From: Cylicocyclus nassatus | Lineage: Eukaryota; Nematoda; Chromadorea; Rhabditida; Strongylidae | Reading direction: 5' to 3' | NCBI GenBank assembly: GCA_958299035.1 | Contig: CATQJL010000223.1 | Span: forward strand, 46,426,162 to 46,490,161 | DNA: 64,000 bases | Shown: positions 1-64,000 of the stretch, piece by piece | How the letters are laid out: each line of letters begins with the position of its first letter | How positions within the stretch are numbered: the stretch's first letter is position 1 | Made by a program: the position numbers and the translations under genes | Notes under the pieces: model-generated | What the model saw: only the letters and a program-made list of their open reading frames with translations | What the model was told of the DNA's origin: nothing | Database searches by the model: none

Positions 1-689
1 ACCGCTGGTGCCGAATACCATATTGATTTTGCACGGTAGCGCCATTCTGGGGGATACGGCAGGTATACGGTGCGAGTCAAAGTCGAGGATTTCGCTGGAA
101 ATTTGCTGGGTCATTGCTGGCCAGCTGATTCGAATATCAAGGAATAATCTTGGATTCACCCGAAACTCAGTTTAAAAGGGTTATTTCACAATCGGACCTG
201 TCTTGAAAACTGTAAAGGGTGGTTACCTGACTCGTTGATCAAGAATATTGCATTTCGCATGATGGCCTTTACATGAATTTTTGCGAACTTGGCAAGGAAG
301 TTATCTGACATGCTGAGCACATATCTTCTCTTTCTCTACACAGAAACGTATTCGTGTGGTTACGGCAGACTTACGAGCGGGGAGATTAAGATCACGGACT
401 TGCTCCACACTTTGCCTAGATGGGTTGCCTGGGCACGATGAACATGATATCACACTAAACTCGCAAGCAAGCTCAATTTTCTCGGGTTACGGTGGGTACA
501 AAGCAGATGGCCCAAACAAGAGTCAAAACGTCGTTAGAGGCGTATACCAGTACGCTGACTCGAATATCACAGTCATTTTGCATGTTGAGACCTTTCTTAA
601 GTTTTTGAGGTCTATTGCTTGAAAAACATAAAAAGGGCTTGTTTAGTTGCAAGAAGAAAATGGCACTCTCAAGAAACCAATGTATTATT
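1..689. other. No supported gene
   Basis: Several short open frames occur, none with recognisable protein features or consistent splice sites. The left edge is cut by the window, so an exon of a gene lying mostly outside cannot be excluded. Confidence 0.4.
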
Positions 690-1420
690 CATGTTCAGCG
701 TGCGAGATAACAGTCTTAGGCGAAAAGGGAATCCGTGGTTTCGACCCCATACTGCATATCTATCGTATAACTACTCAAAAAGCCACAAAAAGAGTATGAT
801 TCTTGTGATACGCATGTCGGATAACGCCTTTAGTCCAAATCTCAGCCAAATCTAATTCCAGCCTTACAGTATACCTAGCGTAACCACACGCGAAGGCGCT
901 TTCGTGCCGAAAAAAATGTTATGTTCATAATCAGAATTGTCAGATAACCCCCTGGACAAAGTTTGATTCAAACGCATGGCAGAAATTACAGGACCCGGAT
1001 AGCCGAATAGCGTGTTGTCATTTCATACGCTTCAAATCACCGCAACTCAAAATATAAGGCGTTATTGCAGCTAGCAAGCAGGTATTCGTAATCCGCGTGC
1101 TAAGCCCTTCTAGGCAAAGTTTTGAGCAAATCTGGAACTTCGACCCATTTTCCGTGACACTGAACCTAAGAAAATTTCGCTATCATGAAAAATCAAATGA
1201 TGTTATGTCTCGCAAAGTTTAGTGCAAATTCATGGCTTTCGCTCTCTACCGTAGCCCACCGTAACGCTCAAAAAATGGCGTTACGTATGAAATAAGCATG
1301 ATGTTTGACATGGACGGATCGACTATCCCTTCCCTTCTGAGCCAAGCTTCAGGCAAATTTGGGAAACTGGCGCTGTCGAGACTGATAGGTATCGCGCTCT
1401 ATTTAAAATCCGGCCTTGAG
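690..1420. repeat. Degenerate tandem repeat, period about 100-150 bp
   Basis: A loosely conserved motif of the form AAAGTTT..agCAAAtctGG recurs near 830, 950, 1107, 1205 and 1336, often followed by a cgaccc or tttcg block. The copies are too diverged to align by eye along their full length. No coding function is suggested. Confidence 0.35.
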
Positions 1421-2225
1421 TGCCGTCCCGTTAGGATATCGGTATTTTTCTCATGATTTCTGGTAAATCATAACACTGGACCCTTGCCACTGATGATTAG
1501 CAAGAAATTCGGCGATTTTTGAAAAGTGCTGAGAAATAGAATGTGAATGCCTTACAAAACCTACAAAATTCTATCCGCTAAAAGTATAGCACACTTCAAA
1601 AATGGTAAATTTCTCTAATTTCCGAAAATCGTTGGGGGATGATTGAGGAGCGGAAAGAATGAAATCTCTATTCTCTGTAAAAACTTCAAAACGCCTCGGA
1701 GTTCATGAATATAAATCATCTGAGACTAAAGCCGGCCTCATATCAAAAATCTCTTGAACTTAGAATTCGTGATATCTGGGTAAAGTGCAGATAGGTCAAA
1801 ATCGCTGGTTTCAACTTTATCCTGAATTTTCGATTAGAATAATTGTAAGAGGAATATCAACATTCTGAATTAAGAAGTTTTCAAAAAAAACTCAAGAATT
1901 ATGAAAATGCTTGATTGATTTGGAAATATCTGGGCAAGAAGCCTAAGGCTGACCAAGGTCGTAAGGGTCAGCATCATAAGTGAAAAAAAACGTTGCAAAA
2001 AATAGGCAATATTCTTTTTGCAGGCAACGACGAGCTACTTATGGCTGCCGTTATTAGTTTTCATGGTTTTCTGAAAGCTTTCACAGACTTTTATATTGCT
2101 TTAAGTATCAGTGGTAAAAAGCTACTTCAATTCTCGTACTTTCGCGAGATTTACGTGGTAGAAGGTGGAAATTTTCATTTACAGCACCTTCTTTCATGTA
2201 CCTTCCGCCTTTCGGCTCAAAAATA
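1421..2225. other. No feature seen
   Basis: AT-rich sequence. The open frame at 1993-2229 runs into the mobile element that starts at 2226 and is not supported as a gene. Confidence 0.4.
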
Positions 2226-2870
2226 TTAGGTCGTTCCGAAAGTTCTTTCCGTTTTTTCAACCTATCATAAAAACACATGAAATGAAGGTAGGGAAACGCT
2301 GCAGGCACCAACCGACGCAGCTTTTCTTCCTCTTTTTGACTATCATATTTCTGTGCCGCTTGCTCTTGTGGTCATTGAGATAATGGCCAAAATTTCGAAC
2401 CCATGGTTTTTACCATGTCCAATTTTGGCAATTTTTCACAATCTTCTTTTTTGACTTTTGGAGAAGCTTTGATAGCATTCAGATAGAGTAAACAAAGTGC
2501 AATTTAATGCAATTTTCCGGCATCCGTAGCTAACCTAAAAATTTTTTTAGAATTATTTTTTTGATGCTGTCAATTTCCACATTTGGTGATGCCAAGACCC
2601 ATAGAACATAAAACGACACACAACTAAGGTGTCATTCGATGCAGCTTTTTCTCCTCTTTCTGCTGAGCATTTTTCTTCCTAATTTCTGGGGGGTTTTTGG
2701 CGATAAAATTTCTATAGTTGTTGATTTTGAACCCGCTTAAAGGTGTACACGTGAAATGCAAAATCTTGTATTTCGAAGCAATAAACACTCAGTTACTTTG
2801 TAAAAATAGTGGACAATCATAAACGACTTTTGAAAGTGTCGAAACCGAAGATTTGTTAATTCAAACGCTG
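2226..2870 (+). mobile_element. Half of a mariner-type foldback element (TTAGGTCGTTCC family)
   Basis: Begins with TTAGGTCGTTCCGAAAGTTC and is a diverged copy of one arm of the foldback at 23689-24708, including the inner block with the reversed gtcgtttatgattg sequence near 2810-2850. The matching right arm and closing CCTAA end are missing, so this is a single arm or a truncated copy. No transposase is encoded. Confidence 0.75.
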
Positions 2871-3839
2871 AAAGTCAAAGCTATTTTCATATGGGTAACA
2901 TCAAGATGATGTTTATTATATGAGATTAGTTATGCATAAAAGAACCCCATTTTTGGGGTTCTTTTAGAAGGAGCCCCACCCCGTCGATTTTCGGATGCCA
3001 CTGGTTCAATATCGCAAATTGCACAACTGTCAACTGGTGCAGGTGCACCTAAAGCGCCTCAGTGAAAAATGTTCTTAGACGGTAAAGTAGTGCAGTGTAA
3101 CGATAGAAGCGGTTAAACCCATACAGTCAAGAACTTACCAAAGTGGCACACATTTGAGCACCCCATCCTTCGTCCCTCCTAATCTCGAAACAAATTATTT
3201 TTCCACTATCAAAACCAATGAAAAGTCTCATGGTCAGAGATTGCAATTGCAGAGAACAGTTCATAGAAATCATTGTTGGAAAATGGAACATCTGAGTTGA
3301 AAAAAAATGTTGGAATATGTTTATGCTATCAACTGCTCATTTTTTACTTACCATTTTTTGGTGCAAGTGTGCTATACTTTTAGCGAATAGATTTTGTAAA
3401 TTTTGTGAGGCTTATATACTCTAATTTCTCAGCACTAAGAATTCAAGGGTCACTGAAATTCTTGCAAATCATCAGTGACGAGAGTACGATAGCCTGATTG
3501 CCCAAAAATTATGTAAAAGTACCTAGGTCTTATTTTCTTGAATCGAGTGACTTGGACTTGACACACATGAAAATAGTGGACTTTCATGCCAAACAATTAC
3601 AATTTTATAGTAGTCTAGCCAATACGGTCTTTGTCTACTGTCAATACTACAGGAATTTTACGGATCCTTGGTGAAAAAAATACCAAAAACTGTCGATTAC
3701 CCACTGTCCGAAAAAATTCCCATCCTGCCAATAAAGTTAGCCACGCAATCATGGCCATTAGAATCAGCAATCGGGTATGGCTTTTAATCTGTGCAGAAAA
3801 GAGTGATGAATCTTTGCAAATACGGTTTTACTTCGGAAT
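2871..3839. other. No feature seen
   Basis: AT-rich intergenic sequence with no supported exon or RNA gene. Confidence 0.4.
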
Positions 3840-4490
3840 CTTCGAAATTTACCCCCTCTGACACCAAAATTGATGGAATGCTCAGTTCTTCGCTGAAAAA
3901 AAATCAGAATTTTGAGCACATTACCTTCAAAGGCAGATTTGTGATGAATATTGTTGAGATCTGCGCAGGCTGATTGTTCTTCTCAAATCTATCCCCTCTC
4001 CCTTCGAAACCAGAAGAAATGCTCAGTTCTTTTTTTGTTGAAAAATCGGAAATTTCCGCAATGCTCGAAAACATTTCAGAATGAGGCTCTGCTCAGCAGA
4101 ACGAATTTTACCCACTCTCGAAAGCAAAAAGATGAAGCTCATCTTCGTTGAAAATTCACGCTTTTCCTTTCTTTCTTTTAAACTTCCTTCAAAAACGAGT
4201 TTTTGATGATTTCATTGAAATTCGTGCAAAAAAGGGTGATAAGTCTTTCCGAATAAGGCTCCACTTTGCGGGCCTAGAATTTTACGCCCTTCTGGACCAA
4301 ACGGTTGAATGCTAAATTTTTTGCTAAAAACCAAGCGATTTTCGAGCACTTTGCCTTTAAAAGTAGATTATGATGAATTTCTTTTAATGTACGCGTAGGA
4401 TGCATTCTTCTTTCCAAATCTATCCTCTCACCCTTCAACACCATAATTCACGGAATGCTCAGTTTTTTCGTTGAACAATCAGGATTTCTC
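3840..4490. repeat. Degenerate tandem repeat, about 140 bp per unit, five units
   Basis: Units start near 3848, 3988, 4108, 4274 and 4420. Each holds a pyrimidine-rich tAccCcCTCtc block, then GGAATGCTCAGTT or a variant, then ttcGttGAAaaatc. Spacing varies from 120 to 166 bp. Short open frames here (for example 3951-4151) are by-products of the repeat. Confidence 0.55.
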
Positions 4491-6228
4491 CGTAGTCTTC
4501 CTAACTTGTGCGTGAAAGAACTGTGATTTTTCCAGGAGGCTAAGCAGGCTATATGTGTAGAGTAGGGGCAACAGAAAGCTTAAACGAAGAACTGTAAGCT
4601 CGAAGCTGTAACTGTAAGCGGAACTCAAGCCGAAAGAGAGATCGATAGCTGGAGTAATTCCGTACACAACAATTTCAGCTACCATGGCTCGTTGCTATTT
4701 CAACACATAGCGAGTGCAGCAACAAAATTAGTAAAGATAGTTAATGGGTAGTCAATAATAATTCTAAAATCCAATGTTTTCGTAATCAGCAGGCGCACAT
4801 ACACTCCTGTACCAATTTTTAGCCGCCTAGCTCAAGTTTGAAAAAGACCCGCTCCGTTCGGGACCTATAGTGCAAGCAAATCTCTCGCCGGCATAATGGT
4901 CGCTGGCCTCTCCTCTCGCCACCACTGAGCGCCGTTATATTTTCACATTCCTTTTTCTGGATTCCTTCAGCAACTGGACCCTCCGTGACGCTGGGGTTAA
5001 GGATAGGAGGGACGCAGAAAACTCTGCCGTCGCGCTTGAAAGGATCGAATGTATATTATAGTAAGGATCATAAGACATTTCTTCCTAGTAAGGTTATCTT
5101 GTAGTAAATGGCATCACTACTTCCACATTGTTTTTGCATGCTGTTACGCGACAAATGGCCGTCATTTTATGATTGGAGATGTTTCCTGACTGTGCTGTTT
5201 TGTATGCGCTACAGTGGACATCGACTCAAGTGCCCCAGAACTTTTTCATATGTAGCATTTATCACATTCTAACTAACTTTCGTTCGCTAACTTTTGTCGA
5301 ATGAAGGCTTTTTTAAACGATGGAAGTTTTGAAAGAAGGAAATTCTGAGCGAGTTGATATTAATACCTGTCCTCATACTTCTTGAGTTTTTGCGCTTCGG
5401 TCTTTATAGGGCCTACAATTGGGCCTCCGCTAACATATCAATTATTCATTGTGAACTAGAAGATGCGAGAGAGCTTTGCACGTACAAGTTGATGCTGTGA
5501 TCTCATTGTGCATAATGTACCGACTGGCTTTGACTTTGTCAGACAACTTCGGCGTACCCGATCCCTTGATCGGAAACGTTGTTTTGTTTTCTCGATGGGA
5601 TTTTGTTGAAAAAAGGAATTGGAAGCTCAGGCCTAAGTATGAGACAGCATTGTTCCTATTTGACAGTCTGTCTAGCTAGTCTCAAAAACCTCGAAGACGC
5701 TGGTATTGGAAGACTGAATGAGAAGAGCATGTTCATGGAGAAAAACTAGTAATCAAACATTTGAAATCAGCGTCTAAAATGCGAAAGGTACGAAAGAAAG
5801 AAGCAACAATATTTTCTTATAGTAGCATCAATCCTTCTTCGAAAAAAAAAACATGATCTCAAGTACAGGAAAAGTTTCATAGCTGAAAATGTACACTCAC
5901 GCGCGCCCTGAGGGTCTCGTACAGTTGCCTGCTCCTCCAGAATATTCGCTGCAAAGCAGCTTCAGTATGAGAACGGTATAATTCTAATGAGAATATGCAA
6001 TATGACAATATGCACTTCAGAGAATGTTCTTTGACCTTCTCCAAGTTCCGAAAGATTCGAAATAACATGCCCAACCGCGATTTTCCAAGTTTGGGCGAGC
6101 AAGCTTGGCCCAAGCTCAATGTACTAGGTCCCACCACGCAGTGAGAAACGCGCGCAACTGCCCGCGCAGCCGGTTAAGTAGATTTAGATGGCGCCCTGAG
6201 TATGACATCATAATCTAGGTGAGCATAA
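4491..6228. other. No feature seen
   Basis: Neither strand gives a recognisable product. A ctcaagtttga string near 4832 resembles part of a spliced leader, but it lacks the leader's 5' half and any Sm-type site and is not called. Confidence 0.4.
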
Positions 6229-6455
6229 GGCCGGACATACATCACGCGATTTCGTCGCCTCGCGATTTTCCCGACAACACAACTGTTACAAGTTCAATAC
6301 CGATCACCTTGCATTTTGGTTGGATAGTTATTCGCGATTAATGGGCTGCAAAACTGCCACAAACGGAATCCAAGATAAATAACATGCAATGTACTCGTAA
6401 CAGTTGTCTGTTTGTGATAATCGCTAAGAGATGAAATCGCGTGATGTATGCCCGG
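6229..6455. mobile_element. MITE with inverted ends CCGGRCATACATCACGCGA
   Basis: Inverted ends match: the left end reads CCGGACATACATCACGCGAT and the right end (6433-6455) reads ATCGCGTGATGTATGCCCGG. The element is about 227 bp. Related copies sit in cyclase introns at about 46805-47044 and 49333-49566, both ending with a GAAATCGCGTGARGTATGCC block. No coding capacity. The superfamily is not determined. Confidence 0.7.
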
Positions 6456-7943
6456 ACAATACCGAAACAACATGTGAGCACGATAAGACATTGAAAATTG
6501 AGAGAGAATTGAGATATGCACACAAAAGTGCAAGAGTGAAATCAAAAGTAAGTAATAGCAATCAAAATTTTGGCGCCTTGCATGAGAAATGTGTGCATGT
6601 GCGTAGGCCATTGGACTGTAGTGAAAATTGGATTAAGTTTCCATTGAATTGTCAAAACTGCGTATCTTCTGTAAAAGTAGACATATTTGGATCAAATTCC
6701 TAATGAGGTGAGAAGAAGGTTTACGATATTTTTGTTACACGAGGGAAGATTGAAGGCAGTGTCTCACCAAAGTTGAGGTTGCACGAATTTTCACATATTC
6801 TATTACAGGGACCTCTAAATAGACCATTGCAACAAGTCCCACTCAATTTAACCCCCTTCACGCTGAGACTGGGCCTCTAGAAAACGGGATTTTTGGGAAC
6901 TTCGTGCGATTTTAGGCCCATACAGTGCTAGACATGGTCCGGCAGGCTTGCAAAATGCAAAAAACTCGGCAACTAAATTTTAGTGAGACACTGCCTTTAA
7001 GGACAAATAAATGCATGATGTACCTTAGTGGGCACAACTTCAAAATGGCTTATGCACCCAGCTTTTGACGGGTTGTGCCTAATTCAATTACCTATGTTTC
7101 AAGATGCTTTCGAGCATTTCGACATGATTTTTTAGCACAAAGTTTTGGGATTTTAAGCATGGTGTAAAAATCTTTTGTTCTTTTCTTACGATGGGGTTAA
7201 AATCCAAGGAATCAAGGTGAAAACGGAGTCTAAGCGGCGTTTCCAACCACAGTGTTCCAATAATGATATGAAGCAGAAACTCTAGTATGAGATGAGCAAA
7301 AACAACGCTTTGCTTCGAGTGAAAAGAGGACAAACTTTTTAGTCTTTGAAACAAAGTTCATTAAGTTTGAACATTTGATTTCTAGGCATAGAAAAAGACC
7401 AAAAAACATAATAGGAAATGATTTGTAGAGGGAGCGCATGAAGTTGCGTATATTCTGCTTTTGACGTCTTTTTGATGATTTTATGATTGGTAGTGTTAGA
7501 GGCCAAAGCATCAATTTTGCCGGAGGAATGTTGTAAAAGGCAAGGCACACAGAGAGAAACGACTGAGAAAATAAAGAGAACTAAGGCAAAACAGCAATGA
7601 TCATATAGGAGCTAGAGAAGTTGAACATGCAGGACGGGCTTTGATTGGCGTCGAATAAAAGTGAGGTGAAACGATTAGAGGGGTTGGAGAAGCGCTGACG
7701 TGGGAAGAAACTTAGCACGAACATTTTGAAACATGTAGATCGACATAGACAAGTAAGCTTGTCTGGAAGTGGTTACTAAGCAAGAGCTTTAGCACTGAAT
7801 GAAATGGAATGCCGCGAATGCGATATCTTATCGCACCGCAGGGACTAAGCCCATTTTATTCGCATTTCATTCGCGAAAAGCCCATTTTTAAATGGACTTT
7901 CGTGGATATTAGTCCAGGATTGAGCTTCTCTTCATTGTTTGTA
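6456..7943. other. No feature seen
   Basis: AT-rich sequence with no supported exon. Minus-strand frames at 7088-7550 overlap each other and show no recognisable domain. Confidence 0.4.
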
Positions 7944-8740
7944 TTAGGTTGTCCGGAAAATAATGTCGCTTGGCATCCTCCCGCGACAGAATGACTACAA
8001 AAAACAGCGAATGGGGTATCATTTGATAGAGCAAAGCAAGCTCTACAAGGTAGTTCACAAACCTACACGGAAGTCTTCGAATTCAAAATATAAAAAATTC
8101 AAGATACCCGAACAATCACACCTTCATTCATAGAAATCTTAGGGATCTTCAATTTGCACAGGCATGTACTATCCACACTAGGTATTCATCTGTAAAGTTT
8201 ATGGTATTTTTTCATGACTATAGTACGACAAACAAAAATAAGTCGAAAGTGCGAATATGTCGCGTTTCTCGGGCTTTTTGCAAACAAGTTGATTTTTCTC
8301 GAAAACTGCAGCTTGTTTGAAGCTGAAAAGTCATGGTTATACTCCTAAAGGTCCATACTACAGAATCACCCATATGAGAGAAGCTCATGATTGCTTTGGC
8401 AAAAATATGCCGAATTTTGTTTTTTCAATTTTTAGCAGTGGAAAAACGGCGAAAATATGCATACAAGTGTATCGTATAGCGAGTCCATGCATGAGCAAGT
8501 TAGGGGTCCCCAGAACTTTTCTGAACGGAGATATGATTTTTCTTCGTTTTTTAGATATTTAGTGCCTTACGAAATTTGGCTCCAAACTTCACGCATATCA
8601 GAGTTGGCGCGAAGGTTCGAGCTTCATTTTGTAGTGCTTGCTCTGAACTATCGGTCGATACCCCATCTACTTATTTTCGTGCGCACCCTGCTCAGGGCCC
8701 GTCACGAGGTTGTCAAAAGGGATTTTTGAAAACGAATTCT
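7944..8740. mobile_element. Degraded foldback of the TTAGGTTGTCC family
   Basis: Starts TTAGGTTGTCCGGAAAATAA. The block atggggtatcatttgatagagcaaagcaagc near 8011 has an inverted counterpart near 8635-8665, and the same block occurs in the intact foldback at 43338-44275. The right end is eroded, so the boundary is approximate. Confidence 0.6.
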
Positions 8741-8938
8741 TCTTTCAACCCAAAAATTTTTTTACAGATATCCCTTTGACCCAAAAATGATCCCAGTGAT
8801 TGCGCAGTGAAGACTTTACCCAGAGAACAAGTTTTTCGAAGAAAAAAACAAAAACAATTCATTCATGACAAAAAAAACAAATGAGATTATATTAGAGACC
8901 TGCAGTGAGGTCAATGAAAAAAAATTTGCACCGGCGCT

Positions 8939-8952
8939 GGGGGGGGGGGGGG
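8939..8952. repeat. G14 homopolymer
   Basis: Fourteen consecutive G on the + strand next to a GC-rich GGCGCT. The length may be unreliable because homopolymers are error-prone. Confidence 0.9.
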
Positions 8953-9236
8953 ATTCTTACCATTCATATGCTCACAATTTCTGAAACCTCTTACACTCAA
9001 GTAAGTACTCGAGTTCCACACATGCCGGTACTAGGACCCAGCGACGCCGTTATCGATTGAAGCGCGCTTTCCTCCTTAGGGAACGGGGCTCCTGAAGCTA
9101 TTTTGGGCTCTAGCAATGAGGAGAGGAGGAGTTTTAAAACCAAAATGTTACTATATACTAAGCTTCAGGTGTATAGCAGATGCAAAAATTTTGAAAAAAT
9201 TATGTGAGTTGGAAGTTTTGTCAACCTCAGGTTGTC

Positions 9237-9262
9237 ATTAGGTTGTCAAAAGACAACCTAAT
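9237..9262. repeat. Palindrome made of two fused TTAGGTTGTC ends
   Basis: ATTAGGTTGTC, then AAAA, then GACAACCTAAT: perfect 11-bp arms around a 4-bp centre. The sequence equals the first bases of the TTAGGTTGTC foldback family joined to their reverse complement, as if the whole element interior had been lost. Confidence 0.8.
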
Positions 9263-9720
9263 TTGGAAAAAAGTTGGGCACGCTCTTCATTCACATAACT
9301 TTTTCATGATTTTTCATACTTGGTTCCTTAGTCCTACTGCGCATATACACACCAAATCCCGCGCAATTCCGTCACTTCTGCGTTGCAAACGAGCTATTTT
9401 TCCATTTTTTGGTAGCGGGAAATGTTTAGAAAAAAGTTTGCCACAACCTTCTCACATACATTTTCATTAAACTTCTGGGTTAAGCCCTGCAGGCCCGTGT
9501 GTATGTACGTATCAAGTTCCATACTATATCGTCGTCTTTGCGTTGCAGACAAGTCATTTGAATTCACATCTTCAACAGTTAAGCCAAATTTTTGAAAAAA
9601 AAACGCTTATTACACCTTCCATTCACATAAGTTTTTCATAATTTTTCATACATGTTTCCACTAGCTCTCTTCGCTCGCTTACGAAGTTTCGTGCCATATT
9701 TTTATCATGCATTGAGAACT
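9263..9720. repeat. Two copies of a roughly 220-bp dispersed repeat; third copy at 13300-13510
   Basis: Shared blocks: ttcacataactttttcatgat-like, gcatatacacacca, and gcgttgcaaacgag followed by ttgaaaaa..cttgccaca. Copies lie at about 9263-9490, 9490-9720 and 13300-13510. The DNA before the first copy (9030-9180) and before the third (13020-13240) also looks related, so the real unit may be longer. Confidence 0.5.
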
Positions 9721-9737
9721 ACTCATGTATGCTGTTA

Positions 9738-10654
9738 TTAGGTTGTAAAGAAAGTTCCCGAGCACTTGCGAAAATTTTTTTCAAATCGCTGTAACTTCAA
9801 GCAGATTGATTCTTTTTTAAAGCTACAAGCTTCATTGCAAAGACAATTTTGCCCACAACATATATTTGTCTTGTTGGCTTCTCGGCACTTCACTGCGGCC
9901 CACTAGCTTGCGCGAAGGGAAAAAGGTCGTCGCGAAAAGTGGCCTATTTGTGCAGGATTATCTCAGGCATGTTGAGAGCTGGAGAGCCCAGATGCTGTAG
10001 TTATATAAAGGTCTGCTGGGGCTGTTATGGAGACCATTCATGTTTTTGAGGGACCACCTGCAAAAAAAATTTTTCCAGAAAGTTTGAAAAATCGACAATT
10101 TTTTGCCCCTAAAATTGCACCATTTTTCGAGTAAGTAACTTTGAAGTCTTCTAGTTCTGCACAGAAAGGACCAAATTTTTGATTACCGGAAATATTGCTG
10201 GTGTAATGCCTTGCACATCTTATGAACCCATCATCCAGGCGTGGCGATCCCCGCAAAAGCGACGCCAGCTGCGAAAACAGTTGCAGTCAGAGGCAAGTTC
10301 GACAGCTCGTAATTTCTGAGCGCAAATCGCAAAACTCGAGTACACCGAGGGTTCAGAACTTATCAGGTTTCTTAATCAGGTCACCCATGATTTGGACGAA
10401 ATTCTATAATTCCACAAAAAAATGGCCGTAAGAAGAAAAATTGTTAAATTTTCGTGATTGGAAAGATTTCTCTTTTTGACGCGCAGATCAAATACGTCTT
10501 GACATTGATAGAAGTCAAAAGGCGTGTGGGAAACCTCAGCCTTCCCTCTACTGAACAGTATAAAAAACTTGGTGTCAAATTCCGACCGAGCGCCGAAAAT
10601 TGCGTTTGAAAATGAAATTTCCAAAAGTGCCCGGGAACTTTCTTTACAACCTAA
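9738..10654. mobile_element. Foldback element, 917 bp, TTAGGTTGTAAAG ends
   Basis: Left end TTAGGTTGTAAAGAAAGTTC, right end its reverse complement finishing CCTAA. The arms pair for at least 40 bp (gttcccgRgcactt). No transposase frame. Terminal TTAGGTTG agrees with mariner-type ends, though the inner bases differ from the AAAAGTT families elsewhere in the window. Confidence 0.75.
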
Positions 10655-11222
10655 TACAAATAGCATCGTTTGAGCGACGTCGCGCGTGCGGCAATTAGCG
10701 ACGGCGCGGTTTGACGCGTGCGAATTCCAGTGTTCGCCTGTTGAGGCAATATCAATTTTTTTGGGCTTAGCCCCGGATCCCGCAAGAACGATTTCCCCTT
10801 TGCTTTTTTTACCAAAAATGATTTCCAGCTTGTCATTTGCCAACCTCGTGCCGGGCCCTGACCCTGCTGCGATATAGCATGATAAAACACGATGCGACAT
10901 TATTTTGCGGACAACATAATAATAAGCAAAGGCACCTGGTGGCATTGCGACTCTCGCCGAAGACAGTGTCAGGCGGGAGTTTGACTGGGGCGGTACATCT
11001 GTCAAATCGTAACGCAGGTTTCTCTAGGCTAGCTCAGAGAGGACGCAAATCTCTCGTAGAGCAAAAGGGAAAGAGCTCCCTTGATCTTGTTTTCAAGTAT
11101 GATTACAAACCGCGAAAGCGTGGACTATCGATCCTTTAATCAAGATGGTTTCTGGTAGGAAACGTATCTGGCTCTCAAGTATTATTCCACACACCACAGC
11201 AAGAGAAGTGAAAAGCTTCAGT
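10655..11222. other. No supported gene
   Basis: Contains a CpG-rich patch at 10680-10740. Open frames on both strands overlap in opposite directions and none shows a family motif. Confidence 0.35.
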
Positions 11223-11935
11223 TTGAACAAGGTCTTTGTCGCCACGCGACATGTATAGAGGGCGCTGCAAAAATCACGCACGGAGTCGAAGTTTTTAGAA
11301 TTAACCACATAAGTGAAAAATTTGTAGTAAAAATCAAGGACAAGGTCCGCACTCTCATAAGAAATGCCAAGCCGCTAAGGAAGTACTACCCTGGACTAGC
11401 GTAATGGATGCATTCGTGAACGAGTCGCAACAGTAGAAAACTGGATCAAAGATCAAAACATAGCTGGAATAATATCTACTACAGACAGCGACGATTCAAC
11501 TACGAAAGCATTGAACACTAGTAAAGGCTCAGCAAAATCTGCCAAGGACCAATGACAACATCAACAGGCAGTGATTCTTCGTCAGAAGATGACAAAAAGA
11601 CTGAGATTATAAAAAAGAAGACACCTGAAAAGAACAGCTGCATGACAACAAACACATTGAGCAGACAGACTTGCAAAGACAACGAGAGATAAGACAATGA
11701 AAGGCCTATGAGACTTTATCCCACACGTAAAACATAAACAACAGAAACCATTAATGAGACACAACTTGGTCGCGTGCAAGTGTTATCCAGGCAGCGCCTT
11801 GTGCCGCGGCCAGCCGCCAGAGCTGGCACCAGCGTCACGACTGAGCTACCGCAAGCGTTCTCGTCGTCCGCATCCTCTCGCAGACAGATTTTCGCAGCAG
11901 CCTCGCACCTCATCGCGCTGAGGTGCGACTGCAGA
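11223..11935 (+). pseudogene. Frame-broken coding relic, unrecognised
   Basis: Three successive open stretches in different frames read like protein. The first ends with a basic segment (KDKVRTLIRNAKPLRKYYPG). The second includes ERVATVENWIKDQNIAGI followed by a Ser/Thr/Asp-rich tract. The third starts MTTSTGSDSSSEDDKK and is strongly charged. Frameshifts or unseen introns separate them. A basic, then Ser/Asp-rich order would fit a gag-like or nuclear protein, but I do not recognise the family. The strand is inferred from the composition of these frames only. Confidence 0.25.
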
Positions 11936-12428
11936 AAATATATAGTTTATTAGTAAGAAACAATACAAAAAATTTACGAAAACAAAAAAGTTAATCAAAT
12001 AAGAAACAACACAAAAAATCACAAATAAAAATTACGATCAAATTTACGACTAGTTCTTACATTCGCACTGTTATCAAATGGTTTTCTCTGCGGCGAGTTC
12101 GACATTCAAATACAAAAACTTCCGGTTTCATATACTTCTTTGAAGCTGCACATCGCATCAGTGATCTTATTTCGGCGCAGTACATCCTTCTTTCGTGATG
12201 GCTTCAAGTTTCGGGGATGCTGGAATTTTTTTTACAAATGTTTAGAACTGGAAAGTGTAAAATCAATTTGAACAACCTCCAAACATGGAGAAGAATGCCT
12301 GGCGCGACAGCTGATATTCTTTTTAAGCACTCGAGCAGTTGCTCCGAAGAAGAGTGAGTTCTTCTCCCCAACAAACCGCGTAATTTCCCAAAAAAGTTTT
12401 AGGAAAATTTTATGAAGAAATCAAATAT
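11936..12428. other. AT-rich spacer with a short direct repeat
   Basis: agaaacaaYacaaaaaat occurs twice near 11957 and 12002. No gene seen. Confidence 0.4.
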
Positions 12429-12830
12429 ATAAGGTTGATGCAAAAATAATGGCCGATTTTCTAAGCCTTTTCCAGCAACTTTTTCCTTCAATACTTCTTC
12501 TTTAAAACAGATGTAGTGTACCATCGAGGAGCAGCTTTCATGCTCCATCTGCTCTTTGAAACGGGCTTTCATCCTCATCTGTTATAAAGTTATTGAGCTT
12601 CAAATAAACGCATCCAAATTCAGAATTTCATTGCATCCACTTTTCTGGCCAGAATTCAAGCGCGTATCAATGGCACTTCTTTCAAAATTTAGCTATTGTT
12701 TATAATAGAAAGTGCCTACTTATGCATACTTAATCGTATTTTTTGAAGTTATCCAGACTGAGATATCGGCGCCTAAAACATGGATAGCTGTTGCGGTCAT
12801 TTTATGACCCATAACATTGTTTACTGTGGC
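12429..12830 (+). mobile_element. Half of the foldback family found intact at 50401-51308
   Basis: Reads aaggttgatgcaaaaataatg at its left end and follows the left arm of the 50401-51308 element for about 400 bp (catgctccatctg, cattttatgacccataac blocks). No right arm is present. Confidence 0.6.
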
Positions 12831-15303
12831 ACAAAAAAAATAGAGAACAAGAGGGTGATGTAGTTATGAATGCAAACAGAACCAATGGTATGTTGAAATG
12901 GCATGGTTTCTAAGCCTTTCGGTTTCTTCGTTAAATTAAAGTATTTGCTTTGGCATCACAGTTTTCGCTGCCAAACCAAACAACTCTCCCTAACAATTTG
13001 TTTCCACCTAATCAAGAGGATCCGGCATGAGAGTGGCTAATGAAACCCAAAAAACAATTTCGCTTTTGCCGCCTTCAAATTGTTTGATCCTATTCTTGAT
13101 CGCGGCAACCGCGTGACCCGTTTCAGGTGGAGCGCGCACTCCGACACCGACCTCGTTGCTATTTTGGGTAAAAAGCAAAAAGAGGACGAACTTTCAAACC
13201 AAAATTCGTCAAATTACTATTCGTCAAACAAAATGTTGAACAGATTTAGGTAAAAATTATGAAAATGTGAACTGGATGTTTCCAAACTCAGGGCGGGCGG
13301 TAGTTGCCAACCAAAATTGGAAAAAATTGAGCATGCACTTTATTCACATACTTTTTACGTATAATTTCGCATTTTGTTCTTTCAAAATAAGCATATACAC
13401 ACCAATTCTGGAGCCGTGTTGTTAACTGTGCGTTGCAAACGAGTCAGTCTTCTACTTTTCATTGGTAAAAAGTTTTTGAAAAAGGCTTGCCACAGTATAA
13501 TCTTGTATCATATGATGTAGCGTAGGCCTAGAATAGTAGATAGATTTATTGGCTTGCGTACGTTTCGGCGTCTCCGCCTTTTTCAGAGCCATTCGAAGAT
13601 GTTCACAATTCATCCTCCCAAATGCTTCGTTTTCAGCAAAGAGGTATCACTTAACAGCCTAAGGGCCAAAGCAAACGAAAACGCTGATAGAGTTAGCGCT
13701 CACCTTATAGCTTTGCGGATGAGAGGAAGCAACCACTGAGCAAAGCTGCGCCGCTATTGATAAGGCTACTGTTACGTTAATCACTCTCCGCGCTTGATTC
13801 GAACCCTAGAAGTAGAAATCCATAAAGGGTCTGGAAGGGTGCCAGCTCGTTTATGACGGCAATGCATTCTTCTTTTCTATTCATTTTTGGATATCGAGAG
13901 CAAATCCACATCCCTCAAGTGTCTTGCTTCTATAGTTTGGGGCTCGGGCGATAAAATGATGGCCAGAAGAACGCTATATATGTGGTCCACTGTCTGGAAT
14001 CCTGGAGTTCCTTCTTTGAGGTCTGTACGTACTTTTCTTTGGTCACACCTATACATAAAGTGTGACGGGATTTTATGATGAGTCTTAATGTGATATAACG
14101 ACCTTTAGAAACCAACTTTCCCAGAAGTAGTGTTCGAAACCAATATTTTATTATGGCAAAAACATGTTCCAAGCCTGTATTATCTTACTACGACGAGGCG
14201 GTGTTTCCGACGGTGAAGGTGAATTAAGTTCAAGCATAAGGCAACAAAAGCTCAGGCAGCTTGGCCACGGTTTTGATGGCCCCAATTTCTCTTCTCTGAA
14301 ATAGTTCTGCCTCAATTTTTATGTCAATTGTTGACGCAATATAGATGCAACATTGGTTGAACGTATTTTGCCTTCATGATTTGGTGGTCCATGGATTAAA
14401 AACTTCACGGTAAAAAGCGCGGAGTCGAAATTATGACAACACTTTTGATTTGACCATTGTTGAAAAGATATGATGTAAATTCTAAAATAGATAAGAATAG
14501 GGTATCCTTTGGCCTGAGCCAAGGTCTTGATTCTTTTGGTATTGAAAGGAAGTTATTGTTTGAAGTGTCGCTCAAACGTTACGAAACACATGATACTGAG
14601 GGGCTTGTTGAATTCAAAAAGATGCTGACTATGGAATTTATATCCATTCCACTTGGCCCGCCTCTTTGGTAAGCTTACGGTAGGTGTACTTTGAGAGATG
14701 AAGTTTTTGTGTTTGCTGGAAATGCGACAGTGGACTTAGTTGTATGCTGTGCACCGGATTACCACTTTGCAATGATCTCACTACCGTGAAGTTATCATTG
14801 AAATTTGCCGGTCTTTTCTTCTTCATCATGCCCGATCGTAGTATATCCTCTAATTTTTTTTGACGATTTGGAGTCTTAGGCCCCTACGCACTAACATCAA
14901 CTCTGCTCGCACTAAACGAAAGTTTAGTCGTCTATTATATGTCCCTGCAATGGCGACAACTCAATGCTATAATGTGCTTTTGGCGCACCTTTGAGTGCAT
15001 TGAAATGCATAAATAAATAAATTTTAAATGATATTTTTATGAATGCCGTTCTTATTGCTTCGCGCGCGTTTAGACGGCTATAGAAAACACACTGCCATTG
15101 TTTGCAGCAATGCTGTAGCCAGCGCAAGATATTGACCTCTAAATAAACTAGACCACATTCAATACCCATTTGTACATTGCAATTGCGCTTGAAAGTCAAG
15201 TTGCAGATTGAAAGCGGATATCGGAAATAGGATTGCTTATTAGACAGGTGTTTTGTTAGCCAATCTTGTCAGCATCACTCTTGCTTGCTGCATATAACCC
15301 AAG
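12831..15303. other. No supported gene
   Basis: Holds the third copy of the roughly 220-bp dispersed repeat (13300-13510) and a relic of the TTAGGCCC MITE near 14876-14905. Scattered short frames on both strands are not supported by splice sites or motifs. Confidence 0.4.
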
Positions 15304-16353
15304 ATGATAGAATGTGGTGATTTAGACCCTCACCCAGTTGCATATCGAAGCTTTCTAATGTTTTTGTCAGCGATAACTCCGCTAATAAACGCATATGCTA
15401 TATTCTGCATTGTGAAAAAATCTACAAAGCAAATGGCTTCATATAAATGGTGGCTGCTCACTTACCAACTATTCTCCACGGCTTTTGACTTTGTGTACAC
15501 GACGCTTCTCATGCCTGTCATGCTCTTTCCTACCATGATGGCTTACGCGGACTCATACATAGCAAGGTGGATATCTTTATCTACGGTGACCGGTATTCGT
15601 ATATTCGCATTTTTTCTCGTACTATTGCTATCTACCATCATAAATTTGTTTATATACCGATGCTATGTGGTGATCCCTCAAAACCATGTCTTCAAAAGGT
15701 TTTTAGGAGGTAAACATTGAATAGAAAAAAGGCTCATTTTTCTTTCAAAAAGGCTGTATTGATCTTTTTTTTACTGTTTGCCTAATCTAATCTGATTTGA
15801 GGCCCGTGGATACACGCAGCTGTGCTTATCACCTGCTGTGCTCCTAGTTTCGTAGCGTTTATAGACTTTGTGCCTGATCAAGTACAAGCCAGAGAGAAGG
15901 TCTTACAGGTTACTATCTTTTGCTTCTACATTCAGTAGTTTCGAAAATAGCGTCTTCATGCAAAACATCCAGTTTTTTTGCAGGAGTACTCCTGTGCAAG
16001 AGCAGTGGTTAATGAACCTCGCCTACTAATTTTGAGTCGGGATCATTTCTATCAAACTTTCATTATCGGAGTCACAATTGACTTTTTTGGAGCTATTCTT
16101 GTGCTTTGTACGCTGTCATTATCATACTACTTTCTCAGACAAACAAATCACATGTCGCGAAAAACACGACTTATGCAAAGACGATACCTGTTTTTACTCT
16201 GCATCCAGGTAAGTTTTGCAAATGGATGTTCGCAGTTAGCTACCGCTGTTAGTTATTGCTGCATTTAGGTTTCAGTTCCCGCTGTCACACTTGGTACACC
16301 CATCGGCGGATTTCTCATAATATGGTTTGCGATGTCAGTTCCCATTGGACAAG
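15304..16353 (+). CDS. Serpentine chemoreceptor, srh-like (7TM GPCR), 3' incomplete
   Basis: Four exons splice cleanly: 15304-15709, 15802-15908, 15984-16208 and 16269-16353, giving 274 codons in one frame with GT..AG introns of 60-92 bp. The product is hydrophobic and multi-pass. Features seen: ATG with the TM1 region (residues about 13-35), TM2-TM3 with LMPVMLFP, the motif P-D-Q (VPDQVQ, in the loop after TM4), a TM5 block, then RKTRLMQRRYLFLLCIQVSV leading into TM6 and a TM7 start. The PDQ and LQ(R/K)..L...IQ..(I/V)P pattern is typical of nematode Srh/Str-type chemoreceptors, which sit in sensory cilia. Family members are usually about 330 residues. The final exon, with the expected PYR-type tail, was not found in the next kilobase, which is repeat DNA, so the gene may be truncated. 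Confidence 0.75.
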
Positions 16354-16479
16354 GTGAGAAAGTCAGAATTTATATTAGTTGGCGTTACAGTTCTTGCGTA
16401 ATTTCAACGATCAAAAACTTTTCGTAGAGTAAATCTAAATTGATGGTTCATGTCACAAAAATAGAGGAAGCCTTGCGCT

Positions 16480-17250
16480 CCATAACATATGGGCTTTTGG
16501 TATGTAGGGACAATTTATAGATTTAACGGATGTTTATGCTTAACATTTTATAACTTGGCCACGAAAACGAAGTTTTTAAAAATAGCACTTCAAATTGCGT
16601 TTTTGAGTCTGATGCTAGAAAATCGCGAAGTGCAGCTAGTTAGCCCAAAAAATCTATAAAACCTTACGCATCAAATGTCCATATGTTATTTTGGCAGGCT
16701 TTAAATTCGTTTGAAAAAGCAAAGTCAAAAAACTGGAAAAATGTCATTTTACAGGAAAATCCCCTTATTGCTATAGCTTTTTCACAAAAAAAAACAGTTT
16801 GGAACTAGAATTTGGCCCTAGTGCCTAATTAGAACACTATGACGTTTTTTGGAGGGTCAAACAATATTTCTGCTGAAAAAAGGTATTATGATAAGGGAAT
16901 TTTTCCTGGAAATACTCTTTTCAAAAATTTGTTTTGCATTACCATAGAACCTTGAAGCCTGCTGCAATAAAAATATGGGCTTTTGGTATGTAGGAACATT
17001 TTATAGGTTTATTGGGCTAGCTAGCCCTCTCGACGATTTTCTAGCACCAAACTCAAGATCGCAGAATTTGATGCACCATTTTTGAAAGCTTTGTTCTTAG
17101 TGGCTAAATTATATAGCGTTACGCTTGAACATCTGTTAAGGAGCGGAAAGTTTTATCTATTATTGTGAGAGTGAGCCATCAATCTAGGTCTACTCTTTGA
17201 ATCATAGAATTTCGTTTGTTTTACGCAAAACCTTTCGCGTCAACCTAATA
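16480..17250. repeat. Inverted repeats around an atatgggcttttggtatgtagg block, plus a mariner-type end
   Basis: aacatatgggcttttggtatgtaggg at about 16485 is inverted at about 16650-16690, and a third copy lies at 16973. A minus-strand mariner-like end (ttaggttgacgcgaaaggttttgcg in pieces) finishes near 17248. This repeat DNA fills the intron or flank after the last visible receptor exon. Confidence 0.5.
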
Positions 17251-18224
17251 TTATTAAACTGTCCCGTAATAGTTCGCTTTGACAATATATGTGCCGTTCC
17301 CCAGCTTATAATCCGCTCCTTATAAGCCGCACTCATCGGAGCGTACAATGGCACGAAAACGCCCTGAAAACAATGTTTTTGAACAAACAAAGCAAATTTG
17401 GTACTCCTCGCTGCCCATGCTAATGCCTTAAAGTATTTCTTTACTCCTTTCAGAGATTCCGACGATATTGCGGGTGTTCGGGTCGTATTTTCTTTTCTCA
17501 AGGATACAATGGAGTTGGCGGCGCTTTCTTTAGTTCTCTTTGAATTGTACTAATGTTAAAGCGAGCTATCTTCGATTATAATGATACTGCTGCTACTTTT
17601 CAACGGTGCTTTCAATGCTTTTGCAATAAGGAGCAAAAGCAGGAAGTTATCTTCGAGCTACTAGTTAAAAAGATTAATCGTCTGCTTGTACAACTTCGCG
17701 CAACTTTGCTTGTACAACCGTCTTCGCACATTAGCCCGCTCGCGACGAAAGACGGCTTATAAGCCGGAAAATAGGGTAATTCTTCAACAAATGTAGCTTA
17801 GCCAAGATCTTCTTTGTAGAAAGGCAGGTCCCAAACCTCTACTCTTGCATATTAATTCTTAAAAATCTTTATCGATAATAAATGGCAATTATGTCTTTAT
17901 ATGGTTAGCCTTCTGAAAACTGCTTTTTTGAGTTTCGTTCTCAGCCTGTAGTAAGTCCACAGTGAGTTTGGTAAGTAAAAAATTTTGAACGGAACGCATA
18001 CAAGTTTTGACTACATCGCGAGCCACTTGGACGTTGTGACAAGTATTTTTTGAATTTATGTAATGAATGTGAGAGTTGTCTGCTACAAATTGATACGAAT
18101 TTCGCAAGTAGAGAGGGACGTTTGACAAGATCGTGATCAATGTGACTAGCACCTTTGGAGCCCCGGGAAACGGCATCTTACGAAATTAGGAGATTTTACA
18201 TCAATCATCGTCTCGTAGCTGTTT
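17251..18224. other. Possible minus-strand coding DNA, unrecognised
   Basis: Minus-strand open frames at 17202-17501 and 17889-18176 have protein-like composition (for example KGVKKYFKALAWAARSTKFA and ARDVVKTCMRSVQNFLLTKL), but show no motif I recognise and are not linked by clear splice sites. They could be exons of one gene or old mobile-element relics. Confidence 0.2.
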
Positions 18225-18353
18225 TTGTATATATAAGCTCCTGCAAGACGAAGGCGGTCGGCTCGATGTGCAACGCGGCTGCGACACTGCTGCGTCACAG
18301 CCACGTCGCACATCGAACCGACCGCCTTCGTCCTGCAGGGGCTTATACCCATA
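18225..18353. mobile_element. Hairpin MITE, about 129 bp, GC-rich arms
   Basis: Arms of about 54 bp pair almost perfectly: tataagctcctgcaagacg with cgtcctgcaggggcttata, and gaaggcggtcgg with ccgaccgccttc. The loop is about 12 bases. Flanks GTATA and TATAC extend the symmetry. No coding capacity. Confidence 0.8.
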
Positions 18354-21300
18354 CTTTGCCGAGAAGCGAATTGTGCCCATTTTTTGTCAAATTTGGATGA
18401 AGTTTTCGAATACCTTGCTTCAAGATTTGCTGCTTTATTTAAACTAAATATCATGTTGTCAAATGCATTCAACAGGCCACGCTTAATGAACTCAAAAACA
18501 TAACAGCATATGACTTTTTGCTGCTACAAAAAAATTCTCAATACATTCATTATTGGTTCTGAAAACGAATATGGCATAGCTACGCAGAGAATGAGATAGA
18601 TGCTTTCTCCTTGAGCCATCTTCTTGTTGGTTTCGAACTGAATTACGTGCATTATCACGCAGAGGGCATTATCAGTGTTTGTCAGCGGATTAAGCTGGAG
18701 TAGCTAGGTTATCTGCAATCTAAATATGTGAATTGTGCAGTGCAAGCGACGCGAGCAGACTCGCTCACTTGTATAAATCAACTATAAGCTGTTCTGAACA
18801 GACCATTTGACCCAGACCATACACCACCTTATAAGGGAAGGGCGTTTGATCGAAGTGGTTTTTAGAGAAAAGATTCGTACTATCTTAAGGGTAGGAATGA
18901 TTCCAAAGCTGCCTTCCTTATCTGCGGAGGGTTTCTGTGCAAGACGATACCAGGGTTTGTAGATGCAAAGAATTGAAAGAGCTGTAAGATAAGAACTATA
19001 GGGTGCAGCAAAAGTTGTTGAGCCGAATTTGGAGTACTGTAAATCACTAAAATAGTTGCGTTTCTTTTTTTTAATTCTATGCCACATGATGCTGCAATCC
19101 TTCACAAAATACATGTTACCTAGCTGAAAATGGCATTTTATGATATAACTAGAGATGCGCTAATATCTTATAACCCTTTGATGCGTAAAATGCGGAGAAG
19201 GTTGTGCGCCATCACATTGTAGTATTGCGTTTGCCAGGTATTCTCGCGGGAACGGAAAATGGAAGTTTGCGAATGTTACCTGCGTGTCAGCAACCATCTG
19301 CCTTTGGAACAAATCTGACAGGTAGGAGAGCGCAACAGGCACCGAGACCAAGGCTATGTGCGGCATACGTCTTCTAAATGAGAATCGACTGAAGTTTCGG
19401 TCAAGGAACACTTTTTATACTTTCAAACGATAATACTCCGCTTTCATTCTCACAAATGAGCCAAATTCCCAGGATGTGACGCATACACGCCTTTATTTAG
19501 CATCACAGTAATTTTATTCCCAAACACTGCAAAAAATTTTTTTGAAAGTATGCTAGAAAAAAGCTTGCTCTATCCTGCTGCTAAGGAAATCAAGTGAGTA
19601 CATGCGAAAAGCAATCCTCCATCAAAAGTGGGATGCATATATAGAGAAATATGAGTTTTGCTGGTTCGCAGTTTGATCACTGCCACAAGAGGAATAGAAG
19701 AGCTTTTCAAACCTCATCTATTTTTGAATCACATTGTTACAATTGCTAAATAGTCGACCTTGTGATGCAATCCTTAAAATATCAGCATCATGAGTTTTTT
19801 TTTTGGTGAGTGCTGGAGATGACTTCTACGGCGCTATAGTCGGCATTTGCGGATCAGCTTCCACGAATGCCTAGATACTGGAAGAAGAAAAAAGCCACAG
19901 GCATAGTGCACGGACTGCCTATTGTAGGCACAAAACGCTTTCAATCTATTTCGGACACACATCGTCGCAAACAAGTTAGTCTAAAAATCGAATGCGGTCC
20001 AAGAATATTGCATTGGCCAGGATATTGACTAGACCTAAAATTGAATTGTTCCTGTATGCTTATACGCTATCTGAAATGATGAGTAAGCTCCAGTGCTTTC
20101 GTATTTGCTGAAAAGCAACCGAAATCGCTTGAATGCAGGTTGTAGCAAAGCTGATTTCAATGCGTTTTCAAGTTGAAAAAATCTGATAGTCTGCTCATTT
20201 GCCTGCATCACCCTTTGAGTAAGAGTAATTCTTTACGTTTTGATGGTTTACATACAAAAAATTAGATACAAAGTATCTTGTTGCTTTTGCAGAACTGTAC
20301 TTACGGGTTAATTAGAAGTCGAAGTGAAATCCAAGCAAGCTGCCCACCATTGATGCAGCATTCAACGCTCCTTTGTAGACGAAGTTATTAGCAGTTTTAC
20401 GAAGAAATCGTACTTATAAATGCCGAAGGTGAGCACTGTTGCACTTTCAGGTCACTTTAGGCTCTAAGTATATAAAGTAACCTAGCGCATGTTTTGGCCC
20501 AGCATTAAAACGAATATGGCCTTGTACTGCTAAATTTGCGCTTTGCATGCACGTCTCAGCAAAATAACGGCTTTTACGGCTCATGACTTCGCCCACATAG
20601 GCGCTAAGCAGATATGGAATAGAGTTTCGAAGTTAGCGTATTCTGCATATAGTCGTATGCCGCCTGTTTAGATTGGCCACTTCGTTTCGAACATTTCCTT
20701 GGAAGCATATCGAGAAAGCAGAAACGGTCGAAAAAATAGAGCGTGTTCAGAGTACAAATTTATCGAATCATGTCCCATTCGAGTGTCAAAGTGTTACTAT
20801 TGGTCTGATATACGGAACCAATACCGTATTCAATGATCCTTCTCGAATCTTCCATAGACGCTATTTGGCGTTGAGTTTAGATTCTCGCAAATACTTGCAG
20901 TTCTTTTCTCCCATATCCTAAATCTTTATCGTTTACATTCCACACATATGCGTCTAAGGTTAGGTTAAGCTCGACAAAAACGGTCAAAACTTTGTCAGAT
21001 ATTTCGTAATCGATCCATATCGTGCACAAACACGCCTGTGACGTGCGAAACGGATTACGTGATTCTCCTATGGAACATGGAACTGAAAGCAGTCATCTTT
21101 AATAATTTGTTCCTACATTCTCTTCTTATTGTGCAGTTTGTTAGCGCCCACAAACGGAATAACTATCGAAAACAATTTCTGTTTCTGGCTTCACTACACC
21201 TCTGGGTTCTTTCGCAAGAGAATCTCCCAACCAATTTGACCAATTCCGTACCAATAAGTTCCTCCCTTAATCGCTTTCAGAATTGCGACATCGAGCTGGC

Positions 21301-22049
21301 TGTTCTGCAAAAAAAAAATAACTTAGAGAACAGAGCGCAATCAGAATACAAGCTTTGCGCTCAGATAGTATGATGTGACTCATTGTTGAGAGGGACAAAG
21401 ATATAAAAACTCGTTTTCGTACTCCGAAACTGGGGATTGAATAATGGCTTGCCTATACATATGCAAGATCGTTGACAGAAGCAGGGAACGGACAACCGCC
21501 CGATTGGCGATGCTGCAAGTGTTGTTGGCAGATTTGACTAGAGCAAAATTGAATAGGCGTTATAAGCTGGCAAAAGCACCAATGGATAGAAGCGCTGAAA
21601 TCAGGGTCGTGCAGCTAGTAATTCAACGTGATTACGATTGCAAGTCAAATAATGACGCATATTGTATACCTAAATCTACAAACAGAAATGATGTACTAAC
21701 AAAGAAAGCAATTCATTCTCGCCGGGAAAAAGAAACATCACGTTACTAGTTCGGGCTCAAGCAGTTGGCTAGAAAACTGAAACCCGGACTTCTGAACATG
21801 AATTTAGAAAGTTGCCGGAAAGGGAATGTGAACATTGAAAAAGCACGCAACTAGCTTGCAACTACATAACAAGTATACGTCCGTACAGCTACAATAAGCT
21901 AGTATTTGCTGAGATAGATTCATAAAGATGCCAACATGCAAGCTGTCCTGTGTTGTTTAAGAGGTTGCCAAATCGTCTCACGCCTGGCGTATGTCATAGT
22001 CTTAGTTAGCTAGATAGTCTGTGCTTGCGATGTTTGGGCATTGCCTTGA
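18354..22049. other. No supported gene
   Basis: Open frames at 18782-19114 (-), 19160-19411 (-), 20673-20921 (+), 21038-21373 (+) and 21444-21749 (+) show no recognised domain. The 19160-19411 frame has an upstream TATAAAA, and a possible splice donor after the codons VADTQ, but no partner exon was identified. Confidence 0.35.
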
Positions 22050-23380
22050 TTGCATTGCATTGCATTGATTGTGCTACATTCAGCCTATATGGGCGCTTCT
22101 ATATATGACGCACATGATAGCCATACCAATTTGTTTGAGCTTACTTGATTATGCAGCGCTTGTCCCCTTGCAGGAGTTCAATTGTCGTTCTCGGAACACA
22201 GCGACCGGTAGTTTCAGGCACATCCACGTTTTTGCTGACAATACGCACTGTTTAGTTGCTTATCGAAAATTCCTCGGTCTCCATCACCAGTGCGTCCTAT
22301 TTCAATGTTGCTTTCTTCTTCCGTGTTAGAGAAATGGCAGCGTATAATTTCATCAGTATCCATTATTGCTAATTAAGAGTTTTCTCAATGGTCTTGTTTG
22401 CTTTCCTCTCCATTTCCATCTTAGTGATGCCTGTCTGATCTTTGGGGTGCACTCTTTCCCGTTCTCAGCACAATGGATACAACCTCCACTTGGCAATTGT
22501 AGTTTTTTTTGCAACAAGTCCATTAGTACAGTACTAATCCATACTGCTCCAGAAATAATATTCTGGGTTGGCAACCATTTGTGGCATATGCGTTTTTCTT
22601 TGATCTCCGTTAACCGGACTTACCATGTAATCGTCATGCCACCCACCGACTAACAAAACTTGTCGCATTGCCATCCCAGATCATCATGTCTGGTTTGTTA
22701 TGTCGTAGCTGTTCCTTTGTTGTTATCGGAGTATTCGATGAATAAGCACTTTGTTTTTGCTTATCACTTGTCCATCTTCTTAAGAGACCGCAGGCTCTGT
22801 GTTTAGACTGTATCTCTTCATGGTTCCATCGTAGATAAATTTTGTCATCGCATCATCTCGCTCAGTCACGAGGTTCGTCCTCCACTGGACACATGCTGAA
22901 TATGTGCTGTATCGTTTCGTCTTCTGCACATCCCGCTCCATTTATGTTGCGCGCAGGCATTCCGATTTCTACATTTGCATAGGTTTGTCATTCTTGGTAC
23001 GCTCATGTTAACAGTAGCTCTTGCAATGCTAACATGTTCTTAGCAGTTTGGGAAGCTGATTCTTTGTTTAGACGTAGCAATTAGTCCTTAATGGATAGTG
23101 CAATGCCTATCCGGCTTGGGATTCGCAACTCTATTTGTAGCCTCCTTTCCCTTCTACTTTTGTAAATGGTGTTTCTACCATATGCTGTGTAGATGCCTTA
23201 TCGCTTTGGCTGCTGTCCGTGTTTCCGGGTGTTCCCTCTGTTGTCTATTGCATCTTTGCTTCGTTGGTGCATTTCTGCCATTTTGGTTATATGAAAGCTC
23301 TTGCAAGTCGCAACAAAGTGTGTCTCTTCCTAGCTTAGCCCTCAGAAGGAAAAAATTTGATTTTTCCATGGCTCTCAAGA
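22050..23380 (-). pseudogene. Relic of the 3' end of a non-LTR retrotransposon ORF
   Basis: Read on the minus strand, conceptual translation with frameshifts gives, in order, LNKESASQTAKNMLALQE, then CAEDETIQHIFSMCP, then a DDKIYLRW segment and HNKPDMMIWDG. The C..DET..HI...CP pattern followed by R-H-N and then N(R/K)PD..(I/V)WD is the C-terminal layout of many LINE polyproteins downstream of the reverse transcriptase. The RT domain itself is not visible in the window. Several in-frame stops and frameshifts make this a dead copy. Confidence 0.6.
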
Positions 23381-23632
23381 TGCTAACAGGAAGAGCAAAA
23401 TTGAGTTTTCAAAACTTTTCTGACCTTTACAACTTCAAAACTAGAGAGGTTCACTAAAACTAAGAGCTCTCAAGACAAAATCGCTTTCCAGGCCCAATTT
23501 TTTCACTGCGAGGATAATTTCCGATTCTGACAGGCTACTGGCACAAGATGCTCATCAGAAGACATTAGCTAAATTTATTACTACAAACCGTCGTCGTCTT
23601 TCTTGAAACAGTACTCTGCGTTGATACCACTG

Positions 23633-23636
<4 letters not shown>

Positions 23637-23688
<52 letters not shown>
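23637..23688. repeat. (TA)n microsatellite, 52 bp
   Basis: Pure TA repeat directly abutting the TTAGG end of the next foldback. TA is the mariner target, so this tract probably marks insertion sites. Confidence 0.95.
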
Positions 23689-23692
<4 letters not shown>

Positions 23693-24708
23693 GTCGTTCC
23701 GAAAGTTCTTTCCGTTTTTTCAACCTATCATAAAAACACGAGGAATGAAGATAGGGAAACGCATCAGGCACTATCCGACGCAGCTTTTCTTCCTCTTTTC
23801 AACTGTCATATTCGTGTGCCGCTTGCTTTTGTGATCCGTGAGATAATGTCTGAAATTTCGAACCCATGGTTTTCACGGTGTCCAACTTTGGCAATTTTTC
23901 ACATCCTTCTTTTTTGACTTTTGGAAAAGCTTCAATAGCACTCGGATAGAGTATACAAAGTGCAATTTAATGGAATTTTTTTGGCGACTTCAACTGGCTT
24001 CTTAGTATTTTTTGAGATAATTTTTCCAGAAGTCCTCACTTTTTCGAAGTCACAAAAAACAAAAAGGCTCCAAACATCAACAAATCTTCGGATTCCGGCA
24101 CTTTCAAAAGTCGTTTATGATTTTCCATTATTTTTACAAAGTAACTCAGTGTTTACCGCTCCGAAATATAAGATTTCGCTTTTCGCGTGTACACCATTAG
24201 GCGGGTTCAAAATCAAGATATGGAAATTTTATCGTCAAAAACTCCCACAAATTGGGAAGAAAAATACTCAATAGAAAGAGGAGGAAAAGCTGCATCGAAT
24301 GACACCTTAGTTGTGCGCTTTTTTATGTTCTATGATTCTTGGCATCACCAAAAGCGGAATTTGATAGCATCAGAAAAATATTTCTAAAGATTTTTTAAGG
24401 CTAGCCATAGGCGCCGAAAAATTGCATTAAATCGCACTTTGTTTGCTCTATCTGACTGCTATCAAAGCTTCTCCAAAAGTCAAAAAAGAAGATCGTGAAA
24501 ATTCGCCAAAGTTGGACATGGTAAAAACCATTAGTTCGAAATTTCGACCATTATCTCACAGAGCACAAGGGCAAGCGGCACACGAATATGACAGTTGAAA
24601 AGAGGAAGAAAAGCTGCGTCGGATAGTGCCTGATGCGTTTCCCTACCTTCATTCCTCGTGTTTTTATGATAGGTTGAAAAAACGGAAAGAACTTTCGGAA
24701 CGACCTAA
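23689..24708. mobile_element. Mariner-type foldback, TTAGGTCGTTCC family, 1020 bp
   Basis: TTAGGTCGTTCCGAAAGTTC at the left, exact inverse at the right. Arms of several hundred bp pair (for example gataggttgaaaaaacgg against ccgttttttcaacctatc). TTAGGT plus a TA flank fits the Tc1/mariner superfamily. No transposase frame: the element is non-autonomous. Related copies: 2226-2870 (half) and 36141-39194 (interrupted). Confidence 0.88.
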
Positions 24709-24712
24709 TATA

Positions 24713-25416
24713 TTAGGTTGGTGCAAAAGTTCTTTCCGCCCAAATTCAAAAATTCATAACTTGTTAAATTCTCAACGAAACTGCAAGATCTAAATTTTGC
24801 TTAAGAGAGAAACTCATGCTCTTTGCATCTGTACCTGAACTGTTCGTTAAAGTTTACAACTTAAGAAGACAGAAGCTTAGAATCAAAATCACTCAAAATT
24901 TGAATTTTTCGTGTAGGGTCGTAAAAAATCGGAAATCTGCAACAAAAATCGAAGCAGTCAGTATTGTAGGATCTTTCACCAGCTCTTTCTAACGGTGCAA
25001 AGTTTGCGCTGATTGAGCGCCTCTATCAAAAGTTATGAATTTCGAGCAAGCAATACAAAAGGGCGAATTTGATTTATTTTGGCATTTTTCAGGAAAATCA
25101 TAACTTTTCATAGAGACGCTCAATCAGCGCAAACTTTGCACCGTTAGGAAGAGCTGGTGAAAGAACCTACAATCCTGACTGCTCCGATTTTTGTTGCAGA
25201 TTTCCGATTTTTTATGACCCTACACGAAAAATTCAAATTTTGAGTGATGTTGGTTTTGAGCTTCTATCTCCTTAAGTTGTAAGCTTTAACGAACACAGGT
25301 ACAGATGCAAATAGCATGAGTTTCTCTCTTAAGCAAAATTTAGATATTGCAGTTTCGTTGAGAATTCAACAAGTTATGAATTTTTGAATTTGGGCGGAAA
25401 GAACTTTTGCACCAAC

Positions 25417-25420
<4 letters not shown>
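24713..25420. mobile_element. Mariner-type foldback with Hsmar1-like ends, 708 bp
   Basis: The ends read TTAGGTTGGTGCAAAAGTT, then CTTTCCG. These 19 bases equal the known start of the human mariner Hsmar1 and its MITE MADE1. Arms of about 350 bp pair along their length. It follows the previous element after only TATA. Confidence 0.88.

Positions 25421-25490
<70 letters not shown>
25421..25490. repeat. (TA)n microsatellite, 70 bp
   Basis: TA repeat with two TG interruptions, between two foldbacks. The second copy at 29388-29455 is 2 bp shorter. Confidence 0.95.
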
Positions 25491-25491
<1 letters not shown>

Positions 25492-26508
25492 TAGGTCATT
25501 CCGAAAGTAATTTCGCATTTTTCAAACGGACGCCACATTCGATGGAACAGAGATTTTTAGGAAATCTTGGTAGCGTTCGATGCAGAATTTTATTCTCTTT
25601 CTAACGGTTATGAAATGTTGCAAAATAGTCAATGGGGCTTCAGAAAATAACTAAAATCTGCGACCCATGCTTTTTGAGATGGTCAAGTTTCACGATTTTT
25701 TAAAACTTTCATATTAATCCTCAGAAAAAGTTCAAGTGACGGTTCGATAGAGCAAACCACATAGAATACAGCCCAACTTTTTCCTCTATCCCATAGCTTG
25801 TCATACATTTTTAATAGAATTTTAGCTGATGCTACCGATTTCCATATTTGTACACCTAAATCTCGTAGAACATCAAAGGAAGAGCAGCTCGGGCACTATT
25901 CAATGCAGCATTTTCTCCTCTTTCCAATGGGTGTTTTTTGTTTCCGATTCGTTTAGTTTTCGGGGATAAAATTATCACAATTCAATTTTTCAAGGAGCCC
26001 CAGGCTGTACCCGAAAAACTCGAAACTTGATATTTCGAATCCGTAAACTCTCATTTGCTTTATAAAATCAATATTAAGTCATATATCATCTTGAAAGTTT
26101 GAAATTCCAAGTAATTACTGATGTTTGATGCGATGTGGCTGAGGTGGGCCTGCCAAAATCCGATGGCTTTCAAAAAAAAATTTTTTTTCAAATTATGGCG
26201 AGCTATGAGAAAGAGAAAAAAGTAGTACTGTATTCTATATGGTTTACTCTATTGAATACTTGCTTGACCTCCTTCTGAAAATTGATATGAAAGATTTAAA
26301 AAATTGTGAAATTGACCATTTCAAAAAGCCTAGGTCGCAGATTTTGGTTATTTTCTGAAAGCTTATTGACTATTTTGCAACAGTTTCATAACCGTTAGAA
26401 AGAGAATGAAATTCTGCATCGAACGCTACCAAGATTTCTTAGAAATGTTTGTTCCATCAAATGCGGCGCCCGTTTGAAAAAAGCGAAATTACTTTCGGAA
26501 TGACCTAA
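25491..26508. mobile_element. Mariner-type foldback, TTAGGTCATTCCGAAAGTAA family, 1018 bp
   Basis: Terminal TTAGGTCATTCCGAAAGTAA is inverted at the right end (TTACTTTCGGAATGACCTAA). Arms share tctgcgacc, ttctctttctaacggttatgaa and similar blocks in inverted order. The same family occurs at 55938-56956. No coding frame. Confidence 0.88.
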
Positions 26509-26528
26509 TATATATATATATATATATA

Positions 26529-27239
26529 TTAGGTGGGTCCGAAAGTTCTGTCGTTTCATTTTTAGAAATTTGTAACTTCGCGAAATTTCAACGGATTTGC
26601 TTGTATGTAATTTCATTAGAAAGATTAGGTCTTCCGCTTTCAGACGTTGTTTTGTGGAGCTTCTGTTTCACACTGAGTGCAGAGATAAAAATGGAAAACT
26701 AAGACCATATAAACTTTGACCATTTTAAGTTAGGTCACCAAAAATCTGGAATGCTGCAGAAAAATCTGAAATCGTCAGTACATATGTTTTTTCGCCTCCT
26801 CTTTGTAGGTGTGAAGAGTTTGTGCTATTTGGACGTCTCTGTGAAAAGTTATGATTTTTGCGAAAATTGACAAATTAAATAATTTTGGCGTTTTCTATAG
26901 TAAACTCGATATTCATAACTTCTCACAGAGACGTCCAAACAGCACAAACTCTTCACAGCTGCAAAGAAAAGGTCAAAAAAACAAACGTACTGCCGATTTC
27001 AGATTTTTCTCCAACATTCCAGATTTTTGGTGACCTAACTTAAAATGGTCAAAGTTTATATGGTCTTAGTTTTCCATTTTTATCTCCGCACTTAGTGTGA
27101 AACAGAGGCTTCGCAAAAAAGCATTTGAAAGAGAAAGAATTATTCTTTCTACCAAAGTTACAAACAAGCAAATCCGTTGAAATTTCGCGAAGTTACAAAT
27201 TTTTGAAAATGAAACGACAGAACTTTCGGACCCACCTAA
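26529..27239. mobile_element. Mariner-type foldback, TTAGGTGGGTCCGAAAG family, 711 bp
   Basis: Terminal TTAGGTGGGTCCGAAAGTTC is exactly inverted at 27220-27239. The arms meet near 26880, where agacgtc and cacaaactcttcaca blocks mirror each other. Separated from the previous element by (TA)10. Confidence 0.88.
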
Positions 27240-27255
27240 TATATATATATATATA

Positions 27256-28080
27256 TTAGGTCATTTCAAAAGTTCGTTCGTCAGTTTTTCAAAAAATCAT
27301 AACTTCCTTCCTTCTCGGTCGAATTTCTCGTATTGATTTTTGTTTGAAAGAAGAAACCTTTCTCTTTACAATAGCGTCTTTGCCATGAAATGGCGTGAAA
27401 AAGTTCAAGAGTTAGAATTTATTGAGTAAATTTATTCAAGATTGGCAATTTTTAAGCTGAATCACGAAAAATTCCGAAAGTGTCAGCATTTGATAGAGAA
27501 AATTATGCTCTTTACTACAGTGCCTTTTTCACGAACTAGAACGAAAAAGATCGAAAGTTATAAGCAATTAAAGAGATTTACTTCAGTTTTGCAATTTTTG
27601 AGCATGCCCAAAAGAGCGCAAAAACGTCACAAAAAAGGCGGGAAAGCCAGGAACAGGGGTTTTGTGACTTTCTCTTTCTAGCTAAGCGATTTTTGTGCTA
27701 AGGGAGAGCAATTTTGATTTTTATGGAAACGTATAGCAAATTCCTAATGATTTATTACTTTTCATAGGAACTTTCGTTGAGCCAGGAGTTTGCCTAGCTA
27801 GAAAGACGAGAACATAAAACATATGTTTGTGTTTGTTTCGGTATTTTTTGTAACGTCTCAAGATTTTTGGTGAGCTTTTTTGAAATTACCAAAATTTGAG
27901 TTGTCTTCTTTTTGCCTTTTTGAATCTGCGACTTGTGCTTAGTAGAACGAATTTAAGCCATTGTCAGAAACTACATAATCTCTTCATTCTAGGAAAAATT
28001 ATCCCAGGCAGATCTAGGCAGATAGCAGAGAGTTACGATTTTTTAGAAAACAATGCGAACGAACTTTTGAAATGACCTAA
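27256..28080. mobile_element. Mariner-type foldback, TTAGGTCATTTCAAAAG family, 825 bp
   Basis: Terminal TTAGGTCATTTCAAAAGTTC is inverted at the right. The arms share aaaaaatcataacttcc and related blocks, with lower arm identity than its neighbours. No transposase. Confidence 0.82.
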
Positions 28081-28086
28081 TATATA

Positions 28087-28483
28087 TTAGGTGGGTCACA
28101 AAGTTCGTTCGCCAGATTTTCAAAAAATCATAACTTCCTTCCTTTTCGGTGGAATTTCTTAAATTTATTCCTATTTAAAAGAGGAAGCCTTTCCTTTTAC
28201 AACAGTACCTTTGTCATGAAATAGCGTGAGAAAGTTCGAGAATTACAAGCAGTTGAATGAAATCACTCAAGATCGGCACTTTTCAAGCAGGGTCACGAAA
28301 AAATCGGGAAGTATTTTTATTTGATAGAGTAAATTTTGCTTATTACAGTGGTGCCTTTTTCATGAATTAAAACGAAGTAGATCGAGAGTTAGAAGTAAGT
28401 AAAGAGAATTTCTTCACTTTTGCAATTTTGAGCATGCTCAAAAAAGCTTGAAAACATCACAGAAAAGGCGAAAAAGTCATAAA
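28087..28483. mobile_element. Left arm of a sixth foldback, cut off at a duplication join
   Basis: Starts TTAGGTGGGTCACAAAGTTC and is about 85% like the left arm of the 27256-28080 element. It stops at about 28483, where the sequence switches abruptly to a copy of 24517 onward. Confidence 0.75.
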
Positions 28484-29383
28484 CATGGTAAAAACCATTA
28501 GTTCGAAATTTCGACCATTATCTCACAGAGCACAAGGGCAAGCGGCACACGAATATGACAGTTGAAAAGAGGAAGAAAAGCTGCGTCGGATAGTGCCTGA
28601 TGCGTTTCCCTACCTTCATTCCTCGTGTTTTTATGATAGGTTGAAAAAACGGAAAGAACTTTCGGAACGACCTAATATATTAGGTTGGTGCAAAAGTTCT
28701 TTCCGCCCAAATTCAAAAATTCATAACTTGTTAAATTCTCAACGAAACTGCAAGATCTAAATTTTGCTTAAGAGAGAAACTCATGCTCTTTGCATCTGTA
28801 CCTGAACTGTTCGTTAAAGTTTACAACTTAAGAAGACAGAAGCTTAGAATCAAAATCACTCAAAATTTGAATTTTTCGTGTAGGGTCGTAAAAAATCGGA
28901 AATCTGCAACAAAAATCGAAGCAGTCAGTATTGTAGGATCTTTCACCAGCTCTTTCTAACGGTGCAAAGTTTGCGCTGATTGAGCGCCTCTATCAAAAGT
29001 TATGAATTTCGAGCAAGCAATACAAAAGGGCGAATTTGATTTATTTTGGCATTTTTCAGGAAAATCATAACTTTTCATAGAGACGCTCAATCAGCGCAAA
29101 CTTTGCACCGTTAGGAAGAGCTGGTGAAAGAACCTACAATCCTGACTGCTCCGATTTTTGTTGCAGATTTCCGATTTTTTATGACCCTACACGAAAAATT
29201 CAAATTTTGAGTGATGTTGGTTTTGAGCTTCTATCTCCTTAAGTTGTAAGCTTTAACGAACACAGGTACAGATGCAAATAGCATGAGTTTCTCTCTTAAG
29301 CAAAATTTAGATATTGCAGTTTCGTTGAGAATTCAACAAGTTATGAATTTTTGAATTTGGGCGGAAAGAACTTTTGCACCAAC

Positions 29384-29456
<73 letters not shown>

Positions 29457-30866
29457 TAGGTCATTCCGAAAGTAATTTCGCATTTTTCAAACGGACGCCA
29501 CATTCGATGGAACAGAGATTTTTAGGAAATCTTGGTAGCGTTCGATGCAGAATTTTATTCTCTTTCTAACGGTTATGAAATGTTGCAAAATAGTCAATGG
29601 GGCTTCAGAAAATAACTAAAATCTGCGACCCATGCTTTTTGAGATGGTCAAGTTTCACGATTTTTTAAAACTTTCATATTAATCCTCAGAAAAAGTTCAA
29701 GTGACGGTTCGATAGAGCAAACCACATAGAATACAGCCCAACTTTTTCCTCTATCCCATAGCTTGTCATACATTTTTAATAGAATTTTAGCTGATGCTAC
29801 CGATTTCCATATTTGTACACCTAAATCTCGTAGAACATCAAAGGAAGAGCAGCTCGGGCACTATTCAATGCAGCATTTTCTCCTCTTTCCAATGGGTGTT
29901 TTTTGTTTCCGATTCGTTTAGTTTTCGGGGATAAAATTATCACAATTCAATTTTTCAAGGAGCCCCAGGCTGTACCCGAAAAACTCGAAACTTGATATTT
30001 CGAATCCGTAAACTCTCATTTGCTTTATAAAATCAATATTAAGTCATATATCATCTTGAAAGTTTGAAATTCCAAGTAATTACTGATGTTTGATGCGATG
30101 TGGCTGAGGTGGGCCTGCCAAAATCCGATGGCTTTCAAAAAAAAATTTTTTTTCAAATTATGGCGAGCTATGAGAAAGAGAAAAAAGTAGTACTGTATTC
30201 TATATGGTTTACTCTATTGAATACTTGCTTGACCTCCTTCTGAAAATTGATATGAAAGATTTAAAAAATTGTGAAATTGACCATTTCAAAAAGCCTAGGT
30301 CGCAGATTTTGGTTATTTTCTGAAAGCTTATTGACTATTTTGCAACAGTTTCATAACCGTTAGAAAGAGAATGAAATTCTGCATCGAACGCTACCAAGAT
30401 TTCTTAGAAATGTTTGTTCCATCAAATGCGGCGCCCGTTTGAAAAAAGCGAAATTACTTTCGGAATGACCTAATATATATATATATATATATATTAGGTG
30501 GGTCCGAAAGTTCTGTCGTTTCATTTTTAGAAATTTGTAACTTCGCGAAATTTCAACGGATTTGCTTGTATGTAATTTCATTAGAAAGATTAGGTCTTCC
30601 GCTTTCAGACGTTGTTTTGTGGAGCTTCTGTTTCACACTGAGTGCAGAGATAAAAATGGAAAACTAAGACCATATAAACTTTGACCATTTTAAGTTAGGT
30701 CACCAAAAATCTGGAATGCTGCAGAAAAATCTGAAATCGTCAGTACATATGTTTTTTCGCCTCCTCTTTGTAGGTGTGAAGAGTTTGTGCTATTTGGACG
30801 TCTCTGTGAAAAGTTATGATTTTTGCGAAAATTGACAAATTAAATAATTTTGGCGTTTTCTATAGT
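28484..30866. repeat. Near-exact copy of 24517-26901
   Basis: By eye, every base compared matches 24517-26901 except a (TA)n that is 2 bp shorter. The copy holds the right arm of the first foldback, the whole Hsmar1-like foldback (28680-29387), the next foldback (29456-30473) and part of the one after (30494-30866), and ends at the N gap. It is either a very recent tandem duplication or an assembly repeat. Confidence 0.9.
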
Positions 30867-31366
30867 NNNNNNNNNNNNNNNNNNNNNNNNNNNNNNNNNN
30901 NNNNNNNNNNNNNNNNNNNNNNNNNNNNNNNNNNNNNNNNNNNNNNNNNNNNNNNNNNNNNNNNNNNNNNNNNNNNNNNNNNNNNNNNNNNNNNNNNNNN
31001 NNNNNNNNNNNNNNNNNNNNNNNNNNNNNNNNNNNNNNNNNNNNNNNNNNNNNNNNNNNNNNNNNNNNNNNNNNNNNNNNNNNNNNNNNNNNNNNNNNNN
31101 NNNNNNNNNNNNNNNNNNNNNNNNNNNNNNNNNNNNNNNNNNNNNNNNNNNNNNNNNNNNNNNNNNNNNNNNNNNNNNNNNNNNNNNNNNNNNNNNNNNN
31201 NNNNNNNNNNNNNNNNNNNNNNNNNNNNNNNNNNNNNNNNNNNNNNNNNNNNNNNNNNNNNNNNNNNNNNNNNNNNNNNNNNNNNNNNNNNNNNNNNNNN
31301 NNNNNNNNNNNNNNNNNNNNNNNNNNNNNNNNNNNNNNNNNNNNNNNNNNNNNNNNNNNNNNNNNN
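30867..31366. other. Assembly gap, 500 N
   Basis: Exactly 500 N, a placeholder length, so the true distance is unknown. Confidence 0.99.
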
Positions 31367-31592
31367 AAGCAGTGGTATCAACGCAGAGTACTAAGCAGTG
31401 GTATCAACGCAGAGTACTAAGCAGTGGTATCAACGCAGAGTACTAAGCAGTGGTATCAACGCAGAGTACTTCGAAGAAAGAAAAATGGTTTTGAAGAAAA
31501 GACGGTCGGCAGCTGTGCATTACCAAGGGTTACAAAAAGCTGGATGCGGCTTGTACAACTTTTCGCTAAGCAGTGGTATCAACGCAGAGTAC
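31367..31592. other. Library adaptor contamination (SMART primer)
   Basis: The 25-base SMART/SMARTer primer, which begins AAGCAGTGGTATCAACGCAG, occurs at 31367-31391, 31393-31417, 31419-31443, 31445-31469 and 31568-31592, each followed by T or TA. The 98 bases at 31470-31567 between copies 4 and 5 are an insert of unknown origin. This is not genomic sequence. Confidence 0.97.
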
Positions 31593-31867
31593 TAGTACAG
31601 TAGGTGCACTACTTACTGTTAGGTAGACAGCTTGAAATCCATCTATCTGGAACTTCAGTGTACAAACTTTCTCCCAAGCTGCGATCCCTTCCCGGCAGGG
31701 AATGTTAATGCATGCAGCCCTAAGGCCCCTATGCACTACATCCCCGCTGAGGAGGGGAGGGTATCTGAGAACGGACGTTAACTGAGTGTAATAATGGATG
31801 GTAGAACATTGCTAAGAGCTCCCTCATTTTCGAAGTCGTCTACCTTCTCAGATCTTAAATGAAAACG
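31593..31867. other. Short unique stretch with a relic of the TTAGGCCC MITE
   Basis: cctaaggcccctatgcacta at about 31719 matches the end of the MITEs at 44362 and 62870. Its neighbour is an adaptor, so linkage to what lies left of the gap is uncertain. Confidence 0.5.
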
Positions 31868-32212
31868 TCGTAATCAGAGGTGCGATAGGGGGGGGGGGTT
31901 GGCCGGGCCCCCCAAAAGTGAAGGTGGTTCCAGCTACCACTGGCCGGCCAAAACTGAAGGATGGTAGTGCCGGTCACTCACCTCCCAAAAACGTTGACCG
32001 GGGAGGGGAGGGGGGGTAGAGAGGGAGAGGGTAGCATAGGACGGGCTTTGGGTTTGGGTTTTTTGGGTTGGTTTAGGTTTTTTGGTTTTTTTTGGTTTGG
32101 GTTATTTCGGACTTTTGGGTTTTGTTTTTTTGTTGAAACTTAAAAAAAAGGAAATTAAGCAAAACGAACGCAAGAAAGTGTTGAGAGCATATTCTATGTT
32201 GTTTACTTTTAG

Positions 32213-32292
32213 GAAGTCGCCGTCGCCCACTGCGAGCACTGGAGGCCATCACCGATATGGACGCATATATGCCTCAGCACTTTCTACGATAG
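32213..32292 (+). pseudogene. Histone H4 3'-end remnant, left arm
   Basis: The bases GCCGTCGCCCACTGCGAGCA read A-V-A-H-C-E and line up with the H4 segment DAVTYCEH (nematode H4 has Cys where vertebrate H4 has Thr). After an eroded stretch, ATGGACG..TATATGCcCTCA corresponds to the codons of MDVVYAL, and CTACG to LYG near the C-terminus. Small deletions break the frame. Two histone-type stem-loops follow 49-82 bases downstream, the normal place for a histone 3' end, which strongly supports the call. Upstream residues are not clearly recognisable. Confidence 0.6.
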
Positions 32293-32340
32293 AGCAAAGC
32301 TTCATGATGACTTCGGTCAACTGAAGAGCTCTAACCCAAC

Positions 32341-32389
32341 GGTCCTCTTTGGGGCCAATAACTGTGACCCAACGGCCCTCTTTAGGGCC
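32341..32389 (+). promoter_or_regulatory. Two histone-type mRNA 3' stem-loops, left arm
   Basis: Stem-loop 2 (32374-32389) is GGCCCTCTTTAGGGCC: a perfect 6-bp stem and a 4-base CTTT loop, with 5' flank CCCAAC and 3' flank ACGAA. This is the layout bound by stem-loop-binding protein in replication-dependent histone mRNAs. Stem-loop 1 (32341-32356) is a variant with a mismatched right stem. They form a 33-bp tandem repeat. An AATAAA lies near 32425. Confidence 0.7.
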
Positions 32390-33812
32390 ACGAATACGAT
32401 GAGTACAACTGCATAAATATTTTAAATAAAGGTGTTAATGAAATAGTTTGTGAGTGATACTCAGCTAGACTTCATGTGTTTTATCAAGTACATTTTGTCA
32501 TGACGTACTGCGAAGAAAGTAGGTCGATCCAGGCAGTAATCGTCGAGAACCAGAATTTCGAATGATAAAATAATGAAAAATCGTGCGATGATTCCATTGT
32601 TTAAAATTTGCTGGTTGAAGACGTCTGCAATTGCGACTTCATAGGTTTTGAAGGGTAGGTGTTGTTCTACCAGACAGTGAAAGAATCAGTTTGATTTGAG
32701 GAGTGGCAGAACGAGAATTTTGAAAAATCTTAAAAATCTTCTCAATTTTAGGTTGCTTAATGACAGCTGAAAGTTAAACTCTTATAAATCCGGACTTTGA
32801 AGGTGTATGATGTTGCGACTTCATGGGTTTTGTAGGGTGAGGTTTGCCCTATCAAAATATGTCTCAGCTGTACCGATCCATTGAAAAATCGCCGAGATCC
32901 AGGCTCTTAAAAAAGCAGGTAAACACCGTTTTTCAGTTCATAACTTCATAATTGCATAACTCATGTTGAGACTTCATGGGATGGATTCTCCTCATCAAGA
33001 GCTTTCAGATGATAAATAATATGTGGGGGATTCAATGTTTCTTGCAGCTCTAACTCGGAGTACTCCTCTTCACTAATTCTCCACCCGCCCATTTCAATGT
33101 ATTGGCGGGAAGCCGCCAGTGGAGAATTAGTGAAGTACTCCACCCCCGGGCACATGCTGTGGGAGGCGTGAATCCCCTACGAATTATATATCATTTGAAA
33201 GCACTTGATGAGGAAAATCCAGCCCATGAAGTCGCAACATGAATTATGCAATTATGAGGAAGTTATGAGCTGAAAAACGGTTTTTTACCTGTTTTTTAAG
33301 AGCCTGGGTCTCGGCGATTTTTCAATGGATCGGTACAGCTGAGACATATTTTGATAGGGCAAACCTCACCCTACAAAACCCATGAAGTCGCAACATCATA
33401 CACCTTCAAAGTCCGGATTTATAAGAGTTTAACTTTCAGCTGTCATTAAGCAACCTAAAATTGGGAAGATTTTTAAGATTTTTCAAAATTCTCGTTCTGC
33501 CACTCCTCAAATCAAACTGATTCTTTCACTGTCTGGTAGAACAACACTTACCCTTCAAAACCTATGAAGTCGCAGTTACTGACGTCTTCAACCAGCAAAT
33601 GGAAATGGAATCATCGCACGATTTTTCATTATTTTATCATTCGAAATTCTGGTTCTCGACGATTACTGCCTGGATCGACCTACTTTCTTCGCAGTACGTC
33701 ATGACAAAATGTACTTGATAAAACACATGAAGTCTAGCTGAGTATCACTCACAAACTATTTCATTAACACCTTTATTTAAAATATTTATGCAGTTGTACT
33801 CATCGTATTCGT

Positions 33813-33861
33813 GGCCCTAAAGAGGGCCGTTGGGTCACAGTTATTGGCCCCAAAGAGGACC
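33813..33861 (-). promoter_or_regulatory. Two histone-type mRNA 3' stem-loops, right arm
   Basis: Mirror copy of the left-arm pair: perfect stem-loop at 33813-33828, variant at 33846-33861, both read on the minus strand. Confidence 0.7.
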
Positions 33862-33908
33862 GTTGGGTTAGAGCTCTTCAGTTGACCGAAGTCATCATGA
33901 AGCTTTGC

Positions 33909-33989
33909 TCTATTGTAGAAAGTGCTGAGGCATATATGCGTCCATATCGGTGATGGCCTTCAGGTGCTCGCAGTGGGCGACGGCGACTT
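33909..33989 (-). pseudogene. Histone H4 3'-end remnant, right arm
   Basis: Inverted copy of the left-arm remnant with a few substitutions (for example tggccttcaggtgctcgcagt against the left arm). It carries the same frame-breaking deletions, so the damage came before the palindrome formed or was copied between the arms. Confidence 0.6.
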
Positions 33990-34178
33990 CCTAAAAGTAA
34001 ACTACATAGAATATGCTCTCAATACTTTCTTTTGCGTTCGTTTTGCTTAATTTCCCTTTTTTCAGTTTCAGCAACAAAAAAATCAAAACCCAAAAGTGAA
34101 GGTGGTCACCCTGTACCAGCTCAAAAGTGAAGGTAGGCGCAGAATCGGCTCCGACTATCGCACCTCTAGTCGTAATGT

Positions 34179-35449
34179 TATACTGAGACACTATGACACT
34201 ACTACTATGACACTGTTGGGGATAGTTTCGCAGAACATGTGGATAGTGCACAATGATGATGCACCGCAGCTCGCAAACAGCGGTCTGTCGAAATTTTGAT
34301 GTCCCAAGATTTCAGTATTTTCTACTATAGACTTTAAGCACTGCCATAGTATATTCTCGGTACAATTTTACCATATTTTCATCGGGTTTATGGGGGAAAT
34401 AAATGGCTGTGAAAATGTGAGGCGATTTTTTGGAAATCTATAGGGGATCCACGAAACAATGAAGTTTTTAGCTTGTTGTCCTGTCATCTATTATACTCGG
34501 ACATTAGAACATGCGAATCTTCATAAGATAGATAGAAAAAGAATAATAGCTAACTTAAGGTGGCGTGACACATTTCCTCTCAGACTCTCACCCCTTTCGC
34601 GGGGATGTACGTGCATGCGGGCCCAAGCAACACCATCAAGAATCAGTAAATTATCTAATCCCGGTTTTCGCAATAGTTGTACGGAACTCAAGTTGGCTTT
34701 GGATCGCGCATAACAAAATTCAAAGGCAGATTCGAGAACAACTATGACTATGAACTCATTAAACAAAGACACGTTGCCATAAAGACAATTTTCCCAACCT
34801 TTGTATAATCCCTAAAGGTCCCCACGGTTGATAGTCTTTTCTTTAAGGTCATTTTTTTCTGTAAAGTTCATGGTCACAAATGTTGCCAAAAGATGCTGTA
34901 GAAGTGATAGAAATGGGGAGATTCCGATGTATTGAAGTTCTCGATGAGCTATAGGTCGAAACTCGGTTTTCATCCAAACAGAAATTAACTAGACATTTGT
35001 TCTCATGAATCATCCTGAGCACTACTGTATCAAGTACGCACAACTTTTTGAAGCTTTTACTATATATATGAAAATACAAGTTGTTTCGAAGAAAAGATGG
35101 CCAGTAGCTGAATATTAAGAGAACATGCAGAAACATGGAATGCTTGCACATTGGTAAGCTTTCGCAGAAGCACTTCAAGATGAACAGGCAGATAAGATCA
35201 AGAGTGCTGGGTTTCGGAATATATAATGAATCCCTTTTCGAGTGAAACTACCATCTTTGGCGGGAAGATATTTGCGTGCGGCCCTTGCCCACCGTGGAGT
35301 GCGGTAGTAAAATTTGAAAAATTTCAAGTTTCGAGGACCATATTTTGTTTTAAGACATTACCCGAACATTTCCAACGCTCTGCAGTAGAACAATTTAGAT
35401 CTTTAGAGTCGCTGACTAAAAGTACGGAATTTGCTCTCCCGCTCGTATG
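34179..35449. other. No supported gene; one MITE end
   Basis: ggggatgtacgtgcatgcgg..cccaagcaac near 34601-34630 resembles the right end of the TTAGGCCC MITE family. Other open frames show no motif. Confidence 0.4.
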
Positions 35450-36055
35450 CCGGGAAAACCGTCTCTTCCCAAGAAGTCTTTTGTTTTGCTTCAGGTACCG
35501 TTTTGTAGAGCTGGCTTCAACTTAAATTTGCATTATAAAACGAGTCACCCCATCTTTCCTCATTACTGTAAGATTGCGGTAGAAACTTCAAAGAAGGTTT
35601 TGAGCAATAAAAGGCCACATTTTCCCCATAGAGAAAATAAAACAGCCTGAAAACTTTTACACTAGGCTAATTAGAGATGCTGATTATAACTGTAAAGTTC
35701 CCAATATATCATGATGCTTCATTGAAGAGTTATGCCAAGTAAGAGGTAGCGGCCATTTTTTCAATGTTTCTAAAAAATGCGGTTACACCGTTTAAAAAGC
35801 TTCGTAACCTTGTGAATAGTTGAGTATTGAACTCGGCGTCCATAAAAACCCCAATACACAAGTTTTCATATTTTTTTGAAAAATTTTGAAACGGCAGCTT
35901 TTTCCACATTGAGACCATATGTTTCAAGTTTCTACCGTAATCCTACAGTGATGAAGAGAGATGAGTGATTCGCTCTATAATGCAACTAAGTTGAAGCCAG
36001 CTCTACAAAACGGTACCTGAAGCAAGGCAAAAAACTTCTTGGGAAGAGAGATATT
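35450..36055. repeat. Inverted repeat, about 600 bp, arms of about 250 bp
   Basis: cttcccaagaagt, caggtaccgttttgtagagc and gcttcaactta at 35455-35525 are inverted at 35988-36055. Inner blocks (aaacttcaaa, gattgcggtag) also mirror. The ends do not carry TTAGG, so this belongs to a different family. Confidence 0.7.
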
Positions 36056-36089
36056 AACGATCAAACGTTCGATACATTCTTTTGGGACT

Positions 36090-36092
<3 letters not shown>

Positions 36093-36140
<48 letters not shown>
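36093..36140. repeat. (TA)n microsatellite, 48 bp
   Basis: Pure TA tract directly preceding a mariner-type foldback end. Confidence 0.95.
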
Positions 36141-36144
<4 letters not shown>

Positions 36145-36573
36145 GTCGTTCCGAAAGTTCTTTCAGTTTTTCAACATATCATAAAAACACGAGGAATGAA
36201 GGTAGGGAAACGCTTCAGGCACTGTCCGACGCAGTTTTTCTTCCTCTTTTCAACTATCTCACTCCTGTGCCGCTCTTGCGGTCAGTGAGATAATGGCCGA
36301 AATTTCGGACCTATGGTTTTTACCATGTCCAACTTTGGAAATTTTTCGCTATCTTCTTTTTTGACTTTTGGAAAAGCTTTGGTAGCAGTCGGATAGAGTA
36401 AACAAAGCACAAGTTTATGCAATTTTTTGGCAATTTCAGCTGGCTTCTCATTATTTTTTGAGATAACTTTTTCAGAAGACTTCACTTTTTCAGAGTCACA
36501 AAACACACAACACTCTGAACATCAACAAATCTTCGGTTTTCGAAACTTTCAAAAGTCGTTTATGATTGTACAC

Positions 36574-38606
36574 TATACTTGGGTCCGAATCGAATAGAAA
36601 TTCGATCATTCGAATAAAACATTCGAATATATTCGTATTCGAAATTCGATATTCGGAGTTCTTCCATTTTCGAATAATATTCGAAACTCGAATAATTGAG
36701 AAAACGGGTTTTCGAATAAAATTCGAAACTCGAATAATCAAAAAACAGGGTTTCGAATAAAATTCGAAAACTCGAATAATCAAAGAACGAGGTTTCGAAT
36801 ATTATTCGAAAACTCGAATAATCAAAAAACGGGGTTTCGAATAGATTTTATTCGAATGTTTTATTCGAGTGTTTATTCGAATTCGTATTCGAATGTACTC
36901 CGTATTCAGATTATTCGACTTTGTTGCAGAGCCAACTGCTGAGTATCAAGCTCACTTCGTCCGCGTTTTTTTTGCAAAACTCGGTAATGCATCTTTTGCA
37001 ACCGGTCTACCTTTGAACTGTATGGAGAGTCGCATTCTTCCGACTGCTTGCGACAGTAAAAAAATCATATGTGGATTTTAATTGATGTTTTTTCGATCAA
37101 TGAGATCGCACTGCTATTGGCACCAAATCAGCAAAGAAGATATCAAATTCAAGCACATGTTCTGAGTTCATACTGAATTGAAATGGCTGTTCTTCTTTCT
37201 TTGCATTGCTCATGCTTGCGGTACGCAAAGCCCACACTAATGAGCACTCTTGCTCTCATAAATTATTGCAAAACTGTCTATTCGTTACCTTGGAGTTTTT
37301 TGCGAATTGGTGTATATTGAGTAAAGGACATCGCAGTTGTAGTGCAGGATTAGACGGCTTAGATCGCCGTACGCGATTTGCCAGTTACGAGATGTCTTCA
37401 GAGTAATGGCAGCTTACCACAAATGTTTAGCGTGTACAACATACTAAAGAGGTAAATGCTGATAGATAGATAGATGCTAAAAGATAAATGCTGGGTGCTG
37501 ATTATGGATAAAAATTTACTTTATCGATTTTATCGATTTTTGGAAAATCTTGAGCTACGAGGTTGGGAGTTGGTACAAAGGGGTAAGTGAGCTCAGATAA
37601 TCGCCGGGGACAGGCGGTCCGCAAACTCGCGCTTTTCTGCAGGCGATCAGCAGAATTTTAGGGCGTGGCCAAACCTTCAGCGGGCGGCACTTCCTTTACG
37701 GTCGCATATTCTGCCAGAGGGCAGCAATACAGCATTTTTTGCAAGCGCTCGGCAAATAATTTTTTTCAGCGAGCGCTGGCCAAACTTTCAGCAAGCGCTC
37801 GGACTCTTTTAAGGCATTTTCGGGCGTACGTCGAGCGCAGATAAGACTCTGTGTGGCAGAGGTGCCATCGTTGGTTTAATTACTCAAGTTTGAGGTACTT
37901 TCTCAGCGGAAAGTACCTGGGGGTTGCGCGGTCCTCCACAAAGGACCGTGCGGCCCTCGAAATTTTTGCATATTTTCGCGGAAAGTCCGCGAGAATGCGG
38001 CCACTGCGCCGCAGCTAATCCATAAAGAAATCGCGATTGTTCTTCAAGCATTCGTCTTTGATTTCGCCAACTTTCTTCCAAATTTCTGCGAGCGGGCCGC
38101 AAAAAATCAACGAACTATTTTTCCGGTGCGCACTTGCTCAAAATTCGCATGGCCGCCTGCCCCGGCGGTTATGTGAGGAGGGTGCTGATTAAAACCGAAA
38201 TCTACTTCATTGATTTCAGCAATTTTTGGAAAATTTTGAGCTAGGAGTTGGTATAGGGGATACTAGGGGGCTGATTATGATTGGATCGGCTTTAGCCAGA
38301 TATGTCGGCAAGTTTGAGATGTGATTGCTCTAGTTATTCTATAAATCATTCGAATATTTATTCGAAATTCGACTTTCAATGTTCGAATATATTCGCTAAT
38401 CATTCATTTGATATTTTTGATTTTCCGAATTTATTCGAAATTCATTCATTCGATATTTTTGATTTTCCGAATTTATTCGAAATTCATTCATTCGATATTT
38501 TTGATTTTCCGAATCTATTCGATACTCGTTTATTCGAGATTTTTTATTTTCGAATTTATTCGATATTCATTCATTCGATGAAAAATTATCGAATTACCCA
38601 AGTATA
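36574..38606. mobile_element. hAT-like non-autonomous element, 2033 bp, carrying an SL RNA gene
   Basis: Terminal inverted repeat TATACTTGGGT / ACCCAAGTATA, flanked by the 8-bp direct repeat TTGTACAC (36566-36573 and 38607-38614). An 8-bp duplication of pattern nTnnnnAn is the hAT superfamily signature. Both subterminal zones are arrays of ATTCGAA motifs in units of about 42-45 bp (36590-36900 and 38330-38600), related to each other in inverted orientation. The middle holds two direct copies of Helitron-related sequence (37497-37590 and 38170-38290) around the SL RNA candidate. No transposase was recognised; an open stretch at 36925-37080 is unassigned. Confidence 0.65.
37873..37992 (+). ncRNA. 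SL1-like spliced-leader RNA gene
   Basis: The first 22 bases (37873-37894) match nematode SL1 at 21 positions; base 12 is T instead of C (AATTACTCAAGTTTGAG is the 3' part). The leader is followed at once by the donor GT (37895). Three hairpins follow: 37893-37902 with 37909-37918 (10 bp, enclosing the donor), 37926-37935 with 37942-37951, and, after a single-stranded AAATTTTTG Sm-type site at 37960-37968, 37976-37982 with 37986-37992. Leader, donor in stem 1, stem 2, Sm site, stem 3 is the SL RNA plan, and about 120 nt is the right size. The role would be donating a 5' exon in trans-splicing. It lies inside a transposon-like element rather than in a 5S rDNA array. Whether it is expressed is unknown; the substitution at base 12 could mean a variant leader or a decaying copy. 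Confidence 0.75.
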
Positions 38607-39194
38607 TTGTACACTATTTTCACAAAGTAAATGAGCGTTTATCGCTTCGATATATAAGATTTCGCATTTTACGGATACATCATGAGGCGGGTTCAGAATC
38701 AAGATTTATGGAAATTTTATCGCCAAAACCCCCACAAACTAAGAAGAAAAAGCACTCATCAGAAAGAGAAGAAAAAGCTGCATCGAATGACACCTTAGTT
38801 GTGCGCCGTTCCATGTTCTATGGCTTTTGGCATCCCCAAAAGTGGAATCTGATAGCATCAGAAAAATAATTCTAAAATGTTTTGAGGCTAGCTATAGATG
38901 CCGAAAAATTGCACAAAATTGCGCTTTGTTTACTCTATCCGACTGCTACCAAAGCTTTTCCAAAAGTCAAAAAAGAAGATAGTGAAAAATTGCCAAAGTT
39001 GGACATGGTAAAAACCATGGCTCCGAAACTTCGGCCATTATCTCACTGACCAAAAGAGTGAGCGGCACAAGAATATGATAGTTGAAAAGAGGAAGAAAAG
39101 TTGCGTCGGACAGAGCCTGAAGCGTTTCCCTTTCTTCGTTCCACGTGTTTTTATGATATGTTGAAAAAGCGGAAAGAACTTCGGAACGACCTAA

Positions 39195-40079
39195 TATATC
39201 TTTGCTGATGTCTTTTTCATGCATTGATACTTCGGTTTTCTACCATTGCAAGACTCTCCTTTGACTATTTCTACTCACGTGTTTTGCACGTATCAATGAA
39301 ATGAAAATCAAAATAAAAAACAGACCTCTCTTGAGCTTGGAGTATGAACTTTTGAGAGATTCTAGCACTTGTAAGTAGTTTGCAGAGGGTATAGCATTCT
39401 GTCCATACACATCGCAGACTTTTCGGGGGGTTTTTCAAGCGTTAAATCCCATTTTGAGACGCAGCGTAAGATAGTTGTCGAAGATGGAATTTCTGAGGTC
39501 CCGTTTGCAGTCTAAATTACCATTCAACTTCTTGAAACTAAAGAAATAATGATAACAATTTGGTAGAGCAGACTTAGAGCTTCCGAATGCATACAAACAT
39601 TTTGCCAGATGCTGTGAAATATTGAGAAAAAACTAGAACAAAAATGCGAACAACAACCTAATAGATCTACCCAAGTTGTCAAAGTCTCCACCAGTTTATT
39701 TGAAGAAAACCTCTTAAATAAACAATAGCTTTTTGAGCACATCCAACACGCCAGCGTAGCAAACTCCAAAATGCTAATATTCTTGGAAGAGAATCAAACT
39801 TGATCATCTTGCGCAAAATGTGATAAATGGCAATCAAGCTTCACTGCGAGAGAAACTCTGAAATTTTCCATTAACTCTGAAACTTTTCCATTTTTCCCGC
39901 AGATGCATGTTTTGCAATTTTGTAACCCAAAAAGCGAGGGAAAGAATTTCGGAGCGCTATCGTAGTTTCTCTGTTTGTTTGATATCCAGTTTCGAAAGTC
40001 TAGAATGGAGTTTTCAAGTTAGTCGAACTTGCGAATAGAAATGGCAAAAGAACAACTTTCGGTAACATGTAGTGGCTTG
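39195..40079. other. No supported gene
   Basis: AT-rich sequence. A minus-strand frame at 39524-39769 has no recognised domain. Confidence 0.4.
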
Positions 40080-41385
40080 CGGAATTCATTGGTCCGATGA
40101 CATAACCATGAAGGAGAAGAAAACGCTGCATCGAGGGCTTCTTTAAACTGTTAATTTATCATCATAATTCTTAGTCGCTCAAAAAATGTACCAAACTTTT
40201 GGGACAGACCTAATGTAAGTAATAAAAATATTCGATGTACGACGCCTTTCTTGGTAATTTATTAGGCTGTAATAAGTTTTGCAACTGGTTTCATAACTTC
40301 ACTCTCTCCCAACATGAGGCATTCAAATTTCATTATTGTTTAGGTTATTTCGTAAGCCACAAGTGCAGCTGCTATTCTGCCAAATTCTGACGTCACAATG
40401 ACGGTTATGGTAGGCATATGGTATGAAGGGGCCAAGTTTGACGGATTTGGCTGAACCTTGGCATAGAGATGTTATCCGTCATGCTGATCACGAAAACAAT
40501 AGTGAAGTTGCGTGATAAGGGCTTTTTTTAAGGTTACTGTAGGTTTACAATACAGGGGTCTCACCATTAACAAGGAAAAAGGCGTTGATATAACAAATGA
40601 ATATGATATTCGCGTTCGGCAGGTCAAATAACCTTTCTATGTAAAGTCTCGGCGGAATTTGAGCTTCGGACTCTTTAGTCATTGACAGTCGTCCCCAGCA
40701 GCTCTTGCGTACATCAACTCGCTACTTTGTGAGGACGCCAAATCTCGATATGCCCCTAAATTTTGTTTCTTTCTTACTAGGCCAAAGGAGTCAACCTCCA
40801 GCAATAATTTGTAGACGAGTTTGGACAGTCTGTGCATGGTCTAGGCTGATAAAGGCTTCATTTTAGCTTGAAACCCCAAAAATTTCCAAATTTCATTAGT
40901 TTTCGAAAAATGTCTGAAACTTTTCTATTTCATGTTTTCAAAATTCATACAATTTGCGCCTACTTGTAGCACACATTACTCTCTATATAATGCCAAAGTT
41001 TGAGTGCGCCATATCCAAAGAGAGTGAAGTCATGAAACCAGTTGCAAAACTTAGCTTGCAGCCTAATAGTTGTACTAATAGAGCAACACGTACATTATTT
41101 ACTTTTACAAGTGCTTGTGCTTCCCCTGATAGCCGGCTCGAATCCTGTAAAATTCGGCAAACATAGCTTAATCTCCTTGATAACACCTTTACAAATTTAG
41201 TGCAGTCAAATGTCGATTCCAGAAGCTTTCACATGCTGCAAACTTGTTCGTTCACACGTACGAGCTTATGTTTGGACTGAGTATGTCTCCAACTAAACGC
41301 AGGTGATCGCGTGTGCTTTAAAAATTTATACGAACGCTCTCGTAGGGTCTTATAAAACGAAGGCATAAACACACTTGGCTGCGTC

Positions 41386-44300
41386 ATGGTAGGTTCACAT
41401 TATTATACCCAAAAGTAAAGACCGTTCATTTTCATTACAGTTCGGATTCACTCACGAAACTATACGACAGCTAATGCTCAGAAAATATGGAGAGGAATTC
41501 TGGACTAAAGTTTTGTGAGTGTTCTTACTTCATAAAGCACACACGTTGCATGATATTCCAGTTTTTTTAAAATGCTTAAAGCTGCGATAAAAAATTGCGG
41601 TCCCCAAAAGTGTACTTTTTCTGCTGCTCATTCAAAAATACCTAATCTGCTGAAAATCAAATTGAAGCGGAATTACAACTTGTTTGAAGCTATAGTACAT
41701 AACTTTGAATAAAAAGAAATTTGTATAATACCCTTCACTTTCTCAAGAGACCCTCCTGTCGATTTTTATAGAAAGTAAATATCACAGTAAAGCACTCATC
41801 TTCAATGAAATAAGGCTTTACCAAAATACTCCCGTTACGAGATACTCCTTGGTGTTGCCCTTCTTTGCGGATTTAATTTTCAACCACCATCCTGGCGACT
41901 CTTCTGGGCTAAAGCGATCTCCAAAAACTAAGAGTCTTGGAGAAATGTCAAGGTTCTGTAAGAGGACATCTTATAGCTCTTTTACATAGATGTTTGTAAT
42001 TGTCTCTTGAGAATTATAAAGGCAGAAAAGAACAAATTTTACATGTACTTTGAATTAGTCAGTGCTAAGGAGACATGGCTATTTTTAAGATTCAAAGTAT
42101 TCATCGTAAGAAAGAAGGAAGCTACGATTTTAGACAAAGAGCCGGATTTGAAAGTGGAAAGGAGAACATAGTCAATCACTACTATTCTGACTCCGACACC
42201 TACATCCTTGTGGATGCTGTCAGCGTGATAGGAAGTAAGTGTAACAATCCGCGAAAGTGGAGAAGCTGACTTCTTTTCAGATATGTCAAGAGAGCAAGTC
42301 TGGGAAATGTACGGCGGATTCTTGATTGAATATACTATGGAAATTGGATGGAACAACCTGATTCGCTCTATAAGTCCTAACTTGAAGGTACCCTATTTTC
42401 AGGTGTATAAGCCGCACTTTTTTGAAGTTTCGCCCGGGCTGCTCAGCTGCTTCACTGTGTTTCGAGAAGCGATCCTTATGCCGCACGATTCTTTCAGGCA
42501 ATACGCAGCACGGTATAGGGTTCTTTGGATGCGAGTTCCATTGATGTGTTCGGGCTGATCGATGTAAGCTGGGACCACCCCGCGGCTTATACACCTGAAA
42601 ATAGGGTAGTTAGCAACTAACCAACCTCTGATAATTGATGGTTTTCCTAGTTAGCTATTAGAGGATTTTTACTCAATAAACCGAGTAATGCCTACAGTCG
42701 AGTAGATTTCCCGCTTATATAGTTTGCTTGCACAGTTTATGAGATGCGGTAAAATTTGCGCGTGAACAGGTAGGTGCGCCAGCACTCCCGGCATTTTGCG
42801 CGCGCAGTTGGTCGGCGTCACAGTCGCAGCTAATTCCTCACGCGCAAATTTTGCCGCATTTCACCTTCTGTGCAAGCACACTGTATTAAGCAGAAAATCT
42901 ACTCGACTGCACCTTTAGCACGATTACCACTTTAGATTTAGTTATTAAATCAAAATGTCAGGATAAAACTCCTGCCCTAGATCGCAGAAATTGCGGACTG
43001 TGTGATATGTGGCACATCCGAAGCTTAGGGTTGGGCCTGACTGCGCGGCGTAAGCGGCGTACGTGACGTACGCAGCGTACGCTCCTATGATGAAATATAC
43101 CGAGCGTACGCTGCGTACGTCACGTACGCCCGTACGCCGCGCACTCTGGCTCAAGTTTTTAGAGGTGAATTTTGGTTCTAACGCAACTGATACTTGACAT
43201 AACTTAGGGTAGGTATATGTCAGTGTAGTTAGGTAAATGTCAATGCAGTGATGTTTTCTCAAATCACGACAGAAAGTATAAAACGATTTGCCCATGAAAA
43301 GCGAGTTGAATGTATTTTTAGTTAGTAGATTCATCTATTAGGTTGTCCCACAAGTCTTTTCATTTTTGAGTTTTGCTGTAATAAGTCACACACTTCTGAT
43401 TCTAAACAGACATCAGGACACCATTCGATAAAGCAAAGCAAGCTCTATAAAATGGCGTTTATGCTTTCGCTCAAGCTTTGGTCCATCTCGAATTTTAAAT
43501 CAAAATCTAAAAAGTTTCGGATGGCCAGAAAACAGAAAAATTTTTATATCTCCGTTCGAAAAATTCCTACAAATTTCAAACTCGCTCCATATACATTTCA
43601 CATCAGACATTCATATGTGCTGTTGCTGTATTTTTTAATCGGCTAGAAATCAAGAAACCGAAAATTTTCACGTTTTTACCAAAGTGATGCTGTGCTGCTT
43701 TTACTCTAACAGTTGTATACTACAAGAACTTAGAAGTACAGTCGTGAATTCTTAGCTCTCTATAAGCTCTGGTTTCCGAGAAATGTTTATTTAAGCGGGA
43801 AAAACCCGAGTAAAGAAAGCTAAATTTGGTATTTCTCGTGAACCAGAGTATATAGAGAGCCAAAAATCTACGGTAGTACTTCTAAGGGCTTCTAGCATAC
43901 AAATGTTAGTGTAAGAATAGCACAGCATGACTTTGGTAAAAACATGGAAATTTTCGATTTCTTGATTTCTAGCTGATAAGAAAATACAGCAACAGCACAT
44001 ATGAATGTCTGATGTGAAATGTATATGCATGAGCGAGTTAGAAATTTGTAGGAATTTTTTGAACGGAGTTATAAGGATTTTTCTGTTTTCTGACCATCCA
44101 AATTCAGATTTTGATTTAAAACTCGAGATGGACCAAAGCTTGTGCAAAAGCATAAACACCATTTTATAGAGCTTGCTTTGCTTTATCGAATGGTGTCCTG
44201 ATGTCTGATTAGAACAGAAGTGTGTGACTTATTGCAGCAAAACTCAAAAATGAAAGGACTTGTGGGACAACCTAATAGTTTAAAGATAATCGCCGAATCA

Positions 44301-47300
44301 TGCAGCAACATTTGTCACTTTACGGGTCAGAAATGTTTTTAATCCGCAGGAGTTATAAACTCTAAGGTCCGTATGCACTAACATCCCTGCGGGAGAGGAG
44401 CGGCGTATCCCCGGGGGACGCGGCTCCCCTCCCGCAGGGATGTTAGTGCATACGGGCCTAAGCAACAATCTATTAGGTCGGTGCAAAAGTTTTGTCAGTT
44501 TTTTCAATCCATCGGCTATCACGCTAGAATGAAGATAATAAAACATTTCAAAATACATCCGATGCAAAATTTCTTCCTCTTTCCAGCTGCCAACTCCCAT
44601 TGTGTTTCGTTGCGAGAGTGACGAGATATATGCTGGAAATTACAACTGCTCGTTTTTACCATGTCCAACTTTGACTAATTTTTAAATTTTTTACATGAGA
44701 CTTTCGGAAGAGCCCTAATAACCAGCAGATAGCGGAAACCTTTTGCGAACAAAAGCAGTTTTTTGTAGCTCTACGGCTTGTCTTTCAGAATTTCTACGAT
44801 TTATTTGAAGTGACCAAATTTTACCTTCAGCCTATTTTAACCTCGTAGAACACAAAATGTTAAATACTTTAGTCACCATTCGATGCAACTTTTTCTCCTC
44901 CTTCTAACACTTGTCTTTTTTGTCGAGACAGGCGAAACTTGTGGGGAAAATCGCAGTATTTCTCAATTTCATGAGTGCGCACTGACGTAACCTACATTTC
45001 GAAATCTCAATAATTTGAAGCGAAAATCACTCATATACTTTGTAATGGTAGCAGTAGTTATAATCGAGTGTTGAAACCTCAGTATTCCACAGATTTTGCA
45101 GTGTTTGATGCAATAACAGGTTATGCGATTTTTCCACAACACAAGACTTTTAGAGAACTTTCGAAGGAGCACTAATAACCAGCAGATGGGTCAAAGCTTT
45201 TGCCAATCTATGCAATTTTTTCTTTTTTCCAACTGTGTTTTCAGATTTTTGCTAGATAATTTTCTAAAAGTCTTGTCTTGTGAAAAAATCGCATAACCTG
45301 TTATTGCACCAAACACTGCAAAATCTACAGAATATTGAGGTTTCAACACTCGATTATTACTACCGCTACCATTACAAAGTAAATGAGCGATTTTCGCTCT
45401 AAATTATGAAGATTTTGAAACATAGGTTACGTGAGTGCGCACTCCTGAAATTGAGAATTACTGCGATTTTCCCCACATATTTCGCCTGTCTCGGCAAAAA
45501 AAAGACAAGTGTTAGAAGGAGGAGAAAAAGTTGCATCGACTGGTGACTGAAGCGTTCAACATTTTATGTTCTATGAAGTTAAAATAGGCTGAATGTAAAG
45601 TTTGGTCACTTCAAAAAATAAATCGTAGAAATTCGGAAAGACAAGCCGTAGGTCTACAAAAAAAGCTTCTGTTGGCAAAAGGTTTGCCCTATCTGCTGGT
45701 TATTAGTGCTCCTCCGAAAGTCTCATATAAAAATTTTGAAAAATAGCGAAATTTTGACGTGGTAAAAACGAGTGGTTGTAATTTCCAGCAAATATCTCGT
45801 CATATTCGCAACGGAACACAATGGTGGTTTAGCAGCTGAAAAGAGGGAGAAATTCTGCATCGGATACATTTTGAACTGTTAGTTTGACTTCATTCTGACG
45901 TGTTTGCCGATGAATTGAAAAAACTGACAAAACTTTTGCACCAACCTAATATTTAGGGGCTCCTCGACAACCTGGACTCGCTCCATTACTTCATTGATCA
46001 TGTCGTTTACAAAGCAAATCTACGAGGACCATCTTTTCGATGTGAAGACAATTCAGATGGAACCATCACCCTGCACTATACCGGACGGCCGGGACTCTAC
46101 CCAATTGTAGAAGGTCTGTTCTCGGAATAATAACAACTTCGGATCTGTCACTGTGAACTTCAGGTGGGTTGCGTGAAGCAGCCAAGCGTGTATTCAAGCT
46201 CGACATTGCTCTAACGATCACTGGTCGCACACAAAGAAGTGTGCAAATGGCCACTGGAGAAAGAATCGAAGAGCATGTTATATTTCTGATTGAGGTGAGA
46301 AAGAACGCGGTCGCATTAAGGGATGATGGTCCACAGACCCACTCGCTGCACATCACAAGCTCGATCTTCCCACCACTGTTGGAAATTTCACTCCTCGTCT
46401 GTTTCGAGCACTCAAGGTGCAAACATGCCCATGTTTTATAAAATTTGTAGAATAACAATATTTGGGCAGGGGCGAGGACGAAATTTCTTTTCCGTAAAGT
46501 CAGCCACGCTTAAAAAAAAATTTTTTTGGAATGCTTCCCAACCATATAATGGGCCTGTTATCCCGTTTCCTGCAAATTTTTTACGGAGGCCCTCTCCGCC
46601 AGTGATAGACCCTCTTTTATGGGTTTAAAAAATTTTGTTTTCAAAATTTCAACGAAGCCTTTCAGGATTCAAAGTTCTTCCAAACCAAAATCTTCAAAAT
46701 TTTTGATTTTCAAAATTTCGAAGTTCAGATTGACATAATGCATATACACTTCTGATACTACCAGCCAAAAAAATCCGCATAGTCTTAGGCTCATTCTCTC
46801 TCTATGGCCTAAAGCGTACTACCCGCGATTTTGTCAAATCGTTCCATCAACGCGATTTGGCGATTTGCCAAATGTCTGCAGAGTCACCGTGCGCCGGTCT
46901 CAACTGCATAGGCACGTAGCTTCTGTGTATTATTGCAAAGGCATGCAGGTTGGCCTAAGTAAAGCACGCTTACGACCAGTTATGAAGAGTCGTTGCAGTG
47001 CCAGATCGAGCGGCGACTGAAATCGCGTGAGGTATGCCTTAGGCCTATTGGAAAAGTGCCAGAGCTTTCATTGGTTGCGATAATCAGTTCTCCATTTCTA
47101 GACTGCAAACACCCAAGAAGATGGGGCAGACCTAGGGAATGCAAGGCAGCTCTCGCAGCAAGGAAACGACTTCAAAATTCGTCTTACCAGCGAAGACTTC
47201 ATTTCGACATGTCCCTACCATTTCGTGGTCGATCAGGATTGCAAACTTGTGCAAGTGGGAAGGGCACTATAGTAAGCGAAATGCTTCTTGTTAGCTTGAA

Positions 47301-50300
47301 GCTCATAATCTCCCCTTTAGCAACCATGTCCCTCGAGATCTTCTACTTCCTGGTACACCGCTGAATCGTGTGTTCGAGGTTACTCGTCCACAGATTCCAT
47401 TGGATTTCGACTCGATCTGCAATTTCATCAACGCTGTCTTTGTATTGCAAGTGAAGACGAATCCTATGGAATTTCAGAAAAGCGTGACCAAAAGGAGCAG
47501 CCAAGTATTGGATGAGTATGTTTTGTAGACTTAACAAAATGTCTACAAAACGAACGAACGAACAAACGACTTTAGGGAACAGAGATGACAGTAGATCTAG
47601 AGCAAGTTAATAGATCTAGAGCAAGTTAATTTTTGCTTTAGAAGCACTTCTTTCATTGTATGGCAAGTCTGAAACAATGGCATACCAAATTGAATCAGAA
47701 GTTTGCTGTAAAATCTTGTACCAGCTCTCGTTTATCTGCAAAAATTACCAAATGCTGTACCAGTTTTGCGATTGAGGTCCCACCTCTCATTGAAATCGGG
47801 TTTGCCTGAGCCCCGAAACGGCAAGAAAAACGAAACTTCCTCAAATCTGGCTAACGTGTAATGCTTCTGAAAATAATCCACTGTTTAGCCTTTTTTGGGC
47901 AACTGCTCTCGGGTCCAATCCGACTTCACCAGCTCCTCTTGACTTGAGCTGCGAATGATGATGCATCACATTCATAACGGTTATGTACACTGAGTCAATC
48001 GCCTCTGAGCATGAAAGTAGCATATACCCTTAATCATTATTCACCAGGCCAGCACTTACCGGAATTTTTGGAAAAAAATGTCAGTGATAGCAGTTTGTTA
48101 CAGTCCCACCCAGGTTTTGAAGGCGCGAAGCACGCAGATCAGAAATTCGTCGCTGACTCTGAATTTCGATATGCATTGTTTTAACTACCGTAAAAAATTT
48201 TATTTTGAAAAAAAGATAAAATTTGGTTTCACCACATCTAGTGATATTTGCTTACAGAAATGAAGTCGACGATAATATCAGCATAGATCATATGGCCCAA
48301 AAACATCTCAGATTGAAGGGGCAGATGATGATGATGGCAACAGGTGAGCAATGACACTTATAGAACAAAATCATTGTAGATAGGTTCGGAGACATGGAGT
48401 GCGAAGTGCAGTAAAAGAGAAAGATTGAGGCGGGATTCATTGTCTTTTTTTCAGAATTGCTTATTCACCGAAAACATGCTCCTGATGAGGTATGGCTTCC
48501 TCCTGATCGGGTGCACGTTGTTCGTAAATAAGCATTCGATCATATGTCGGAGATTATTACATGTTTCCTTAGATGAAACAATTACATGTACCAAGTGTTG
48601 TTGAGGTCGTCATGTGATGTACCTTTGCTCCCCGTACATCACTTCCATTCCCGAGTTGCTCCAGGAGGGGCTGCGGCTCTCAGCAATGCCCCTTTACGAT
48701 GCCACGAGGGATCTTATTCTTTTAAATCAGCAGCGTTTGTGCGATGTGGAAGAAAAGTAAGCCTCTGGTTCGATTAAAATGCTCACACGTCGTCATGACG
48801 TTTGCAACATTTTCTTTTGCAAGAAAAACCTAGCCACCTTCCTTGCAGCCTTGGGCTAGAAGCCTTCCACGAGCAGCTGGAATCCATGGCTAAGGATTTA
48901 GAAGTGGAAAAGGCTAAAACTGATGCACTTCTCAGCGAAATGTTACCATCTTCAGTAGCTCATCAGCTGAAAGCTGGACAGGCTGTTGATGCGCGTGAGT
49001 CCTCTCCCAAAAATAAAATCTACTAGATTGAGTCAAATGACTTAGGCGAGTACAAATCAGCCACCATAATGTTTTCTGATGTTCCGTCGTTTCAACAAAT
49101 CGTACCGCTATGCCAGCCAAAAGATGTTGTGTATCTTCTAAACGACTTATTCACCCGTTTTGATCGTTTAGTCGGTCTCCAAAAGGTAACACAACAATTG
49201 TAGGATCCGATTTCGACGTGTTGCTTTTAGGTTTACAAGGTTGAGACAGTGGGTGATAGCTACATGTCCGTTGCCGGTCTTCCTGATTTAGTAGATGATC
49301 ACTGCGAGATCATTTGCCATCTAGCTCTTGGTGAGTCAGGCCGCAAACATACTTCGAGCGGTTCTAGGTTGCGACGCGATCTGGAAATTTGCCAGATTTC
49401 TTCAAATAGAACACTTACAAACTACAGATGCAAAGTGTGTATATCTTTCGCAGTTTGATAAAATGCCCTATCTTCTGTACATTCGGAATGAGCTTACAAT
49501 ATATCATAAACAAATGGGATCATGCCAAATCGCGTCGCGATTGAAATCGCGTGAAGTATGCCCGGGTCCTCACTAAAGTCCCAACCATGTGCCGACTTTT
49601 ATCTAAAAATCTATAGATATACAGACGATGTTCAGACTAGAAATGGGCATCAAATTTAAGTTAGGTGCAAATTTGAAAATGTATTAACAAAAAATTTACA
49701 AAGCTTTTCTCAACACAGAGTAGCGCAGTGCAGGGTTAACTCACCTTACAAACTCTTGGTGATAGGCTTCAAGAAGAAGTTTCTTAAGTAATCGTTAATC
49801 TGATTGAAGAAGTTGTATTTTTCAGGCATGCTGATGGAGGCCCAAAATGTAACTGATCCGATCTCCGGCAAGCCTCTTCATATAAGGGCCGGTATCCACA
49901 CGGGTCCAGTTGTAGCCGGAGTTGTTGGAACAAAAATGCCAAGGTAATTTCGAAAAATGCAGAATGCCTATGTAATTTAGTCAGAAATGGAAAAAGCTGG
50001 ATAGTCCTCTATTTCATCAATCCTGATTTTTCTGCAGAATCCATCTGATTTTTTTTGCAATTTTCAAGCAATGTTACGTGATAAGATTCTTGGAACCACC
50101 ACAATCTTATCATTTTTCTGTTTTTTCTTACTTTTGACATTATCTTTCAAAGAAGACAATATTCTATTCTAGATTCTGCCTTTTTGGTGACACGGTAAAT
50201 ACTGCTTCACGAATGGAAAGTCACAGCCCTGTCGGACGCATACACTGCAGCGAAGCCGCTGTCCAGTATGTTTTATTCAGTGAGACATACTGAGAGTTTC

Positions 50301-51744
50301 GTGACACTGAGCTTCTCATGAGCATCAAATTTGAAATCTTGGGGCGACATAAACGAGCTCAGAAATTACCCCTAAAAGAGACGTTTACCACTTTTTAATA
50401 TTAAGTTGGTGCAAAAATAATGAGCGTTTTCCTAGGACTTTTTTCAGGACAACTTTTCTCCATCAAACGTCTTTCTTTTTAACGGTTTCAGCACATCGTT
50501 AGAAAGCTCTTTTCATGCTCTATCTGACGATGTAAGGGAACTTCTAGCCGACTCTGTTAAGAATTTATAGAGCTTCACATAATCGCACTGATTTTCGTTG
50601 CATTCATTTTTCTGGCCAGAATTTGAGCGCGAATGAAGGTGGTTTAGCGAAAATTTAGCCGCTATATGTAATGGAAATTGTCTACATTATGCATATTAAA
50701 CCATATTTTTTCAAGTTATCTAAAGTGAGATGTCGGCGGCTTAACATGGGTAATGGTTGTGGTCATTTTAAAGCCCATAACTTTCTTTTGTAAAATGCAG
50801 TCGCTCAAACTTTGCTCATCTCTGTAAGCGTGAGGGTAGGAGTCCCATCAGCGGTTTTTGCAAAAACATCCAGCTTTTCAGTACGCAGAAAATTAAAAAA
50901 TTCGCTACTTCGGGGTTTTGAGGCCTACTCAAAAAAATGCTAAAAAAGTTGATATTTTTGAATTTCGATTTTTCCGTCTTCGCTAATCTTTTTTCTCCAA
51001 GCCATTTCCATGTATATTTGTACTACTGGATTGCGGCTACAAGATAGGCTGCTTATAAATCATAAGAACAAAGTGTGAAAGGAGTTATGTTATGTCAAAA
51101 ACAAGGCTTTAGAAAAAACTCTTCTTGTTTTTCAATCCATATTTTTCTGCCCTTTTGAGATATGAGCATAGTTCAATGTGCGCTGTACTGCGAAAGGTTC
51201 GCTGCATCTGATGGTCTTTATCACATTTCAAAATGTAGATTTTGTAGAAAGTTATAGCAAGTTAAAGTGAAAAATGGGAAAACGCTCATTATTTTTGCAC
51301 CAACCTAACATATATGCTCATCGAAACTGTCCTCAAAATCCTATTGCAGGAGCGCACAGCAAACGGGCAGGTTCGAATTCGAATCTCGTGGCAAGGTGTG
51401 GATCAAGGGTAAAGGAGATATGACCACTTATTTCCTGTTGAGGAGTTATAAGCGCTCCATCTGGGAAGTGATGGACAAGAAAAGAGGTGCGGACTATGCA
51501 TCCGTATGAATAAAAAGCATACGAGCTGGGAGAGATAAAAGCGCTCCAAATTTTGCTATATTTTACGACCGTAGGGGTAACCGAATAAGCGGATTATTGA
51601 AAGCCTACATAAAAGCTCATGTTATTGTATTCAGATGAGAACGTGAACAGCATCGATGGATATCAAGAGCTGAGAAAAGCTTTCGTTGATGAAACTTTGG
51701 TAAAGCGGAATTACAAAAGTTCCGCTACATGCGTCATTTCTTAA
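41386..51744 (+). CDS. Soluble guanylate cyclase, gcy-32/34/35/36/37 type (copy A)
   Basis: Makes cGMP from GTP; nematode relatives sense O2 in the body-cavity neurons. Exons: 41386-41388, 41441-41514, 42134-42234, 42281-42387, 45957-46113, 46164-46294, 47102-47271, 47321-47515, 48258-48343, 48606-48756, 48849-48994, 49046-49185, 49231-49330, 49826-49943, 50173-50265, 51350-51504, 51635-51744. Total 2037 nt, 678 codons, all phases agree. Domains: haem H-NOX at residues 1-185 with proximal His105 (LDSLHYF), HNOBA/PAS about 195-390, coiled coil about 392-437, cyclase 441-600. Catalytic residues are present: Asp452 (MFSDV), Glu492 and Asp496 (VETVGDSYM), Cys562, Asn569 and Arg573. Odd: the first coding exon is only ATG; the haem motif lost one codon; exon 10 has a weak acceptor. 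The exon 16 donor (51505) was chosen because the nearer one breaks frame. The ortholog within the clade is not resolved. Confidence 0.9.
42391..42606. mobile_element. MITE inserted in the exon-4 splice donor, 216 bp
   Basis: Ends CCCTATTTTCAGGTGTATAA and its inverse; TA duplicated at 42389-42390 and 42607-42608. It begins three bases into intron 4. Copy B lacks it. A related right end lies near 17758-17778. Confidence 0.9.
42695..42909. mobile_element. Hairpin MITE, CAGTCGAGTAGATTT ends, 215 bp
   Basis: Long inverted arms: gatgcggtaaaatttgcgcg against cgcgcaaattttgccgcat, and gcttgcaca against tgtgcaagc. Lies in intron 4 of cyclase copy A; absent from copy B. Confidence 0.85.
43035..43151. 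mobile_element. Hairpin rich in CGTACG, 117 bp
   Basis: gcgcggcgta..gtacgtgacgtacgcagc is inverted as gctgcgtacgtcacgtac..tacgccgcgc around a short AT loop (43085-43100). Lies in intron 4; copy B lacks it at the matching site. Confidence 0.8.
43338..44275. mobile_element. Foldback, TTAGGTTGTCCCACAAG family, 938 bp
   Basis: Ends are exact inverses. Arms of about 450 bp pair (aagtcacacacttctg against cagaagtgtgtgactt). Flanked by TA. Intron 4 of copy A only. Degraded relative at 7944-8740. Confidence 0.88.
44362..44462. mobile_element. Hairpin MITE, TTAGGCCCGTATGCACTAAC family
   Basis: gtatgcactaacatccctgc is inverted as gcagggatgttagtgcatac. A member with a different interior sits at the same intron position in copy B (62832-63003), so an insertion here came before the duplication. 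Relics: 14876, 31719, 34601. Confidence 0.85.
44473..45949. mobile_element. Mariner-type foldback, 1477 bp, ending 7 bp before exon 5
   Basis: Left TTAGGTCGGTGCAAAAGTTT, right its near-inverse ending CCAACCTAA. Arms of about 700 bp. TA duplicated. Copy B has the uninterrupted site (caatttatttag). Non-coding. Confidence 0.9.
46797..47066. mobile_element. MITE in cyclase intron 6
   Basis: ggcctaaagcgtactaccc at the left is inverted as ggtatgccttaggcc at the right, with tcgcg-rich inner arms. Family of 6229-6455. Copy B continues without it (catgctttcattgg), so the insertion came after the duplication. Confidence 0.7.
48455..48532 (+). other. Possible alternative terminal exon in cyclase intron 9
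   Basis: A strong acceptor (TTTTTTTCAG) is followed by an open frame continuing from exon 9: [18 protein letters not shown] then TAA. Using it would end the protein before the coiled coil and cyclase domain. No homology was recognised. Confidence 0.25.
49333..49566. mobile_element. MITE in cyclase intron 13
   Basis: Right end GAAATCGCGTGAAGTATGCC matches the 6229-6455 family. The left end is a weaker inverse (ggccgcaaacatacttcgag). Copy B does not reach this far. Confidence 0.6.
50401..51308. mobile_element. Mariner-type foldback in cyclase intron 15, 908 bp
   Basis: TTAAGTTGGTGCAAAAATAA at the left, TTATTTTTGCACCAACCTAA at the right. The terminal pattern is close to Hsmar1. Half-copy at 12429-12830. 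No coding frame. Confidence 0.85.
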
Positions 51745-52671
51745 TCGTTGGTCTCTGGCTCACTGAAGACTTACTCGTATTCCGATCGCGTGGTGGTTTT
51801 CTTCATTATTTTGATTGTTGTTAGTTTGAACTATGGTATCTACAAAGAGCAAGAAAGCAAAGTCTACCGCAAGTTATAAGTGATTGCTCTGTCAATTCAT
51901 GAATAGACAGAAATGTTCACATCGGCAACACTTTGTATTGCAAAAGTAGCAACTAGAAACAGTCTTGAACTGCGAAATGAAGCTTGTAAAAAATCCGGCT
52001 CCGTCAATGTAGCTGTGACATGCCTGGCACTACAATATCAAAAGTTGTGATACAAACATGAATATGGGCATGTCAAACAATTTCATTAAATTCAACCCTG
52101 AAATTTCGTAAGTCTATAAGATCATCGCTATAACAGGACGATATCTCGGATACTCAGCGTTCAAGTACATGTCAGAATTCAAAAACTGCGCAAGTGCTTT
52201 GCGAGCGTTGAACTTTCGCAATGGGGTTGTGTATCTTGAAATTCAAATGGGCGATTTGCGGGAGAAATCGCGACGTGATCAATGGGGGCGTTGAGTCATC
52301 GCCCTTGACTCGCTACCGCATCTTGTTTGGAAAACACCCGGCCACTTTCGACTGCTGCTACATGCTAGCAGGTCCTTTTTGAATTTTTCCGTACAGTCCT
52401 CTCGGAACAGCGTTGTTGCCACTTTCAAAATACTATCATGCTTATAATTTTAGTAGCATTCCTGAACCACATCAGCTTTTTTCTTCTCTTAAGCAAATTC
52501 TTGCAATCATCGCGGCAGTTGTAGCGAGATTGTCATTACATTAGGTTGCCTAGTTCGTCCGCATCATATTTGCACTCACGATAAGAATCGGAACAGTCAT
52601 AATGTTTTGACTTGCTCAATCCGATTGAGCAAGCATGTTGAGCTTTTCTGTGAAAAGTTGTAAACAAACTA
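51745..52671. other. Cyclase 3' flank; no gene seen
   Basis: Should include the cyclase 3' UTR. No clear AATAAA was identified close to the stop codon. A ttaggttgcctagttcg string at 52541 resembles a mariner-type end. Confidence 0.4.
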
Positions 52672-53481
52672 TTAGGTTGGCTAAAAAATAAGTTCGTTTT
52701 GGTGCAAATGTTCATAGAAAATTTTCTTGTTGTTTTCTTTCTATGATTTTTTGTGTGAAAGAAGTCCATGGCTTCCTCTATCACATATCAAATATTTAGG
52801 ATTTTCCATCCTCAGTAAAGACAGTTATATCTCAGCATGGGCAAATTTCCAAAAGCTCAATTCCTTGACTTCCTATTCTTCGTTTTCGTGCTGTAATGGA
52901 TATAGAGAACAGCATTTCGCTATTTGTTTACAGAGGAGTTCCCCTCTTTGGCGAATAACAATGAAAATTGTTATCTGCTACTTCGAGAATCTTTTATTGA
53001 AGAAACCAAGTGATCTCATATTTACCACTATAAGAAAATTGGAATTTCTTACTTTTTTTGCGGATTTTTTTCTTGATATGTTCTACTCAAATAGAATTTA
53101 TATTCCAATTCCCGTTGAAATGTTCTTTCTAGAGATACCAAACATTGGACAAAAATTTGGGTACTTTTCCATTATCCGGACCTATTTTTCCAAAAGACTC
53201 ACGTAATATGTTCTTTGTGTTGAGCATATTTTTTTCATAGATTCTACGGGAACTGCCTTCCGCAACGTGCCACAAAAAATCGACACGTTTTGGTTCACGA
53301 CGTTGACATACTTTTTTTCGTCGAGTCATTTCCGGTGAGGTAAAAGAGAATTGTAGTCACCTTACAGCTGTTTAAGTTTTACATAAGAGTAAAACAATTA
53401 TGAACTTATTTTGAAACATCTTGCTTGCTTTTAGCAGTGATTGAAAAATTTCCTTTTCTTCAATCCCTTTTCGTCATCGAA
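52672..53481. mobile_element. Mariner-type left end, possible partner of the end at 55127
   Basis: TTAGGTTGGCTAAAAAATAA at 52672 and ..ggccaacctaa ending at 55127 could be the two ends of one foldback interrupted by the Helitron-like element, but arm pairing is weak. The long frame at 52727-53206 shows no recognised domain. Confidence 0.4.
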
Positions 53482-54354
53482 TCTTATATATAAAGCTGAA
53501 TGTCTGTTTGTCTGTCTGTATGTCTGTATGTCTGTATGTCTGTATGTCTGTATGTCTGTGTGTACGTATGTTCCGAATAAAAAATTCCATTTCTGAACCG
53601 ATCCGGACCAAACTTGGCACACATACACTTCGGGCCCCGGCGGGTGTCATAGGCTACTTTTCGTCATCGATCGATATCGATTTTATCGATTTTTATCAAT
53701 TTTTTTGCTGAGTTCACCTACGGGGCTGGGAGTTGGCACAGGGGGGTAATCGAGCATGGGGATTCCGAATACAATATTGGTTTTCAGGATTATCGATTAC
53801 TTTTATTGATTTTATCGATTTTTTTGCAAAGTTTGAGCTACGGGGCTGGGAGTTGGCACAGGGGGGTAATCGAGCATGGGGATTCCGAATACACTTGCTG
53901 ATGCTGATCATCCCCCTTGGGGATGATCAGCATGCTCGATTACCCCCCTGTGCCAACTCCCAGCCCCCTAGCTCAAACTTTGCAAAAAAATCGATAAAAT
54001 CGATAAAAGTAATCGAGAATCCCGAAAACCAATATTGTATTCGGAATCCCCATGCTCGATTACCCCCCTGTGCCCACTCCCAGCCCCCTAGCTCAAACTT
54101 TGCAAAAAAATCGATAAAATCGATAAAAGTAATCGATAATTCTGAAAACTAATATTGTATTCGGAATCCCCATGCTCACTTCCTCCCCTGTGCCAACTCC
54201 TAGCCCTGTAGGTGAACTCTGCAAAAAAATCGATAAAAATCGGTAAAATCGACATCGATCGATAACGAAAAGTGGACTGTGACACCCGCCGGGGCCCGAA
54301 GTGTATGTGTGCCAAGTTTGGTCCGGATACGGCGGAGCCGGGTAAGCCAGCTAG
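53482..54354. mobile_element. Helitron-like palindromic element, 873 bp
   Basis: Begins TCTTATATATAAAGCTGAAT after an A and ends GGGTAAGCCAGCTAG before a T, the A|TC...CTAG|T layout of Helitrons. A TGTCTGTA minisatellite follows the 5' end (53502-53565). Inside, ggaccaaacttggcac and gggccccggcgggtgt (53606-53650) are inverted at 54280-54325 around a central hairpin at 53896-53938. A unit with tttgagctacggggctggga repeats in each half. No Rep/helicase frame. Confidence 0.6.
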
Positions 54355-55937
54355 TTCAGCCATAAATTACTATAAATGTTAGCTTGAAGTATCTTGCTGC
54401 TGTATTTTGCCTCTTAAATGACGTTTCCTAGCGCACTTGCCTATTCTGAGCAATTCCAATCTGTTCATCGATAACAGTATGTCATGGCAATGTTCATTTT
54501 GAAATGTTTGATCGAAATGAGGTCAAAATCAAAAAAACAGATTGAACTTACGTCGTTAGTTAGGGCAACGCAAACACTTGGTAAAACCTGTTAAACATGT
54601 AGATGACATGCCAAATTTTTTTGACACGTGGCAGAAGGTTGACACTCCTTTTTGTGAAGCTAGGACCAAATATGGTACAAGGATGGAAACAATATCATTT
54701 TTTGACAAAATGGGTCCGGATAACGCGCGACATTTGTGAGAGCCGCTAAAGCGACTGAACTTATTCATTAGCCATCTTAATACTTTCGAACAAACTACAA
54801 ACCGGCAAAGTTGATTAGTGTGGCTTTCTCGTGAATTATAACTTTGATAGAAACGCTCAGTCGGCACAAAATTCTCTCAGGTAGAAAGAGCAGGTTTCAA
54901 AACTCACAATAACTACAGCTCCGGTTTCTAGTGCATATTTCAGGTTTTTGGCACCTACGCAGAAAAATCAAAATTTGAAACTCTACAGTGTGCGTTGAAT
55001 GTTTTTTACATGCTATTTCAAAGCGCCTGATTTCCTCCTTCAGAAAAAATTAAAATTGTGCAATTCTTTCGAAAAAGCAAGAAGTTGGATTTTACAATGG
55101 TACGAAAGAACTTTAGGGCCAACCTAATGACTGATGTAATTTGGCGTGATCAAAAGAAAAGGATGTGCTAGATAGATGCACCAATTTGTACCATTGTGAG
55201 GTATTTCATTGTCAGTAACTTCTCTAGATTAGTCTATATTTTACTTCGCTGATTTTTGAGCCAGAGTATAGGGATACCGTTAAGAGATATCAGATTATAT
55301 AGAGATCAAAGATGAGAATGCATTCGTCTGTAATCAATTTTTTGCACGAGAGCAGATTGCCAATGTGTAGTCTGAATTTGTTTTTTCATGAGAGAAACGT
55401 CTCCTACTCGCCATCACTGTTGTCATTTTAGTGTTGAGGGATCTTGTATGCCGAAGACAATTTTAGCTCAAATAGCTAACCATTTTGTACGATTTACAAG
55501 AAAATTTGCGAACCTGGATACTTATAAGATATATACAGCAACTTTTCGACATAGTAAAGCGGGACAATTCCTCGAAAACATCCGTTTTCTCAACTAAATA
55601 TCGGCTTTGCTCATGTGCATATTATGCCCCTATTTTCTTTGCCTACGTCTTTGATTGCATTTTTTGAGGAGTATAGCATCTGATTGACAAGTGAGCTGCA
55701 CTAGTTTTATTGGCTCGGTTGAACAGCTCCCAAAATCCATTGCCAAACTAAGTACTTGATATCCAAGCTGTTCCTCTTTAGCTATTTAACAGCACAAATT
55801 TAGTATTTTTCATGATTCTCGTAGATACTTGCGAAGAAAATGCAACGGATTAGTGGCTCAAGAGACCTTTTCTCTGTGTTCGTGCTTCGAGAACTGGTTT
55901 TTTGTGAGGTCAAACTCATTCGGTTTTGTGAATAATA
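54355..55937. other. No supported gene; one mariner-type right end at 55127
   Basis: Contains aaactttagggccaacctaa near 55110-55127. Other sequence is unassigned. Confidence 0.4.
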
Positions 55938-56956
55938 TTAGGTCGTTTCAAAAGTAATTTCGCTTTTTTCAAACGGGCACCACATTTGATGGAACAAAGG
56001 TTTCTGAGAGATCCTGGAAGCATTCGATGCAGAATTTCATTCTCTTTCTAATGGTTATGAAATTGTTGCAAAACAGTCAATGAGCTTTCAGAAAATAACC
56101 AAAGTCTGCGACCCATGCTTTTTGAGATAGTCTAGTTTCACAATTTTTTAAAACTTTAATATCAATCCTCAGAAGAAGTTCAAGTAACTGTTCGATAGAG
56201 CAAACCATATAGAATGCAAAACTACTTTTTTATCCTTTCCATAGCTTGTCATATATTTTTGACCGAATTTTAACTGATGCTACCGATTTTCATACTTGGG
56301 CAGCTAAATCCTCGTAGAACATCAAAGTAAGAGCAGCTCGGCCACTATTCGACGCAGCATCTTCTCCTCTTTCTAAAAGGTGGTTTTTATTTCCGATTCG
56401 TTTAGTTTTCGGGGATAAAATCATCACAACTCATTTTTTCAAGGAGTCTCATGCTGTACCTGAAAATCACGAAATTTGATATTTCGAACCCGTAAACCCT
56501 CACTTGCTTTGCAAAGTTAGTGCTAACTCATAGTACAGTCTTGGTAATCTCAAATTCCGAAAAATTATGATGTTTCTGCGATTGTGGCTGAGGTGGGCCT
56601 GCCAAAATCCGATGGCTCTGTTAAAAAATCTTTTAAAAAATTACGGCGAGTTACGAGAAAGAGAAAAAAGTAGCACTGTATTCTATGAGGTTCACTCTAT
56701 CGAATCTTTACTTGAACTTCTTCTGAGGATTGATATGAAAGTTTTAAAAAATTGTGAAACTTGACCATCTTAAAAACATGGGTCGCAAATTTTGGTTATT
56801 TTCTGAAAGCTCATTGATTGTTTTGCAACATTTTCATAACCATTAGAAAGAGAATGAAATTCTGCATCGAATGCTTCCAAGATCTCTTAGAAACCTTTGT
56901 TCCATCAAATGTGGCGCTCGTTTGAAAAAAACGAAATTACTTTTGAAACGACCTAA
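55938..56956. mobile_element. Mariner-type foldback, TTAGGTCGTTTCAAAAGTAA family, 1019 bp
   Basis: Exact inverted ends and long arms; a diverged relative of 25491-26508 (shared gtggctgaggtgggcctgcc block). Non-coding. Confidence 0.88.
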
Positions 56957-58599
56957 TATATCCGAAGAATGGATGAAAATCTTTCTTCTTTGCATGAAAA
57001 GTTATGAGAATATGACATGCTCTTAGCTGTACAGAACTCAAATCTACAAACGTCTTTCGCGAAAGAAAAACGACATCAATGGCTTCAGGATTCTTGTCTG
57101 GGATGGTCCATTCAAAAATCTTGCCCGTAGCTAGTTTTGATAAGCGATCCATCAATATCATACGAATTTACAATTTCATTTCTTGAAGTTTCGATAGTTA
57201 TTCGGACAGCAAATTTTATGGCTAAAATAAAAACTGCGTAAGGGTCCGGTAGTAAGTATGATACCTACTTACCCAAGGGTAGGAAACAAAGGCGCACTTA
57301 GTTTATAACTTGCGAAGAAAATTCTCTGATAATTTTTTTCATGCATAGCGTCATTATTCGAAATCGCATCACATATGACCATGTTGTGACAGCTAGTGAA
57401 TCTTCACCATACAGCATCTTTATCACCTCTCTACATCGTGTCAGTTGCTTTTTATAATCGTTAGACATCATAGCGATCTTTGATTTGCAGGCAAATTGAT
57501 CTATATTCGATTGCCCGAAAAAATCTTCTTCACAGACAAACTGCTATTGCTAATTTTCTTCCATAATTTTGTTTTGCCGAGTTATGATATCATCAAACTT
57601 AGTTTTTGGGCCTATTTATATGAGTTCCGTTGATCTGTTCAAGTTATTTGTTTTATTTTACTTGCAATCGTATCCGACCTTTTATCACTTTTAGTTGTAA
57701 AATGATAACTTGAACGTTTTTGGTGATCAGAACTATGATGCTTCTGTTTTTTGTCATGGTTCCCGTTCTGCACTGTCTTATCGCTCGCATAATCTAGCGC
57801 TTTGTCGCATCCTCACCTCGCGATGTTCAAAACAAAACTTATCTTTCGCATTGGCCATCTGTTCGCACATGCTCTTTCGAAATTGAAGAAGATGGCTTGG
57901 TTTCTACTAAAATGTTCAGTCTTCTAAATCCAGCTGCTCACGTAGTCTTTGCGAGTGGATCGCTTTCTGAGTCTAAAATTCACATTTATTTATTTATTTA
58001 TACATCCAATGATGCGCCTAACGAACGTATAAGGCCAGATAATAAGTGTATTTGTACAGTATTATGAGTGAGGTTGTGAAGACCCTAAGAGTGAGAATGT
58101 GCGCGAAGAAAGCAAGATTTCTCGAATTTGCTTGCTTTCAACATTGGAGTATTCTACTTCCTAATTTCATTCCCTTTCCTTTATTTTGGATGTGCACATT
58201 GCTAAAAATAAGATGTCACAGAAAGTGAATCGATTGTTTGAAGGTTCATCTCTCCAGTGAAATTCGTTGTAAATGGTGAAGCTTTGGCGCTGTTTGCTAT
58301 TGTTACTCTAATAATTTAACTTTCTTATCCTCCAAATAACGGAGGCGCTCCAATCTACCCGCAAGGTTTTTACAGATACTATAATGTCCTATAAGACTTC
58401 TGTAATGGTTTTATTGAAATTCATAATGGGCATTGCACCAGCAATTTTCTGATAAACTTTAACCCATCAACTTTCTTAGAAACAGCAACGGCACGCAAAC
58501 AACTTATGTTCAACATTTTGGAAAACCCGAAAACTGATTACGAAGCTTTTGAGAAATTTCTAGTTATAATCATTTTCTTTTCATTGGCTTGGAACGAAA
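56957..58599. other. No supported gene
   Basis: AT-rich; a TTTA repeat lies near 57985. No exon recognised. Confidence 0.4.
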
Positions 58600-59270
58600 G
58601 TTCTCTCGCAGCATATTCGAAAATTCATAGATTCTTGATTTTTTAAGGATTTGCGCTTTCACTTTTATTGGGAAAAAGAAAACATACTGTTTACTGCATT
58701 TAGCCTACTTCCTACACCCTCATGTTGCGAAGATGGAAACCATGGAAGAAAATTAAAGCTGCATTATGTTCTTATTACTCAAATTTTGATTACCCTGTTC
58801 GATCATAGAAATCTGGAACTTGCACTAAAAATCGGTGCTATGTGTGTGTCAGTATTATAGCTTTCTTAACCTGTTTCTTCTAACGAACAAAGTTTGTGCT
58901 GATTGTACGTCTCCGCAAAAGTTTTGATCTTTACAGAGAGCAGAACAAAATGCAACTTTAATTATTTTGGCATTTTCTTGAATTTCATAACTTCGACACT
59001 CAGCACAGATATTGCTCCGTCAAGAGTAGCACGTCAAGGAAGCTATACTGATCTGATTTCCAATATAAGGTGAAGATTTTTGATAACCAAACACACAAAA
59101 AGCAAAACTTGACTGATTTTCTTCTACGACTTCTAACTAAGAATATCTGAGCATCAGAAAGCCTGAAACATGCAGTTATAAACAGCATGATTTCTTCTAT
59201 CAACTTATTGCATGCAGATCCGTTGAGAAAACAAAAAGCTATAATTCTTTGAAAGTAATGCGAGAGAACA
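58600..59270. repeat. Eroded mariner-type foldback centre
   Basis: gtttgtgctgattgtacgtctccgcaa and aattattttggcattttcttg..ataacttc (58890-58995) match the centre of the foldbacks at 24713 and 26529. The ends are no longer recognisable. Confidence 0.45.
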
Positions 59271-59440
59271 TTCATTCCAACTCAACATTTGACTTTATCA
59301 AAAATTAATATGGGTTTTCGAAGATACGAAGTGCCGAGTGTGTGGTGGGAAAAGCTTGGATTGGTTTTTGTAAAAAGGGCAGGGAGAAAGCTGCAAGTTA
59401 CTCTAAAATGAAGCCAGTCTTTCCATACGGTAAAGGTTTT

Positions 59441-59494
59441 GTATACGGTAAAGAGTGGCAGGGTCTTCTGACCCTGCTACTCTTTACCGTATAC
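59441..59494. repeat. Compact hairpin, 25-bp stem with one mismatch, 4-base loop
   Basis: GTATACGGTAAAGAGTGGCA..GGGTC, TTCT, GACCC..TGCTACTCTTTACCGTATAC. A partial direct copy (tacggtaaaggtttt) lies just upstream at 59426. Confidence 0.85.
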
Positions 59495-60190
59495 ATATCA
59501 GTTCTTTGTGATTTTCCTTCTTTTTGTGATTAACTGTCGATCCTCAGCCGCTTATAATTTTTCAAATCCATTTATTCTTCCATAAAATCAATAAAAAGGC
59601 CGCACGGAGGTGCGGTGAGGAGCTATTCCAACGGTGCCTACTTCTTTTGAATATCAACGAATGAATACCAAACGATTTGTCGATGCTCGCAAGTCGATTG
59701 TTATCGAATATCGTTTGCTTACTAATATTTCATTCGCTTTTATTGTAAATACCTCAGCAGCTTTGACAGATCTTCAACACACCTTTGCGACAGTTTCATT
59801 ATAAAGAGAGTCGGCTAGTCATTGATTCATATATCATTCACAATTTACGTCCTCTATTTTCCTTTTTTTTACGTGCATGGGCCTCAAATTTGGGCTAAGT
59901 ATGAATGAACTGCTTTAGCATCTTTGAAAGACATGTATCAAGGTTTACCGAGTGACATGACGTCATCTCTATATGCCCTCTTTTATCATAGATATTCTGA
60001 AACCACACAAGACAGCTTTTATTCAACTTTTTATTTTTGTTTTTTTTTGGCAATTCAGTTCGTTATCCAGGGCGCATTTTCATTACGCAATTTTTGACCT
60101 TTTCTTTCACTTAGAATTATCTCTTCTTTCCAGGCTCCACTGTCATCTTTACTAACAGCGATTCGTAGGGCTAGCATTTGCGATCGCGCA

Positions 60191-60621
60191 ATGGCGCCGT
60201 CAGCTCCCGAGTTCGAGAGTACCCCAGATCCCGCTTGCACCCAACTTCTAACCCTGTAGGTTCAGTATACACCTATATATTGTCCAGATTCCATGATCAT
60301 TCTCACATTTCAGCAAGTTTGGGAAGCCTTGATAAAATCTCAACCCCGGTCTTTGAAAGTATGCAAGCCTCACAGCCGAGTTTACCCGCCCGGGTTCCCT
60401 ATTCTTATGCTTCTTCTCATCTCTCAGAATGGAATGCCTGCTGACAGCAGTAGGAAATTTTGATCTTGTAAACCGGTATCCATGTAGAAGGAAAAGTTCC
60501 AAAATATCTATTGGTTTTAGTTGAGAAAACCTCGAAGCTGTACGTATACGACAAGAATAGAAGCTATTTTGAGCAATGTTTCCGAGAAGTAAGAGTACTT
60601 GGAAGAGGATTGTTTGGTGAA
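60191..60621 (+). pseudogene. 5' exons of a Myt1/Wee1-like protein kinase, rest missing
   Basis: The exon at 60521-60621 (acceptor ggttttag, donor GTAGGT) encodes YDKNRSYFEQCFREVRVLG, then RGLFGE: the SYFEQCF lead-in and the G-R-G-L-F-G glycine loop typical of Myt1-type (PKMYT1, nematode wee-1.3) kinases, which phosphorylate and inhibit Cdk1. A phase-consistent start is ATG at 60191, with exons 60191-60255 and 60318-60358 (69 codons to the loop), giving a Ser/Pro-rich N-terminus. No exon for the VAIK lysine, HRD or DFG follows before copy B of the cyclase. A possible terminal exon (60735-60781, PYPIANLRDIDLDE then stop) is in another phase. Either the body was lost, or the duplicated block landed inside the gene. 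Confidence 0.5.
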
Positions 60622-61329
60622 GTAGGTTTCGAATTCTCTACCCTAGCGTATTTTGCTTTCCTATTTATCTTTCTTCCAAAGTTTCATGGTCTTCATGTTT
60701 TTTACACTCAACCAGTTCGGCCGCTACTTTTCAGGTCCATATCCTATTGCGAATCTCAGAGATATAGACCTTGATGAGTAAAGGAGTGTTTTGTCTGTAT
60801 TTCTATAATTTTTACTACGAACAGAGTGCGGAAGATAATGGTCCGCCAACATAACCATGACGAGAGGAGAAAAACATGCATCGAATGCATGTAAAAATGC
60901 TTTTAATTCATTATTATAAAAGTTTTGAGTTGCTTAAAAATGTACAAAACTTTCGGTATTAGTGCTAATGATAGTGGGTGTACGACGGGCTCTTCAATAT
61001 TTCAAATGTACTAAAAGAAGAATGTACATACATTATTCATTTTCTGAAGTGCTTGTGCTTTTCCCGATGGCCAACGGCTCATATTATCAAAATCAGCAAA
61101 CATATTTTGATGAATTTGATAACACCTTTTCAAAAATTACTGCGGTCTGATGACAAATTCCAGATTCTTCCACATGCCTGCAGATTTGTTCGTTCACAAC
61201 TACGAGCTTATGTTTGGGAGCCCAACATGTCTCCAGCTACGCGCAGGTGATCGCGTGTGCTTCAAATATTCATAAGAACGCTATCGTAGGGTATTATGAA
61301 ACGAAGGCATAAACACAGTTGGCTGCGTC

Positions 61330-64000
61330 ATGGTAGGCTCACAATATTATACTCAAAAGTAAAAACCGTTCATTTTTTCATTTTCGTTACAGTTCGGATT
61401 CATTCACGAAAGTATACGACAGCTCATGCTTAGAAAATATGGAGAGGAATTTTGGATCAAAGTATTGTGAGTTTTCTTACTTCATAGAGCACACTCACTC
61501 GTTGCTATGATATTTCATAATTTTTATTTGCTCAAGTCTGCGATAGAAAATTGCGATTCCCAAAAATGTTTCACTTTTCTACTGCCCATTTGAAAATATT
61601 TAACCTTCTGAAAATCAAACTGAATTGAAATTAGAACAACAAATTAGAAACGTTTGAAGCTATAGTACATAACTTTGACTTGAAAAAATTTGTGTAGTAC
61701 CTTTTATTTCACTTTCTAAGAGACCCTCCTATCCAGATTTTTCGAAGAAAGTTTCACACCAAAGCACCCATCTTTAAAGAAATGGGGCTTTGCCAAAATA
61801 TTCGTATTACGAAATACAAAATCCTTGGTGCGCTTTTTTGCGGACATAGTTCTCAATGTCCATTCTGTCGACTCTTCTGCGCTAAAACGATCTCCAGAAA
61901 TGTTAGGAGTCTTGAAGAAATGCCAAAGTTCTGTAAAAGGACAACTTATAATGTGTTTTACATGATGTGTTTTTACATGTTTTAGATGCTTGTGGTTGTC
62001 TTTGAGATGTATAAAGGCAGACAAGAAAAGAAATTCAACATACTTTGAATTAGCTAGTACTAATGAGACACTGCTATAATTAAAATTGAAGTTCTCTGTT
62101 GCAGAAAAAACCAGCTTAAATTCCAGGCAGAGAGCAGGATTTGAAAGTGGAAAGGAGAACATAGTCAATCACTACTACTCTGACTCCGACACCTATGTCC
62201 TTGTGGATGCTGTCAGCGTGATAGCAAGTAAGTGTAGCAATCCGTGAACAAGTGGAAAAGCTGACTTCTTTTCAGAAATGACAAGAGAACAAGTTTGGGA
62301 AATGTACGGCGGATTCTTGATTGAGTATACTATGGAAATTGGATGGGACGACCTGATTCGCTCTATGAGCCCTAACTTGAAGGTACCTAGCAACTAAATC
62401 TCTGATAATTGATGGTTTTTCTAGTTAGCTATTAGAAAATGTTTACTCAATAAACCGAGTAATGACTACCTTCAGTATGGTCAGCATTTTAAATTTAGTT
62501 ATTACCTCAAAATATTCGGATAAAACTTCTTACCATAAATCGCAGAAATTGCGGATTGTTTGATATGTGGCACCGATGCCTAGGAAGTGAATTTCGGATC
62601 TAACGCAGCTGAGACACAATTAGATATAACTTAGGGTAGGTATGTGTCAATTCAGTGAGGTTCCCTCAATTAGACAGAGGGTATAGCAAGCGATTTGCCC
62701 ATGAAAGCTGAGTTGAATGCATCTTTAGTTACCAGATTCATCCTAAAGATAATGGCCAATTCATGCAACGCGAGATTTGTCATTTACGGGGTCGCAAATG
62801 TTTTTCATTCACAGGTATAAACTCTATAGAGGGGGCCATAGTGCATACGCGCCTTACTCTACTCGAGTAAGGCCCGTATGCACTAACATCCCTGAGCGGC
62901 GTCCTCAGTGATGAAAAAGCCGCAGCGGCGACCGCGCGCGGTCCCTTGATAACACGGGACGGACTTTCCTTGCCGCAGGGATGTTAGTGCATATGGGCCT
63001 AAGCAACAATTTATTTAGGGGTTCCTCGACAACCTAGACTCGCTCCATTACTTCATTGATCATGTCGTCTACAAAGCAAATCTACGAGGGCCATCTTTTC
63101 GATGTGAAGACAATTCAGATGGAACCATTACCCTGCACTACTATACCGGACGGCCGGGACTCTACCCAATTGTGAAGGGTTTGTTGAGTAAACAATATTG
63201 ATTTTGGATCTGTTACTATGAACTTCAGGGGTGTTGCGTGAAGCAGCTAAGCGTGTATTCAAGCTCGACATTGCTTTAACGATCACTGGTCGCACACAAA
63301 GGAGTGTGCAAATGGCCACTGGAGAAAGAATCGAAGAGCATGTTATATTTTTGATCAAGGTGAGAAAGCAATTAGGGGCATGGTCCACAAACCGATTCTC
63401 TGCACATCAAGCTCGATCTTCCCAACACTATTGGAGAATCTTACTCCTCCTTTGTTTCAGCACTGACATGTAAGAGATGCAAACAAACAAAGAGACACTG
63501 ACATGTAGATGCAAACATACCCCTGTCTTACAAAATTTGTAAAAAAGCAAGTAAAGTCAGCCACGCTTCCGAAAGAAATCTCTTTTGGAATGCACCGCTT
63601 CGCCAGTGGTAGACCCTCTTTTATGAGTTCACAAAATTTTCCTTTTTAAAATTTCAACAAAGGCTTTCCAAAATTTATTTTAAAGCAAAATCTTGAAGAT
63701 TTCTGATTTTCCAAATTTTCAAAGTTCAGATTGACATAATGCATTTATATTTATACTACTCCCGGCTCGCGCAAAAAAAAATTCGCATAGGCTTAGGTTC
63801 ATGCTTTCATTGGTTGCGCAAATCAGTCCTCCATTTCTAGACTGCAAACACCCAAGAAGATGGGGCAGAGCTGGGAAATGCGAGGCAGCTCCCGCAGCAA
63901 GGAAACGACTTCAAAATCCGTCTGACTAACGAAGACTTTATTTCGACATTCCCCTACCACTTCGTGGTCGATCAGGATTGCAAACTTGTACAAGTGGGAA
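61330..64000 (+). CDS. Soluble guanylate cyclase, copy B, cut by the window edge
   Basis: Exons: 61330-61332 (ATG only), 61393-61466, 62127-62227, 62276-62382, 63019-63178, 63229-63359, 63841-64000 and on. The 736 nt visible code for 245 complete residues in one frame: the whole H-NOX domain and the start of HNOBA. His105 (LDSLHYF) is kept. Unlike copy A, the haem motif is complete (Y-Y-T-G-R at residues 136-140). Intron 4 is 636 bp against 3569 bp in copy A. No stop or frameshift is seen. The catalytic half lies outside the window. Same orientation as copy A, about 9.6 kb downstream of its stop; the two may form a dimer pair or be redundant. Confidence 0.88.
62832..63003. mobile_element. TTAGGCCC-type MITE in intron 4 of copy B
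   Basis: aaggcccgtatgcactaaca is inverted as tgttagtgcatatgggcctt-like at the right end; a partial extra end lies at 62832-62858. It sits where the 44362-44462 MITE sits in copy A. Confidence 0.8.

What the first reader, a model, noticed from the sequence alone, without database searches (positions are those of the whole stretch)
37873..37992. SL1-like spliced-leader RNA gene carried inside a transposon-like palindrome
The sequence shows a 22-base leader one base off SL1, a GT donor directly after it, three hairpins and an AAATTTTTG Sm-type site in the right order and spacing. Established knowledge: nematode SL RNAs have exactly this plan and are usually clustered, often with 5S rRNA. Here the gene sits in a 2-kb element with terminal inverted repeats and an 8-bp target duplication. 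Inference: SL RNA genes, or variant leaders, may be spread by a non-autonomous transposon in this species.
Basis: partly seen in the sequence, partly recalled or inferred. Interest (0 to 1): 0.88.

Follow-up and report, generated by a model that had tools for sequence, protein, structure and literature searches.

The report
Spliced-leader RNA gene inside a transposon
In DNA that very likely comes from the horse roundworm Cylicocyclus nassatus, a gene built like those for the short RNA leader that worms splice onto their messages sits inside a piece of jumping DNA that landed in another one, so leader genes could be moved around a genome in this way; whether this copy is switched on or has siblings is untested.

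Summary
At 37873-37894 is a 22-base leader, one base off nematode SL1, followed by a GT donor, two hairpins, an AAATTTTTG Sm-type site and a third hairpin; a scan for this plan hits only here in the window and nothing in random sequence. It lies in a nest: module D (586 bp, 26-bp inverted ends) inside element B (2,033 bp, 11-bp terminal inverted repeats, 8-bp target duplication) inside A, a mariner-like palindromic repeat. Two other copies of A in the window lack B, so B's insertion is shown. A Cylicocyclus nassatus protein is encoded in the window, so the source is very likely that horse small strongyle. Against a canonical gene: Rfam SL1 scores 15.9 bits (gathering score 75), the Sm core lies 67 nt after the leader (40-55 allowed for C. 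elegans), C follows it where one consensus asks for a purine, and the donor is predicted to pair with the intron, not the leader. No 5S gene was found in the window. The genome could not be reached (19 identical requests unanswered), so copy number, spread and expression are open.

The parts
37873..37894 (+). SL1-like leader, T at base 12 (21 of 22 bases of SL1)
   Evidence: SL1 letters also printed in PMC7652881
37895..37896 (+). GT splice donor directly after the leader
   Evidence: sequence
37893..37918 (+). predicted hairpin 1, 11 pairs, holds the last two leader bases and the donor
37919..37958 (+). predicted hairpin 2, 17 pairs of which 4 are G.U, no mismatch
37960..37968 (+). Sm-type site AAATTTTTG, followed by C
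37972..37996 (+). predicted hairpin 3, 11 pairs
37592..38177 (.). module D, 586 bp, G+C 0.52, ends form a 26-bp inverted repeat (one gap, two mismatches)
37493..37591 (+). repeat C, copy 1, directly left of D (also in the array at 53675-54247)
38180..38251 (+). repeat C, copy 2, same direction, directly right of D
36574..38606 (.). element B, 2,033 bp, TIR TATACTTGGGT at both ends, no protein domain found
36566..36573 (.). target duplication TTGTACAC, left copy
38607..38614 (.). target duplication TTGTACAC, right copy
36668..36843 (.). 42-bp tandem array rich in TTCGAA, left arm of B
38384..38579 (.). 42-bp tandem array rich in TTCGAA, right arm of B
36136..36573 (.). host repeat A, left part (mariner-like ends, TA-rich border), broken by B
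38615..39199 (.). host repeat A, right part
23684..24713 (+). other copy of A without B: empty site 1 (site within 24117-24141)
2223..2860 (-). partial copy of A without B: empty site 2 (site within 2796-2820)

Best explanation
An SL1-like spliced-leader RNA gene lies inside a 2,033-bp transposon-like element that inserted into a mariner-like repeat, and the leader gene likely came to this site aboard that element as captured cargo. Shown: leader, donor, Sm-type core and three pairable hairpins in order; the element's terminal repeats, 8-bp target duplication and two empty sites; the 586-bp inverted-repeat module D around the gene. Inferred: a non-autonomous element, mobilised by a transposase made elsewhere (the 8-bp duplication points to the hAT kind), carried D and its leader gene when it jumped. 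Inferred: the RNA, if transcribed, would bind Sm proteins, form an SL snRNP and donate the T12 leader to mRNAs. Recalled, from no call: in Ascaris the leader itself acts as a promoter element; if that holds here, a moved gene could stay transcribable, as SINEs do. Stated odds: SL-RNA-derived sequence 0.95; jumped with the element 0.6; still active 0.4.
For: Leader 21 of 22, next best match 6 mismatches off, none in 100 shuffles. Plan unique in the window and 0 in 30 x 64 kb random one-strand sequence for each composition. 39 predicted pairs with 6 G.U and no mismatch: six chance substitutions in perfect stems would all keep a pair with probability 0.00004 to 0.016, depending on transition bias, so present or recent selection on the RNA is favoured. 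B's insertion: TSD 8 of 8, TIR 11 of 11, two empty copies of A. D's ends: 0 of 5000 random end pairs reach their score (the ends were picked by the self-scan, E = 0.004). D stands out in G+C: 0.52 against 0.393 for the window; of 1247 windows of its length only one, overlapping D, reaches it. No N in 36000-39300, and no adapter copy within 3 mismatches after 31593, so a marked assembly join is not the cause.
Against: One copy each of B and D is in the window, so repeated carriage is not shown; D may have entered B after B landed. Rfam SL1 gives 15.9 bits against a gathering score of 75, E = 3 in a 501-base search, in which a chance-like match to bacterial OxyS on the other strand scored higher (16.9 bits); SL1 is not listed at gathering level nor at E up to 1 in 31600-44000. 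Sm spacing 67 nt is longer than allowed for C. elegans; the base after the Sm core is C, while PMC6362198 gives purine-AU4-6G-purine. T12 leader not found in the held papers. The wobble test assumes stems that once were perfect and stem ends not chosen to avoid mismatches.
Confidence: 0.55

Rival explanations
1. A dead SL RNA pseudogene: a chance capture of one SL gene copy in repeat-rich DNA, no longer transcribed or spliced.
For: T12, C after the Sm core, long spacing, changed first stem, weak Rfam score. Many SL1 loci without a near Sm motif are reported for Heterodera glycines: 22 of 180 had one (PMC6362198, passage).
Against: All 39 predicted pairs intact with 6 G.U (simulated); donor, core Sm motif and third hairpin all kept.
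Confidence: 0.35
2. Module D is an independent mobile unit (586 bp, own inverted ends) that carried the leader gene into B after B had landed; B is a bystander.
For: Inverted ends of D, direct repeat C on both sides, distinct G+C.
Against: No clear target duplication at D's edges (only GAG on each side, read by eye); no second D in the window.
Confidence: 0.3
3. Structured DNA palindrome with a chance leader-like stretch, no SL ancestry.
For: Strong hairpins are common in this window: six of 2042 strand-windows, at three places, fold better.
Against: 21 of 22 leader match directly before GT, then hairpins and Sm core; the plan was not seen in random sequence at strict thresholds.
Confidence: 0.03
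4. Assembly artefact: amplification chimera, given library adapters left elsewhere in the window.
For: Six adapter copies at 23610-23635, 31367-31470 and 31568-31593; a 2.1-kb stretch is repeated at 99.9% up to the gap.
Against: The nearest adapter is 6.3 kb from the gene and about 5 kb from B, there is no N in 36000-39300, and B has a clean target duplication with two empty sites.
Confidence: 0.04

Closest known systems
Nematode SL1 RNA genes (C. elegans sls-1, in tandem with 5S rRNA genes; PMC11822377, passages)
   Same: 22-nt leader, GT donor, hairpins, Sm-type site, final hairpin.
   Different: One leader base, longer leader-to-Sm distance, different predicted first stem, intron part unlike Rfam SL1, no 5S found in the window, lies in a transposon-like element.
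MelSat01 / Mi-SL1b of Meloidogyne (SL gene inside satellite DNA; PMC9673304, passages)
   Same: An SL gene living inside a repeat other than the 5S array, with leader and Sm site kept.
   Different: A satellite repeat there; an inserted terminal-inverted-repeat element here.
SL1 leader variants (SL1M of M. javanica, PMC1657053; Ppa-SL1 variants, PMC7986045; degeneracy in H. contortus SL1, PMC7652881; passages)
   Same: SL1 variants, some with a single base change, are reported.
   Different: The T12 variant string was not found.
NeSL-1 and SLACS-type retrotransposons (recalled, no call)
   Same: Mobile DNA linked with SL genes.
   Different: Those insert into SL genes; here the SL-like gene is inside the mobile element.
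hAT-type non-autonomous elements (recalled)
   Same: 8-bp target duplication; TTGTACAC fits the recalled target nTnnnnAn.
   Different: The TIR start TATACTTGGGT does not clearly fit the recalled hAT start; no transposase domain seen.

Membership tests
Nematode SL1-type SL RNA gene | 22-nt SL1 leader | tested here: met
   21 of 22 bases; variant base T12
Nematode SL1-type SL RNA gene | GT donor directly after the leader | tested here: met
Nematode SL1-type SL RNA gene | single-stranded Sm site after the donor | tested here: inconclusive
   core ATTTTTG present and unpaired in the predicted fold; the purine after G in the consensus of PMC6362198 is not met (C instead); spacing 67 nt, outside 40-55, inside 30-80
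Nematode SL1-type SL RNA gene | hairpins before and after the Sm site | tested here: met
   (predicted)
Nematode SL1-type SL RNA gene | leader pairs with the donor region (first stem; recalled plan) | tested here: not met
   predicted fold pairs the donor with the intron; the forced leader stem is 8.3 kcal/mol worse; prediction only, so I call the gene SL1-like
Rfam SL1 (RF00198) | gathering score 75 bits | tested here: not met
   15.9 bits; not listed; so not filed as a member of this Rfam family
Nematode SL1-type SL RNA gene | linked to 5S rRNA genes or in an array (usual, not universal) | tested here: not met
   no 5S match at gathering level in the window nor in 31600-44000 at E up to 1; one leader in the window within 3 mismatches; the rest of the chromosome not searched
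Nematode SL1-type SL RNA gene | transcribed, trimethyl-capped, leader found on mRNAs | not testable with these tools
   no RNA data held
hAT-type DNA transposon | 8-bp target duplication | tested here: met
   TTGTACAC on both sides, a single unduplicated site in two empty copies; a 12-bp reading ATTGTACACTAT is also possible
hAT-type DNA transposon | hAT-type TIR start and transposase | tested here: inconclusive
   TIR does not clearly fit the recalled start; no Pfam domain in six frames of B, as expected for a non-autonomous element; not filed as hAT
Mariner-type element (host repeat A) | terminal inverted repeats at a TA target | tested here: met
   ends alike at 90% over 302 aligned columns, TA runs at the edges; family name by recalled look of the ends

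The most novel reading that the evidence does not exclude
A family of small inverted-repeat elements carries working SL RNA genes, each with its own internal promoter, through a strongylid nematode genome, so that mobile DNA seeds new leader variants outside the 5S-SL array.
Probability: 0.25. Interest if true: 0.8.

Novelty: new variant of a known kind. Interest (0 to 1): 0.6.

Why it matters
How nematodes came to have many leader variants and scattered SL genes is, to my knowledge, unsettled. A leader gene inside a well-bounded insertion gives a concrete route, transposon capture, that can be tested by counting element copies with and without the gene and by looking for the T12 leader on mRNAs.

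Tried and rejected
Genome-wide copies: the genome search on the window's own assembly, the same request 19 times, never answered. Leader pattern in viral and genome contigs: 0 hits; these are collections of viral and prokaryote records, so the result says little. Protein relatives of a frame across the gene: no candidate; of an open frame in B's right arm: 156 candidates, none at E up to 0.001. H. contortus SL2 leader in the window: none within 3 mismatches. Histone genes beside two sub-threshold histone stem-loops: no histone domain in the stretches scanned. Chance palindrome and assembly artefact: rejected as given under rivals. The first version of the plan scan found nothing, the real site included, because it forbade a one-base overlap of hairpins; one search allows an overlap of up to two bases and is the one cited, so its rule was set after seeing the real site. 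The claim of outstanding folding was dropped because other hairpins in the window fold better. Papers seen: passages only for PMC7652881, PMC9673304, PMC1657053, PMC11822377, PMC6362198, PMC9303266, PMC12613986 and PMC10682056 (a reference-list line); passages and part 1 of section 13 for PMC7986045; no supplements or figures. On an SL gene inside a DNA transposon: one search found 0 papers; in the listings (20 of 22 shown; 5 of 6; 10 of 144) no title or abstract start names one. That is a limited search. No paper on the C. nassatus genome itself was found in the library (15 and 6 rows shown).

Full report
Source. P0002 (230 aa), named as Cylicocyclus nassatus, is encoded by the window. itself shows 90% identity over 46% of the query, because the query ran past an exon end; in the alignments residues 1-54 of P0002 are at 15433-15594, the following stretches within 15801-16364, and residues 193-230 at 18587-18700 (38 of 38), and I see no differing residue once introns and exon ends are set aside. 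The same frame matches Srh-type nematode chemoreceptors in Pfam. The window is therefore very likely C. nassatus, a horse small strongyle; the other hit, 86% identical, is from Cylicostephanus goldi, family Strongylidae.

The gene. At 37873 stands GGTTTAATTACTCAAGTTTGAG, one base (T at 12) off the SL1 leader printed for Haemonchus contortus in PMC7652881 (passage). The next best SL1 matches in the window have 6 mismatches. GT follows. The predicted RNA has hairpins of 11, 17 and 11 pairs, with AAATTTTTG unpaired between the second and third. A scan for the plan hairpin, hairpin, Sm core, hairpin finds this site alone on both strands and none in 30 x 64 kb one-strand random sequence of either composition; with relaxed thresholds, 0 and 1. 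The scan's overlap rule was loosened after a first version had missed the real site.

Signs for and against function. Of 39 predicted pairs, 6 are G.U and none is broken. G.U pairs are mismatches in DNA but pairs in RNA; six chance substitutions would all keep a pair with probability 0.00004 (no transition bias) to 0.016 (transitions only). That favours past or present selection on the RNA. Against: Rfam SL1 gives 15.9 bits where 75 is asked, below a chance-like OxyS match of 16.9 on the other strand, and is not listed; the Sm core starts 67 nt after the leader, beyond the 40-55 used for C. elegans but within the 30-80 used for M. hapla (PMC7986045 Table 2); the base after the core is C, not a purine (consensus in PMC6362198); and the donor pairs with the intron, not with the leader, by 8.3 kcal/mol. 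By raw folding energy three other places in the window are stronger. I therefore call it SL1-like and do not file it in the Rfam family.

The nest. Outermost is A, a palindromic repeat with ends of about 300 nt (90% alike) at TA-rich borders, mariner-like by recalled appearance. Two other copies in the window, 23684-24713 and, in part, 2223-2860, run straight through the place where B sits: two empty sites. B is 36574-38606, with TATACTTGGGT at both ends and TTGTACAC on both sides; its arms hold 42-bp tandem arrays rich in TTCGAA, and six frames show no Pfam domain at E up to 1. Inside B two direct copies of repeat C (also arrayed at 53675-54247) flank D. D, 37592-38177, has ends that pair over 26 bp (0 of 5000 random end pairs reach the score; E = 0.004 in the self-scan that found it) and a G+C of 0.52 against 0.393 for the window; of 1247 windows of its length only one reaches it, and that one overlaps D. 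The leader gene lies in D. B's left arm and D have no second match in the window at E up to 0.01; the right arm has one of 38 columns at 79%.

How it likely works. The simplest order of events is: an SL RNA gene was captured in a small inverted-repeat module; the module became part of a non-autonomous element; a transposase supplied from elsewhere moved the element into A. The insertion of B is shown; that the gene was aboard is inferred. If transcribed, the RNA would be expected to bind Sm proteins and give its leader to mRNAs. From memory, the leader is itself a promoter element in Ascaris, which would let a moved copy stay transcribable; no call tested this here.

What is known. SL genes inside repeats are known: in Meloidogyne, satellite MelSat01 corresponds to the Mi-SL1b gene (PMC9673304, passages), and C. 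elegans keeps SL1 in repeats with 5S genes (PMC11822377, passages). SL1 variants with a single base change are known (PMC1657053, passage). An SL gene as cargo of a terminal-inverted-repeat transposon is named in no title or abstract start listed (one search found no paper), and the T12 leader string is in no held paper text. The finding is a new variant of a known kind: a known kind of gene at a new kind of address.

Limits. The genome was never reached, so copy number, the main SL1 genes of this species and RNA use are untested. The assembly carries leftover adapters at 23610-23635, 31367-31470 and 31568-31593 (the string is named as adapter contamination of PacBio reads in PMC12613986, passage), and 24801-26901 recurs at 99.9% as 28768-30866, ending at the 500-N gap. 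None of this touches 36000-39300, which has no N; the nearest adapter is 6.3 kb from the gene.

Noticed in passing
23610-23635, 31367-31470, 31568-31593: Six exact copies of AAGCAGTGGTATCAACGCAGAGTACT, an amplification adapter, left in the assembly; the first abuts a TA run before a copy of repeat A, four stand head to tail directly after the 500-N gap. Joins there may be chimeric.
   Followed up: partly
24801-26901 and 28768-30866: 2.1 kb repeated at 99.9%, the second copy ending at the base before the 500-N gap: very likely an assembly duplicate or a second haplotype.
   Followed up: partly
10822-11165: Fragment matching eukaryotic large-subunit rRNA, 135 bits, the only rRNA match at gathering level in the window.
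   Followed up: no
124-base windows at 18229, 43029, 44331: Foldbacks with energies of -81 to -114 kcal/mol, stronger than the SL-like hairpins; 43035-43150 also scores 50 bits to MIR8788, below its gathering score of 124.
   Followed up: no
32369-32414 (+) and 33788-33833 (-): Two histone 3' stem-loop matches just under the gathering score (30.7 against 34) on opposite strands; no histone domain in 31600-32500 (+) or 33700-35000 (-).
   Followed up: partly
53931-54248: 120-bp tandem repeat whose unit recurs beside module D.
   Followed up: partly
15304-18700: Srh-type chemoreceptor gene; the C. nassatus protein P0002 starts at an inner methionine (15433), while the open frame and the similarity to a C. 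goldi protein reach up to 15304.
   Followed up: partly
from about 24714 and 28681: Directly after copies of A's right end stands TTAGGTTGGTGCAAAAGTTCTTTCC, a second mariner-like end (family recalled): nested or neighbouring mariners.
   Followed up: no
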